A DNA stretch of 64,000 bases from Ascidia mentula (Eukaryota; Chordata; Ascidiacea; Phlebobranchia; Ascidiidae), in assembly GCA_947561715.1 (NCBI GenBank), contig OX387205.1:2857001-2921000 (forward strand), given 5' to 3'. Both the position numbers and the translations under genes were made by a program. Below the pieces are notes generated by a model. It saw nothing but the letters and a program-made list of their open reading frames with translations. It searched no databases and was not told the DNA's origin. Positions within the stretch are counted from its first letter, which is position 1, and every line of letters begins with the position of its first letter. This document shows, piece by piece, positions 1 through 64,000 of this stretch.

Positions 1-361
1 GTGGACTCACCTTGTAAAAACATCGGTAAATTTAGTGACGTAAAACGTCAACAAAAACATAAAACGTCTAAACTTCAGTTGGTAGAGGATGAAGGTTGAT
101 TGTTATAAGTGACATGACGGAAATCCACAACAACAACTTCCACGTTTGTTTCATAACCATCTGTAGGCATTATATACTATATTGTGTTAAGCGACGATCA
201 ATCAACAGGGAATATGTTATGGTGACAATTGACAGCTTAGAAGAATGAATAATAACGAAAAGTAGGCTACTTATTTCATAACTTTCTTCAAATAGACCAC
301 GTCCCAATAATTAAGTGCATAGTTGATGGCTGCGGATGATGTATTTCATTAGGAATTTATA

Positions 362-1190
362 GGACGCATATTGGTATTTCTATGAAAATTAGTTTTGGTG
401 CTGGGAAATGCCCACCGTGTAGACCTGTGTCACAATGCAAAGTCATGCATCACCAAGCAAAGCAGTGACGCAATTAAGTTAAATTTACGGTTGAATGAGC
501 GCACATGTGCGTGCTGTTGTCATGGCGAATTTTAAGGTGTTTGGGGCAGTTTTAGTGTGGTTTTGAGCTATTCCAATTAGGTAGTAACTTGCTGGTGGGT
601 GCTGCTGAAATTTATGTTGAAAATGGAGCAAAAAAATCAGGCTGTGTTTGTGGCAAAATGAATCGTTTAAGTGTCCAATCATTTGTGATTTTATGAAAGA
701 TCCATTTCATATCTACAAATTTTGATCAAAATTAGTCTCCGAAAAAATGGTTTAGCCACCCCCCTAGGGCCATTTGCCCCCCTGGTTACTCAATATTTTG
801 GTTAAAAGAGCAACCAAAAATGGAACTGGATTTTGCAGAAAAATGAATCGTTCAACTACCCACTCATTTGCATTTTTTTGTAAGTTCCAACTCTTCTCTA
901 TGCGATGGCATCAAATTTAGTTGTTGAAAAAGTGTCAATGCTCTCCCCCAAGGGCTGGGTATACCCCCCTGTTGGTCATATGATCTTCCAGGAGGCCCAA
1001 AAAGTCCTTGCTCTGTACAGTCTCATCCAGGAGCAATTTTTTTTTTTTCAACTTTGTAGAATTCCAGGTCCCTATGTAAGTCACAAGACCCATCAACGGT
1101 CATTGGGAAACAAGCGGAACAGTCGCTAGATGCATTACAGCCGAGGGCCTTGAACACAGGATTTCTCCTATCTAATACCCATATAGGTCC
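362..1190. repeat. 829-bp repeat, left copy
   Basis: This is a direct repeat of 2253-3081 at an exact spacing of 1891 bp, with no difference seen by eye. It starts GGACGC, ends GGTCC and is followed by TTAA. The inverted ends show that the 829-bp piece is itself a unit of the TIR family found inverted at 33536-34317. Short open frames inside (485-682 -, 905-1129 +) repeat with the element and look non-coding. Confidence 0.9.
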
Positions 1191-2252
1191 TTAAGGCGAA
1201 ATGTCAAATTTTTTAAATGGTGAAATAGACATTAAATTTACACTGAAATATGTTTATTTATGTAAGTTAAACATCATAGGAGGATTTTAAACCAGCTCCA
1301 GTCATCAGTCGCCACCTAGTGACAAAAATGAATTTTTTCAATGCCCTAATGTACATAAAGTATGGGGTCTGTTGCTTGACTTTCAGCTTTCAAACAACTT
1401 GAAATATAGCTTAAAATGCATGCATTTCCTCTATTGTCATTCCGCAACACATTTTGAGTCATTTATAACACATAGTTTTTGCAATGTATTGTTCATTCGT
1501 CATGGCATTTGTTGCATGTGCTGTCTTTCACAGCATCCATTCTTTTGTTGACCTATTTTGCAAAATCTTGAATTAAAGGCTTTTTCATCTTGTTTAGTCA
1601 TAATACATGAAATATAATTATTTTGTGGCCTAAGTACTGTATTTATTGCCACAGAAAGAAGTGGTCCAATGCCGGTGGGTGATACTTCAGACGAAAGGAT
1701 TCCAATAAACCCACTGCTGAAACTGCCGCAACCAACAATGTATTTCCTGTATGTACTGCACTTGTTGACATGTACAGTAGTTCCTATTTGTGTTTGGGCC
1801 ATTAAATTTCAATACAAAACACTTTGCAAGGTCTTGTGGGCCACTTAACAGCACTTTTTTCATGTCATTTTCATGCTTTGGAGATAGCCATGATTTCTTA
1901 CCATTATGCATGTGACTAATTAGCCTCGAATATTGATTAATTGAAACTTTTGTTGTGTCATTGAGCATGTGTGCATACAAATGGGTGTTGCCATGACTGG
2001 TGCATGATGTTTCGGTGTAATTTATGTGAACCGCTTAAGGTCGGTGGCATCATTTTCTGCCTATTAGCTGTACTGCTTGTAGCCCTGCTGATAAGGCCAT
2101 TTTCTGTTGTTTAGGGGGTGTTGGCAAAAACAGCCATAACTCTGGGATCGATGATCAACCAGGTGTGAAACTTCACATTGTGATAGGTGAATGTCCCATA
2201 TACTTTGCGGCTTAGGCCAATTGGGTATCTGGTCCATTGACCTTCTATTGAA

Positions 2253-3081
2253 GGACGCATATTGGTATTTCTATGAAAATTAGTTTTGGTGCTGGGAAAT
2301 GCCCACCGTGTAGACCTGTGTCACAATGCAAAGTCATGCATCACCAAGCAAAGCAGTGACGCAATTAAGTTAAATTTACGGTTGAATGAGCGCACATGTG
2401 CGTGCTGTTGTCATGGCGAATTTTAAGGTGTTTGGGGCAGTTTTAGTGTGGTTTTGAGCTATTCCAATTAGGTAGTAACTTGCTGGTGGGTGCTGCTGAA
2501 ATTTATGTTGAAAATGGAGCAAAAAAATCAGGCTGTGTTTGTGGCAAAATGAATCGTTTAAGTGTCCAATCATTTGTGATTTTATGAAAGATCCATTTCA
2601 TATCTACAAATTTTGATCAAAATTAGTCTCCGAAAAAATGGTTTAGCCACCCCCCTAGGGCCATTTGCCCCCCTGGTTACTCAATATTTTGGTTAAAAGA
2701 GCAACCAAAAATGGAACTGGATTTTGCAGAAAAATGAATCGTTCAACTACCCACTCATTTGCATTTTTTTGTAAGTTCCAACTCTTCTCTATGCGATGGC
2801 ATCAAATTTAGTTGTTGAAAAAGTGTCAATGCTCTCCCCCAAGGGCTGGGTATACCCCCCTGTTGGTCATATGATCTTCCAGGAGGCCCAAAAAGTCCTT
2901 GCTCTGTACAGTCTCATCCAGGAGCAATTTTTTTTTTTTCAACTTTGTAGAATTCCAGGTCCCTATGTAAGTCACAAGACCCATCAACGGTCATTGGGAA
3001 ACAAGCGGAACAGTCGCTAGATGCATTACAGCCGAGGGCCTTGAACACAGGATTTCTCCTATCTAATACCCATATAGGTCC
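2253..3081. repeat. 829-bp repeat, right copy
   Basis: This copy matches 362-1190 in the same orientation. It is preceded by TTGAA and followed by the right-hand TATA target duplication. The lack of differences between the copies means the composite formed recently, has been homogenised, or is an assembly effect. Confidence 0.9.
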
Positions 3082-3515
3082 TATACATGTGACGCGGTTG
3101 CAGTGAATATAACCCAGTGTTAGATTGAGGCCCTGCTGTCTAAAGCAAATTGTGACACGCGGCATAGAAATACACAAGTAGTGCGGCCACCAAGAATAAG
3201 GGTAAAAACACTAAAAAACATTTACCTCATAAAGCTGTGAAGGTGGCGTGGATTTTGGTTGGCCATGAGACACATGCTTTGTTTGCGGAATGGAGTTTGC
3301 CCAGTTTGCCGAATTGTAAAGAAGTGATAAAAATGGACAAGGGTGTGGACAGTTGCAGATTTGTAGCGTTTTGTTGAAAAACCGATCTGTATCATCAACA
3401 ATCCTAATGTCAGGAAATTTAAGCTTGGGGACTTCAGCTGATATTGTCAACGTTGCCAATATTTCCAATAGCTTTCACTAACTTTAAAGATAGTGACTAA
3501 GGTGAGAGAAGAAAG
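3082..3515. other. Upstream region of secreted glycoprotein gene, unit A
   Basis: No gene is supported. A reverse-strand open frame at 3211-3468 is open only in the two near-identical units; the diverged copy near 30990-31300 does not keep it, so it is probably chance. The region presumably carries the promoter and 5' leader of the gene starting at 3516, but I see no clear core promoter motif. Confidence 0.5.
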
Positions 3516-5437
3516 ATGAAGAATATTGCACCAATGCTATTGCTGTCACTTTCTTCTTTCTTGCTTTTCAGCAAAGGTAAAAAATGCATGATTTTTAACC
3601 GTAGTTTAACTTACAAAAACGTTTGCACTAAATATGAGGAGCATTATAGGAATTTGGTCATTGTTTAATAGTGAGTGTAGTCACAGTGGGCAAACTTGGC
3701 ACTAAATATGCTCATATTTTGTGATTGGTCAAATTCGGCTACTATGTAACCCAGAGTTTCTCAAGGATAAAATTCCCAGCGGGGTTTTCCGGGGGCCACG
3801 AACGTTTTTTGTACTGACTGCATTGCATTAAAATTCGTTTTTACGGAATACGTCACAGATCGGGCCCAATAGCTCTGTGGGTGACATTGCAAAGTAAGAC
3901 CACGATGTAACATCTTGAATGTTTCACAGCAAGAATTTACCATGGAGCTTTTACGCTGGACACGTTTTCTTCGACCTCCAAACTCAACATAACAGTTGTG
4001 TACGAAATGTGTTTCAGCATTCCGCCTCTACACGTTGAGGTAAAACTTATGTGTATTAATTCATGATTTTGGGAAATTAAAATGAATTTTGATTTAATTT
4101 CCGCTTGCAATATTGCGACGTTTTATTATGTTTTTTTGTCAACTCTAACGCAAATCCTTTTTTCGAGGAAATTTAGAAACTTTACAAAATAAAACACACA
4201 GTATGCAAATTAAACTGCAGTTATTTTTTATACCTCTGCACTAAACTGAGAGTTCGGATTTTTAAGTAAGGGACATTTGCCTCACTGTAGGGAAATGTTG
4301 AGGCTTTGCTATTTAGGTCTCTGGCATATTTCGGCGCAACGATGGAACTAATAGAAGCTTGTCACGCATGATAGAAAATCAAGATTTGTGAGCAAGATAG
4401 CGTGGGTTCAAGTCCCAGTGTGGTAAAAAACAGACATAATTAATCCAAAACAGATTTAAGAGACAAATGTCAACCGGCCGAAATTAACATAGGGGTTTTA
4501 AATTTTAGGCAGTTCCAGTCGCAAGTTCATCACTTACGTTTGAGTTGGATGTTTACAAAATCAAGGCTCTCTCGTTTGAAGGTGAACTTATAAGAACTGA
4601 TCAAGCGACCGGATGGAATTTCACAACTGTTACCGTTTCATGGAAGGCTTTTTTCCTTTCAGGTGTGCATTATTGTACTTTTACAATGTTGTTATAGCAA
4701 TAACTTTATGGATTACGCAAGTTTATAGGCATGAAGAAATAAACAATGAAACAACTTGTTGATGTTTGAATTTGGCTTGGATCTCAAACGATCCCTTAAA
4801 AACTGTTTCGCCAACGTAGAGTAGCCTATAATTCAGAATAATTAACACATTTAACGTAATACAAGGTAGCAACAACTTCCTTTATTTCTACCGGAATTCT
4901 GCTAATCTGACTTGGGCTTCGGCACGGAAATTCTGCAATACCACTTTACCAAATGGCGACATCTGCTCGAGTACGCAAATTTGCACCAAATACAACAGAG
5001 TCAGAATAATGCTATTCACGTACGGATCCCATTGGGCGCCCATCAGGTACGTTATAATGTTGTTATGTTGTTGGATTATGCAAGAGATGAAATTAGCTCT
5101 TTGAAATGTTCAAGCGACTATTTACTGATTGTTGTGTAAAAACCATCCAAAGCCGAAACTATTCTGAATCTTTCTTTGTTCAGGCTGTGATGTAATACAT
5201 TATTGTGTAACTTAGTTAGTTTCTATGTACACTGCTGAAAATACAACGTTTTCGTACAGTAATGCCACTGATGACTGGGTGCAGTTGGGCAAAGGGAACA
5301 ACCTTTGCAAAAGCTTAACATCTCTTAATCAAACGGCAGTTTGGAGCAACACCACTGGTCCGTGCCCTCCCTACAATACGACATTTGATCCCTGCCATCT
5401 CAAAGGCCACGTTTTTTGTTGCGGACCGGCTCAATAA
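3516..5437 (+). CDS. Secreted cysteine-rich glycoprotein, copy A (5 exons)
   Basis: The gene is not recognised as a known family. Proposed exons are 3516-3576, 3930-4039, 4509-4662, 4866-5046 and 5260-5437. All junctions are GT-AG and the phases agree, giving about 227 aa. Exon 1 encodes a classic signal peptide, Met-Lys then a run rich in Leu and Ser ending near residue 20. The rest has nine cysteines, five of them in the last exon including a Cys-Cys near the end, and eight Asn-X-Thr sequons. No membrane segment is visible, so it is probably secreted. Exon 4 contains W-A-S-A-R-K-F-C, loosely like the start of a C-type lectin fold, but the rest does not confirm it. AATAAA at 5710-5715 could be its polyadenylation signal. 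It sits 1.5 kb upstream of a channel gene on the same strand. Exon boundaries are predictions. Confidence 0.68.
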
Positions 5438-5929
5438 TAGCCCTGAAAGGCCACATTATACTGTAAAAATTTTATTGGATGGTTTTTAAGAGGAACTTAA
5501 TTTACAAACATATGAAAAAGAATATGATATTCTGTAAACTCTTCTGCAAGGAACAATTTACTTTAAGAGCAGTTTACTTTAACTCTACCACATCGTCACA
5601 TTGGATATAACATGTGCTTTCGTTTAATGCATACCTAACAATAGAGGAGTTACATGGGAAATTATTGTAATACGTATAATGTTAATATTATTTCGAAAAC
5701 AGAATCCGAAATAAACATTGAGGTAATAAATTGCCTTTTGTAAAAAGTACAAATTTCTTTAATTCTGTGCCGTCGGTATTATACCAGCAAGTAGAAGAGA
5801 ATATTTTTTTGTGCCAGTGTTTATATAACTTAAAATACTTTTCACCTTTTAATGATGCAACTGTACATACGAACAAGACAAGAAATTTTGCGTTGAAATA
5901 ATAGCCAAATTCTGTGATAATAATATGTA
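5438..5929. other. 3' flank of secreted glycoprotein gene, unit A
   Basis: No further gene is visible. AATAAA at 5710-5715 is the best polyadenylation candidate for the upstream gene. A reverse-strand open frame (5688-6041) lacks any recognisable feature and crosses into the next repeat module. Confidence 0.5.
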
Positions 5930-6350
5930 ATAAGAAACATGTTCCACATACTCTGATTGAAGCAACCCTTTGCATGAATATTTCCAAATACATCACTACA
6001 TGGCGTTTTATATCCGGTTTGATTTCTTCCTTGTTCTCCAATGTTCTTTTTGTTGGTAGCTTTTACGTTTGTGTGGTATGAAACAAAAACTCTGCCTTCG
6101 GTCTGTCAGAGAGAGGCCAGTTAAACTACCAAGCCCAGTGTAACTTCAAACATGAATGCAGAGAAATATGCGTGATACAAATAGAACCGATGACGTACAG
6201 CCAACCAGGAAACAACCTCACAGTTACTGGACCCGTGCTGTCAACACGTGACGCGCAAGTTCAGCTTTGGTAGATGTGCCAAGTGCGCGACTCTGAATTA
6301 TCGCTGCGCATTTGCTTTTGATTACCTTAAATTTAGTAGGAACCCAGCAA
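5930..6350 (+). repeat. About 420-bp module shared by channel and KEN-kinase units
   Basis: About 420 bp recurs at 14496-14916 (apparently identical), 19365-19800 and 32930-33330 (about 93% by eye). It therefore lies upstream of two unrelated gene families. Positions 6116-6274 read as a short cysteine-bearing open stretch containing C-N-F-K-H-E-C-R-E-I-C and an N-L-T sequon. That could be an orphan exon of a secreted protein, but no matching upstream exon was found. It may equally be a dispersed repeat. Confidence 0.6.
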
Positions 6351-6969
6351 ACTAAACAAGCCTTACTTTTGATTTAATCGGAACAGGGAAATATAAACAT
6401 AATTTTTACGGTCGACTGAACACACGTGCGCTTTGATTTGTTTGTAAACACGGAAGCTTTTCTTGAGACAGATAATGAAATAAACGAATTAACGGAAACA
6501 GCAATGGTGTTTGATAATTGCACCAAAGAGAAGCTGGGCGATAAAACCATTTTCCAGTCGACAAAACTTCAAACGTAAATAACTTTGCAGTTTCGTAACG
6601 GATTTCGATAATTTTTACACAAGTTGTATAGAATTGTGTAACCAGAGGGATGTTAGTTGACAAAAAAAAATCGCCAGTTAATAAAACTTTGAACGCGGGC
6701 ACAGCATAACTGCTTCAGCTAATATGAAGTTCTGCTTGCAAAGATGGTTCCTCTTTAGTGCAGCGACTGCTTTATTACAAAACATGTTTTTCGGCGCAGT
6801 TAGAAGTAAACTACGATTAAAAGAAAAAGGTGGTGTTTGTATGTTCACGAATTCTGTGTGTGGCATCTTATTTTTGCAAGTGATAAAAACGTTGTATAAT
6901 ATTCAATGAATTAAATAATAACAACATGCTACCCATGGTTGATATTAGGTAGAGTTCTTGAGGAATATA
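6351..6969. other. 5' flank of channel gene, unit A
   Basis: No separate gene is supported. Overlapping open frames at 6406-6702 (-), 6678-6866 (-) and 6724-6909 (+) recur only because the unit is duplicated. The channel gene's promoter or a 5' non-coding exon probably lies here. Confidence 0.5.
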
Positions 6970-9234
6970 ATGTCATTAGGGGAAATTTACTCCAAATTTG
7001 ACCTTTTGTCAATTCACAACATAAAGCCATGGTGGGAAACACTTCGAACCTTCACCACTGCAGCAATGATTGGATCAAGTCTGTTTTTGCTCTACAAAGC
7101 TGACATTGAGCCATTAAGGTGTCTCCCTCTTAACAGCAGTGATATTCCATCATTTACAAATGCCAAAATGTTGTTTGTAAATGAACAATGTAAAGAGGAA
7201 GGCAATTTTTTTCTGCTTAACTTCTGGTGGATTTCAATGTTGATATCGGTTTGGTTGTATGGGGCAATGAATTTTTGGGAGCACATTCCTGTGATAATCA
7301 ATGAAGTCGCCAAATTCAGAAAATTGTTTGATATTGTGTCTGGGTTTGGAGATTCAGTTGATGACCTGGTCATGCTAGTGACAACTCCTAATACGTCAGA
7401 CACATCAGAAATTGAGCGGGAAAGAAGAAAAGAGGGTCAAAAGATTGTGAAAGCTTTGTTCAAACAACCAGAACAAAATAGTTTTTGGAAACCTGAACAG
7501 GAAATCTTGATAGAAAATATGCACAAGAATATTGTGCAGGATTTTTCTGCCTTTTCCCTCCTTGATATCAGTGCAAAGAGTGGGGCAGATGTAACCTTTC
7601 CATTGACATACACAAAAAGAGAGAGATGTGTTTACCTTAAAGACATCATCAACCTTGATAATCTTTTTACTGAACCCTCATTACACGAAATGGAGCATTT
7701 GGAAATTTGGGAAGAGGATATGTCCCTAAAGCTGGGAACTCTAATATCCAAAATACGTCAAGGACACAAAATTAGAGATATTTCAAAACTTGACTCCGCT
7801 TCTTCTGACATTTTGCGTGGACTTTATGATGAATGGTCAACTGAATTTACCCACATGCCTGCAAATAGATGTGATGTGTTATGTCAACTATTTTCACTTC
7901 GTCAAATTGAGAATCTACGAAAACTAAAAGAAGAAGTCTTAGACCTGCAAACAACAAGTAAAGATATTCTTAGGGATATTCAAGCTGATGCCGTGTCAAA
8001 GTTATGTCTGTTGCGCAACCAAGAGGAGTTGACAAGTTTGGAAAAAATGCGTCACTTAATATACATTACAGATCCTACTGATCAATTGCCAGGATGGCAG
8101 CAATATGAGGAAGTCAAGGGTTACACCAAAACCCGCGATGATGTTGAAGGAGATAAGATTGGCCGTGCATTTAATGTTCAACCACCAATCATGAGTGATT
8201 TTTTTAATAAACATCGCCAACAGCACGAAGACAAACTTTATTTACTTATGGACTCTTTGAAAAAGGAAAGCCTTTTGAAACAACTTGAATCCATTCGTGA
8301 GTTGCCACCTCAAGAACAGTTATATCAGCTTTTTGAACACAGTGAGCAACCTGGTCCATCAAATGACAATTTAAATTTGATAGACAACATTCGAATTGTG
8401 GATGGATACAAACAACTTCTTGCACTACTACAGATTGTAATAGCTGACCAGCTGGCAAATACTGTTAATAATGAAAATGCAAATAGCGAAGCTTATAAAC
8501 CACACAATGACAGAAAGGTATATATAACAAACTGGTACTTATTTAGAAATACATTATCGGGTCTAATTGCCTTGGGTGGGATCATTTTGTTTTTATTTTT
8601 TTTTAGCCAACCAATATCAGATTTCACATGCAGTGATTCCTACACATGCATCTACCGTTCTTTCAGAATGGCACAAGCCATTGCTATAATACAAAGCATT
8701 TTTATGGGCTTTCTACTTTTCATCCTCAATGTTTTTACGATGAAAGTTTTGTGTCAAAAAAACAAATCTGACAGAAACTTCCTTCTGTGGTTATGTAAAA
8801 ACAGTGGAGAAACAAAAAATGTAGAAGTCTTCAAAAAACTTACTGCTGGTGTTGAGGAAAACGGTTTAGGGATAATTCAAAGGCTGCATAAACATATGAT
8901 TTTAGCTGCAAGAGAAAATGATATTGGTTTCTTTCAATTTTACATAGAAGTTTCAAATAAAGGCATTCGTGACTTTTTGAATAGCAAGTTTGTCAAAAAT
9001 AACACTGATGATGCGATTGATAAAACAATTTCCTCATTGCAACGCTTAGGTACTAAATCACTAACACCAGCAACAACACAAAAAATTCCACAAAATCCAT
9101 GTAAAAAATGTCTACCATTTGGTTCGTGTTGTAATCGAAAATCCACGAATTCCAATCGTTCAAATCAGGACACCCAATCAATTGATGGTGTAAACGATCA
9201 GGAAATCGAACCATTTAATACTTCACAAGTGTAG
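6970..9234 (+). CDS. LRRC8/pannexin-like channel without LRRs, intact
   Basis: This is a single-exon, 754-aa four-pass membrane protein. The ATG at 6970 is chosen because it puts K-P-W-W at residues 19-22, against residues 21-24 in LRRC8A. TM1 is about 25-43, TM2 about 80-101, TM3 about 527-546 and TM4 about 567-591. Extracellular loop 1 has C51 and C74 plus an N-S-S sequon at 55; loop 2 has C554 and C560, the two-plus-two cysteine pattern of pannexin and LRRC8 channels. The TM2 exit (G-A-M-N-F-W) resembles LRRC8 A-C-S-N-F-W. The cytosolic loop between TM2 and TM3 is about 420 aa, far longer than in LRRC8A. The tail has a Cys cluster near residues 710-720 and ends T-S-Q-V, a possible class I PDZ ligand. 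No leucine-rich repeats follow. A large-pore channel is expected; substrate unknown. AATAAA lies at 9604-9609. Confidence 0.85.
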   Translation: MSLGEIYSKFDLLSIHNIKPWWETLRTFTTAAMIGSSLFLLYKADIEPLRCLPLNSSDIPSFTNAKMLFVNEQCKEEGNFFLLNFWWISMLISVWLYGAMNFWEHIPVIINEVAKFRKLFDIVSGFGDSVDDLVMLVTTPNTSDTSEIERERRKEGQKIVKALFKQPEQNSFWKPEQEILIENMHKNIVQDFSAFSLLDISAKSGADVTFPLTYTKRERCVYLKDIINLDNLFTEPSLHEMEHLEIWEEDMSLKLGTLISKIRQGHKIRDISKLDSASSDILRGLYDEWSTEFTHMPANRCDVLCQLFSLRQIENLRKLKEEVLDLQTTSKDILRDIQADAVSKLCLLRNQEELTSLEKMRHLIYITDPTDQLPGWQQYEEVKGYTKTRDDVEGDKIGRAFNVQPPIMSDFFNKHRQQHEDKLYLLMDSLKKESLLKQLESIRELPPQEQLYQLFEHSEQPGPSNDNLNLIDNIRIVDGYKQLLALLQIVIADQLANTVNNENANSEAYKPHNDRKVYITNWYLFRNTLSGLIALGGIILFLFFFSQPISDFTCSDSYTCIYRSFRMAQAIAIIQSIFMGFLLFILNVFTMKVLCQKNKSDRNFLLWLCKNSGETKNVEVFKKLTAGVEENGLGIIQRLHKHMILAARENDIGFFQFYIEVSNKGIRDFLNSKFVKNNTDDAIDKTISSLQRLGTKSLTPATTQKIPQNPCKKCLPFGSCCNRKSTNSNRSNQDTQSIDGVNDQEIEPFNTSQV

Positions 9235-9845
9235 CAAATTTTTAGAATGTTTGTGTGTCTCATTTCCATATTCCCATTCTTTCATTGTACTGTACTTCGA
9301 TAGTATGATTTTGTTATGCTGCAAAATTAAATGTGAAAAAGAGACAAACCACATTTATTTATGTATGAATCTTGTCACATTATTTCCTGTGTATTCATAA
9401 AATGTGACTTTTTCTCAATCATTTTTGTGTTGCTGGCTATTTTTAAATATTTTATGATTTTTGCAAAATCTACGGTTTTCTTTTTCAAACCTGGCAAATG
9501 TAAAAAATATTTTGCATATTACCTCGTGTTATTTGCCAAGCAGTAACTTTGTAAGTTCCACATGCCAACACATTACATATTGCATTTTATGATTGTCTGT
9601 ACAAATAAAACCATTTGCATATTGTATTCATTGTTTTTATTCCTCTAGTGACAATAGATTCGCAGAGAGTAGAACATCAGCCATGGTCATGAGGCATTTC
9701 CCATGGTGGAAGCACAATATATGCGAAGTATCCGGTACACATTTATGCATCGAAAGTCAAACCTAAAAAAGTCGTAAGGGTTATCCAGTCAGGCGCCCAT
9801 GTAAAGAAGGAAGATTTTGAATGTTACATATCAAACCGTATTGGG
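9235..9845. other. 3' flank of channel gene, unit A
   Basis: This stretch has no gene. It contains AATAAA at 9604-9609, a candidate polyadenylation signal. The sequence matches unit B up to about 9797 and then switches to the flank of the channel C-terminal fragment. Confidence 0.55.
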
Positions 9846-10391
9846 ATGCTTCATTCCTACAATTGCATCTACCATTCTTTCACAACGTTATGGGTGTTTG
9901 TCATTATACAAGAAATTCTAATGGCATTTCAAGCATCAGCCTGTTTACTATCTTTGATAGAACTCTTGTTTCAAAAAAACATGTCGGACACCAGGTTTCT
10001 TCTCTGGCTTTGTGAAAGCAGCGGAGAAAAGAAAAATGTAAAAGTTTTCAAACAAATTCAATCTGGCATTGAAGAAAATGTCCATGTGATAGTTGACGGG
10101 TTGCTTAAAAATATGGTTACAGCGACACATGCTAACGACATACATTTTTTCGAATTCTACATGGATATCACAAGCAAAAACATTGATGAATTTTTATGCA
10201 GTGATTTTGTTCGATTTAATACCAATATTGCAGCTGCTAAAACAATATCTGTATTGGAGCTCCTAAAAACCCAGCCCTCACAAAAACCTAAAAAAAGGAA
10301 CACATTTCTTTGTTTTTTCTGCTTTTGCTTAAATCCCATGACAATTATGAGTAACATAAATTCCCCAGAAAATTATGAAGAACTGTTATAG
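9846..10391 (+). pseudogene. C-terminal fragment of LRRC8-like channel
   Basis: An open frame of about 180 codons matches the end of the channel family, starting in extracellular loop 2 (Y-N-C-I-Y-H-S-F), then TM4 and the cytosolic tail with L-W-L-C-E-S-S-G-E-K-K. It ends N-Y-E-E-L-L, like the 43632, 57038 and 62179 copies rather than its neighbour at 6970. The first three membrane segments and the whole cytosolic loop are absent. It is best read as the remnant of a copy cut by the unit A breakpoint near 9797. It could still be a 3' exon, but no donor gene is seen. Confidence 0.8.
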
Positions 10392-11290
10392 TTTCTGCAA
10401 AAAACTGCAAGCTTGTATCTTCTTGTGTGCATTATTGTGTGTTGTTCTTCTTACAAACGTATGTATGTATATGTTTTCGTGTGGTTAATTGTGTTTTGTT
10501 AAGGCTAGCTGCACCTTAGTGTTTTTGAATGCTGTTCACACGCTCCGCTGGCTGTGTCATTTGCTTTCTGTCTTTCGCTTTGTTAGGCTTGTGATATGCA
10601 GCAGCAGTGGCCTACCATTATAACAACACGTCTGAAGCTGACCAAACGTTGCTGTCAGAGGGTGTTTAGAAACGTATTGCATCTTTGTTTTAAAATAAAA
10701 AGATGTTGCTGTAATTTATGCTTGTGTATGCTCGCTTGTATCAAATTGTGTTTCAAATGCTCAAAATAAAAAACAAACGTATGTATGTATATCTTTTAAT
10801 GTGCTTAATCCATTGTGTCCGGATTTGCCCCGTTAAAAGCCTGACTATAAATATCCAGGTGAAAAAAGTAAATTCTGTTCTATTCTACTGAATACGTTCC
10901 GTTTCATTTAAATGAGCTATGCTACACACAACGATCCATTTTGGTTGTCAATAACGAATCTATATTTAAGATGCCACAATTCTCTGGTATTTTCCAAGTT
11001 CTGACAATCGTACCGATTTGTGAATGTAAGTACATTAATACTCAAGAGATGACAATGGTACGATTTGTCTACGGAGTTAGGCCGGCACAGCACCATAGCC
11101 TTCCGGTTAACAATTATTGGGACCCTGGCGTTAGCGCAACCTGCAGTGCATTGCCTTGTAATTTGCTTTCTTGCACCCTCATATTTAATCACCGACTGCC
11201 TTTTCAGTCAGCAAGTCGTTTTTTTTCAATTGTTGCCAATAAACTTTTTAAAACATTTAAAACATGTCGTTAATAAGAATGAACAGAAAT
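10392..11290. other. Downstream flank of the channel fragment
   Basis: No gene. Part of 10500-10640 resembles 63100-63250, downstream of another channel fragment. Positions 10850-11290 resemble 54720-55135, downstream of the intact channel at 52398. These are therefore inherited 3' flanks of the channel family. A TATG microsatellite-like run occurs near 10460 and 10780. Open frames at 10917-11307 on both strands overlap each other and are not supported. Confidence 0.6.
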
Positions 11291-12081
11291 GTGGACTCAC
11301 CTTGTAAAAACATCGGTAAATTTAGTGACGTAAAACGTCAACAAAAACATAAAACGTCTAAACTTCAGTTGGTAGAGGATGAAGGTTGATTGTTATAAGT
11401 GACATGACGGAAATCCACAACAACAACTTCCACGTTTGTTTCATAACCATCTGTAGGCATTATATACTATATTGTGTTAAGCGACGATCAATCAACAGGG
11501 AATATGTTATGGTGACAATTGACAGCTTAGAAGAATGAATAATAACGAAAAGTAGGCTACTTATTTCATAACTTTCTTCAAATAGACCACGTCCCAATAA
11601 TTAAGTGCATAGTTGATGGCTGCGGATGATGTATTTCATTAGGAATTTATACATGTGACGCGGTTGCAGTGAATATAACCCAGTGTTAGATTGAGGCCCT
11701 GCTGTCTAAAGCAAATTGTGACACGCGGCATAGAAATACACAAGTAGTGCGGCCACCAAGAATAAGGGTAAAAACACTAAAAAACATTTACCTCATAAAG
11801 CTGTGAAGGTGGCGTGGATTTTGGTTGGCCATGAGACACATGCTTTGTTTGCGGAATGGAGTTTGCCCAGTTTGCCGAATTGTAAAGAAGTGATAAAAAT
11901 GGACAAGGGTGTGGACAGTTGCAGATTTGTAGCGTTTTGTTGAAAAACCGATCTGTATCATCAACAATCCTAATGTCAGGAAATTTAAGCTTGGGGACTT
12001 CAGCTGATATTGTCAACGTTGCCAATATTTCCAATAGCTTTCACTAACTTTAAAGATAGTGACTAAGGTGAGAGAAGAAAG

Positions 12082-14003
12082 ATGAAGAATATTGCACCAA
12101 TGCTATTGCTGTCACTTTCTTCTTTCTTGCTTTTCAGCAAAGGTAAAAAATGCATGATTTTTAACCGTAGTTTAACTTACAAAAACGTTTGCACTAAATA
12201 TGAGGAGCATTATAGGAATTTGGTCATTGTTTAATAGTGAGTGTAGTCACAGTGGGCAAACTTGGCACTAAATATGCTCATATTTTGTGATTGGTCAAAT
12301 TCGGCTACTATGTAACCCAGAGTTTCTCAAGGATAAAATTCCCAGCGGGGTTTTCCGGGGGCCACGAACGTTTTTTGTACTGACTGCATTGCATTAAAAT
12401 TCGTTTTTACGGAATACGTCACAGATCGGGCCCAATAGCTCTGTGGGTGACATTGCAAAGTAAGACCACGATGTAACATCTTGAATGTTTCACAGCAAGA
12501 ATTTACCATGGAGCTTTTACGCTGGACACGTTTTCTTCGACCTCCAAACTCAACATAACAGTTGTGTACGAAATGTGTTTCAGCATTCCGCCTCTACACG
12601 TTGAGGTAAAACTTATGTGTATTAATTCATGATTTTGGGAAATTAAAATGAATTTTGATTTAATTTCCGCTTGCAATATTGCGACGTTTTATTATGTTTT
12701 TTTGTCAACTCTAACGCAAATCCTTTTTTCGAGGAAATTTAGAAACTTTACAAAATAAAACACACAGTATGCAAATTAAACTGCAGTTATTTTTTATACC
12801 TCTGCACTAAACTGAGAGTTCGGATTTTTAAGTAAGGGACATTTGCCTCACTGTAGGGAAATGTTGAGGCTTTGCTATTTAGGTCTCTGGCATATTTCGG
12901 CGCAACGATGGAACTAATAGAAGCTTGTCACGCATGATAGAAAATCAAGATTTGTGAGCAAGATAGCGTGGGTTCAAGTCCCAGTGTGGTAAAAAACAGA
13001 CATAATTAATCCAAAACAGATTTAAGAGACAAATGTCAACCGGCCGAAATTAACATAGGGGTTTTAAATTTTAGGCAGTTCCAGTCGCAAGTTCATCACT
13101 TACGTTTGAGTTGGATGTTTACAAAATCAAGGCTCTCTCGTTTGAAGGTGAACTTATAAGAACTGATCAAGCGACCGGATGGAATTTCACAACTGTTACC
13201 GTTTCATGGAAGGCTTTTTTCCTTTCAGGTGTGCATTATTGTACTTTTACAATGTTGTTATAGCAATAACTTTATGGATTACGCAAGTTTATAGGCATGA
13301 AGAAATAAACAATGAAACAACTTGTTGATGTTTGAATTTGGCTTGGATCTCAAACGATCCCTTAAAAACTGTTTCGCCAACGTAGAGTAGCCTATAATTC
13401 AGAATAATTAACACATTTAACGTAATACAAGGTAGCAACAACTTCCTTTATTTCTACCGGAATTCTGCTAATCTGACTTGGGCTTCGGCACGGAAATTCT
13501 GCAATACCACTTTACCAAATGGCGACATCTGCTCGAGTACGCAAATTTGCACCAAATACAACAGAGTCAGAATAATGCTATTCACGTACGGATCCCATTG
13601 GGCGCCCATCAGGTACGTTATAATGTTGTTATGTTGTTGGATTATGCAAGAGATGAAATTAGCTCTTTGAAATGTTCAAGCGACTATTTACTGATTGTTG
13701 TGTAAAAACCATCCAAAGCCGAAACTATTCTGAATCTTTCTTTGTTCAGGCTGTGATGTAATACATTATTGTGTAACTTAGTTAGTTTCTATGTACACTG
13801 CTGAAAATACAACGTTTTCGTACAGTAATGCCACTGATGACTGGGTGCAGTTGGGCAAAGGGAACAACCTTTGCAAAAGCTTAACATCTCTTAATCAAAC
13901 GGCAGTTTGGAGCAACACCACTGGTCCGTGCCCTCCCTACAATACGACATTTGATCCCTGCCATCTCAAAGGCCACGTTTTTTGTTGCGGACCGGCTCAA
14001 TAA
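12082..14003 (+). CDS. Secreted cysteine-rich glycoprotein, copy B (5 exons)
   Basis: This is the unit B copy of the gene at 3516, shifted by 8566 bp. Exons are 12082-12142, 12496-12605, 13075-13228, 13432-13612 and 13826-14003. I saw no base difference in exons or introns, so the predicted 227-aa protein (signal peptide, nine cysteines, eight sequons) is the same. Perfect intron identity points to a very recent duplication or gene conversion rather than selection on the protein. It lies upstream of the frameshifted channel at 15536. Family unknown; exon limits are predictions from GT-AG sites and phase agreement. Confidence 0.66.
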
Positions 14004-15535
14004 TAGCCCTGAAAGGCCACATTATACTGTAAAAATTTTATTGGATGGTTTTTAAGAGGAACTTAATTTACAAACATATGAAAAAGAATATGATATTCTG
14101 TAAACTCTTCTGCAAGGAACAATTTACTTTAAGAGCAGTTTACTTTAACTCTACCACATCGTCACATTGGATATAACATGTGCTTTCGTTTAATGCATAC
14201 CTAACAATAGAGGAGTTACATGGGAAATTATTGTAATACGTATAATGTTAATATTATTTCGAAAACAGAATCCGAAATAAACATTGAGGTAATAAATTGC
14301 CTTTTGTAAAAAGTACAAATTTCTTTAATTCTGTGCCGTCGGTATTATACCAGCAAGTAGAAGAGAATATTTTTTTGTGCCAGTGTTTATATAACTTAAA
14401 ATACTTTTCACCTTTTAATGATGCAACTGTACATACGAACAAGACAAGAAATTTTGCGTTGAAATAATAGCCAAATTCTGTGATAATAATATGTAATAAG
14501 AAACATGTTCCACATACTCTGATTGAAGCAACCCTTTGCATGAATATTTCCAAATACATCACTACATGGCGTTTTATATCCGGTTTGATTTCTTCCTTGT
14601 TCTCCAATGTTCTTTTTGTTGGTAGCTTTTACGTTTGTGTGGTATGAAACAAAAACTCTGCCTTCGGTCTGTCAGAGAGAGGCCAGTTAAACTACCAAGC
14701 CCAGTGTAACTTCAAACATGAATGCAGAGAAATATGCGTGATACAAATAGAACCGATGACGTACAGCCAACCAGGAAACAACCTCACAGTTACTGGACCC
14801 GTGCTGTCAACACGTGACGCGCAAGTTCAGCTTTGGTAGATGTGCCAAGTGCGCGACTCTGAATTATCGCTGCGCATTTGCTTTTGATTACCTTAAATTT
14901 AGTAGGAACCCAGCAAACTAAACAAGCCTTACTTTTGATTTAATCGGAACAGGGAAATATAAACATAATTTTTACGGTCGACTGAACACACGTGCGCTTT
15001 GATTTGTTTGTAAACACGGAAGCTTTTCTTGAGACAGATAATGAAATAAACGAATTAACGGAAACAGCAATGGTGTTTGATAATTGCACCAAAGAGAAGC
15101 TGGGCGATAAAACCATTTTCCAGTCGACAAAACTTCAAACGTAAATAACTTTGCAGTTTCGTAACGGATTTCGATAATTTTTACACAAGTTGTATAGAAT
15201 TGTGTAACCAGAGGGATGTTAGTTGACAAAAAAAAATCGCCAGTTAATAAAACTTTGAACGCGGGCACAGCATAACTGCTTCAGCTAATATGAAGTTCTG
15301 CTTGCAAAGATGGTTCCTCTTTAGTGCAGCGACTGCTTTATTACAAAACATGTTTTTCGGCGCAGTTAGAAGTAAACTACGATTAAAAGAAAAAGGTGGT
15401 GTTTGTATGTTCACGAATTCTGTGTGTGGCATCTTATTTTTGCAAGTGATAAAAACGTTGTATAATATTCAATGAATTAAATAATAACAACATGCTACCC
15501 ATGGTTGATATTAGGTAGAGTTCTTGAGGAATATA
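14004..15535. other. Spacer between secreted protein and channel copy, unit B
   Basis: This is the same as 5438-6969 of unit A. It includes the shared 420-bp module at 14496-14916 and a candidate AATAAA at 14276-14281. No gene is supported. Confidence 0.6.
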
Positions 15536-17660
15536 ATGTCATTAGGGGAAATTTACTCCAAATTTGACCTTTTGTCAATTCACAACATAAAGCCATGGTG
15601 GGAAACACTTCGAACCTTCACCACTGCAGCAATGATTGGATCAAGTCTGTTTTTGCTCTACAAAGCTGACATTGAGCCATTAAGGTGTCTCCCTCTTAAC
15701 AGCAGTGATATTCCATCATTTACAAATGCCAAAATGTTGTTTGTAAATGAACAATGTAAAGAGGAAGGCAATTTTTTTCTGCTTAACTTCTGGTGGATTT
15801 CAATGTTGATATCGGTTTGGTTGTATGGGGCAATGAATTTTTGGGAGCACATTCCTGTGATAATCAATGAAGTCGCCAAATTCAGAAAATTGTTTGATAT
15901 TGTGTCTGGGTTTGGAGATTCAGTTGATGACCTGGTCATGCTAGTGACAACTCCTAATACGTCAGACACATCAGAAATTGAGCGGGAAAGAAGAAAAGAG
16001 GGTCAAAAGATTGTGAAAGCTTTGTTCAAACAACCAGAACAAAATAGTTTTTGGAAACCTGAACAGGAAATCTTGATAGAAAATATGCACAAGAATATTG
16101 TGCAGGATTTTTCTGCCTTTTCCCTCCTTGATATCAGTGCAAAGAGTGGGGCAGATGTAACCTTTCCATTGACATACACAAAAAGAGAGAGATGTGTTTA
16201 CCTTAAAGACATCATCAACCTTGATAATCTTTTTACTGAACCCTCATTACACGAAATGGAGCATTTGGAAATTTGGGAAGAGGATATGTCCCTAAAGCTG
16301 GGAACTCTAATATCCAAAATACGTCAAGGACACAAAATTAGAGATATTTCAAAACTTGACTCTGCTTCTTCTGACATTTTGCGTGGACTTTATGATGAAT
16401 GGTCAACTGAATTTACCCACATGCCTGCAAATAGATGTGATGTGTTATGTCAACTATTTTCACTTCGTCAAATTGAGAATCTACGAAAACTAAAAGAAGA
16501 AGTCTTAGACCTGCAAACAACAAGTAAAGATATTCTTAGGGATATTCAAGCTGATGCCGTGTCAAAGTTATGTCTGTTGCGCAACCAAGAGGAGTTAAGA
16601 AGTTTGGAAAAAATGCGTCACTTAATATACATTACAGATCCTACTGATCAATTGCCAGGATGGCAGCAATATGAGGAAGTCAAGGGTTACACCAAAACCC
16701 GCGATGATGTTGAAGGAGATAAGATTGGCCATGCATTTAATGTTCAACCACCAATCATGAGTAATTTTTTTAATGAACAACGCCAACAGCACGAAGACAA
16801 ACTTTTTTCACTTATGGACTCTTTAAAAAAGGAAAGCTTTTTGAAACAACTTGAATCCATTCGTGGGTTACCACCTCAACAACAGCTAAATCAGATTTTT
16901 GAATACCGTGAGCAACCTGGTCCATTAAATGACAATTTAAATTTGATAGACAACATTCGAATTGTAGATGGCTACAAACAGCTTCTTGCACTACAACAGA
17001 TTGTAATAGCTGACCAGCTGGCAAATACTGATAATAATGAAAATGCAAATAGCAAAGCTTCCAAACCACACAATGACAGCAAGGTATATATAACAAACTG
17101 GTACTTATTTAGAAATATATTATCGGGTCTAATTGCCTTGGGTGGGATCATCTTGTTTTTATTTTTTTTTTAGCCAACCAATACCAGATTTCACATGCAG
17201 TGATTCCTATACATGCATCTACCGTTCTTTCAGAATGGCACAAGCCATTGCCGTTATACAAAGCATTTTCATGGGCTTTCTATTTTTCATCCTCAATGTT
17301 TTTACGATGAAACTTTTGTCTCAAATAAACAAATCTGACAGAAACTTCCTTCTGTGGTTATGTAAAAACAGTGGAGAAACAAAAAATGTGGAGGTCTTTA
17401 AAAAACTTAGTGCTGGTGTTGAGGAAAACGGTTTAGGGATAATTCAAAGGCTGCATAAACATATGATTTTAGCTGCAAAAGAAAATGATATTGGTTTCTT
17501 TCAATTTTACATAGAAGTTTCAAATAAAGGCATTCGTGACTTTTTGAATAGCAAGTTTGTCAAAAATAACACTGATGATGCGATTGATAAAACAATTTCC
17601 TCATTGAAACGCTTAGGTACTAAATCATTGACACCAGCAACAACACAAAAAACTCCATGA
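15536..17660 (+). pseudogene. LRRC8-like channel copy B, frameshifted
   Basis: This is the duplicate of the 6970 gene. The first roughly 370 codons are the same protein, then divergence rises to about 5% (for example E-E-L-R-S-L for E-E-L-T-S-L). In TM3 a run of nine T in copy A is ten T here (17162-17171), shifting frame and stopping at 17173 after 545 codons. The other frame continues from TM3 through loop 2 (two cysteines kept), TM4 and the tail to a second early stop at 17658-17660, losing the Cys-rich end and the T-S-Q-V terminus. It may be a young pseudogene or a truncated three-pass product. The shift lies in a homopolymer, so a sequencing error is possible, though the second early stop argues for real decay. 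Confidence 0.78.
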
Positions 17661-18609
17661 AATCCATGTAAAAAATGCCTACCATTTGGTTCATGTTGTA
17701 AACGAAAATCCACAAATTCCGTTTAAATCAGGAAACTGAACCATTAAATACTTCACAAGTGTAGCAAATTTTTAGAATGTTTGTGTCTCATTTCCATGTT
17801 CCCATTCTTTCATTGTGCTGTACTTCCATGGTATGATTTTGTTATGCTGCATAATTAAATCTTGTTTCATGTCAAAAAGATACAAACTACATTTAGTTAT
17901 GTATGATTGAATCTTGTCACGTTATTTCCTGTGTATTCATAAAATGTGACTTTTTCTCAGTCATTTTTGTGTTGCTGGCGATATTTATATATTTTATGAT
18001 TTTTGCAAAATCTACGGTTTTCTTTTTTAAACCTAGCAAATGTAAAAAATATTTTGCATATTACCTCCTGTTAGTTGCCAAGCAGTAATTTTGTACCTTC
18101 CATATCCACAAGTTCCACATGCCAAAACATTACATATTGCATTTTATGATTGTCTGTACAAATAAAACCATTTGCATTCATCCTTCTTATTACTCTAGTG
18201 ACAATAGATTCGCAGAGAGTAGAACATCACCTATGGTCATGAGGCATTTCCCATGGTGGAAGCACAATATATGCAAAGTATCCGGTACACATTTATGCAT
18301 CGAAAGTCAAACCTAAAAAAGTCGTAAGGGTTATCCAGTCAGGCGCCCATGTAAAGATGTTTTCCTCGCTGAGAATCACCTCCTGCCGTCAGCCTCAAGG
18401 CCGCATACAACCGGTTCTTCCTAAATCTGCAAAGTTTTTGTAATGCAGCAAAGTATAGGATTTACCGCTTAAAACTTTCTTGCTTCGCCTGATGAAAACG
18501 AAACATGCGTAAACAACAAATTTTGAAGACAGCGCGCCGAGCAAATAGCTCCAATGACTCCAAAGAAATGCATGACTGGTGTGACGCAAGATCTACAATC
18601 TACATTCAT
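17661..18609. other. 3' flank of channel copy B and unit junction
   Basis: The stretch to 18353 is the diverged copy of 9150-9797. 18354-18609 is not seen elsewhere in the window and holds no recognisable gene; opposing short open frames at 18395-18589 (-) and 18505-18831 (+) are unsupported. Confidence 0.5.
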
Positions 18610-19290
18610 ACAATGGTTACTACATTCGCTAAAAGCAGGGTTGTAGACTCAAAGAAATATTCGTTGACTCCGACTTTTATTTGGTTTGAACTCTTTACAT
18701 ACGAAGAAGACAAGATATTTGCGTTTTTCCTGTCCTTTTTTTATGATGTTTTCTTGTGTTTTTATCTATACTCCACTCTACGCTCAAATGAACAATTTAC
18801 TGCCGTAGCATCCGTGTCGTTTCAGACCTAGGAGCGCTTCACACCAACATCACAACGTGCAATTGAACATCAGCAAGACCTACGATGATTCAACACGCGC
18901 AACCTTCATACGATCCCGACCATCTCCAACCAAAACCACCACGTTTGGACTGTCCTCGGGACGTTAAGGTCTGTCGATGTGGATCAAAGGAAACGTTCTG
19001 AGAACCGAGTTTGCGTTTGCGTTTCGATGGGTTTTGCTTTGGCCAGCACGGCTGGGGTGGCCACCTTTCGTCACATGCAGCTTGTCGCTACCCATCACCT
19101 CCCAGTGCGACTGGCTGCGATCCTACGACAGACGGTGATTCTCCGTGAGGAAACCACCTTTACATGGGCGCCTGACTCGATAACCTTAATGGTTTTGTCG
19201 GTGCCCATGCCATTTCATTTCCTTATATATTGTTCTTTGCGTAGTTGCTTTTTTCGCAAAATAAACATGATTTAATTTCCATTCAAGTAC
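18610..19290. repeat. Dispersed repeat block, copy 1
   Basis: About 680 bp matches 32212-32850 at roughly 95% by eye, marking the left edge of the KEN-kinase duplication. Its right end (Cys-poor, ending CAAAATAAACATGA) recurs near 46140 and 59950. It contains the reverse complement of the unit A/B breakpoint sequence near 19170. Short open frames inside are not conserved in reading frame between copies. Family unknown. Confidence 0.65.
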
Positions 19291-19364
19291 TAGCCAAATA
19301 AAATTTTTCATGTTGGAAAGTTCGCCTGTGGTGATTATATGCAAAAAGAAAGCCCGAGTTGTTC

Positions 19365-19800
19365 ATAAGTTCCATATGCTGTGATTGGAGCAACTCTTTG
19401 CATTTAGTTTTCCAAATACATCACTATACATGGCGCTTTATATCCGGTTTGATTCCTTCCTCGTTGTCCAATGTTCTTTTTGTTGGTAGCTTTTACGTTT
19501 GTGTGGTTTAAAACAAAAACTCTGCCTTCGGTCTGTCAGAGAGAGGACAGTTAACTACCAAGCCCAGTGTAACTTTAAACATGAGTGCAGAGAAAAATGC
19601 GTGATACAAATAGAACCGATGACGTACAGCTAACCAGGAAACAACCTCACAGTTACTGGACCCGTACTGTCAACACGTGACGCGCAAGTTCAGCTTTGGT
19701 AGACGTGTCAAGTGTGCGGCTCTGCATTATCGTTGTGCAGTTACTTTTGATTACATTAAATTTAGCAGGAATCCGGCAAATGAAATTATTTTAGATCGCA
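19365..19800 (+). repeat. Shared 420-bp module, copy upstream of KEN kinase 1
   Basis: This is a diverged copy of 5930-6350, about 2.2 kb upstream of the first KEN-kinase exon. The open stretch seen in the channel units is shifted at its start here by one missing A, so a coding role is less likely at this copy. Confidence 0.6.
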
Positions 19801-19999
19801 TATCAGTATTTCTTTTGAAAATTTTTTCTCTTTTATAAGGAATGGCGTCACGTAACAAAGCAACCAGTGATGCATGAAAGTCAAATTTCTGGTTGAATGG
19901 GCACGGGTGCTTGTGCTGTTGCCAGGGCGATTTTTAGCGAGGTTGACCGTTTAAGTCAACTGGTCATTTGGTGATGGGTGTTGTTAAAGTGTTAGTTAA

Positions 20000-20340
20000 G
20001 GACCTATATGCGTATTAAATTGGCGAAATCCTGTTTTCAAGGCCTTCTGCTGTAATGCATCTAGCGACTGTTACGCTAGTTTCACAATGGCCGTTGATGG
20101 GTCTTGTGACTTACATAGGGACCTAGTATTCTTCAAAGTTTAAAAAGAAAATTTTGCTCCTGGATGAAACTGTACAGAGGAAGGACTTGTTGAGCCCCTT
20201 GAAAGATTTTATGACCAACAGGGGGGTATACCCAGCCCTGGGTGGTGCTTCGACACTTTTTCAGGAACTAAATTTGATGCCATTACCAGAGAAGAGTTGG
20301 GACTTACACAAAAATGCAAATGAGTGGGCAGTTAAACGAT
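20000..20340. mobile_element. Truncated GGAC-ended TIR element
   Basis: It starts GGACCTATATGCGTATT after TTAA (19996-19999), the right-hand end of the 362-3081 family in inverted orientation. It stops abruptly at about 20340 compared with the full copy at 33536-34317, and the second inverted end is missing. A forward open frame from 20154 to 20522 runs across the truncation and is not considered a gene. Confidence 0.7.
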
Positions 20341-21998
20341 GTTGCATCCCTTTACGCATTCAGGCAACCTCTACAAAAACCTCAGCATATTTGATCAAGT
20401 CACTAGGTGGCGTGGTATGCGTGGTATGCAATTCGACTTATGAACTAATATTGACGCCTGGTAAGAATAAAATTGAACTCTATAGAGTGAGGTTCACGAC
20501 AAGTGTTGTTAAACAAACGTAACCAAGATATAGGTATTGTAGGCTATCACTGCAAACAGAATACCGTGACACTATATGTTTGAGAACCACTGCTTCACTG
20601 CCTAACCGATATAGCAACATGCTTATCTATTTTCCCAGGAAAGTAATAATGTTTGCTTTAGGCATAATGTTTTATAACCGAACATAAAAATCTTACTCGT
20701 ATATTTCTCGTATGCGCTAAAAAACATTGACAGTGGACGAAACGTTTGATGCTCATTGGAGCGTAAGTTCTCGATCACGAGACCTGCACTATTGTTAGTG
20801 ATGCGTAAGGTGCCTCGACAGCATGGTTGCTGCCTGGTGAGGTGGGCCTAGATATAAAGTACCGAGACTGATAGCATATTTCTGAAGGATTTTGTTGTGA
20901 GGAAGATATTCTAAAATAGAAGAAAATGGTCGGAATTGCTATGTTACAACGGCGCAAGTAAATTCAAAACATGAATTCTGAGCAAAACGGTAATGGTAAT
21001 TTGGTTTTGTTGAAACAAATCTTGATCTTGCTTTATGCACTTAACCGCCCTTGCCTGGAATAACGCGGTGACTTTTGATTTGGTTTAAGACAGTCTTATT
21101 ACATATTTCTTATAAATCTTAATTTACATGAAAGACAATAGTAGCATGGCTTTACACAATGGTTTATTATATGTGCTTCCGGAGCTTGTAGCGCCTTTGT
21201 ATGAACTGGGCGCTACGGTACCTCTAAAATTACCACTAATAGATGCACAATTGTGTGACATGTCTTGCTACATATTAGGAAAACTGATTCATGAGTTACG
21301 TTCGCTTTATTCCAGGGTGAAGGTTGTGTGTTTACGCCTGAAAAATCCTGTAGATGACGTAATTGTTCTGTACAATGCTGTGGGATAATTGATGTTATGT
21401 TACACTTGAAAGCCAAAGTCTGGTGCATGCGCGTGAAGGTGCTGGTTTACGCCGAAGATTGTTTTCTCCACACTAAGAGAGGTGGTATGCAGTTTACGGC
21501 CTTGTCAGAAAACTACTGATACATCTGCAGTTCTCGGGTCAATTGCGTGCCGAGTAGATCAATAGCTGTACTCAGATCAGAATCCTATCTTTACACGAGT
21601 GTAAGAACGTTATCGCCTCATTTCTGCTTTCATTCGTATGTTAATTTTCCAAATCTAATTCAAATGACAACTAGGAAGTGTAGCAAGTGTTAGCAGAAAA
21701 AGAACCCAGTACATTTAAATGAACCGCTTTTTCATGTGTGACCGCTGCACTGGGAACAATGATGTATCAATAACAACCTAGACACAAGATAATGCTAATT
21801 GTGCAACTGCAGAACTAAAACTTGGTTTTCTTACCACTGAATTTACGCGTACACGGAGTGCAGTAACAGTTTGGTTTGTTTGAAAAACTGATTATTGTCC
21901 AGACCCCTAGAGTATTTCCTACCTTTATGCCCCGCAGAGAAAGGTGTAAAAGACGTTTGTCATTTAATCTACTGAAAAACAGTTAAACTGAAAAATAT
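20341..21998. other. 5' region of KEN kinase 1 with an unassigned small open frame
   Basis: It is a copy of 34400-36031. The one notable open frame is 21128-21388 (86 codons, ATG start), kept at 35184-35444 with only two amino-acid changes seen (C to F, V to L). The surrounding non-coding DNA is equally similar, so this is not evidence of selection. No known domain is recognised. The rest holds nothing I can assign. Confidence 0.45.
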
Positions 21999-24900
21999 AT
22001 GGAAGAAAACACAGGATTGTCACCAGTTGAACCGGATGCAGATGGCGTTTTACCCGTTTTACCTTCAACTGCACCGCAACCAATAGATATGGTAAGTGTT
22101 TCCTGACTTGTTCATGACAATTCAAAAACCGTTATTTTGGTCAAATGTTGGGAGCAATGTTGTGCAAAGGGGATTTATTTTAATTTTGCCCTTCATCAAC
22201 TATCAGCTTCAGTGAGGGCACTAAAGTATGCGAGTTACAATAAGACAGTCACTTTTGTGTTAAGAATGATTTCCCTCCCAAGGTATGTGACATGTTTCGA
22301 CCAAATACTGATCACAACTGCATTCAGACCTGCCACATGTTTTTGCAATTCAGTTTTGCAAAACCATTATTTTTGTAAAAACAAACACGAAACAAAGATT
22401 AAAAACGCCAATTCTGAAAAGATTTTATCATTACATGAAAAGTAACTTCGCCATACAAAAGATTGAAAGCTTAAATAGGAATAGACAAAAATAAATCTTA
22501 TTATTCTTGAAGATAACAACTTCATCTCGCCGCCTATTAAATGTTTACGCCACAAAAAATATCTTGTTTTTCGAATTTAGAATAACTATATGTGCAAAAA
22601 AAGCCATAATATTGCAAAGCTGCAGACAGGGTGTGTGCACGCACTGTTTCGACCTGCAAGGTCTCATACCACAAGGTACCACAAAGTGGAGACTAGTGTG
22701 CCTGCTAGTGTGAAAGCTAGCACAGTGTCACTCCACAGCTGCACTGATGAGACATTACAGGTCGAAACAGTGCGTGTACACACCCTGTCTGCAGCCTTAG
22801 AATAACTAGTTTTTTTAAAAATGTACTGCTCTTCTGACATAAAATATACGTGCTGAAATACATCTTTAAATTGCAATATGCCTGGCAGCAACAGGAATTT
22901 CAACTAGTTTCTTGCCTGACCTTACTCTAGAAATAGTTTCTCTCGTTTCCCACGAAATCGCAGTCACTAAAGAACAGGCATAATTAAGTCAAACAGGAAT
23001 AGTCAACACAGCAATATTTCATTATATTGCATGATAGGCAGGATCGCCACAATGCGAAGGTCTTTGCTTGCGTTCACAGCTATCGTATCGAGATCATTAG
23101 GCTCTTTGCAGCCCAGGCATTGCAGCCTAGCTGGATTTGACACTTTTTCCTGACATTTTGGAGCTGATTATAGGGGTAGAGAACCCTCTACGTACATAAG
23201 GTTGTTAAGTTGTGCGCTTGCGCACCATTGCATCGTGACCACAATATATCCCGCGAAACCACTGAGCTCCTGTAGCTCAGTTGGTAGAACGTTGGGCCTG
23301 GTTTGCCCAGGGTCGTGAGCATTGCAGCCTAGCTGAATCAACCGCTATTTCCTGACAAGTCGGAACGCGATCAGAATAAATCAAGCTACCGGTGAAGTTT
23401 GAACTCACAATCCTAGGTCGACCTGGTCCAACTCTCTATCGACTGAGCTATAGGAATTTGATGTTTCATATCTCGCTCCGGCGTGTAAGGAAAAGTAACA
23501 GATCCAGCTAGGCTGCAATGTCTGAGTCGCGAAGCCTGAATACTCAAAAACCTATTATGCAAAAACTCTGGTTTTTGTGATTTCATGAAGTCGAAGAGAA
23601 CTTTTTACAAAATTTTTGTTGAAAATAGGTCGCCCAACCACTGAAAAACGAAGAGTCAGACAACGATTCCAGGGAATCAGTAAGTACCGTACACTATGTT
23701 TAAAATATACACAACAAAACTCCATTGCTATTGTGACAGCACAGTGAATTTAGGCCCAATTTAATTTCCCGTAGAACTTGTATGCGAGAGTAAATAGTGT
23801 CATTACGTATATTAATATAATAGCCGGGCAAGCTTTTGTTATAATATAAATGTGAATCAAAAGTAACTTCAATGATATCGGCAAAAAGGTTTGTGTTCTG
23901 ATGTAGGTAAAACCATGCTATAAGCTGTGCAAATTCCACATGGCTGTATTTAAACCACGGCTTTTTGGCCATTAACCAATGCACCGACAAAAATGATGTA
24001 ACTAAAATTTCTTGGATTTCTTACTTACGCAATAAAACAGAGTAATATCTGTTCGGTTTGTTTGAAAAACTGATAAATTGGCCAGACCCCTTCAGTTTTC
24101 TGCCTATGTACTCCGCAGAAATTTTTTAAATATAACGGATAGTGTTATAACAAAATTAACGAAAAGATAAAGAAAGATTCTTGTGAAAGACGTTTGTCAA
24201 ATTTAACCTACTGAAAAATAGTTCAACGTGGAAGAAAGCACAGGATCGTCATCAGCTGAATCGGATGCCGTTGGCTTTTTTTCTGTTGCAGCACCTTCTA
24301 ATGATCAATTATTGACTTCAAATGCACAACTCACAAAACGCCTACAAGATTTGATGGTAAGTGTTCCTTGACTTGTTAAAAACAATTCACAAACCGTTAT
24401 TTTGGTCAAACGTTGTGCAAAGGAGATTAATTTTAATTTTGCCCTTCATCAGCTATCAGCTTCGATGAGGGCACTAAAGTAAGCGAGTTACAATAAGACA
24501 GTCACTTTTGTGTTGAGAATGATTTCCTTCCCAAGGTATGTGACATGTTTCGACCAGATACTGATCACAACTCCATTCAGACCTACCACATGTTTTTGCA
24601 ATTCAGTTTTGCAAAACCATTATTTTTGTAAAAACAAACACGAAACAAAGATTAAAAACGCTAATTCTGAAAAGATTTTATCATTACATGAAAAGTAACT
24701 TCGCCATACAAAAGATTGAAAGCTTAAATAGGAATAGACAAAAATAAATCTTATTATTCTTGAAGATAACAACATCATCTCGCCGCCTATTAAATGTTTA
24801 CGCCACAAAAAATATCTTGTTTTTTGAATTTAGAATAACTAGTTTTTTAAAAATGTACTGCTCTTCTGACATAAAATATACGTGCTGAAATACATCTTTA

Positions 24901-27900
24901 AATTGCAATATGCCTGGCAGCAACAGGAATTTCAACTAGTTTCTTGCCTGACCTTACTCTAGAAATAGTTTCTCTCGTTTCCCATGAAATCGCAGTCACT
25001 AAAGAACAGGCATAATTAAGTCAAACACGACCACTTATGCTGGTCAACACAGCAATATTTCATTATATTGCATGATAGGCAGGATCGCCACAATGCGCAG
25101 GTCCTTGCTTGCGTTCACAGCTATCGTATCGAGATCATTAGGCTCTTTGCAGCCCAGGCATTGCGGCCTAGCTGGATTTGACACTTTTTCCTGACATTTT
25201 GGAGCTGATTATAGGGGTAGAGAACCCTCTACGTACATAAGGTTGTTAAGTTGTGCGCTTGCGCACCATTGCATCGTGACCACAATATATCTCGCGAAAC
25301 CACTGAGCTCCTGTAGCTCAGTTGGTAGAACGTTGGGCCTGGTTTGCCCAGGGTCGTGAGCATTGCAGCCTAGCTGAATCAGCCGCTATTTCCTGACAAG
25401 TCGGAACGCGATCAGAATAAATCAAGCTACCGGTGAAGTTTGAACTCACAATCCTAGGTCGACCTGGTCCAACTCTCTATCGACTGAGCTATAGGAATTT
25501 GATGTTTCATATCTCGCTCCGGCGTGTAAGGAAATGTAACAGAACCAGGTAGGCTGCAATGCCTGAGTCGCGAAGCCTGAATACTCAATAACATATTATG
25601 CAAAAAAAAAGGTTTTTGTGATTTCATGAAGTCGAAGAGAACTTTTTACAAAATTTTTGTTGAAAATAGGTCGCCCAACCAATGAATTAAAATATACACA
25701 ACAAAACTCCATTGCTATTGTGACAGCACAGTGAATTTAGGCCCAATTTAATTTCCCGTAGAACTTGTATGCGAGAGTAAATAGTGTCATTACGTATATT
25801 AATATAATAGCCGGGCAAGCTTTTGTTATAATATAAATGTGAATCAAAAGTAACTTCAATGATATCGGCAAAAAGGTTTGTGTTCCGATGTAGGTAAAAC
25901 CATGTTATAAGCTGTGCAAATTCTCGTGACAGTAATTTCCACATGGCTGTATTTAATCCACGGCTTTTTGGCCATTAACCAATGCACCGACAAAAATGAT
26001 GTAACTAAAATTTCTTGGGTTTCTTATTTACGCAAACAAACAGAGTAATATCTGTTCGGTTTGTTTGAAAAACTGATAAATTGGCCAGACCCCTTCAGTT
26101 TTTTGCCTACGTACTCCGCAGAAAATTTTTAAATATAACGGATAGTGTTATAACAAAATTAACGAAAAGATAAAGTTGTGAAAGACGTTTGTCAAATTTA
26201 ATCTACTTTAAAATAGTTCAACATGAAAGAAAGCACAGGATCGTCATCAGCTGAATCGGATGCTTCCATACAAATCACAAAATGCATAAAAGATTTGATG
26301 GTAAGTGTTTCTTGACTTGTTTATAACAATTTACAAACCGTTATTTTGTTTTTTTACATCTATAGCAGAAGTATTTGCAAACATTTCGAAGTATTATTTT
26401 GAACAGTATTTCTAACAGTTTTTAGCCCAGCAAGGCCAAATATTTGAATGTATTTAAATACAAATACTTAAAAACAGACATGGTATTAATATCGTTATTC
26501 ATGACAATTAAAATATACTGAAAAAAGCCAAAAAAAACTATTCGCGTGTTTTTCGCAGTGATCGATTGTTAAAGTCCTATTAAACATAATCAGTTAAACA
26601 TAAACAAAATCAGCCAATAACCTATGCATTTGCAATGTAAGCAGCAAAATGTCTCTTTGCCGAAACAAAATCTTGTCTACATCTTGTAAAATCCCATCAG
26701 TGCAACTTTTTTTTATACAAAGATAAAAAAGAGTAACAGACAATCAGCGCCAGTGTATGATCCTTTCAATGACAATTTTGCCTATGGCCACCGTTAGTTT
26801 CTTGCCAGACGTTCAAAGTAAATAGGGTGATAGCAAAAACGACAAAATATTCACGGACCGAGGGCAAACTTACAACTGCACATGCGTAAAAACACTGTGT
26901 TTAACACGCAAAAGAGATGAAGAAGGAAGTAAGGGCAGTGACGTAGTAGCTGAAAAGTAAAAGCCCATGGTCAACACTGAACTGCACAGGCTCATTCCTT
27001 TGGTCGTTTTATAGAGAAATCGTGAGGTAGCCTGACAATTATTTTTTTGTAGAGCATCTCCCAAGACAATGCTATCATGGACGAAAGTGGAAGTAGACCT
27101 ACGAATGTTGATGGTGTTTTTTTTAATGACTCCCCTATTTATCACGTAAGGTTGTGCATTTTAACAATCCTGATACATAATTGGCTCTATTGTTCATACT
27201 TTTTTGTGTGAGCTCAAATCAAATACGAGATATGCAAGCTTTCTTGTTATGGCAATGTTTGGAATTCTTGAGTTAAGGTGTCTGTATTGGCAATTGAAAC
27301 ATCGGACTACACAACATTGCTACAACTGCGTTTCACTTGCCCCAAAATGTACAGCTTTTAAAACATTACTAATATTTTATGTCTTTCAGCCTACTTTCAA
27401 CATTTATGTTTACGGAGGTATGTGTTTTTTACCATATACATTTTGTTTGAACAAAATAAACTTACATGATTGCAGAAAGTAAAACGGCTGTGGAATATAC
27501 ATTGAAAGAAACAGCAGTGATCGGAGAAGGAGCAGATTTGTCCAAAATATTTTTGTATGGATATTTGTTTGGATTGTTTTTATTAAAAAGAACAATTTAA
27601 TTGACGCGATCCATATTGCAATATGAAAACGTATGAATTGCCAAAAAGTCTAATGTTTCTGAAAACATTGTAGAATTTTCGGGGTAAACTTAGCCTGAAA
27701 ACATCAAAAAACATGTCATAGTATTTTCAACTTAAAAACACAAAACGGCAAATAAGTTAATGACTTGGTCTTCAAGTGGATTAGTAAAACGTTGACCTTG
27801 CGTCAAGCATTATTTTTGTAGATGCATTCGAACAAAGGACAACAAATATTGTGTCGCAAAATGCGTTGATCGAAACATATGTAGAAAACCGTATGAAGAA

Positions 27901-29955
27901 CAAAAAGTTCTGAACATGTGCGACAATCAAAACATTGTTAGATATTTTGGTTCCTTTGAAAAGGTAAAAAAAGTTAAAAGTTAACAAATAACGTTCGTTA
28001 TAAACCATATTCTTTTTTTTCAGGGTATTTGTCTGTATTTTGTCATAGAACTATGCGAGGGAGATGTTGAAAAAGTATTTTCTATTTGTTAAAATGTGTG
28101 TGTATTGTTACCTAAATTAACATTTATTTAGTGGGTGTCCAGCCAATGTGGAAAAACAGAAAACCCGATAAATGTTGAGAATGGTTTAAAAATGGAAGTC
28201 AATTACTTGGAGTATTTTGATGTCACTGCACACGAAATTATTCGACAGTCGATTACTGGTTTAAAGCATCTTCATGGAATGGGCATAGGTTGTATTTCTG
28301 ATTTTCTGATGATCATTTTTACCTGCGTTACATATGTAACTGTATTAAAACATTACAGTCCATCGTGATATCAAACCAGGAAATTTCCTCCTTAAAAAGG
28401 ATATAAGAGGGAAAGTTTGGATAAAGGTCGCAGATTTTGGGGTGAGTCGAAAACGGAGTCACGATCAATCAAAGAATTTTACGAAAGCGGCGGGAACCGC
28501 GTCTTACATGGCCCCGGAATGTTACGGCGACAACATTGAGCCCGTATGTTCAAACTTTTCATGAAAACGAAATTTATAAATTCTAAGTTTTTTCAGAAAT
28601 TTAGCAGCGATATATTTGCACTGGGTGTTTACATACATTATGTTCTCACTCCTGGCAAATATATGTTTGGAGATAAACCTTTCCAACACGAGGCAAATAT
28701 TCGAAACAAGCAACCACCAACTTTCAAGTATTTACTTGGTACTGAAAACACACAGACTCTATATATTACAGCGGAACAAAAAATTACAGCCTGCGTCTTG
28801 GTCCAAAAAATGGTTTCTTATGATGTGGAAAAACGACCAACTTTGCAGGATGTTGAGAAACATCCAGCACTGTGGGATATTCAAAAAAAAATCAATTTTA
28901 TTGAGGTAAACTGCGTGTGGCATAGGCAGAGACAGAAATATCCATTTACCGTTAACTGGCTGATGGTCAATAAAAATAAAGTTCGTTTCCTAAAACTTGT
29001 ATTGACACGGGATAATTATACATAATAGTTATAAATGTAAAAATATTACAAAATATTGATTCAAAACTGCTGCTGAAATAGGTTGATTTCGTGAAAAAAG
29101 TATTTTTATTGTTATTATATTATAAAGTATCAATAACAGAGGCATCGTTTGTAAACACACTTAAAATTGCTGCAAAGCCGAGGTTGAACGATACTGCAAG
29201 GACGTGCAATTTGTATAACAAAATCATTAACAAGCGTAATATATGATTTCAACTAACGTTTAACTCATTTAAGGACTAAAAGTGTAGGATATCTCATATA
29301 AATCACTTGCCGTCGTTTTCAGAAAGTTCGCACGGTTGTACAAGGAGGCATCAAATCTGGCGAAATAAACAAGGAAGCTTTCAATGAATATAACAAAGAA
29401 TACCTGGAGGATAAACAATATTCTGACGAACCTGAGACAGCAAAGTTCGACTTGAGTGATTACAAAATACCGACAACATCAACCGAAACTCGGAACGAAA
29501 AAAAAAGGGGCGGAATCGAAGACATCATTCGCATACTGCGTAATAAGGTGTGAACTAGAGCCAATAAACCACGAATTGCATGAGGTTGTTTCTCATGTCA
29601 ACAACTACTAACCTGATAATGTGTTTTCGTAGCAAAAATGCAATCAAAAATCTATATTGTTCGCTAATAAGTTGTCGATTATTGCATGCAGATAGTCGAT
29701 TACAAATACTTTCCACTTGGTAAACTTTTTATTTTGACTCTCGCACAGCTTACCTATGAAGAGATTGCTGACAAGCAAGAGTTTTTCAACCTGTTCATTG
29801 AACCCATTCCCCAGATTCTTATTCATTGCTACGATTTCCTTCGTGGTAATGAAAGAATGGCGGAATTTTACCCAAAACGCAACAGTGACGAAGAGCAGAA
29901 GGCAGGAGGGGCAGAAATGAACGAAAATTCTTCTACAACACAAAATGTCATTTAA
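21999..29955 (+). CDS. IRE1-like kinase with KEN domain, copy 1
   Basis: Proposed exons: 21999-22091, 23629-23679, 24222-24356, 26217-26300, 27053-27145, 27390-27417, 27476-27554, 27822-27963, 28024-28074, 28132-28288, 28359-28543, 28597-28905, 29323-29547 and 29692-29955, the last with a likely 42-nt intron at 29720-29761. Phases agree throughout; about 617 aa. The N-terminus is Ser/Thr/Asp/Glu-rich with no signal peptide, luminal domain or ankyrin repeats. The kinase has G-E-G-A-D (near 27520), V-A-K (Lys 27859-27861), H-R-D-I-K-P-G-N (28361), D-F-G (28433-28441) and A-P-E. The C-terminus matches the IRE1/RNase L KEN domain (I-I-R-I-L-R-N-K). Where human IRE1 has Tyr892 and His910 this has Lys and Asp (codon 29698-29700), so RNase activity looks doubtful. 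Probably cytosolic. AATAAA at 30384-30389. Confidence 0.8.
22588..22796. mobile_element. Short inverted-repeat element with 11-nt target duplication
   Basis: It is present only in the first of the two tandem copies. TTAGAATAACT occurs on both sides (22577-22587, 22797-22807) but once at the empty site near 24827. Inverted arms of about 48 bp (22619-22668, 22748-22796) share GCTGCAGACAGGGTGTG and flank about 80 bp. Left of the left arm are about 31 further inserted bases. No coding capacity. Confidence 0.75.
23114..23525. repeat. tRNA-like inverted repeat element, copy 1
   Basis: The ends are inverted copies of CATTGCAGCCTAGCTGGAT. Inside are two tRNA-like heads facing each other. One is on the + strand from 23266, with a good A box TAGCTCAGTTGG (23273-23284). 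The other is on the - strand, about 23400-23458, with TAGCTCAGTCGA. B boxes are poor, so these are tRNA-derived repeats, not working tRNA genes. Confidence 0.6.
23629..23679 (+). other. Candidate cassette exon (17 codons) of KEN kinase 1
   Basis: An AG before 23629 and GTAAGT after 23679 bound a phase-0 stretch rich in Glu, Asp and Ser. In the duplicated segment the matching site near 25668 is cut by a small deletion that removes the splice donor, so only this copy could be used. Confidence 0.5.
24222..24356 (+). other. Duplicated N-terminal cassette exon b of KEN kinase 1
   Basis: This is a 45-codon phase-0 stretch with E-S-T-G-S-S-S-A-E-S-D-A near its start, bounded by TAG and GTAAGT. It is related to the first exon at 21999, but the start ATG is GTG here. 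It is therefore better read as an internal exon after the acceptor at 24220-24221. It ends L-Q-D-L-M like exon c. Confidence 0.6.
25156..25565. repeat. tRNA-like inverted repeat element, copy 2
   Basis: This is the tandem-duplication copy of 23114-23525, with the same two opposed tRNA-like heads and a few substitutions. It moved with the surrounding duplication rather than inserting independently. Confidence 0.6.
26217..26300 (+). other. Duplicated N-terminal cassette exon c of KEN kinase 1
   Basis: This is a 28-codon phase-0 stretch, bounded by TAG and GTAAGT, with E-S-T-G-S-S-S-A-E-S-D-A shared with exon b. It contains an ATG at 26223, so it could serve as an alternative first coding exon or as a skipped or included internal cassette. 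Confidence 0.6.
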
Positions 29956-30567
29956 AACGAACATTCCTGTGGACTATAAGCTAAACCCTGAATGTATATA
30001 GTATTTCAATTACCCCTTGCTGAAAATGATTTTACTGTTTCTTGTTAGTTTTGGTAAAAATGAAGAATGTTTCGCGTGTAACGCCCAATTTTCTGTTTGT
30101 GTTCTGTAACCTTTAATTGCATGAAGTTTAATTACTTGTAAACAGAGCTTAAATTATTGGCAATTATGTACTCACATTTGTTACGTATAAATTTGTGCAG
30201 GCCCATTATTCTAATTGCATAAACTGATAAAAAGTATAAGGACATGTTCGTTTTCGGCGTAACTGTTTTCTGTCCTGTGTTTGAATCGATGTAAATAAGC
30301 TACGCAAATTCCCTGCTATCTTATACAACGCTCAAAACCCCGTGTTTTTAAACGCTGTCCCAATGTGCCTTCTTTCTCCTTATAATAAATAGTAGTTTGC
30401 ATTTTATGTTTTCTGTTTATAACATTTTAGCTCAGATTTAAAGGGTTGCAAGCTGTTAGTTGTTTTGAAACTTGATATGGTCCGTAGTAGCAAAAAGGCT
30501 TAGAACCATTGACGAGTAAGTGCTGCTTGCTTTGGGATTAAACCAAACGGAACAGAGATTCAACACA
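29956..30567. other. 3' flank of KEN kinase 1
   Basis: No gene. The region is similar to 41449-42000 after the second kinase. AATAAA at 30384-30389 is a candidate polyadenylation signal about 430 bp after the stop. Confidence 0.6.
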
Positions 30568-31455
30568 AACGTCAAACCTTCAGTTGGGCGGATGAAGGTT
30601 GATTGTTGTAAGCGACATGACGGAAATCCACAACAACTTCCACGTTTGTTTTATAACTATCTGTAGGCGTTATATACTATGTTGTGTTAAGCGACAATCA
30701 ATCAACAGGGAATATGTTATGTTGGCAATCAACAGCTTATAGAAGAATGAATAATAACAAAAAGTAGGCTGCTTATTTCATAATTTACTTCAAATAGACC
30801 ATGTTGCAATAATTAAGTGCGTAGTTGATGGCTGCGGATGATGTATTTGATTAGGAATTCATACATGTGACGCGGTTGAAGTGAAAATAAACCCAGTGTT
30901 AGATTAAGGCTCTGCTGTCTCTAAAGCAAATTCTGGCACGCGGCATGAAAATTACACTTGTATTGCGGCTACCAAGAATAAGGGTAAAAACACTACAGAA
31001 CATTTACCCCATATAGCTGTGAAGGTGGCGTGGATTTTGGTTGGCCATAAGACACATGATTTGTTTGCGTAATGAAGTTTGCCTATAGTTTGCCGATGCT
31101 ATACCGCACGATTCATGTATCTGCTTAAATTGTAAAGAAGTGATAAAAATGGTCAAGTGTGTAGACAGTTGCAGATTTGTAGCGTTTTGTTGAAACACCG
31201 ATCTGTATTATCAACTATCCTAATGTCTGAAATTTAAGCTTGGTGACTTAAGCTGATACTGTCAACGTTGCCAATATTCCCAATAGCTTTCACTAACTTC
31301 AAAGACAGATTGCAAAAATGTTTGCACTAAATATGAGGAGCATTATAGGAATTAGGTCATTGTTTAATATTGTGTGTAGTCACAGTGGGCAAACTTACCA
31401 GAGGGGTGTTAGTTGACAAAAAAAAATCGCCAGTTAACAAAAGTTTGAACGCGCG
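30568..31455. pseudogene. Decayed remnant of the secreted-protein unit 5' part
   Basis: Blocks align in order to unit A: 30568-30868 with 60-361, 30869-31295 with 3086-3493, 31313-31398 with 3617-3694 and 31400-31455 with 6640-6693. The signal-peptide exon and all later exons of the secreted protein are deleted. It sits at the boundary between the two KEN-kinase units. Nothing coding remains. Confidence 0.75.
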
Positions 31456-31607
31456 TTACCCGGCCACCTTACGAGGTAGCGACATGATATTTGTACACGA
31501 TATAATTCATAGGCTGAAGTTTCTAACAGTAACAAAGTTATTAAAAAAAACATATTCATATTCGGTTATGAATATGATTTGCGTATTATGACATAAGTTG
31601 CGAAAAC

Positions 31608-32207
31608 AAGATTCCCTGGCAAAAATTTTAAAGCAGAGCATTCTACTCGCTTAAACCTTTCAAACGATATTAAAATATTTGAAAAATTCGATAAGGGAAG
31701 TGAAGAAATATGAATTCATATTTTACAAACATGAAAAAACGGTGGTACGATGTACACTTTCGTCGATAAAACCTTGCACAAACCTTGGCCCACGATGTTC
31801 TTTTGCAAAAACAATCTTATACCCTCCTGCTATCGAATGAAATCAAAATTTAACATATTAAGCCAGGGTGGCTGTACGAAATTCAACGATAACTTACTCC
31901 AACCCGACCGTCGCCCGCCGCTCGTTCAAGCCACCAAGCCATACGCATACGCGCCATACATTCGATTGCAGGAGGGTATAAGATTGTTTTTGCAATAGAA
32001 CAGCTTGGGCCAAGGTTTGTGCAAGGTTTTATCGACGAAAGTGTACATCGTACCACCGTTTTTTCATGTTTGTAAAATATGAATTCATATTTCTTCACTT
32101 CCCCTAACGAATTTTCAAATATTTTAATATCGTTTGAAAGGTTTAAGCGCGTAGAATGCTCTGCTTCAAAATTTTTGCCTGCTTCAAAATTTTTGCCAGC
32201 GAATCTT
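31608..32207. mobile_element. Foldback element with about 235-bp inverted arms
   Basis: The left arm 31608-31839 is matched in reverse by 31959-32207 at about 95% by eye, with a 119-bp loop. The ends read AAGATTC and GAATCTT. The right arm has an internal direct duplication of about 20 bp (GCTTCAAAATTTTTGCC twice). There is no coding capacity beyond chance frames. A transcript through it would form a very long hairpin. Confidence 0.85.
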
Positions 32208-32211
32208 GGTT

Positions 32212-32850
32212 ACTACATTCGCTAAAAGCAGGGTTGTAGACTCAACGAAATATTCGTTGACTCGACTTTTATTTGATTTGAACTCTTTACATACGAAGAA
32301 GACAAGATATTTGCGTTTTTCTTGTCCTTTTTTTATGATGTTTTCTTGTGTTTTTATCTATACTCCACTCTACGCTCTACACCTAAATGAACAATTTACT
32401 GCCGTAGGATCCGTTGTTGTTTCAGACCTAGGAGCGCTGCACACCAACATCACAACGTGCAATTGAACATTAGCAAGACCTACAATGATTCAACAAGCGC
32501 AACCTTCATACGATTCCGACCATCTCCAACCAAAACCACCACGTTTGGACTGTCCTCGGGACGTTAAGGTCGATGTGGATCAAAGGAAACGTTCTGAGAA
32601 CCGAGTTTGCGTTTGCGTTTCGATGGGTTTCGCTTTGGCCAGCACGGCCGGGTGGCCACCTTTCGTCACATGCAGCTTGTCTACGACAGACGGTGATTCT
32701 CCGTGAGGAAATCACCTTTACATGGGCGCCTGACTCGATAACCTTAATGGTTTTATCGGTGCCCATGCCATTTCATTTCCTTGTATATTGTTCCTTGCGT
32801 AGTTGCTTTTTTCGCAAAATAAACATGATTTGATTTCCATTCAAGTAATG
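32212..32850. repeat. Dispersed repeat block, copy 2
   Basis: It matches 18610-19290 and opens the second KEN-kinase unit. It begins right after the foldback element, which may have inserted at or near the edge of the duplication. No supported gene. Confidence 0.65.
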
Positions 32851-32929
32851 GCCAAATAAAAATTTTCATGTTGGAATGTTCGCCTGTGGTGATTATATGT
32901 AATAAGAAAGCCCGAGTTGTTCATAAGTT

Positions 32930-33330
32930 CCATATGCTGTGATTGGAGCAACTCTTTGCATTTAGTTTTCCAAATACATCACTATACATGGCGTTTTATA
33001 TCCGGTTTGATTCCTTCCTCGTTGTCCAATGATCTTTTTGTTGGTAGCTTTTTTACGTTTGTGTGGTTTAATACAAACCTTTGCCTTCGGTCTGTTAGAA
33101 AGAGGCCAGTTAACTACCAAGCCCAGTGTAACTTTAAACATGAATGCAGAGAAATATGCGTGATACAAATAGAACCGATGACGTACAGTTACTGGACCCG
33201 TACTGTCAACACGTGACGCGCAAGTTCAGCTTTGGTAGACGTGTCAAGTGTCTGGCTCTGCATTATCGTTGTGCATTTACTTTTGATTACATTAAATTTA
33301 GCAGGAATCCGGCAAATGAAATTATTTTAG
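32930..33330 (+). repeat. Shared 420-bp module, copy upstream of KEN kinase 2
   Basis: This is a diverged copy of 5930-6350, with a short internal deletion near 33190 that removes the middle of the open stretch seen in the channel units. It is about 3 kb upstream of the second kinase. Confidence 0.6.
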
Positions 33331-33535
33331 ATCGCATATCAGTACTTCTTTTGAAATTTTTTTCTCTTTTATAAAGAATGGCGTCACGTAACAAAGCAAC
33401 CAGTGAAGCATGAAAGTCAAATTTCTGGTTGAATGGGCACGGGTGCTTGTGCTGTTGCCAGGGCGATTTTCAGCGAGGTTAACTGTTTAAGTCAACTGGT
33501 CATTTGCTGATGGGTGTTGTTAAAGTGTTAGTTAA

Positions 33536-34317
33536 GGACCTATATGGGTGTTAAATTGGCGAAATCCTGTTTTCAAGGCCTTCTGCTGTAATGCATCTAG
33601 CGACTGTTACGCTAGTTTCACAATGGCCGTTGATGGGTCTTGTGACTTACATGGGGACCTAGTATTCTTTAAAAAAAGAAAATTTTGCTCCTGGATGAAA
33701 CTGTACAGAGCAAGGACTTGTTGAGCCCCTTGGAAGATTTTATGACCAACAGGGGGGTATGAACAGCCCTGGGTGGTGCTTTGGCACTTTTTCAGCAACT
33801 AAATTTGATGCCATTGCATAGAAAAGAGTTGGGACTTACACAAAAATGCAAATGAGTGGGCAGTTAAACGATTCATTTCTCTGCACAATCCGGTTCCAAA
33901 ATATTGACTGACCAGGAGAGAAAATGCCACTAGGGGGTGGCTAAACTATTTTTTCAGAGACTAATTTTGATCAACATTTGTAGATATGGGATGGATCTTT
34001 CGTAAAATTACAAATGATTGAACACAAAAACGATTCATTTTTCCACAAATACAGCCTGAATTTTGTGCTCCATTTTCACCATAATTTTCAGCAGCACCCA
34101 CCATCAAGTAACTACCTGATTGAAATAGCCCAAAACCCCACTAAAATTGCCAAAAACACCCTAAAATTCTCCAAGACAATAGCACACAACCGTAAAATTG
34201 ACTTATATGCATTACTGGTTTGCTTTGTGATGTAAAATTTCAATTGTGACAGAGGTCTACACGATGGGCATTTCCCAGCACTAAAACTTATTTTCATAGA
34301 AATACCAATATGCGTCC
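33536..34317. mobile_element. Complete 782-bp GGAC-ended TIR element, TTAA target duplication
   Basis: It starts GGACCTATATGGGTGTT and ends with the complement of GGACGCATATTGGTATT, flanked by TTAA at 33532-33535 and 34318-34321. It is the inverted relative of the 829-bp repeats at 362 and 2253. It contains only short, non-conserved open frames (33607-33798 -, 34014-34235 +). The kinase 1 region has a truncated copy at the same site (20000-20340), so the insertion predates the unit duplication. Confidence 0.8.
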
Positions 34318-36031
34318 TTAAATAGGCATCAAACTGTTTAGAGGGATTTTGCTGAAAATTGAACCACAGAATTTATGTTCATTAGTCATTTTATGTTGCA
34401 CCCATTTACGCATTCAGGCAACCTCTACAAAAAACCTCAGCGTATTTGATCAAGTCACTAGGTGGCGTGGTATGCGTGGTATGCAATTCGACTTATGACC
34501 TGATATTGACGCCTGGTAAGAATAAAATTGAATTCTATAAAGTGAGGTTCACGACAAGTGTTGTTAAACAAACGTAACCAAGATATAGGTATTGTAGGCT
34601 ATCACTGCAAACAGAATACCGTGGCACTATATATATGAGAACCACTGCTTCACTGCCCAACCGATATAGCAACATGCTTATCTATTTTCCCAGGAAAGTA
34701 ATAATGTTTGCTTTAGGCATAATGTTTTATAACCGAACATAAAAATCTTACTCGTATATTTCTCGTATGCGCTAAAAAACATTGACAGTGGACGAAACGT
34801 TTGATGCTCATTGGAGCGTAAGTTCTCGATCACGAGACCTGCACTATTGTTAGTGATGCGTAAGGTGCCTCGACAGCATAGTTGCTGCCTGGTGAGGTGG
34901 GCCTAGATATAAAGTACCGAGACTGATAGCATATTTCTGAAGGATTTTGTTGTGAGGAAGATATTCTAAAATAGAAGAAAATGGTCGGAATTGCTATGTT
35001 ACAACGGCGCAAGTAAATTCAAAACATGAATTCTGAGGCAAAACGGTGATGGTAATTTGGTTTTGTTGAAACAAATCTTGATCTTGCTTTGTGCACTTAA
35101 CCGCCCTTGCCTGGAATAGCGCGGTGACTTTTGATTTGGTTTAAGACAGTCTTATTACATATTTCTTATAAATCTTAATTTACATGAAAGACAATAGTAG
35201 CATGGCTTTACACAATGGTTTATTATATGTGCTACCGGAGCTTGTAGCGCCTTTGTATGAACTGGGCGCTACGGTACCTCTAAAATTACCACTAATAGAT
35301 GCACAATTGTGTGACATGTCTTTCTACATATTAGGAAAACTGATTCATGAGTTACGTTCGCTTTATTCCAGGGTGAAGGTTGTGTGTTTACGCCTGAAAA
35401 ATCCTGTAGATGACGTAATTGTTCTGTACAATGCTTTGGGATAATTGATGTTATGTTACACTTGAAAGCCAATGTCTGGTGCAAGGTGCTGGTTTACGCC
35501 GAAGATTGTTTTCTCCACTCTAAGAGAGGTGGTATGCAGTTTACGGCCTTGTCAGAAAACTACTGATACATCTGCAGTTCTTGGGTCAATTGCGTGCCTA
35601 GTAGATCAATAGCTGTACTCAGATCAGAATCCAATCTTTACACGACTGTAAGAACGTGTTCGCCTCATTTCTTCCTTTATTCGTTTGTTAATTAACTAGG
35701 AAGTGTAGCAAGCGTTAGCGGAAAAAGAACCGTATATTTTATTACATTTAAATGAACCTCTTTTTCATGTGTGACCAGTGCACTGGGAGAAATGATGTAT
35801 CAATAACAACCTAGACACAAGATAATGCTAATTGTGCAACAGCAGAACTAAAACTTGGTTTTCTTACCACTGAATTTACGCATCCACGGAGTGTAGTAAC
35901 AGTTTGGTTTATTTGAAAAACTGATTATTGGCCAGACCCCTAGAGTATTTCGTTCCTTTATGCTCCACAGAGAAAGGTGTAAAAGACGTTTGTCATTTAA
36001 TCTACTGAAAAACAGTTAAACTGAAAAATAT
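34318..36031. other. 5' region of KEN kinase 2
   Basis: This is the counterpart of 20341-21998, containing the unassigned open frame 35184-35444. No promoter motif stands out and no gene is supported apart from the kinase starting at 36032. Confidence 0.45.
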
Positions 36032-39000
36032 ATGGAAGAAAACACAGGATTGTCACCAGTTGGCCCGGATGCAGTTTTACCCGTTTTACCTTCAACTGCA
36101 CCGCAACCAATAGATATGGTAAGTGTTTTTTGACTTGTTCATGACAATTCACAAACCGTTATTTTGGTCAAATGTTGGGAGCAATGTTGTGCAAAGGGAT
36201 TTATTTTAATTTTGCCTTTCATCAACTATCATTATTTTTGTAAAAACAAACACAAAGATTTAAAAACTCCAATTCTGAAAAGATTTTATAATCACATGAA
36301 AAGTAACTTCGCCATACAAAAGATTGAAAGCTTAAATAGGAATACACAAAATTTTGTACGACTAAAACTTCGTGGATTCCTTATTATGCTCCGCAGAGAA
36401 TTTAACATATCACAATATTGTTGTAACAAAATTAACAACACTATAAAGTCATAAAAGACGTTTGTCAAATTTAATCTACTTGAAAACAGTTGAATGAGGA
36501 AGAAAGCACAGGATCTCCACCAGCTGAACCGGATGCAGCAGGCGTTTTACCTGTTGCACATTCGAATGATACGTCATTGGAACCTTCAACTGCATCGCAA
36601 CCAATAGTAGCATTTGTAAGTATTTCTTGGCTTGTTTATCACGATTCGTATACTGTTGTTTTGGTTTTAGAAATCTATTGCAAAAGTGGTATTAGGTATG
36701 CATTAAAGCTACAGCAAAACTTTCACGAAATTTAGACCATATGAAAGAAATACAATTATAGGCATTTGGTATTTGCGAAATCTATGCAAGTATAAGTATG
36801 CGCGAGTTACAATAAGACAGTCGCTTTAGTGTTGAAAATGATTTCCCTCCCAAAGTATGTGACATGTTTCGACCAAATACTGATCACAACTGCATTCAGA
36901 CCTACCACATGTATTTGCAATTCGGTTTTCTCTGCTCAGTCTAGTTTCGAGTGCAGTACCATTATTTTTGTGCAATAAACACGAAACAAAGATTTAAAAA
37001 CGCCAATTCTGAAAAAGTTTTGCCAAAACACATAAAGCCAACTTATGGTTGCAAATTCGCGTCATCAACGGATCTGACGTCACAATGCTGCAGGTAAAGA
37101 TTGACTGAAAATGCATTGATAGGTGTTCTCCAATAGCACACGTGTAGAGGAGACGAAAATCCTTTTTGGTAAAACTTTACGTTTCGGCAAAGCAAAAATA
37201 TAATAATCTGTTCTTCTGGCACATATAAAAAACGTAACTTTATTCCGACGTTTCGCCTGCTATTCAAGAAGGCTTCCTCAGGGTAATGAGACAGATACAG
37301 CACACAACTAACGCCAAAAAACGTGCCAACACGAAAAAGGGGATAACGCTAACACCGCTTGCGAAATCACGTGATGTATAAAAATGGGCGGGAAACTACA
37401 GTCACAGTAAGTTATTGTAGAGCACTGGGAAGTAAAGCAAAAATTGCGGAGGAATTTAAGTACGAAGCAGCAAAAATAAAAATTTACGTATATGCGAAGA
37501 AAAAGGTCTGGAATTAACGGGAACTAGCGGTATGGCATCAACTGGGATTTAATATCAGTCAACCTTTACCTGCTACGCGTCAGATCCATTGATGACGCGA
37601 AATCGGAAACATGAATTGTACCTTTCGGTGTCGACTAATTGTAGCCACCTACAACCCAACAATAATGAACGAAAACTAAACAAAAATTGCAAAACCAGCT
37701 GATGTGACATGAGATATATCCGAAGCAATAAACATGGTAAATTCGTATAAACTTTGGTACTATAAAATAAATTCGTCGAGTCGTACAACTTGTGTGAAAG
37801 GGCCACAAAATAGTTTGTGCAAAGATAAAGCATATATGTGGTCGGAAAATTCGATTAACATCAACACTATGCAAGTATTTCGTAAAATTGGTTAACCAAG
37901 TTACCAACATCACTACCACGCTTATAAATATTGTTATTTTCTATGCAGGAAACGTATTGTAGATATTATTCATTCATAAGGAAGCCTCACAAATATTTTT
38001 ATTGTAGAGCAACTCCCAGAAAAAATCTGTGATGACAAACATCAATATGCCTGATGGTTTAATACTTATTGATACACAATTTAATAATGTAAGTTTATGC
38101 ATTTCAACAAGTTTATGTGAACTCAAATCAAATATAAGCCACGAAAGCTTTCTTGTGGTGGATTTGTTGGGGGTTTTTCAGTCAAGATGCCTGTTGGTCA
38201 ATTGACAAACATAACTACACAACTGCGTTGCACGTATCCAATAAACTTTGATTTGATTTCAAATGTTAAAGGATTTTGTTCGTGTCAAAATAAATGAACG
38301 CAAAACATATAATTTTTTTTGAAGCATACTTGTTCGCTCCCAAATTTTTTAAATACATCAGTATAAAGGCCTACAAACATTACTCTAGTTATGCAAACAT
38401 TGTTGTTGCCCAGCTTTCAAATCACTTCTAATATTTTATAACTTTCAGTTAAATTTCTACACAAATTCTCAAGGTATGTGCGTGTGTGTTTCATCCATTA
38501 CATTTTAATTGAATATTTATATATATTTATGTACAAAGGCTCAAAAGATAAAACAGCTGTGGAATATACTTTACTTAGTAAAACGATTGGTGAAGGAGCA
38601 GATGGGTCAACAATAATTTTGTAAGAATATTTGTTCGGATGTTTTTGCACCTAAATGAGATTTGAAAGAAAGTAGTAATTTTAAGTCAGCAAATATCCTC
38701 GCCTTAAAAGCACTTGACACGGTCTTGACCATATTAATAGGGTTTGCGCGTCTGTAAGTTAATCTAATGTTTCTGAAAACGTTGCATAAATTTTGGGTTA
38801 AACTTACCCTAAAAACATTGAAAACAAGTTACAGTATTTTAAAATTCAAATAATCCTTTTACCTCCAAGCGGATACTTTGCTTCAACCACTATTTTTGTA
38901 GATGCATTCGAACAAGGGACAACAAATATTGTGCCGCAAAATGCATTGATCCAAACAAATATAGAACAGCGGGTAAGGAACAAAAAATTCTGAACATGTT

Positions 39001-41448
39001 CGACAATCAAAACATTGTTAGTTATTTTGGTTCCTTTAAGAAGGTAAAAACAAAGTTTGCTAGTAGCGTTCGCTGTAAAGCAACTTTTTTTTTTCAGGGT
39101 AAATGTTTATATTTTGTTATGGAACTATGCGAGGGAGATGTTGAAAAGGTATTTTCTGTTTGTCAAAATGCGTGTGTATTGTTACCTAAATTAAAATTTA
39201 TTTAGTGGGTGTCCAACCAATGTGGAAAAACAGAAAAACCGATAAATGTGGAGAATGGTTCAAAAATGGAAGTCAATTACTTGGAGTATTTTGATGTGAC
39301 TGCACACGAAATTATTCGACAGTCCATCGCTGGTATAAAGTATCTTCATCAAATGGGCATAGGTTGTATTTCTGATGTTGGAAGTTTTTACCTGCGTTAC
39401 GTTTGTAACTGTATTAAAAACTTACAGTCCATCGTGATATCAAACCAGGAAATTTCCTCCTCAAAAGGGATTTAGGAGGAAAAGTTTGGATCAAGGTCGC
39501 AGATTTTGGGTTGAGCCGACAACGGAGTCACAAACAATCGAGGTTTGCTACTCGTGTGGCGGGAACTTCGTCTTACATGTCCCCGGAATGTTACGACGGC
39601 AACGGCAAACACATTGAGCCCGTATGTTAATGTTAAACTTTTCAATAAAACATTATTTTTAAATTCAAAGTTTTTTAGAAAACAAAAATATTTTTTCAGA
39701 AATTTAGCAGCGATATATTCGCACTGGGTGTTTACATTCATTATGTTGTCACTCATGGAAAATTTATGTTTGGAGATGAACCTTTCCAACACGAGGCAAA
39801 TATTCGAACCAAGCAACCACCAACTTTCAAGTATTTACTTGGTTCTGAAAACACACAGACTCTACATATTACAGCGGAACAAAGAATTACAACCTGCGAC
39901 TTGGTAAAAAAAATGGTATCTTATGATGTGGAAAAACGACCAACTTTGGAGGATGTTGAGAAACATCCAGCACTGTGGGATATTCACAGAAAAAACAATT
40001 TTTTTGAGGTAAACTGCGTGTGGCGTGGGCGGAGACAGAAATATCCATTTACTGTTAACTGGCTGATGGTCAATAAAAATAAAGTTAGTTTCCTAAAACT
40101 TGATTTGACACGGGATAATTATACATAATAGTTATAATTGTAAAAATATTACAAATATTATGTCAAAACTGCTGCTGAAATAGGTTGATTTCGTGAAAAA
40201 GGTATTATTATATATATAAAGTCCACAGAGGCATCGTTTGTAAACACACTTAAAATTGCTGCAAAGCCGAGGTTGAACGATACTGCAAGGACGTGCAATT
40301 TGTATAACAAAATCATCAACAAGCGTAATATATGATTTCAACTAACGTTTAACTTATTTAAGGACTAAAAGTGTAGGATATCTCATATAAATCACTTGCC
40401 GTCATTTTCAGAAAGTTCGCACGGTTGTACTAGAAGGCATCAAATCTGACAAAATAAACAAGGAAGCTTTCAATGAATATAACAAAGAATACCTGGAGGA
40501 TAAACAATATTCTGACGAACCTGAGACAGCAAAGTTCGACTTGATTGATTACGAAATACCGACAACGTCAACCGAAACTCGGAAAGATAAAAAATGCGAC
40601 GGAATCGAAGACATCATTCGCATACTGCGTAATAAGGTGTGAACTAGAGTCAATAAACCACGAATTGCATGAGGTTGTTTCTCATGTCAACAATTACTAA
40701 CCTGATAATGTGTTTTTATAACAAACGGATGTCGAACTTATGGATACGAAAATGCAATCAAAAATCTATATTGTGCGCCACGTAAAATTTAAACCTTAAC
40801 CAAATTAATTTCATTTGTTCTTGGAGAGTGCTTCAAAAATTTAATGTAAGTGCTAGAAAGCAAAATCACCGGCATTTTTTTGTACAATCATGTGAGCCAA
40901 TTCTGTTGTTCCGACGAAAAACACGCTTTTCGCAAAATGGTTTTATATGTTCAAATATTCGAATCCGTGTCGACCTTTTGGAAATTTATAAGATTTGGTC
41001 GTAGTCTTGGCAATTAGGATCCCTGGCCACCGTTTATTGCACACACACAAAAAAAATGCGTTGTTATTTCAATTATAAATATCCAAAGGGTCGCGTAGGT
41101 ATTTTATTCATAGAAATAATAATTTGTGAAATATTTGTCCTTTTTGGGGGCTGTTTGGATAAGTTGTCGATTATTGCATGCAGATAATCGGTTGCAAATA
41201 CTTTCCACTTGGTATACTTTTTTATTTTGACTCTCGTACAGCTTACCTACGAAGAGATTGCAGACAAGCAAGAGTTTTTCAATCTGTTCATTGAACCCAT
41301 TCCCCAGGTTCTTATCCATTGCTACGATTTCCTTCGTGGTAATGAAAGAATGGCGGAATTTTACCCAAAACACAACAGTGACGAAGAGCAGAAGGCAGGA
41401 GGGGCAGAAATGAACGAAAATTCTTCTACAACACAAAATGATATTTAA
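36032..41448 (+). CDS. IRE1-like kinase with KEN domain, copy 2
   Basis: Proposed exons: 36032-36118, 36490-36615, 38008-38088, 38449-38473, 38539-38620, 38902-39043, 39098-39148, 39206-39362, 39428-39621, 39700-40008, 40412-40636 and 41184-41448, with a likely 43-nt intron at 41212-41254. About 566 aa. It has one fewer N-terminal cassette than copy 1. Kinase motifs: G-E-G-A-D-G near 38600, A-A-K, H-R-D-I-K-P-G-N, D-F-G, and S-P-E in place of A-P-E. In the KEN domain R-N-K is kept (to 40636), but the position of human IRE1 His910 is Gly (41190-41192) and Tyr892 is again Lys. The last segment only stays in frame if the 43-nt intron is removed; otherwise the copy is broken. AATAAA at 41879-41884. 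Likely cytosolic; role unknown. Confidence 0.76.
36490..36615 (+). other. Duplicated N-terminal cassette exon of KEN kinase 2
   Basis: This is a 42-codon phase-0 stretch between CAG and GTAAGT, with E-E-S-T-G-S-P-P-A-E-P-D-A like exon b at 24222. There is no in-frame ATG, so it is read as internal after the first exon at 36032-36118. Confidence 0.6.
37055..37603. mobile_element. TIR element in intron of KEN kinase 2
   Basis: Inverted ends of about 50 bp share TTCGCGTCATCAA and GGATCTGACG (37055-37112 against 37550-37603). Just inside the left end is ATTCCGACGTTTCGCC, then GGCTTCCTCAGGG. Kinase 1 has no counterpart, so it inserted after the unit duplication. No transposase frame is recognised; family unassigned. 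Confidence 0.65.
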
Positions 41449-42027
41449 AACGAACATTCCTGGGGACTATAAGCTAAACCCTGAATGTACATAGCACTTC
41501 AATTACCCCTTTGCTGAAAATGATTTTACTGTTTTTTGTTAGTTTTGGTAAAAATGAAGAATGTTTCGCGTGTAACGCCCAATTTTCTGTTTGTGTTCTG
41601 TAACCTTTAATTGCATGAAGTTTAATTACTTGTAAACAGAGCTTAAATTATTGGCAATTATGTACTCACATTTGTTACGTATAAATTTGTGCAGGCCCAT
41701 TATTCTAATTGCATAAACTGATGAAAAGTATAAGGACATGTTTGTTTTCGGCGTAACTGTTTTCTGTCCTTCTGTGTTTGAGGAGATGTAAATAAGCTAC
41801 GCAAATTCCCTGCTATCTTATACAACGCTCAAAACCCCGTGTATTTAAACGCTGGCCCGAGGTGCCTTCTTTCGCCCCAATAAATAGTAGTTTACACTGT
41901 TTTCTGTTCATAACATTTTAGCTCAGATTTAAAGAGTTGTCAGCTGTTAGTTGCTTTAAAACTTGATCGAGTCCGTCATTGCAAAAATGGTTTAGTACCA
42001 TTGACTAATAAGTGCTGCTTGCTTTGG
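41449..42027. other. 3' flank of KEN kinase 2
   Basis: This is a copy of the 3' flank of kinase 1, with AATAAA at 41879-41884. No gene. It ends where a short piece of the unit-boundary sequence begins. Confidence 0.6.
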
Positions 42028-43631
42028 TGGCTGCGGATAATGTATTTGATTAGGAATTTACATATGTGACGCGGTTGAAGTGAAAATAAACCCAGTGTTG
42101 GATGCCAGAGTCCAAATAATTATTGACCCGAAGGCTATTGGTGCTTAGTCTACCTGCTGGCTCCGTAGACAAAAAGAACTGTTATCTCTTGGGTACTAAT
42201 GTATTTACATTCACAAATCGTTACGATTGGCAGAACTTGGGAAACACCAGAGAAATGTAGCATCTCAATTACAGTTTTGTTAATGCCAGCCAAAGTAGAT
42301 CGATTAGCGTAGAATAGCTGATTCAAATAGAACGGAACACATTCGGCAGAATAGAACAAAGTTTCACACGTGGCTGTTTATAGTCAGACTTTAAACGGGA
42401 TACAAGGCATGCATAATAATTTATCCCTTGTTACATAGCAGATAACGTGTCAAGTATGTAGATTAAATCAGAATGCCAGGCATAAACCCAGCTAAACGAA
42501 CGATAGAAAAGACTACGCATTTGCATAGCCAGTAAAGCGTGAACAGCATTTAAATACACAAAACTGCGTTTAGCGTTACCACCGGCAGAGAATGGGTAAA
42601 GAAAACACAATTAAGCATACGAAAAAGTACACATACATACGTTTGTGACAAGAACAGCATACAAAAATGAACTTAGGAAAAAATCCGCACAACAAGAATG
42701 TTTTTTTATTGGTTTAAAGTTTTTTTTATTTTGTTTAGATTTTGCATGAGATTTGGAAAACACAATTTCATACAAGCAAGAATAAACAAACATAAATTAC
42801 AGCTTACATCATTTCATGGTGACAATAGGTTTCTGAACACCCCTTGACTTTGTAGAGATTATTTAAAACGAAAACACAACATAACATATGAGAAATATGA
42901 CGTCGAATACAACTTCCTGCAACGTTTGCTTCACAATGCGTTATGTTTGTCTGACGGTGCTTGGGTGTCATTTTTAACTCAGCAGTCTCAGCGGTAATTA
43001 CCGGGATAGCGGAAGTGTGGTGGTGGGAGCAAAACTGAGTAAAGCGTTGGAGTGATCATAAGCAAAGAGAACAATACATAGGAAATGACGTAGCCTGCGA
43101 AGCGCGTGTATTAACAGCATTTAAAAACACTGACTTATGTTTAGACTAGCGTTACCACACTTGTCCCATTTGTGACGCAACATTTTGGCTATTTTACACA
43201 CATTTATGATGACACTTTTCAAACCCTATTGCACTACCGATAATAACATGACAATAGTTTAACTCTTCAGTAATGCAATCAACAAACACGATGACTGGCA
43301 TCAGTCTTATGATCAATAATACTGCATGGTTAGTAAAAAAACACACTTTGATTTACCAGCAATATAATAAAGTGAGATTTGGAAATGGATGATTTTTGGT
43401 TTGTAAAACACGATGGGCTAAACATGATCAAATAACCGCTCACGACAAAGCAACTATTTTTTGGCATCTTTTGCGAACGTTTACAATGTAATATACAAAC
43501 ATATATTGCGGGAATATTGTGGGGAATCAAACGTAAGCGTTCTGTGACATTACTCAAGAAATTAGAAAGTTGTTGAAAAGTGCATGCGAATTTACCATAC
43601 TATACATAGGAGCGCTACGGTACCCAATAAT
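42028..43631. other. Downstream flank of the reverse-strand channel copy
   Basis: About 60 bp of the unit-boundary sequence (like 330-361 plus 3086-3115) is followed by 1.5 kb matching 55450-57020 after the intact reverse-strand channel. No supported gene; open frames at 42150-42359, 42611-42793 and 43330-43557 have counterparts only because the flank is duplicated. Confidence 0.6.
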
Positions 43632-45828
43632 TCATAGTTCTTCAATATTTTCATTGTAATTTATGTTAATCTTTGAACAACAGAAAAACCTGCGAAAAGC
43701 GTTTTTCTTTTTTTTAGGTTTTTGCAAGGGTTTGGTTTTTAGGCGCTTCAATAGAGATATTGTTTTAGCAGCTGCAATATTGGTATTAAATCGAACAAAA
43801 TCACTGCATAAAAATTCATCAATGTTTTTGCTTGTAATATCCATGTAGAATTGAAAAATGTATGTCGTTAGCATGTGTCGCTGAAACCATATTTTTAAGC
43901 AACCCATCAACTATCACATGGACATTTTCTTCAATGCCAGATTGAATTTTTTTGAAAACTTTTACGTTTTTTGTTTCTCCGCTATTTTCACAAAGCCAGA
44001 GAAAAAAGTTGGTGTCGGATATGTTTTTTTGAGACATAAGTTTTATCAGAGACACTAAAGAGAGATATGCTTGTAAAAGCAGCAAACAGGCAAGTGTGGA
44101 CACAAAAAGCCGTGACGTTACGAAAGAATGATAGATGCATTTGTAGGAATTACTGCATACAAAATTATCTGGAGTGAATGAGGTTTGAAAATAAATAAAC
44201 CAGAATAAAAGCAAACCCGCAAACGCAATTATAAAACAATAACAATTTCTTAGTAAGTACATGTTTTTTATGTTCTTCTCAAAAAAATGCTTACATGTAA
44301 AATTATGATCTTGACTGTTTTGATAATTAACTTGATTCAGTTCATTTGCAAGCTGGTCAGCAATTACAATCTGTTGTATTGCAAGAAGCTGTTTGTATCC
44401 ATCTACAATTCGAATGTTGTCTATCAAATTTAAATTGTCATTTGATGAACCTGGTGTTTCACTGTGTTCAAAAAGCTGGTTCAGCTGTTCTTGGGGTGGC
44501 AACTCACGAATGGATTCCAGAAGACTTAAAACCTAATTCCTCCTAACAGAGTATATAAAATTGGACAGTTTTTCTTGGTGCTCTTGGTGTTGCCCATCGA
44601 GAAAGTTATCCCTTGGAGGAACTTGCAACTGAAACGCAAGGTTAAGTTTTCCTGTTTCAACACTTTTGCAAATTTCTGTGTAATCTTTAACTGCGTCACA
44701 GAATTCCCGGTTTTGCGATACTTCGTTGGGACCAATATCAAAACATCGAATTTTGTGAAAACTTTCTCTCTGTCTTTTATTTCGCAAAAGACGTAATTTT
44801 GACATTGCGTCGGCTTGGATGTCCTTGAGAATACTTTTGCATTCTGTATGTAGGTCTACGCTTCTCTCTTTTAGTTTACGTAGATTCTCAATTTGTCGAA
44901 GAGAAAATAATTGACATAAAGTGTCACATTTATTTGCAGGCATGTGAGTAAATTCAGTTGACCATTCGTCATTGAGTCTACGTAAAATGTCAGAAGGTGT
45001 TGAGTCCAGTTTCAAAATGTCTGGAATTTTGTTTCCCAGACGTACTTTTGATATTAGAATTCCCAGCTTTAGAGACATATCTTCTTCCCAAACTTCCAAA
45101 TGCTTCATATCTTGTGATGGGAGAAAAGCAAGAAGATTATCAATGTCTACTATTTCATTTAACGTGACATGTTGCCCGTTTTTTACATATGTCAATTGAA
45201 AGTCTTCATCCGTCCCGTTCGTCGCACTAATATCAAGGGAAGGAAATGCATAGAATTCTTGCACAATATTCTTGTGGATATTTTCTATCAGGATTTCCTG
45301 TTCAGGTTTCCAAAAACTATTTGGTTCTGGTTGTTTGAACAAAGCTTTCACAATCTTTCGACCCTCTTTTCTTCTATGCCTCTCCATTTCTGGTGTGTCT
45401 GGCTTATTAGGAGTTGTAGCCAACCTGACCAGGTTATCAACTGAATCACCAAAGTTAGACACAATGTCAAACAGTTCTCTGAATTTGGCAACTTTATGCT
45501 TGACCATAGGATGGTGCTCCCATAAGTTCATTGCTCCAAAAACGTAGACAAATAAAAGCATTGAAAACCACCACAAGTTAATTACGAGTGGATTGCCCTC
45601 CTTTTGGCATTGTTCATTTACAAAATACATTTTGGGTTCTGTAAATGATGCGGTATCACTGCTGTTAAGAGGGAAACACCTTAATGGCTCAGTGTCAGCT
45701 TTGTAGAGCAGAAATACACTTGATGCAATCAGTGCTCTATTGACGAAATATTGAACAGTTTCCCACATTGGCGTAATATTGTGACGTGACAAAAGGTCCT
45801 CTTGGGAGAAAAGATCGCGTAGTGACAT
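43632..45828 (-). pseudogene. LRRC8-like channel, reverse strand, two frameshifts
   Basis: It is closest to the 57038 gene. Reading leftward, the ATG at 45828 opens a frame covering the N-terminus (here T-P-M-W for K-P-W-W), TM1, loop 1 with two cysteines, TM2 and most of the long cytosolic loop. That frame ends at 44533. A frame change near 44530 loses about ten codons of similarity before P-P-Q-E-Q-L resumes. The second frame covers the end of the loop, TM3, loop 2 with two cysteines, TM4 and part of the tail. A two-base loss in an A run near 43855 shifts to the last frame, which ends N-I-E-E-L. With two separate lesions it is most likely a pseudogene. About 420 codons of loop and all four membrane segments remain recognisable. 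Confidence 0.85.
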
Positions 45829-48659
45829 GACGAAAAACAAAGCAAACTGACCTACGAATAACAAGTTGACCTGAAATTTAACGTGATAGCTTGTATTGTT
45901 AAGTTTTTCTGTTAAACAGTGGCCAATTTCAAAATTGGATTTAGGGATAATATTGTTTCAATTAATTGTAATTGATTTGGAGTGAAGCAGCCACCTTAAG
46001 GAGCATATCCATAACAAAAAACTAGGACTAGTTTAATCTCTGCAGAATCGTGTCTAGCAAATGCTCGTCTTTTGAAGGTATTTCGCAGTTGCGAAGTGCC
46101 ACTAAAGTAATTTATATTGGCTTCATTATATTATATTGGCAAAATAAACATGACTTCATTACATTCTTGAGCCTAAAGCGGGATTTACACCAGACTTTGT
46201 CGAAATGATCTGCCGCGTTTGCGCCAACAGCACTGCAGGTGTGAATCCCATTGCCGCTTCGAAAAGCGCAACTGCAAACCGTCAACCGCGTCTTGTGTGC
46301 TGACCCCTGAATTCGCGGGTGTTTGCTACATCTAAAACTTGTTAGGCCAAGTTAAAAATCTGTATAAGGTTGAAATACCGATCATACAGACAGCTCAGCT
46401 GGTGTTAAACCAGAAAAAAAAAGATATTTCGAATACAACAAGGTATCATTAGTTCCCGCAACTTCTTGTGTGACGAAAGAAACAGAGATAGATCTATGTG
46501 TATGAAACGCACAAAAATGGCCGGAATATTAAATAAATATATCAACTGAGCTGTAAAATCGGTGTTTTAATCTCACACAGAAATATAACTTACGATGTTG
46601 GGGCCCACCTTGGTACCTTGTAGTAAAACCATATCCAGATTAGTTTATAAAACTTGCAATTAAAGCTAGGCCCAGTTCGCAGTTTCTGCTCAATCGGTAT
46701 CTTTTGACTGTGAATCAACACAAGCTGTCGTTATGCTAATATACGTCAAGTTAAGTTTTGCCCTCAACAGCATTAGGCTGGTTAACCTGAAGTGAGGTTT
46801 GGTTTGTGCCTACGCAGCTAACTTAAAGCTATGTTCCTTATGCCATTAAATGACGAATATTGTTTGGCGTATAGGCTATAGTAACTACAACATGACAAAC
46901 CTTTTTGAGTTATGAGTTTCGGATTTCCTTATGGGGACAACATTCTTTGCCGAGTTGGGCATCACGGTTAATATGCGTCACAACAAAACAGCATTTCGAT
47001 AAGGTATCACAAACACTACTAATGCTTGGTACAGGGAAGCACGTATGGTTGGAGCAATTGATTAGTTTGGCACACCCGCACTATTATACGTCATATAAGG
47101 TGCTACAGCGCTTGGTGTTAGTCCTACTTATCCCTTAAAAAATGGTGGTAAATTAAGTTATTGGCTTTGGAAAGTTTATTTTTACTGCCATGTGAAAACT
47201 ATATATTTGGCACTTTTAGATGCAAAAAAGACTAATTCGGTTTAGTTGATTTCCTTTAAGTATCGCTTGTGCACAAAAGAGCTAGGAACGTTGTTTGTAA
47301 TCAGCAAAGCTGCATGCAGCTCCCATTTTCCCCTGGCCTGGACAAAGTTGGCCTGTTGGAAAAGTTCAAATCCTTGTTGACGTACAATCTTTCAACTTTT
47401 TAAAACAATTTACCAAACTCACAGCTTAGCACAGGGGTCCGTATATACTTTTTAGTGCAACTCACAAAAAATATTTCTAATGTCTTGCAACCCAAAAAAA
47501 CAGCATGAAAACGGCTACTGTAATCACTTCTGTGAACCAAACTCAACATAAAAAACTGTGATAACCGAACGTCAACAAAATGAAAGTGCATCTGTATTTA
47601 CAACACAAGTTGTAAACTTACATTTCATCTGGCAATATGTGTGCACAATATCTTTTAAAGATCCCTGGTCTATAAACACACTGATTCAAAACATAGGCAA
47701 CAACTCTCTAAAAGCGTGTCTGAATCAACAATATGACGGCAAATTTCCCTTGTAAAAAATGGAATGGATTGGTGTGCCGAAAATACAAATAAAATGCTTA
47801 ATAGACGAGATTTACACCAGCACGACACATGTGCACGTTGCAGATTGTGTTTCTTAACTGATTTGGTCCATACCTTATTGTATAGTCTGTTTGGTTACAT
47901 TATGTTGCCGGTTGTTTTTGTAAGAAAAATTATAAAAATTTACTTTCTATATTGCGGTTTGAAAATCGTTCCTTTGAAATTTTACTTTTCTTTTCGTACA
48001 CCAAATTAAAATAATAAACATACGTGACATTGTTGTGTGCCAATCAATTAACACTCGCTTGCTCTGCTCCCATTGGCCGCGTGGTTTATCCATACTTCCG
48101 CACAATTTAACGGGCGTGAAAATGTGCAAGTAATGACCATGGTGAGACCGGTTCATGTTAAGGGTTGGGCCGACTTAGTCCAACATGGACGGTTGACTAA
48201 CAGGGTATACCAGACGTCTCATGTGTTTGCCATTCCTGCCTTGTACATTAAAGTATCATACGCTTACCAGGAATAAACGGGGGATAACACCAAAAAGAGC
48301 CAATTCGTCCGTTCTGCAGCTTGGAGGAATAGTACCTCTACTTGGCGGTTGCTGTCACAAGACCCTTATAGCGTATGAGTCTGAATAAGGAAACGAATGG
48401 CTGTAGATAAGGCGGCTACCAGTTCTAAGCGAGTTCTTCAAACCTCACTTACCTTTCCTGAACAACAGTTATAACTCTGGTTATTGTATTCAAACGAACC
48501 CGAAGGTTGGCAACAATTTTTTGAAAATTTAAGCAATCCCAAAAAATCCAGGATTCCACCATTCGTGAAACATTAGCAGAGGCGAAGGTTAATGTAAACA
48601 CTTATAGTAAAGACATATTTTCTTTGTGAAGAGAGGTTAGCTTTACTCTCTGGGCAAAA
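45829..48659. other. Upstream flank of reverse-strand channel copy
   Basis: No gene. Positions 46150-47070 resemble 59945-60890 upstream of the intact reverse-strand channel, as expected for a duplicated promoter region. 47160-48440 has no counterpart in the window. Scattered frames of 60-80 codons carry no recognisable feature. Confidence 0.55.
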
Positions 48660-48960
48660 ATTGTCTCATATGACGTCATCACACTAACGTCTATGGCTTC
48701 TCTCTTTCTTATCTTCACCAAACAATTTGTCAAGCGAGAGGTGACCATGTTTGGGCATGCACGGTATGACCAAAGTTCAGTTCGATACATGGCTGGTCGT
48801 TTCTTCGTACTGTTTGTAGAACTGCGCACACAAAACCTTACCTTAAGCTCGGGTTTAGCATTCTTCCTAATTAATGATTGCCCAGATGTATGTGAAATTT
48901 TGTGCGTTTAGTTCTATCAGAAGTGCTGCGAAGTCACAATAAGCCTAGATTAGGGTGATA
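48660..48960. repeat. Dispersed repeat seen four times
   Basis: A block with GAGAGGTGACCATGTTTGG, GTTTGTAGAACTGCGCACAC and CCTTACCTTAAGCTCG recurs at about 50200-50370, 61100-61320 and 61535-61693. The copies differ in length and hold no conserved frame, although one open frame (48693-48911) is present here. Family unknown. Confidence 0.65.
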
Positions 48961-49494
48961 GCAATGAGGTATTGGATGAGACCCTGTTAACAGAATTCTC
49001 AATAGGCAGATATTGTAAGAAGCGGGGATGTGTTCCATCCTTGGTACACTTTTAGTATGCACAGAAACTAAGCATTTTTTTTGTTATAATTATTACTTCT
49101 GTTGCACTCTACATTTTTTCGCCACTAACCGGTTGTGTTTGTATCAGTATATTAGTATTTTGTTAAAGGTGTCATACACAAAGCTCCTTAATCGAAATAA
49201 TTTTTATATTTAAATCAATGTTTGCATCTTTAAAAAAGCAGTTATGTGATTGGGCCCGATGCACGCAGATTTTTTCATGGAATGCAACCCAGAGCGAAGT
49301 GTACGATTGTTGTTTCTGATTTTTTGGGGGGAGGTTTAACACATAGTGAACTTGCGTAAACATCCTTTAGAAAGCAGGACATCTAATTATTATTTCTGAA
49401 CAAACATCAGATTTACAAATAGTGAATACAATAAACAACACCGATCGGTGAACCAAGCCACCCTGGTAGGCTGTCGTTCGATACCGTATCTATA

Positions 49495-49589
49495 GTAGCT
49501 GAGTAAAGCCTTTTTAAATCAATCTGTTAAAAAAACATCTTTAAAAGAGCTGTCTAACAGATTGATTTAAAAAGGCTTTACTCAACTAC
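49495..49589. repeat. Near-perfect 35-bp hairpin
   Basis: 49495-49529 pairs with 49555-49589, 35 bp with one mismatch, around a 25-base loop. The core GAGTAAAGCC...CTGTTA arm of 29 bp is perfect. It may be a palindromic MITE or a hairpin RNA source. No flanking target duplication is obvious. Confidence 0.8.
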
Positions 49590-52397
49590 AAATTGAGAAT
49601 ATTGTTTATTTGTTGGTGGCAGTGACGTCAACGTTTCTGCGCGTGCAGTTTTTTTGTATGCATTTCAAAGAAAAATATCATAAACCAAAGGCGAAAGACA
49701 AACAGAAACCAATTTTTTGACTGCGGATTGCTGAACTTTATTCGATACATGACAGGTTCAAACTATGACGTAACCATCGCATTGTGGATAATATTTGCAT
49801 TCGAGCAGGAACTGAGTCCGAACCTTGAACCGATTTAAGTGGTATATTTTTTGTGACCCGGAGCTGAACCCGATAGGTTTTTTTTTCAAAAAACCCGAAC
49901 CGGAAACGAAAGGAATTATTTTGAGTCAAAACTGAACCTTCTTCGAATCGATGCAGCTTTGTGCAAGTTTAGTTCGAACATTCAAATTATATGTATGCGT
50001 CATCATGATGCAGTTGAAACTTGAACAAACAAACAAACTATTTGCAGACATTTGTTTCATGAAGTTCTTGCTTTGTTGCGTTAATCACCTTTCTAAACTG
50101 TTAAGTTGCTAGAACCGGAACTGAATCAAAGCGTATCGCAGTTGAACAACACGGCTTGCATTTGTCGATTAGCGCAAACACAAACGCCTGCGGTTTTTCC
50201 CATTCTTATCTTATTCAAACAATTTGTCAAATGAGAGGAGAATATATATGTTTGGACTTGTCACGGTATGAACAAAGTTCAGGGGCTCGATACATGGCAG
50301 GCATTACCTCGTATTGTTTGTAGAACTGCGCACACAAAACCTTACCTTAAGCTCGTATTCAGTGAGTTCTACTTATTCAGTGAGTGACCTAATCACGAAA
50401 GTTATGAAAGTCTTCAATTGCAGGAGACAATCATGTAGATTTTTACTTGTATGATAACGATACAGTTTGCGCGTTTGAATACTTACAAACGGAGAAGCTG
50501 TGCTGTACATCAAAACGTTTAGGTCTGTTCTTTTGAAAACCAATGCAGTTGTTCCTGTATACCAGTGGTTCCCAGCCTTTTTGTGGTTGCGTACCACTTG
50601 AAGGTAATAGAACTTCGACGCGTACCACCTAGTTGAGTGTTACAAAGTAACCTAGGGGATGAAGTAACAAACATTTTGGGATTACTTACGATTTTTTAAA
50701 TTCGAACTTTATCGGAAAATTACGGAAAGATGCTCGCGTACCACCTGGAATGCGGTCGCGTATCACTAGTGGTATGTGTAACACCGGGAAACATTGCTGT
50801 AGAGCAAAGAATATTCGCGCTTTGAGGAATTTTGACTATATCGTTTGCAGCGATTAAAACTTAAGTTATTATAACAAAGTAAAAGGCTTTTTAGCTGACT
50901 CGCACGCTATCAGGGTAGCGACTCATCTGAGTATAATTCAAAATAAACTGCAAGCGTTTTCGGTGCACCTTTGTTTGAATCCAAGTTTGGTTTTCTTGTG
51001 TGTTTTTGTGCACAATATTTGTCACTTGTGTTAGCATATGATCTTGTGTCTTTGATTTCATATTTTCTACAAGTATGATCGGATGTGGCTATGTTAGTTT
51101 AAGAGGGACAAATTTTGCTCTGTATTTGGAAAACCAACTCGGTTGCGTTGTGATAGGTTCCATAATCATATTCTTTGGACTTGCTTAGTGCGTGAGTTTA
51201 AGTTGTAAGAACGATATTTAGCCCCCAATGTGATGCTGCTTGTCAGTGACCACTTACGGAGCAGTGCATTAAACAAATATTAGCTTTACTCCCGCTTTAA
51301 AAAACCGAATTCGAGGTTGATTATTTACTCAAAATGCTCGACAAAAACTCTGCTGCTAATTTCCGAGGTGCTGACAACAGGATTTGATATTCGACTTCTG
51401 TTTTGGGCTAAATTGTGACAACGTTTCCACCCTCACTACATAATTTGTTTCCATGCATTCATAGTTTGTTATTTTGCGTAAGCGCTGCTTTATAGATTAG
51501 ATCTCAGTTAGAGCATTTACGCAACGTTTGTAATCAATCAACACTATATTTAGCGTTACGTTAATATTACAAGTTAGTATCAACATGTACTGCGTTAACA
51601 ACAACACACAGTGGCCAGCATAGCTTTACACCAAGTTTACTGTTAAGGCGTTGAACATTGAAAAGTACAAGATTTACTATTTCAAATTGCAGGCTAACGT
51701 GTTGTAACAATAAGTAAAGTCGGTTCCAGAGTTGTCACATATTTTTTGTCAGTTGTTAGGGCAGCGGTATAAATGTTTAACAGATTTGAAATGAAGTTGG
51801 CGGTCGACATTCAAATCACCGATTGAACTTAACCCTCTTTAAACAATTTAGCATCGAAGCGGCATGCAAAAATACATGCGTAATTCAAACAATTCTGCTC
51901 AGCGTGAAAAACAAAACGAACAAAGACGTTCACACTATGACCCGGTATGGCCCCTTGTACGGAGGTGGCAAAGGCGGGCGATGTTTGTCTTTGCGCAAGA
52001 ATATATAAGCGCTTGTTTCTAATGAATTGAACAACGCACAGAATTTCGAAATGTTGGTATTTCATGCTTTTTAACACATTTATGTACCTCGTAGATAAGA
52101 TAAGTTACTTCAGTTGCACTCCGCAAGTACAGAATACTTCAGGAGTTAGGTGATTGCAGTAAAAACAATGGTTTGCAAGGTCTACATATTGCTTGGTACA
52201 ATTTCACAGAATGAAACCGGTCCCGGGTAGAGTAAAACCAGATAGATTTATTTTGTTCTACATCGGTTTCACAAAAACGGATCATGTGAAATCATTAAGA
52301 AAATATTATCTTTAAAAGTTGTTCACTGTTTGAATAAAAAAAAATTTAATTTCAGGTCGACTTGTTGTTCGTAGGTCAGTCTATTTTGTTTATCGTC
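49590..52397. other. Upstream region of the forward channel at 52398
   Basis: No gene. It includes a repeat copy at 50200-50370 and a hAT-like MITE at 50563-50796. A TTTCAG at 52350-52355 before the channel could be a splice acceptor for a 5' non-coding exon. The upstream flank of this gene does not match those of the other channel genes. Confidence 0.5.
50563..50796. mobile_element. hAT-like MITE, 234 bp
   Basis: It begins CAGTGGTTCCCAGCC, a common hAT-type terminus, and ends with the complement of CAATGTTTCCCGG. The flanking 8-mers CTGTATAC and CTGTAGAG agree at six of eight positions, fitting a decayed 8-bp target duplication. Internal GCGTACCACCT appears twice. No coding capacity. Confidence 0.7.
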
Positions 52398-54587
52398 ATG
52401 TCACTAAGCGATTTTTTCTACAAAGACGACCTTTTGTCAAGTCACAATATTACGCCATGGTGGGAAACTGTTCGATATTTCGTCATTAGAGCGATGATTG
52501 CATCAAGTGTATTTCTGCTCTACAAATCTGACAATGAGGCATTGAGGTGTTTCCCTCTTAACAGCAGTGATACCGCATCATTTACAAACGCCAAAATGTT
52601 GTTTGTAAATGAACAATGTAAAGGGGAAGGCAACATACTCGTAATTAACTTGTGGGTGCATTCAATCCTTTTATCTGTCTACGTTTTTGGAGCAATGAAC
52701 TTTTGGGAGCACCTTCCTGTGGTCAAAAATAATGTCGCCAAATTCAGAAAATTGTTTCAAATTGTATCTGAGTTTGGAGATTCAGTTGATGACCTGGTCA
52801 GGTTGGTTACAACACCGAATACGTCAGACACATCAGAAATTGAGCGGAATAGAAGAAACGAGGGTCGAAAGATTGTGAAGGCTTTGTTCAAACAACCAGA
52901 ACAAAATAGTTTATGGAAACCTGAACAGAAAATCCTGATAGAAAATTTGCACAAGAATATTGTGCAGGAATTCTATGCATTTCCTTCCCTTGATATCAGA
53001 GCGACGAACGGGACGGATAAAGACTTTCAATTAACATATGTAAAAAACGGGCAAAATGTCACGTTAAATGAAATCATGGACATAAATAATCTTTTTGCTT
53101 ATCTCTCATTACAAGACATGATGCATTTAGATGTTTGGGAAGAAGATATGTCTCTAAAGCTGGGAATTCTAATATCAAAAATACGTCTGGGATATAAAAT
53201 TCCAGACATTTTGAAACTGGACTCAACACCTTCTGACGTTTTGCGTAGACTTAATGACGAATGGTCAACTGAATTTACCCACATGCCTGCAAATAGGTGT
53301 GACACTTTATGTCAACTATTTTCTCTTCGACAAATTGAGAATCTACGTAAACTAAAAGAGGGAAGCATGAACCTACATACAGAATGCAAAAGAATTCTTA
53401 AAGACATCCAAGCCGACGCAATGTCAAAATTACTTCTGTTGCGAAATGAAAAACAGAGAAAATGTTTACAAAAAATTCGAAGTTTTGATATTGGTCCCAA
53501 CGAAGTATCGCAAAACCGGGAATTCTGTGGCGCAGTTAAAGATTACACAAAAACTCGCAATAATGTGGAAGCAGGAAAACTTAACCTTGCATTTCAGTTG
53601 CAATTTCCTCCAAGGGATAACTTTCTCAATGGACAACACCAAAAACACCAAGAAAAACTTTCCCATATTGTACAATCAGTTACAAGGAATCGGGTTTTAA
53701 ATTTTCTTGAATCCATTCGTGAGCTGCCACCCCAAGAACAGCTGAATAAGCTTTTTGAACACAGTGAAACACCAGGTTCATCAAGTGAGAATTTAAATTT
53801 GATAGACAACATTCGAATTGTAGATGGATACAAACAACTTCTTGCACTACAACAGATTGTAATAGCTGACCAGCTTGCAAATGAGTTGAATCAAGTTAAT
53901 TATCAAAATAGGCAAAGCCATTCTATTTCATTAAACTATTCCTCAAAGCGTAACTTACGAAAAACGTATATGCTAAGGAATTTGTATTGTCTTTTAATAT
54001 CTTTTGGAGTTTTTCTTTTTTTCTTAATATTTTTATGTCGACCCATTGCAGCAGAGTTCATATGCAATAACTCCTACAAATGCATCTACCATTCTTTCGT
54101 AACGACAAAGATGTTTATCTTGACATATGTATATTTAATGGCTGTTCAAGCAATTGTCTCTTTTATTTCTCTGTTTGCAATGTGTTTTCAAAAAGGCATA
54201 TCCGAGACCAACTTTCTTCTCTGGCTTTGTGAAAAGAGCGGAGAAATAAGTAATGTAAAAATTTTCAAAAAAATTCAATCCGGTATTGAAGAAAATGTTC
54301 ATGTGATAGTTAAAGGGTTGCTAAAAAATATGGTTTCAGCGACACATGCTAACGACATACATTTTTTTCAATTCTACATGGATATCACAAGCAAAAACAT
54401 TGATGAATTTTTATGCAGTGATTTTGCTCGATTTAACACTAGTCTTGCAGTTGCTGAAACAATATCTGTATTAAAGCGCCTAAAAGCCAAGCCTGATCTA
54501 CAAAATCTTAAACGTATGTTATCTTCGCTTTTGCACCGTATTTTGATGAGTAAAAAATATTCCCATGAAGGTTATGAACAAATATGA
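52398..54587 (+). CDS. LRRC8/pannexin-like channel without LRRs, intact
   Basis: A single exon encodes about 729 aa. The ATG at 52398 matches the start of the 6970 gene (M-S-L) and precedes T-P-W-W. TM1 and TM2 flank a short loop with two cysteines and an N-S-S sequon. TM3 and TM4 flank a loop with C-N-N-S-Y-K-C. The roughly 400-aa cytosolic loop keeps the blocks shared by all copies: W-K-P-E-Q, D-E-W-S-T-E-F-T-H-M-P-A-N and N-L-I-D-N-I-R-I-V-D-G-Y-K. The tail has L-W-L-C-E-K-S-G-E and ends G-Y-E-Q-I, without the Cys cluster or T-S-Q-V of the 6970 gene. It converges on the reverse-strand channel at 57038. It is probably a large-pore plasma-membrane channel by family; no substrate can be named. 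Confidence 0.85.
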   Translation: MSLSDFFYKDDLLSSHNITPWWETVRYFVIRAMIASSVFLLYKSDNEALRCFPLNSSDTASFTNAKMLFVNEQCKGEGNILVINLWVHSILLSVYVFGAMNFWEHLPVVKNNVAKFRKLFQIVSEFGDSVDDLVRLVTTPNTSDTSEIERNRRNEGRKIVKALFKQPEQNSLWKPEQKILIENLHKNIVQEFYAFPSLDIRATNGTDKDFQLTYVKNGQNVTLNEIMDINNLFAYLSLQDMMHLDVWEEDMSLKLGILISKIRLGYKIPDILKLDSTPSDVLRRLNDEWSTEFTHMPANRCDTLCQLFSLRQIENLRKLKEGSMNLHTECKRILKDIQADAMSKLLLLRNEKQRKCLQKIRSFDIGPNEVSQNREFCGAVKDYTKTRNNVEAGKLNLAFQLQFPPRDNFLNGQHQKHQEKLSHIVQSVTRNRVLNFLESIRELPPQEQLNKLFEHSETPGSSSENLNLIDNIRIVDGYKQLLALQQIVIADQLANELNQVNYQNRQSHSISLNYSSKRNLRKTYMLRNLYCLLISFGVFLFFLIFLCRPIAAEFICNNSYKCIYHSFVTTKMFILTYVYLMAVQAIVSFISLFAMCFQKGISETNFLLWLCEKSGEISNVKIFKKIQSGIEENVHVIVKGLLKNMVSATHANDIHFFQFYMDITSKNIDEFLCSDFARFNTSLAVAETISVLKRLKAKPDLQNLKRMLSSLLHRILMSKKYSHEGYEQI

Positions 54588-57037
54588 ACAAATGTCATAA
54601 CCTTCTACCAAAAAATTGTAGGTTTTGTATTTTTCTGCGTGCATAATTGTGTGTTGTTTTTCTTCGCCGTATTCGTATAATGTGTCCGGCTTCGCCACGT
54701 TAACTATAAATAGCCAGAGGTAGAAGCAAACTCAGATCTGTTCTACTGGATACGTTCCGTTGTATTTGAATCAGTTATTCTATGCTAATCGATCCACTTT
54801 GGCTGTCATTAACGAATCTGCAATTGAGATGCTACATTTCTCTGGTGTTTGTAAATCGTAACGATTTGTGAATGTAAATACATGAGTACTCAAGAGACAA
54901 CTATGGTACGATTTGTCCACGGAGTTAGGCAGGCACAGCACCATAGCCTTCTGGTTAATTATTATTGGGACCCTTGTGTTAGCGCAACCTGCAGTGCATT
55001 GCCTTGTAATTTGTTTTCTTGCACCGTCATATTTAATCACCGACTGCCTTTTCAGTCACCAAGTCGTTTACTACAAATGTTGCCAATAAACTTTTTGAAA
55101 CATGTCGTTAATAAGAATGAACAGAAATGTGGACTCTCCTGTAAAAACCGTCGGTAAACGTAGTGACGTAAAACATCAACAAAACGCCAAACCTTCAGTT
55201 GGTAGAGGATGAAGGTTGATTGTTATAAGCGACATGACGGAAATCCATAACAAGAAATTCCACGTTTGTTTCATAACCATCTGTAGGCATTATTATATAC
55301 TATATTGTGTTAAGCGACGATCAATCAACAGGAAATATGTTATGTTGCTAATTAACAGCTTAGAAGAATGAATAATAACGAAAAATAGGCTACTTATTTC
55401 GTAACTTACTTCAAATAGACCATGTTGCAATAATTAAGTGCGTAGTTGATGGCTGCAGATAAACCAGTATTGGATTCCAGAGTCCCAATAATTATTGACC
55501 CAAAGGCTATTGGTGTATTGGTGCTGAGTCTACCTGCTGGCTCCGTAGACAAAAAGAACTGTTGTACCTTGATTACTAATGTATTTACATTCACAAATCG
55601 TTACGATTGGCAGAACTTGGGAAACACCAGAGAAATGTAGCATCTCAATTACAGTTTTTTTAACGACAGTCAAAGTAGATCGATTAGCGTAGAATAGCTG
55701 ATTCAAATAGAACGGAACACATTCAACAGAATAGAACAAAGTTTCAAACCTGGCTGTTTATAGTCAGACTTTAAACGGGACACAAGGCATGCATAATAAT
55801 TTATCCCTTGTTACATAGCAGATAACGTGTCAAGTATGTAGATTAAATCAGAATGCCAGGCATAAACCCAGCTAAACGAAAGATATAAAAGACTACGCAA
55901 TTATATAGCCAGCGAAGCGTGTGAACAGCATTTGAAAGTACAAAACTGCCTTTAGCGTTACCGCAGGCAGAGAATGGGTTAACAAAACACAATTAAGCAT
56001 ACGAAAAAGTACACATACATACGTTTGTGACAAGAACAGCATACAATAATGAACTTAGGAAAAAATATGCACAACAACAGTGTTTTATTATGGGTTTAAA
56101 GTTTTATAATTTTGTTTAGATTTTATATAGGCGTTGGAAAACGCAATTTCATACAAGAAAGAATACACAAACATAAATTACAGCCTACATCATTGAATGG
56201 TGGCAATAGGTTTCTAAACACCCCTTGACTTTGTAGGGATTATTTAAAACGAAAACACAACATAACACATGAGAAATATGACGTCGAATACAACTTCCTG
56301 CAACGTTTGCTTCACAATGTGTTATGTTCGTCTGACGGTGCTTGGGTGTCATTTTTAATGCAGCCGTCTTTGCGGTAACTGGCGGGATTGCGGAAGTGTG
56401 GTGGTGGGAGCAAAACTGAGTAAAGCGTTGGAGTGATCATAAGCAAAGAGAGCAATACATAGGAAATGACGTAGACTACGAAGCGCGTGCATGAACAGCA
56501 TTCAAAATCACTGACTTACGTTTAGGCTAGCGTTACCACACACTCGTCCCATTTGTGACGCAACATATTGGCTATTTTACACACATTTATGATGATCTTT
56601 TTCGAACCCTATAGCACTACCGATAATAACATGACAAGAGTTTACCTCTTCAGTAATGCAATCAACAAACACGATGACTGGCATCAGTCTTATGATCAAT
56701 AATACTGCATGGTTAGTAAAAAAACACACTTTGATTTACCAGCAATAAAATAAAGTGAGATTCGGTAACGGATGATTTTTGGTTTGTAAAACATGATGAG
56801 CTAAAAATGATCAAATAACTGCTCACGACAAGATGAAGTATTTTTGGCGTCTTTTGCGAACTTTTACAATGTGATATACAAACAAATAGTGCGCGAATAT
56901 TGTGGGATATCAAACGTAAGCGTTCTTTGACATTACTCAGGAAATACATGTTTTTTTTTAGTGTATAGGTCAAAAAGTTGTTTAAATGCATGCGATTTTA
57001 CCATACTATACATAGGAGCGCTACAGTACCCAATAAT
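54588..57037. other. Shared 3' region of two convergent channel genes
   Basis: No gene. It contains flank sequence of the forward gene (54720-55135, like 10850-11290), a copy of the unit-boundary sequence (55133-55470, like 1-330) and the flank of the reverse gene (55450-57020, like 42028-43631). Open frames here are short and unsupported. Confidence 0.6.
54780..55740. repeat. Inverted repeat between convergent channel genes
   Basis: About 200 bp at 54780-54980 is the diverged reverse complement of about 55480-55735. Matching landmarks include TCTATGCTAATCGATC, ACATTTCTCTGGTG and AACGATTTGTGAATGTAAAT. The spacer holds the unit-boundary sequence. It looks like the meeting point of two oppositely oriented copies of the same 3' flank. 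Confidence 0.75.
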
Positions 57038-59254
57038 TCATAGTTCTTCAATATTTTCATGGTAATTTATGTTAATCTTTGAAGAACAAAAAAACCTGCG
57101 AAAAGCGTTTTTCTTTTTTTTAGGTTTTTGCAAGGGTTTGGTTTTTAGGCGCTTCAATAGAGATATTGTTTCAGCAACTGCAATACTAGTGTTGAATTGA
57201 ACAAAATCACTGCATAAAAATTCATCAATGTTTTTGCTTGTAATATCCATGTAGAATTGAAAAAAATGTATGTCGTTAGCATGTGTCGCTGAAACCATAT
57301 TTTTACGTAATCCATCAACTATCACATGGACATTTTCTTCAATGCCAGATTGAATTTGTTTGAAAGCTTTTACGTTTTTCTTTTCTCCGCTATTTTCACA
57401 AAGCCAGAGAAGAAAGTTGGTTTCGGACATGTTTTTTTGAGACATGAGTTTTATCAGAGACCCTAAAGAGAGATATGCTTGTAAAAACATCAAACCGGCA
57501 AGTGTGGACACAAAAATTCGTGACGTTACGTAAGAATGATAGATGCATTTATAGGAGTTACTGCATATAAAATTATCTGTAGCAAATGTTTTAATATAAA
57601 CAAAGAAGAAAAAAGCCAAACCCGCCAGCGCAATTATAAAACAATAAACATTTCTTATCATGTACATGTTTTTTATGTTCTGGAAAAAATGCTTACAAGT
57701 AAAAATATGGTCTTGACTGTTTTGATGATTAACTTGATCCATCTCACTTGCAAGCTGGTCAGCTATTACAATCTGTTGCAGTGCAAGAATTTGTTTGTAC
57801 CCATCCACTATTCGAATGTTGTCTATCAAATTTAAATTGTAATTTGATGAATCTGGTGTTTCACTGTATTCAAAAAGCTGATTCAGCTGTTCTTGAGGTG
57901 GCAACTCACGAATGGATTCAAGATCACTTAAAACCCCATTGCTCGTAACTGATTGTATAATATGGGAAAGTTTTCCTTGGTGTTCTTGGTGTTGTCCATT
58001 GAGAAAGTTGTCCCTTGGAGGAATTCGCAACTGAAATGCAAGGTTAAGTTTTCCTGTCTCAACATATTTGCCAGTTTTTGTGTAATCTTTAACTGCGTCA
58101 CAGATTGTCAATTCCTCTTCACCATCTTCTCCCCGGTTTTGCGATACATTCTGAGGACCAATAACAAAACGTCGAATTTTTTGTAAACATTCTCTCTCCT
58201 CTTTATTTCGCAACAGAAGTAATTTTGACATTGCGTCGGCTTGGATGTCCTTCAGAATACTTTCGCATTCTGTATGTAGGTTTACGCTTCCCTCTTTTAG
58301 TTTACGTAGATTCTCAATTTGTCGAAGTGAAAATAATTGACATAAAGCATCACACCTATTTGGAGGCATGTGGGTAAATTCAGTTGACCATTCGTCATTA
58401 AGTCTACGCAAAATGTCAGAAGGTGTTGAGTCCAGTTTCAAAATGTCTGGAATTTTATTTCCCAGACGTATTTTTGATATTAGAATTCCCAGTTTTAGAG
58501 ACATATTTTCTTCCCAAACTTCCAAATTAGTCATGTCTTGTAATGAGAGATAAGCAAGAAGATTATCAATGTCTATCATTTCATTTAACGACTCATGTTG
58601 CCCGTTTTGTACATATGTCAATTTAAAGTCTTCTTCTGCCTCGTTCGTCGCACTGATATTAAGGGAAGGAAATGCATAGAATTCTTGCACAATATTCTTG
58701 TGGATATTTTTTATCAGGTTTTCCTGTTCGGGTTTCCAAACACTGTTTTGTTCTGGTTGTTTGAACAAAGCCTTCACAATCTTTCGACCTTCGTTTCTTC
58801 TATTCCGCTTAATTTCTGATGTGTCTGGCGTATTAGGAGTTGTAACTAGTCTAACCAGGTCATCAACTGAATCACCAAAGTCTGTCACATTGTCAAACAA
58901 TTCTCTGAATTTGGCGACCTTATCTTTTACAACAGAATTGTGATCCCATAAGTCCATTGCTCCAAAAAAATAAACAGATAAAAGCATTGAATACAACCAC
59001 AAGTTAATTACGAATGTGTTGCCCTCCTTTTCACATTGTTCATTTACAAAATACATTTTGGGTTCTGTAAATGATGCGGTATCACTGCTGTTAAGAGGGA
59101 AACACCTTAATGGCTCAGTGTCAGCTTTGTAGAGCAGAAATACACTTGATGCAATCATTGCTCTGATGACGAAATATCGAAGAGTTTCCCACAATGGCGT
59201 AATATTGTGACGTGACAAAATGTCCTCTTGGAAGAAAAAATCCATTAGTGACAT
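57038..59254 (-). CDS. LRRC8/pannexin-like channel without LRRs, intact, reverse strand
   Basis: A single exon encodes about 738 aa from the ATG at 59254. An open extension to 59341 is less likely because the M-S-L start aligns with the other copies and with LRRC8. The N-terminus has T-P-L-W before TM1. Loop 1 keeps two cysteines and N-S-S, TM2 follows, and the cytosolic loop is about 410 aa with a short insert (E-D-G-E-E-E) not seen in the sister genes. TM3, a C-S-N-S-Y-K-C loop and TM4 follow. The tail is basic, with K-P-K-K-K-K-N-A-F-R-R-F-F, and ends N-I-E-E-L. This is the intact sister of the frameshifted 43632 copy. By family it should form a multimeric large-pore channel; function not shown. 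Confidence 0.85.
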   Translation of the reverse strand: MSLMDFFFQEDILSRHNITPLWETLRYFVIRAMIASSVFLLYKADTEPLRCFPLNSSDTASFTEPKMYFVNEQCEKEGNTFVINLWLYSMLLSVYFFGAMDLWDHNSVVKDKVAKFRELFDNVTDFGDSVDDLVRLVTTPNTPDTSEIKRNRRNEGRKIVKALFKQPEQNSVWKPEQENLIKNIHKNIVQEFYAFPSLNISATNEAEEDFKLTYVQNGQHESLNEMIDIDNLLAYLSLQDMTNLEVWEENMSLKLGILISKIRLGNKIPDILKLDSTPSDILRRLNDEWSTEFTHMPPNRCDALCQLFSLRQIENLRKLKEGSVNLHTECESILKDIQADAMSKLLLLRNKEERECLQKIRRFVIGPQNVSQNRGEDGEEELTICDAVKDYTKTGKYVETGKLNLAFQLRIPPRDNFLNGQHQEHQGKLSHIIQSVTSNGVLSDLESIRELPPQEQLNQLFEYSETPDSSNYNLNLIDNIRIVDGYKQILALQQIVIADQLASEMDQVNHQNSQDHIFTCKHFFQNIKNMYMIRNVYCFIIALAGLAFFFFVYIKTFATDNFICSNSYKCIYHSYVTSRIFVSTLAGLMFLQAYLSLGSLIKLMSQKNMSETNFLLWLCENSGEKKNVKAFKQIQSGIEENVHVIVDGLRKNMVSATHANDIHFFQFYMDITSKNIDEFLCSDFVQFNTSIAVAETISLLKRLKTKPLQKPKKKKNAFRRFFCSSKININYHENIEEL

Positions 59255-61679
59255 GACGAAAAACAAAGCAAACTGACCTACGAACAACAAGTCGACCTGA
59301 AATTTAACGTGATAACTTGTATTGTTGAGTTTTTCTTTCAAACAGTTGCCAATTTCAAAATTGGATTTAGGGATAATATTATTTTATATAATTTAACATA
59401 ATTCATTTTTAGTGAAACGGCCACCATAAGGAACATAGCCATAATAAAAAAAATAGGACTGGTTAACACTCTGCAAAATCGTGCCTAGAAAATGCTCGTT
59501 TTTTAAAGGTAAGCTATTTTTGTTGTTGTAGTTGTTGCGGTTGCGAAGTGCCACTAAAGTAATTTATATTAGCTGGTACATAGAAGATACATAAATGCGT
59601 TGAAACGCATTAAAACGCCAACATGTCAAAATTCTCTTTGTCATTGGAGATGAGAAATCATGTAAGTTATGCTGCTGCAAAATAAATTTATCAGTGGACA
59701 GTTTGTCGTTTATTAAAAATGATCTTGCATTAAAATTTTTAATGTTTGTAAACAGTATGTGTGGAAAGGGCTGTGTGTTTACAAATTGGGTTTTGGTATA
59801 CTGTTGTTATGGCAGAAATACATGTGACACACTGAATTTTAAACACTTGCAACAAGCTGTCCAGTCCGAAAAAACTCCTGGCCTCTAACGGTGTCCATGC
59901 CATTATAACTTTGGTCAGTGAGTTCATTTACGTTGCCGTCTTTTGCGCAAAATAAACATGACTTCATTACATTCTTGAGTCTAAGAGCGGGATTTACACC
60001 AGACGTGGTTGAAATGATTTGCCGCGTTTGCGCTAACCGCACTGCAGGTGCGAATCTCTTTGCCGCTTCTAAAAGCGCAACTGCAAACCGTCAACCGCGT
60101 CTTATGTGCAGACCCCTGAATTCGCTGGTGTTTGCATTGTGCAATGCCGCAACGAAATTAAACGATTCCAAACATCGCTTCTTAAATTTTTCATTAAATG
60201 TAAGAATCCTAGCAACATTTGAATCGATGACCGTATTTTGACACATCCTTACTACATTCACTGATTTGACAACTCGTTAGTAGGCATATGCCTACAAAAT
60301 TTGTTAGACCAAGTTAAAAATCTTTGTGAGGTTGAAACGCCGATCATACAGACAGCTCAGCAAGGTATTATCAGTTTCCGCAACTTCCTAATTGTGAAAC
60401 AGAGAAGTTAAGTGACATAACGCAAAGATCTATGTATATAAAACGCATAAAAATGGTACCTTGGTCAGATCCAGATTAGTTTATAAACCCTGCATATACA
60501 ATGCTAGGCCAAATTCACAGTTTATGCTCAATCGGTATCTTTTGACTGTGAACCGACCCAGACTGTCGATATACGTCAAGTTAAGTTTTGCTCTACAACA
60601 AAAGGCTGCCTAACCTAAAGTGAGGTTTGGTTAGTAGATATATTGCCTGCGCAGCCAACTTAAAGCTGTGTTTCTTAAACCATAAAATGACGAATATTGT
60701 CTGGCGCATAGGTTATAGTAACTACAACATGCCAAACCTTTGTGAGTTATGAGTTTCGGATTTCCTTATGGGGAGAACTTCTTTGCCGAGTTGGGCATCA
60801 TGGTTAATACGCGTCACGACAAAACAACATTTTGATAAGGTATCACAAACACTACTAATGCTTGGTAGAGGAAAGCACGCATGGTTCATATTTCCGCGAG
60901 TTCACCAAACCTTGCTTAGTTTTCCAGAACAACATGGACAACAGTTATAACTCTAAGTAATGTATTCAAACGAACCCGAAGGTTGGCAACATTTTTTTTG
61001 AAATTTACAAAAAATTTGAAGGCAATCCAAAAAAATTCAGGGTTCGACCATTCGTGAAACATTAGCAGAGGGGAAGATTAATGTAAACACTCATAGTAAA
61101 GACATAACAATTTGTCAAGCGAGAGGTGGCCATGTGTGGGCCTGCCATGATATGAACAAAGTTCAGGGGTTCGATACATGGCCGGTCGCTACTTCGTATT
61201 GTTTGTAGAACTGCGCACACAAAACCTTACCTTAAGCTCGGGTTTGCATTCTTCTTAATTAGTGATTGCCCAGATGTATGTGAAATTTTGTGCGTTTACT
61301 TCTATCAGAAGTGCTGCGCTGATCATCTACAGATATCTAATAAAATTTCTATGTTACTTTGATCAGTAGTTCTCAACCGCCGGTCCGCGTCAACTTTCCT
61401 GCCGGTCCGCCAAATGTATTACAATTTTGTATCTCAATTGCAAAATGCAAGAAGGCATGTCCATTGATCAAAGAAATGAAACATCCAATTTTAAACTGAT
61501 TTAGAATTTTTCATCTTCCGTAAACAATTTAAACAATTTATCAAATAAGTGGAGACCATGTTTGGGCCTGCCATGATAGGAACAAAGTTCAGGGGTTCCA
61601 TATATGACCGCTTGTAACATCATCAGGTACTGTTTGTAGCTGCGCACACAAAACCTTACCTTAAGGTCGGGTTTAGCGC
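59255..61679. other. Upstream flank of the reverse channel and repeats
   Basis: No gene. 59945-60890 matches 46150-47070, and 60890-61320 matches part of 48440-48960. A possible hAT-type end (CAGTAGTTCTCAACC at 61364) is followed by repeated CCGGTCCGC, without a matching right end. 61535-61693 is another copy of the four-copy dispersed repeat. Confidence 0.55.
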
Positions 61680-62178
61680 TCTTCAATGAGTTGCTGCAGC
61701 ACTGCTCCAACCGATGTTTGTGACGCGTCGGCACTGTGAGCAGTTGGCGCTAAGGGCAGAGGGTGGTGCAAAAGCGTCGCGCGCACAAGTGCTGCTTTAG
61801 CTTTTTCAAATGCTGAAGTCAGGCGATTGTTCCAGACGAGCAGTGTAACTTTGTCCGAAATGCTTCATAGATTGGGGACATGATGCTTGCTGCGTTTGGT
61901 TTGAACCTGTGATAAAAAATTATCAAACCCGCGAATTCCCGAAGCCCCTTGATGGTTGTAGGAGACAGCGGACTCGCACCCTCATGTTGACTCTGTGATC
62001 GAGTAAATCAATTTGGTCGACGCCAAACTGACATTTGCCTACGTTGATGACAGGACCATGCACTGACAACTGTGTAAAAAGTCGTTTTAAATGGTTGTAG
62101 TGATCAGCAGGTGTTTTGCTTGGTACGAAGATGTCATCTAGGTACACAAATACAACATCAAGATACTGGCAAACTGCG
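61680..62178 (-). mobile_element. Broken Ty3/Gypsy pol fragment (reverse transcriptase to RNase H start)
   Basis: The reverse strand encodes parts of a Ty3/Gypsy polymerase: the reverse transcriptase active-site region with Y-L-D-D (about 62130-62150), the following thumb-side segment and the beginning of RNase H. It is a fossil with several breaks; no LTRs, gag, protease or integrase are visible. The left end meets a dispersed repeat copy and the right end abuts a channel gene fragment at about 62178. Confidence 0.8.
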
Positions 62179-62428
62179 TCCGACACCAACTTTCTTCTCT
62201 GGCTTTGTGAAATCAGCGGAGAAACGAAAAAACCTGGAAAGGTCACCCATAATATTTCACAAAATGTTAAAAAAATCGACGCCTATGCTGGTTGCTAAAA
62301 CAATATCTGTATTGAAGCTCCTTAAGCTCTCACAAAAACCTAAAAAAAGGAACGCATTTCTTCGCTTTTTGTGCTCTATATTTGTGATTAACACAAATTC
62401 CCATGAAAGTTATGAAGAACTATTATAA
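62179..62428 (+). pseudogene. C-terminal fragment of LRRC8-like channel
   Basis: Starting S-D-T-N-F-L-L-W-L-C, it matches the cytosolic tail after TM4. Compared with the 9846 fragment an internal stretch of about 150 bp is missing and the frame changes before A-K-T-I-S-V-L-K. It ends Y-E-E-L-L with a TAA at 62426-62428. All membrane segments are gone. The flank after it resembles 10400-10640, so it comes from the same subfamily as the 9846 fragment. Confidence 0.8.
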
Positions 62429-62643
62429 TTTCCCCCCAAAATTTGCATGCCTGTATTTTCCTGTTTAAATTTCTTTGTGTTGTTCTTTTCACAAACGTAT
62501 GTATGCATATGTTTTCGTGTGGTTAATTGTGTTTTGTTCATCTATTCTTCGCCGAACAAGTATTTTGTGTTCGGCTTTGTCCCGTGAAAAGCCGGTTTTG
62601 TGTTCGGCTAACGAATTGGCGGGGGAGAAATGCAAGAACTAGA

Positions 62644-63046
62644 TACCGTATTTTACGGACCATAAGGCGCAACTTAAATCCTTTTTTTTCCTCATAAATT
62701 GATCGTGCGCCTTATAAGCCGGTGCGCCTAATGTATGGATCAAGTAGTGTTTTATTGCCTACACTCAAAACCAGTACCGATACTATTATAAATAAACCAC
62801 CGTCTTACACAATAAACTACGGTAAAAGCAACTAGCAACTGTGATATTCATACTATTGTGACTTGCTTACATATATTACGTAACAAGTTTTTGTTTAATG
62901 AGCTTTATAGGGTAACCTGTACTCCTTAAAATACGTTGCGTTCTATAGCCCGGTGCGCCTTATGTATGAACAAAATACTAATCAAAGCAATTTATTGACA
63001 GTGCGCCTTATAATCGGGTGCGCTTTATGGTCCGTAAAATACGGTA
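62644..63046. mobile_element. MITE with TACCGTATTTTACGG inverted ends
   Basis: 403 bp. TACCGTATTTTACGGACC at the left is matched in reverse at the right end (63019-63046), with near-perfect inverted repeats of about 28 bp. Internal copies of GCGCCTTATAAGCCGG occur in both orientations. Ends of this type are widespread in animal MITEs; I do not assign a superfamily. A TA target duplication is possible but overlaps the termini. Confidence 0.8.
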
Positions 63047-64000
63047 ATTATTATCATGAATGTGAGCAAAATAACCATACTGTTACGTCACTAGCGACGT
63101 CTGTGGTAAGGCTAGGTTAACGCAGTTCGGTGTTGCCAAATGCTATTCACATGCTCGATCCGGTGGCTTTGTTATTTCCTTTTTGTCTGTCGCTTTGCTA
63201 AGCTTTTTCTATGAAGCAGTAGTGGCCTATCATTATAACAACACACCTGAAGCATTAAATGTACATTGGCAGTAATGTCTGCAGAGGTAGGCATGGATTA
63301 AGTACTTAAAAATATCCAAAGAGGACAAGTTCCTCTTGCAGTTTATAATGTGCTGTTAGTGGGCATGCGATATGTATTGCCAAAGTGTCAAACAGCAAAT
63401 GCACTTCGGCATTCCAGAATCCCCATTATAGCGCAATAAAAGGGCAGGGAAACTCAGATAGCAACTATCGTATGTAGTAAAGAAAAGTGTTGTGATCTTG
63501 GTCAGCATTTTGTCAATCTCGGCGAAGGTTCACCGTTGCTAAAAAAAGTAAAGTATTTGGCATTTAATCACGCTACCAGAAACAAGCTAAAAATACTAGA
63601 CATTTGGTTCGAACACCAAAAAGCTGGTCGAGTGATTTACTCATTACACAATTCGCCGTAGTAAAAATAAAGACGAATGGTATAATACCACTTTGCCAAA
63701 ACCATTTGATGTTTATAAGATATCAGCACATTATGACAGAGTAAATAATTATTTAAACGTAAAAACGTCACAACGACCAACGCGATGCAAAGTAAAAATA
63801 CCCATCGGTGGAAACGGCGCTCATAAATCGTACTTAATGCATGGGTAACACCCGCACAACAATTAAAGCGTTAAAGTTTGCAATACGTCTATAAATACTT
63901 TACAAATTGCTTGCAATGGAGCAGGTTCGCCCGTGAATAATATGAGAAGAACGCAACGGAGTTCAGAAATTCACGCATTACGTCCAACGCCACAATTCGT
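63047..64000. other. Right end of window
   Basis: 63100-63250 resembles 10500-10640, a channel 3' flank. From about 63260 to the end I see no gene, RNA or repeat that I can support. Confidence 0.5.

Follow-up and report, generated by a model that had tools for sequence, protein, structure and literature searches.

Five copies of a tandem gene family were located in the 64,000-nucleotide stretch of Ascidia mentula DNA under analysis (hereafter, the window), three of which were intact (M1, M4 and M5) and two broken (M2 and M3). The coordinates of the copies and the features of M1 are given in Table 1. M1 was a single-exon frame of 754 residues. Stop-free frames in twenty 64-kb Markov-1 sequences reached 208 codons at most, far short of this length; therefore, the frame was not a product of chance. 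The identity to M1 was 55-60% for M3, M4 and M5 and 96% for M2 (M2 and M3 were compared by their N-terminal pieces), and the mutual identity of M3, M4 and M5 was 74-80% (M3 by its N-terminal piece).

Table 1. Members of the gene family in the window and structural features of the protein encoded by M1 (residue numbers are those of M1).
Feature	Position	Strand	Description or basis
M1, intact intronless frame	6970..9234	+	754 aa; ATG at 6970, stop at 9232-9234
K-P-W-W codons, residues 19-22, N-terminal of TM1	7024..7035	+	conservation in paralogues
TM1, residues ~28-46	7051..7107	+	Kyte-Doolittle; best 19-residue segment (28-46) 1.12, weakly hydrophobic
EL1 with C51, C74, sequon N55-S-S, and N64 aligned with LRRC8A R103	7108..7206	+	alignment
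TM2, residues 80-98, then N-F-W-E-H-I-P at 101-107	7207..7263	+	Kyte-Doolittle (1.54) and alignment
Cytosolic TM2-TM3 loop, residues 99-527	7264..8550	+	429 aa; hydrophobicity spacing
First module copy region, residues 241-330, core CQLFSLRQIENLRKLKE	7690..7959	+	hhalign self-comparison
Second module copy region, residues 410-510, core IRIVDGYKQLLALLQIV	8197..8499	+	hhalign self-comparison
TM3, residues 528-546, invariant Y523..R526-N527 just before	8551..8607	+	Kyte-Doolittle (2.21) and alignment
EL2 with C554 and C560	8608..8679	+	alignment
TM4, residues 571-589	8680..8736	+	Kyte-Doolittle (2.36)
C-terminal tail without LRRs, conserved stretch ~604-695	8737..9231	+	165 aa; alignment and LRR searches
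Fragment, EL2-TM4-tail part of another copy	9846..10391	+	
M2, second copy, lying in a segment of 97.6% identity	15536..17720	+	frame broken near 17.14-17.17 kb
M3	43635..45828	-	frame interrupted around 44.53 kb and 43.86 kb
M4, intact copy	52398..54587	+	729 aa
M5, intact copy	57038..59254	-	738 aa

The original prediction, which was made from the letters of the window, described an LRRC8-like channel with four hydrophobic segments, K-P-W-W on the N-terminal side of TM1, a two-plus-two set of cysteines in the extracellular loops and F-W following TM2. All of these elements were present in M1 (N-F-W occupied residues 101-103), with TM1 as a weak segment. At a hydrophobicity threshold of 1.5, TM1 was called in just 2 of 15 family members, and TM2 of one paralogue (L027) also fell below the threshold; the corresponding value for TM1 of LRRC8A was 1.75. 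The absence of leucine-rich repeats (LRRs) after TM4 had likewise been claimed, and it was borne out: the 165 tail residues of M1 contained no Pfam LRR match, and none of the 15 family proteins matched one strict LRR pattern.

The extent of the family was explored in the genome assembly, which comprises 79 contigs with a total of 195.8 Mb. When M1 was searched in six frames, at least 70 pieces matched, with 60 out of 127 candidates scored; one gene may account for several pieces. Among the 70 listed pieces, 23 were free of stops over at least 684 of 753 residues, of which 21 were on contig C73, one on C67 and one on C52. With a paralogue (L014) as the query, at least 77 pieces were obtained, again on these three contigs (scored candidates: 59 of 128). 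The assembly also shows apparently identical units of 8,566 bp on C73 at 2.81-2.88 Mb. The dN/dS values were 0.22-0.67 in eight of the nine pairs tested and 1.35 in the remaining one, a recent pair; the value for M4-M5 over residues 1-125 was 1.00. No relatives of the family were found in viral contigs and prokaryotic genome contigs.

Conservation was evaluated in an alignment of 15 full-length or nearly full-length members. The cysteines C51, C74, C554 and C560 were invariant in all 15, as were P20, W22, N84, W86, W103, Y523, R526 and N527. Variation of the first motif was examined in 36 distinct N-terminal segments from the family loci retrieved, which were collected with a pattern that fixed P or L, the second W, the EL1 cysteines and a few other places and allowed the motif to vary at its initial residue and its first W; divergent copies outside this pattern, such as L032, are absent from the counts. 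The motif was KPWW in 22 segments, TPWW in 11, TPLW in two and TPMW in one. P-W-W thus occurred in 33 of the 36, with P or L and the second W required by the pattern itself. K-P-W-W alone would be weak evidence of kinship because its first and third positions varied among the paralogues. Most members carried four of the six extracellular cysteine positions of LRRC8A, in which three disulphides link EL1 and EL2. A further pair of EL1 cysteines was present in seven of the 36 segments (L024-L027, L053, L054 and L061), and the extra cysteines were in the same C-x2-C...C arrangement as in LRRC8A.

The position equivalent to the selectivity ring of LRRC8 was located by gapless alignment from C74, which corresponds to C113 of LRRC8A, and the tenth residue before C74 was taken. 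This position aligned with R103 of LRRC8A, L105 of LRRC8C and F143 of LRRC8D. These residues form the narrowest ring of the LRRC8 pore, and R103 has a role in selectivity (PMC6451053). The ring residue in the 36 segments was N in 16, E in eight, R in five, G in two, T in two, and S, A and K in one each. What is conserved in the family corresponds to the regions that form the outer pore and its P-W-W entrance in LRRC8; the ring residue and the loop vary.

When the window protein was searched on its own, Pfam and PDB gave nothing useful, and no LRRC8 was among the PDB matches of the full-length family profile. The protein was then split into an N half (TM1-EL1-TM2), the loop and a C half (TM3, EL2, TM4 and tail). 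The N-half profile was built from 17 paralogues (M1 residues 1-174), which were chosen ahead of the 36-segment survey. It was searched against 177,635 distinct PDB sequences and gave 34 matches at E<=10, of which 25 were LRRC8 proteins (ranks 1-5 and 7-26). The top match was LRRC8D with an E value of 5.5e-5; it consisted of two stretches that scored 14.0 and 9.2 bits, each non-significant alone. The other nine matches were GCN4 fusions, an autotransporter, EibD or NEMO and began at rank 6 (E 0.0059). Moreover, PF12534, the Pfam model of the LRRC8 membrane region, matched 14 of the 17 N halves singly at E<=1, with a best value of 1e-10. L014 scored 40.5 bits as an N half and 25.7 bits as a whole protein (curated cut-off 25), and the joined matches of several cluster members were also above this cut-off, up to 38.1 bits. 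The window copies stayed below it (12.1 bits, 12.4 bits and no match), and just 4 of 15 nearly full-length proteins matched PF12534 at E<=10 (best 7.1e-6).

In profile-profile comparison with hhalign, the N half scored 46.2 against LRRC8 A/C/D (probability 91%, E 8.9e-7), and the best of 200 block-wise column shuffles scored 27.7. The 17-paralogue profile scored 45.1 against LRRC8, and the best of 150 shuffles 26.1. The values against pannexin 1/3 were 19.0 in local mode, which was equalled by 1 of 150 shuffles, and 13.0 in global mode, which was reached by none of 150 (maximum 11.0). A connexin of the same genome stayed at shuffle level. The kinship of the N half with LRRC8 is supported by these profile comparisons, with more of the support coming from paralogues outside the window than from the copies within it. 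A tree of the N half (126 columns) gave a near-trichotomy of the family, LRRC8 and PANX1. The tree cannot root the family because PANX1 formed a very long branch.

The C half behaved differently: it had no match in the PDB and no credible one in Pfam, and its hhalign score against LRRC8 was within the range of the shuffles (28 of 150 were as high in local mode and 84 of 150 in global mode). Against pannexin 1/3, the local score was 26.7 (shuffle maximum 21.1) and the global score 16.5 (maximum 8.5), and neither was reached by any of 150 shuffles. The match was weak in absolute terms, with hhalign probabilities of 14% (local) and 4% (global). The local alignment spanned TM3 with its Y..RN start and the first EL2 cysteine. 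With PANX1 as the sole partner, the local score was equalled or exceeded in 3 of 60 shuffles and the global score in none of 60. Several comparisons were made; therefore, kinship of the C half with pannexin is suggestive, not firm. The method was calibrated on the accepted pair of LRRC8 and pannexin, for which none of 100 shuffles reached the N-half score and 7 of 100 and 36 of 100 reached the C-half scores. Since this pair was missed on the C half, the silence of the family C half towards LRRC8 is no argument against membership of the superfamily.

Both membrane halves thus exceeded the shuffles against members of the superfamily (N half against LRRC8 and C half against pannexin 1/3, none of 150 in each case), with the C-half match being weak. 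The LRRC8 kinship claimed for the whole membrane region held for the N half in the PDB, Pfam and hhalign comparisons and found no counterpart in the C half. The original prediction had been given two ways to fail, namely the lack of a significant match of the membrane regions and a stronger match to some unrelated family of four-pass proteins. Neither was found for the N half; the C half gave a weaker match, and to pannexin only.

Two AlphaFold2 models built from the window sequences only were of too low quality to support a conclusion: the mean pLDDT was 37.9 over the full length and 51.7 in the separate C-half model. Foldseek, which had been suggested alongside the profile comparison, gave no match at E<=0.001 with either of these low-confidence models. 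Mouse pannexin 1 (E 0.59, TM 0.11/0.29) headed the 146 matches that the whole model gave at E<=10, and other pannexin chains were at ranks 5, 14, 22 and 36 among the best 50 of the 146. The C-half model gave nothing relevant among its 31 matches.

A cytosolic loop of roughly 420 residues had been predicted between TM2 and TM3, and the spacing was found to be 429 residues in M1, compared with 128 in LRRC8A by the same measure. The loop contained two copies of a module, which aligned with each other over 56-84 columns around QLLALRQI (hhalign E 1.6e-9 to 1.4e-5). Residues 165-514 of M1 had no match above noise in Pfam and PDB. The loop was predicted to be mainly helical by AlphaFold2, with very low confidence. 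A register between LRRC8 IL1 and the first part of the loop, and another between the C part of LRRC8 and the family tail, could be drawn by eye; both were unsupported by hhalign. A chimeric LRRC8C that carries 25 IL1 residues from LRRC8A is responsive to swelling and to low ionic strength, and the LRR domain is likewise held to be part of the LRRC8 volume sensor (PMC10049205).

Further searches were made in the genome. The membrane region of human LRRC8A had no match in the whole genome in a search run without a positive control. PF12534 gave 25 matches, of which 21 were in or resembled the LRR-less family and four were elsewhere, below the cut-off. One of these four, an exon on C67 (L040), scored 21.6 bits with PF12534 when taken by itself (cut-off 25) and might be a real LRRC8 orthologue; hence, the absence of a canonical LRRC8 is unproved. 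The 19.8 kb from this exon onward contained no LRR pattern and no significant match to LRRC8A or PANX1. Sixty connexin matches were present at E<=0.1. Glycoside hydrolase 6, which beside cellulose synthase is a tunicate trait, gave two matches barely above the cut-off of 27 (32.0 and 27.8 bits). PF00876, the Pfam family that includes the pannexins, had no match in the genome, again in a search without a positive control, and none in the Pfam scans of the family proteins. This was unexpected because Ciona is listed as having pannexins in PMC6391747. The same paper found connexins in tunicates as well as in vertebrates, but none in lancelets. The connexin and glycoside hydrolase 6 matches are thus in keeping with a tunicate genome.

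The family was compared with the known large-pore channels. It resembles LRRC8A-E, the subunits of the hexameric or heptameric volume-regulated anion channel (VRAC), in P-W-W before TM1, C-x-P after TM1, N-F-W-x3-P after TM2 and the four-pass plan, as well as in [VI]-[ND]-x-x-C before TM2, which reads FINQMC in LRRC8C/D and FINKMC in some paralogues. The cytosolic loop of the family is in the IL1 position. It differs from LRRC8A-E in having no LRRs, whereas LRRC8 has a C-terminal domain of about 15-17. Compared with LRRC8A, the TM2-TM3 loop is enlarged to the length given above and carries the duplicated module, and EL2 is short, with its cysteines six apart instead of 15. The tail is only about 165 residues, and the C half is unrecognisable as LRRC8. 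With pannexins 1-3, the family shares the four-pass plan, two cysteines per extracellular loop and the absence of LRRs; Y..RN before TM3 is as in PANX3, and F-V-C in EL2 is as in PANX1. In contrast, its N half is far closer to LRRC8, it has no PF00876 match, and both PANX1 and PANX3 are without a cytosolic insert of this kind. Connexins share the four-pass large-pore plan, but the similarity of the family to them was not above that of shuffles.

These genes probably encode large-pore channel subunits that form an LRR-less branch of the LRRC8/pannexin superfamily, a reading in which we place moderate confidence. The proteins might instead belong to the same superfamily without being plasma-membrane large-pore channels, and act as scaffold or regulatory proteins or as silent subunits whose pore function was lost after the insert was gained. 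The large insert, the weak TM1, the variability of the first and third K-P-W-W positions and the several broken copies would fit such a loss; the invariance in 15 members of the LRRC8 pore landmarks P20, W22, N84, W86 and W103 and of the four extracellular cysteines, together with dN/dS values below 1 in eight of nine pairs tested, makes it unlikely.

It is still less probable that the family is a diverged tunicate pannexin whose N half is LRRC8-like through ancestral residues and whose lineage never had LRRs. The N half opposes this origin, with scores of 45-46 against LRRC8 and of 19.0 (local) and 13.0 (global) against pannexin, although the C half matches pannexin 1/3 and not LRRC8 and each extracellular loop has two cysteines as in PANX1. 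A pannexin that has diverged beyond recognition would also account for a genome in which the search without a positive control gave no PF00876 match, although Ciona is listed with pannexins (PMC6391747). The N-half tree, being a near-trichotomy, does not decide this point. A chance resemblance of an unrelated four-pass family to LRRC8 around TM1-TM2 is very improbable: LRRC8 came first in two blind N-half searches (PDB and Pfam), none of 200 and none of 150 shuffles reached the N-half score, and connexins were unmatched. In its favour are a C half that is unmatched in the PDB and not credibly matched in Pfam and a full-length profile that was without LRRC8 in the PDB.

As for the preferred reading of LRR-less channel subunits, we infer an oligomer with interloop disulphides, a pore with its permeants, a helical insert with a gating role, and heteromers. 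In each subunit, both termini as well as the long loop would be cytosolic, and the pore would be lined by TM1 and the short N-terminal P-W-W segment. Selectivity may be set by an outer ring, at the position of R103 in LRRC8A, that is formed by the part of EL1 preceding C74, and two disulphides would tie EL1 to EL2. The pore would pass small ions and probably small metabolites. Opening may be controlled by the cytosolic insert of about 350 residues with its two putatively helical module copies, which sits where LRRC8A has a short volume-sensing stretch of IL1. Gating through the insert is the simplest proposal because a relative without LRRs carries two module copies in IL1, and the loop may, as the original prediction proposed, have replaced the LRRs as the sensor. 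Tandem duplication would then have produced paralogues with different ring residues, which could form heteromers of differing selectivity, as LRRC8A-E do.

A broader proposal can be put forward only tentatively and is rather doubtful, namely that a tunicate lineage dropped its LRR-type LRRC8, and that dozens of LRR-less subunits run volume, ATP or other large-pore release. In this proposal, the duplicated IL1 module would act as the sensor, and channels from anion- to cation-permeable would be assembled from paralogues whose ring residue is Arg, Asn or Glu. If this were true, the mixed kinship (N half with LRRC8 and C half with pannexin) would point to a branch that predates the fusion of LRRs to a pannexin-like core. 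A volume-modulated chloride channel was reportedly described in ascidian embryos by Villaz in 1995.

Having no LRRs, the family lacks one of the features that define LRRC8, and the most fitting name for it is an LRR-less branch of the LRRC8/pannexin superfamily. The view that such a branch was new was upheld within the open-access literature searched, where no description was found. According to one proposal (PMC5064130), LRRC8 arose when a pannexin was joined to LRRs at the base of the chordates, and a family without LRRs bears on this origin. The LRR domain and IL1 are both implicated in LRRC8 volume sensing (PMC10049205). Natural relatives that are without LRRs and have an enlarged IL1, in dozens of versions, would allow both parts to be separated without engineering, and the variants at the ring position would be ready-made selectivity variants. 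This LRR-less gene family is, in this sense, a natural test of what an LRRC8-type channel needs to open and close.

The tandem array that holds M1, the intact single-exon channel-like gene of the window, consists of six protein-identical copies. The spacing between copies was 8,566 bp, with one exception, a gap of 11,290 bp. The DNA of the loci L002 to L006 was identical over the 5,259 bp compared in each. Two explanations fit: the array was amplified very recently, or it is an artefact of the assembly.

Locations of the array, the other family loci and the further genes and fragments
Feature	Location	Strand	Remark
Tandem array holding M1	C73:2818419-2874720; window 1-18357
L024	C73:2604600-2607900
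L025	C73:2633300-2636600
L013	C67:14.16 Mb		lone intact family member
L023	C52:10.00 Mb		lone intact family member
L040, 1806-2345	C67:16.565 Mb		single exon
Protein-kinase gene, two copies in pieces	window 28349-29025 and 38843-40128	+	Pkinase match
Reverse-transcriptase fragment	window 61923-62282	-	RVT_1, E 1.7e-8
Stray family fragment	window 62078-62428	+	frame end resembles the family's C-terminal tail

The kinase pieces reached a best Pkinase E value of 1.4e-13, and the last exon of this gene may be IRE1-like. Both copies were located between channel genes of the window.

The paralogues L024 and L025 ended C-terminally in a long coding repeat with a unit of approximately 13 residues, of the GQSSSGGAAIGQG type, the frame of which was still open where the examined stretch stops. 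The recent pair L024 and L027 (dS 0.04) had a dN/dS of 1.35, from which the other eight tested pairs differed; this value reflects relaxed selection, diversifying selection or noise.

The L040 exon contained, in order, I-K-P, a hydrophobic segment, cysteines resembling those of the first extracellular loop and another hydrophobic segment. It scored 21.6 bits against PF12534, the LRRC8 membrane domain, which was under the cut-off of 25, and perhaps belongs to an intron-containing gene that is a true but diverged LRRC8 or pannexin. In the tree of the N half (TM1 to TM2), L013 and L023 were each other's nearest relatives (support 98/98). They are dispersed copies of the family, outside the C73 cluster.
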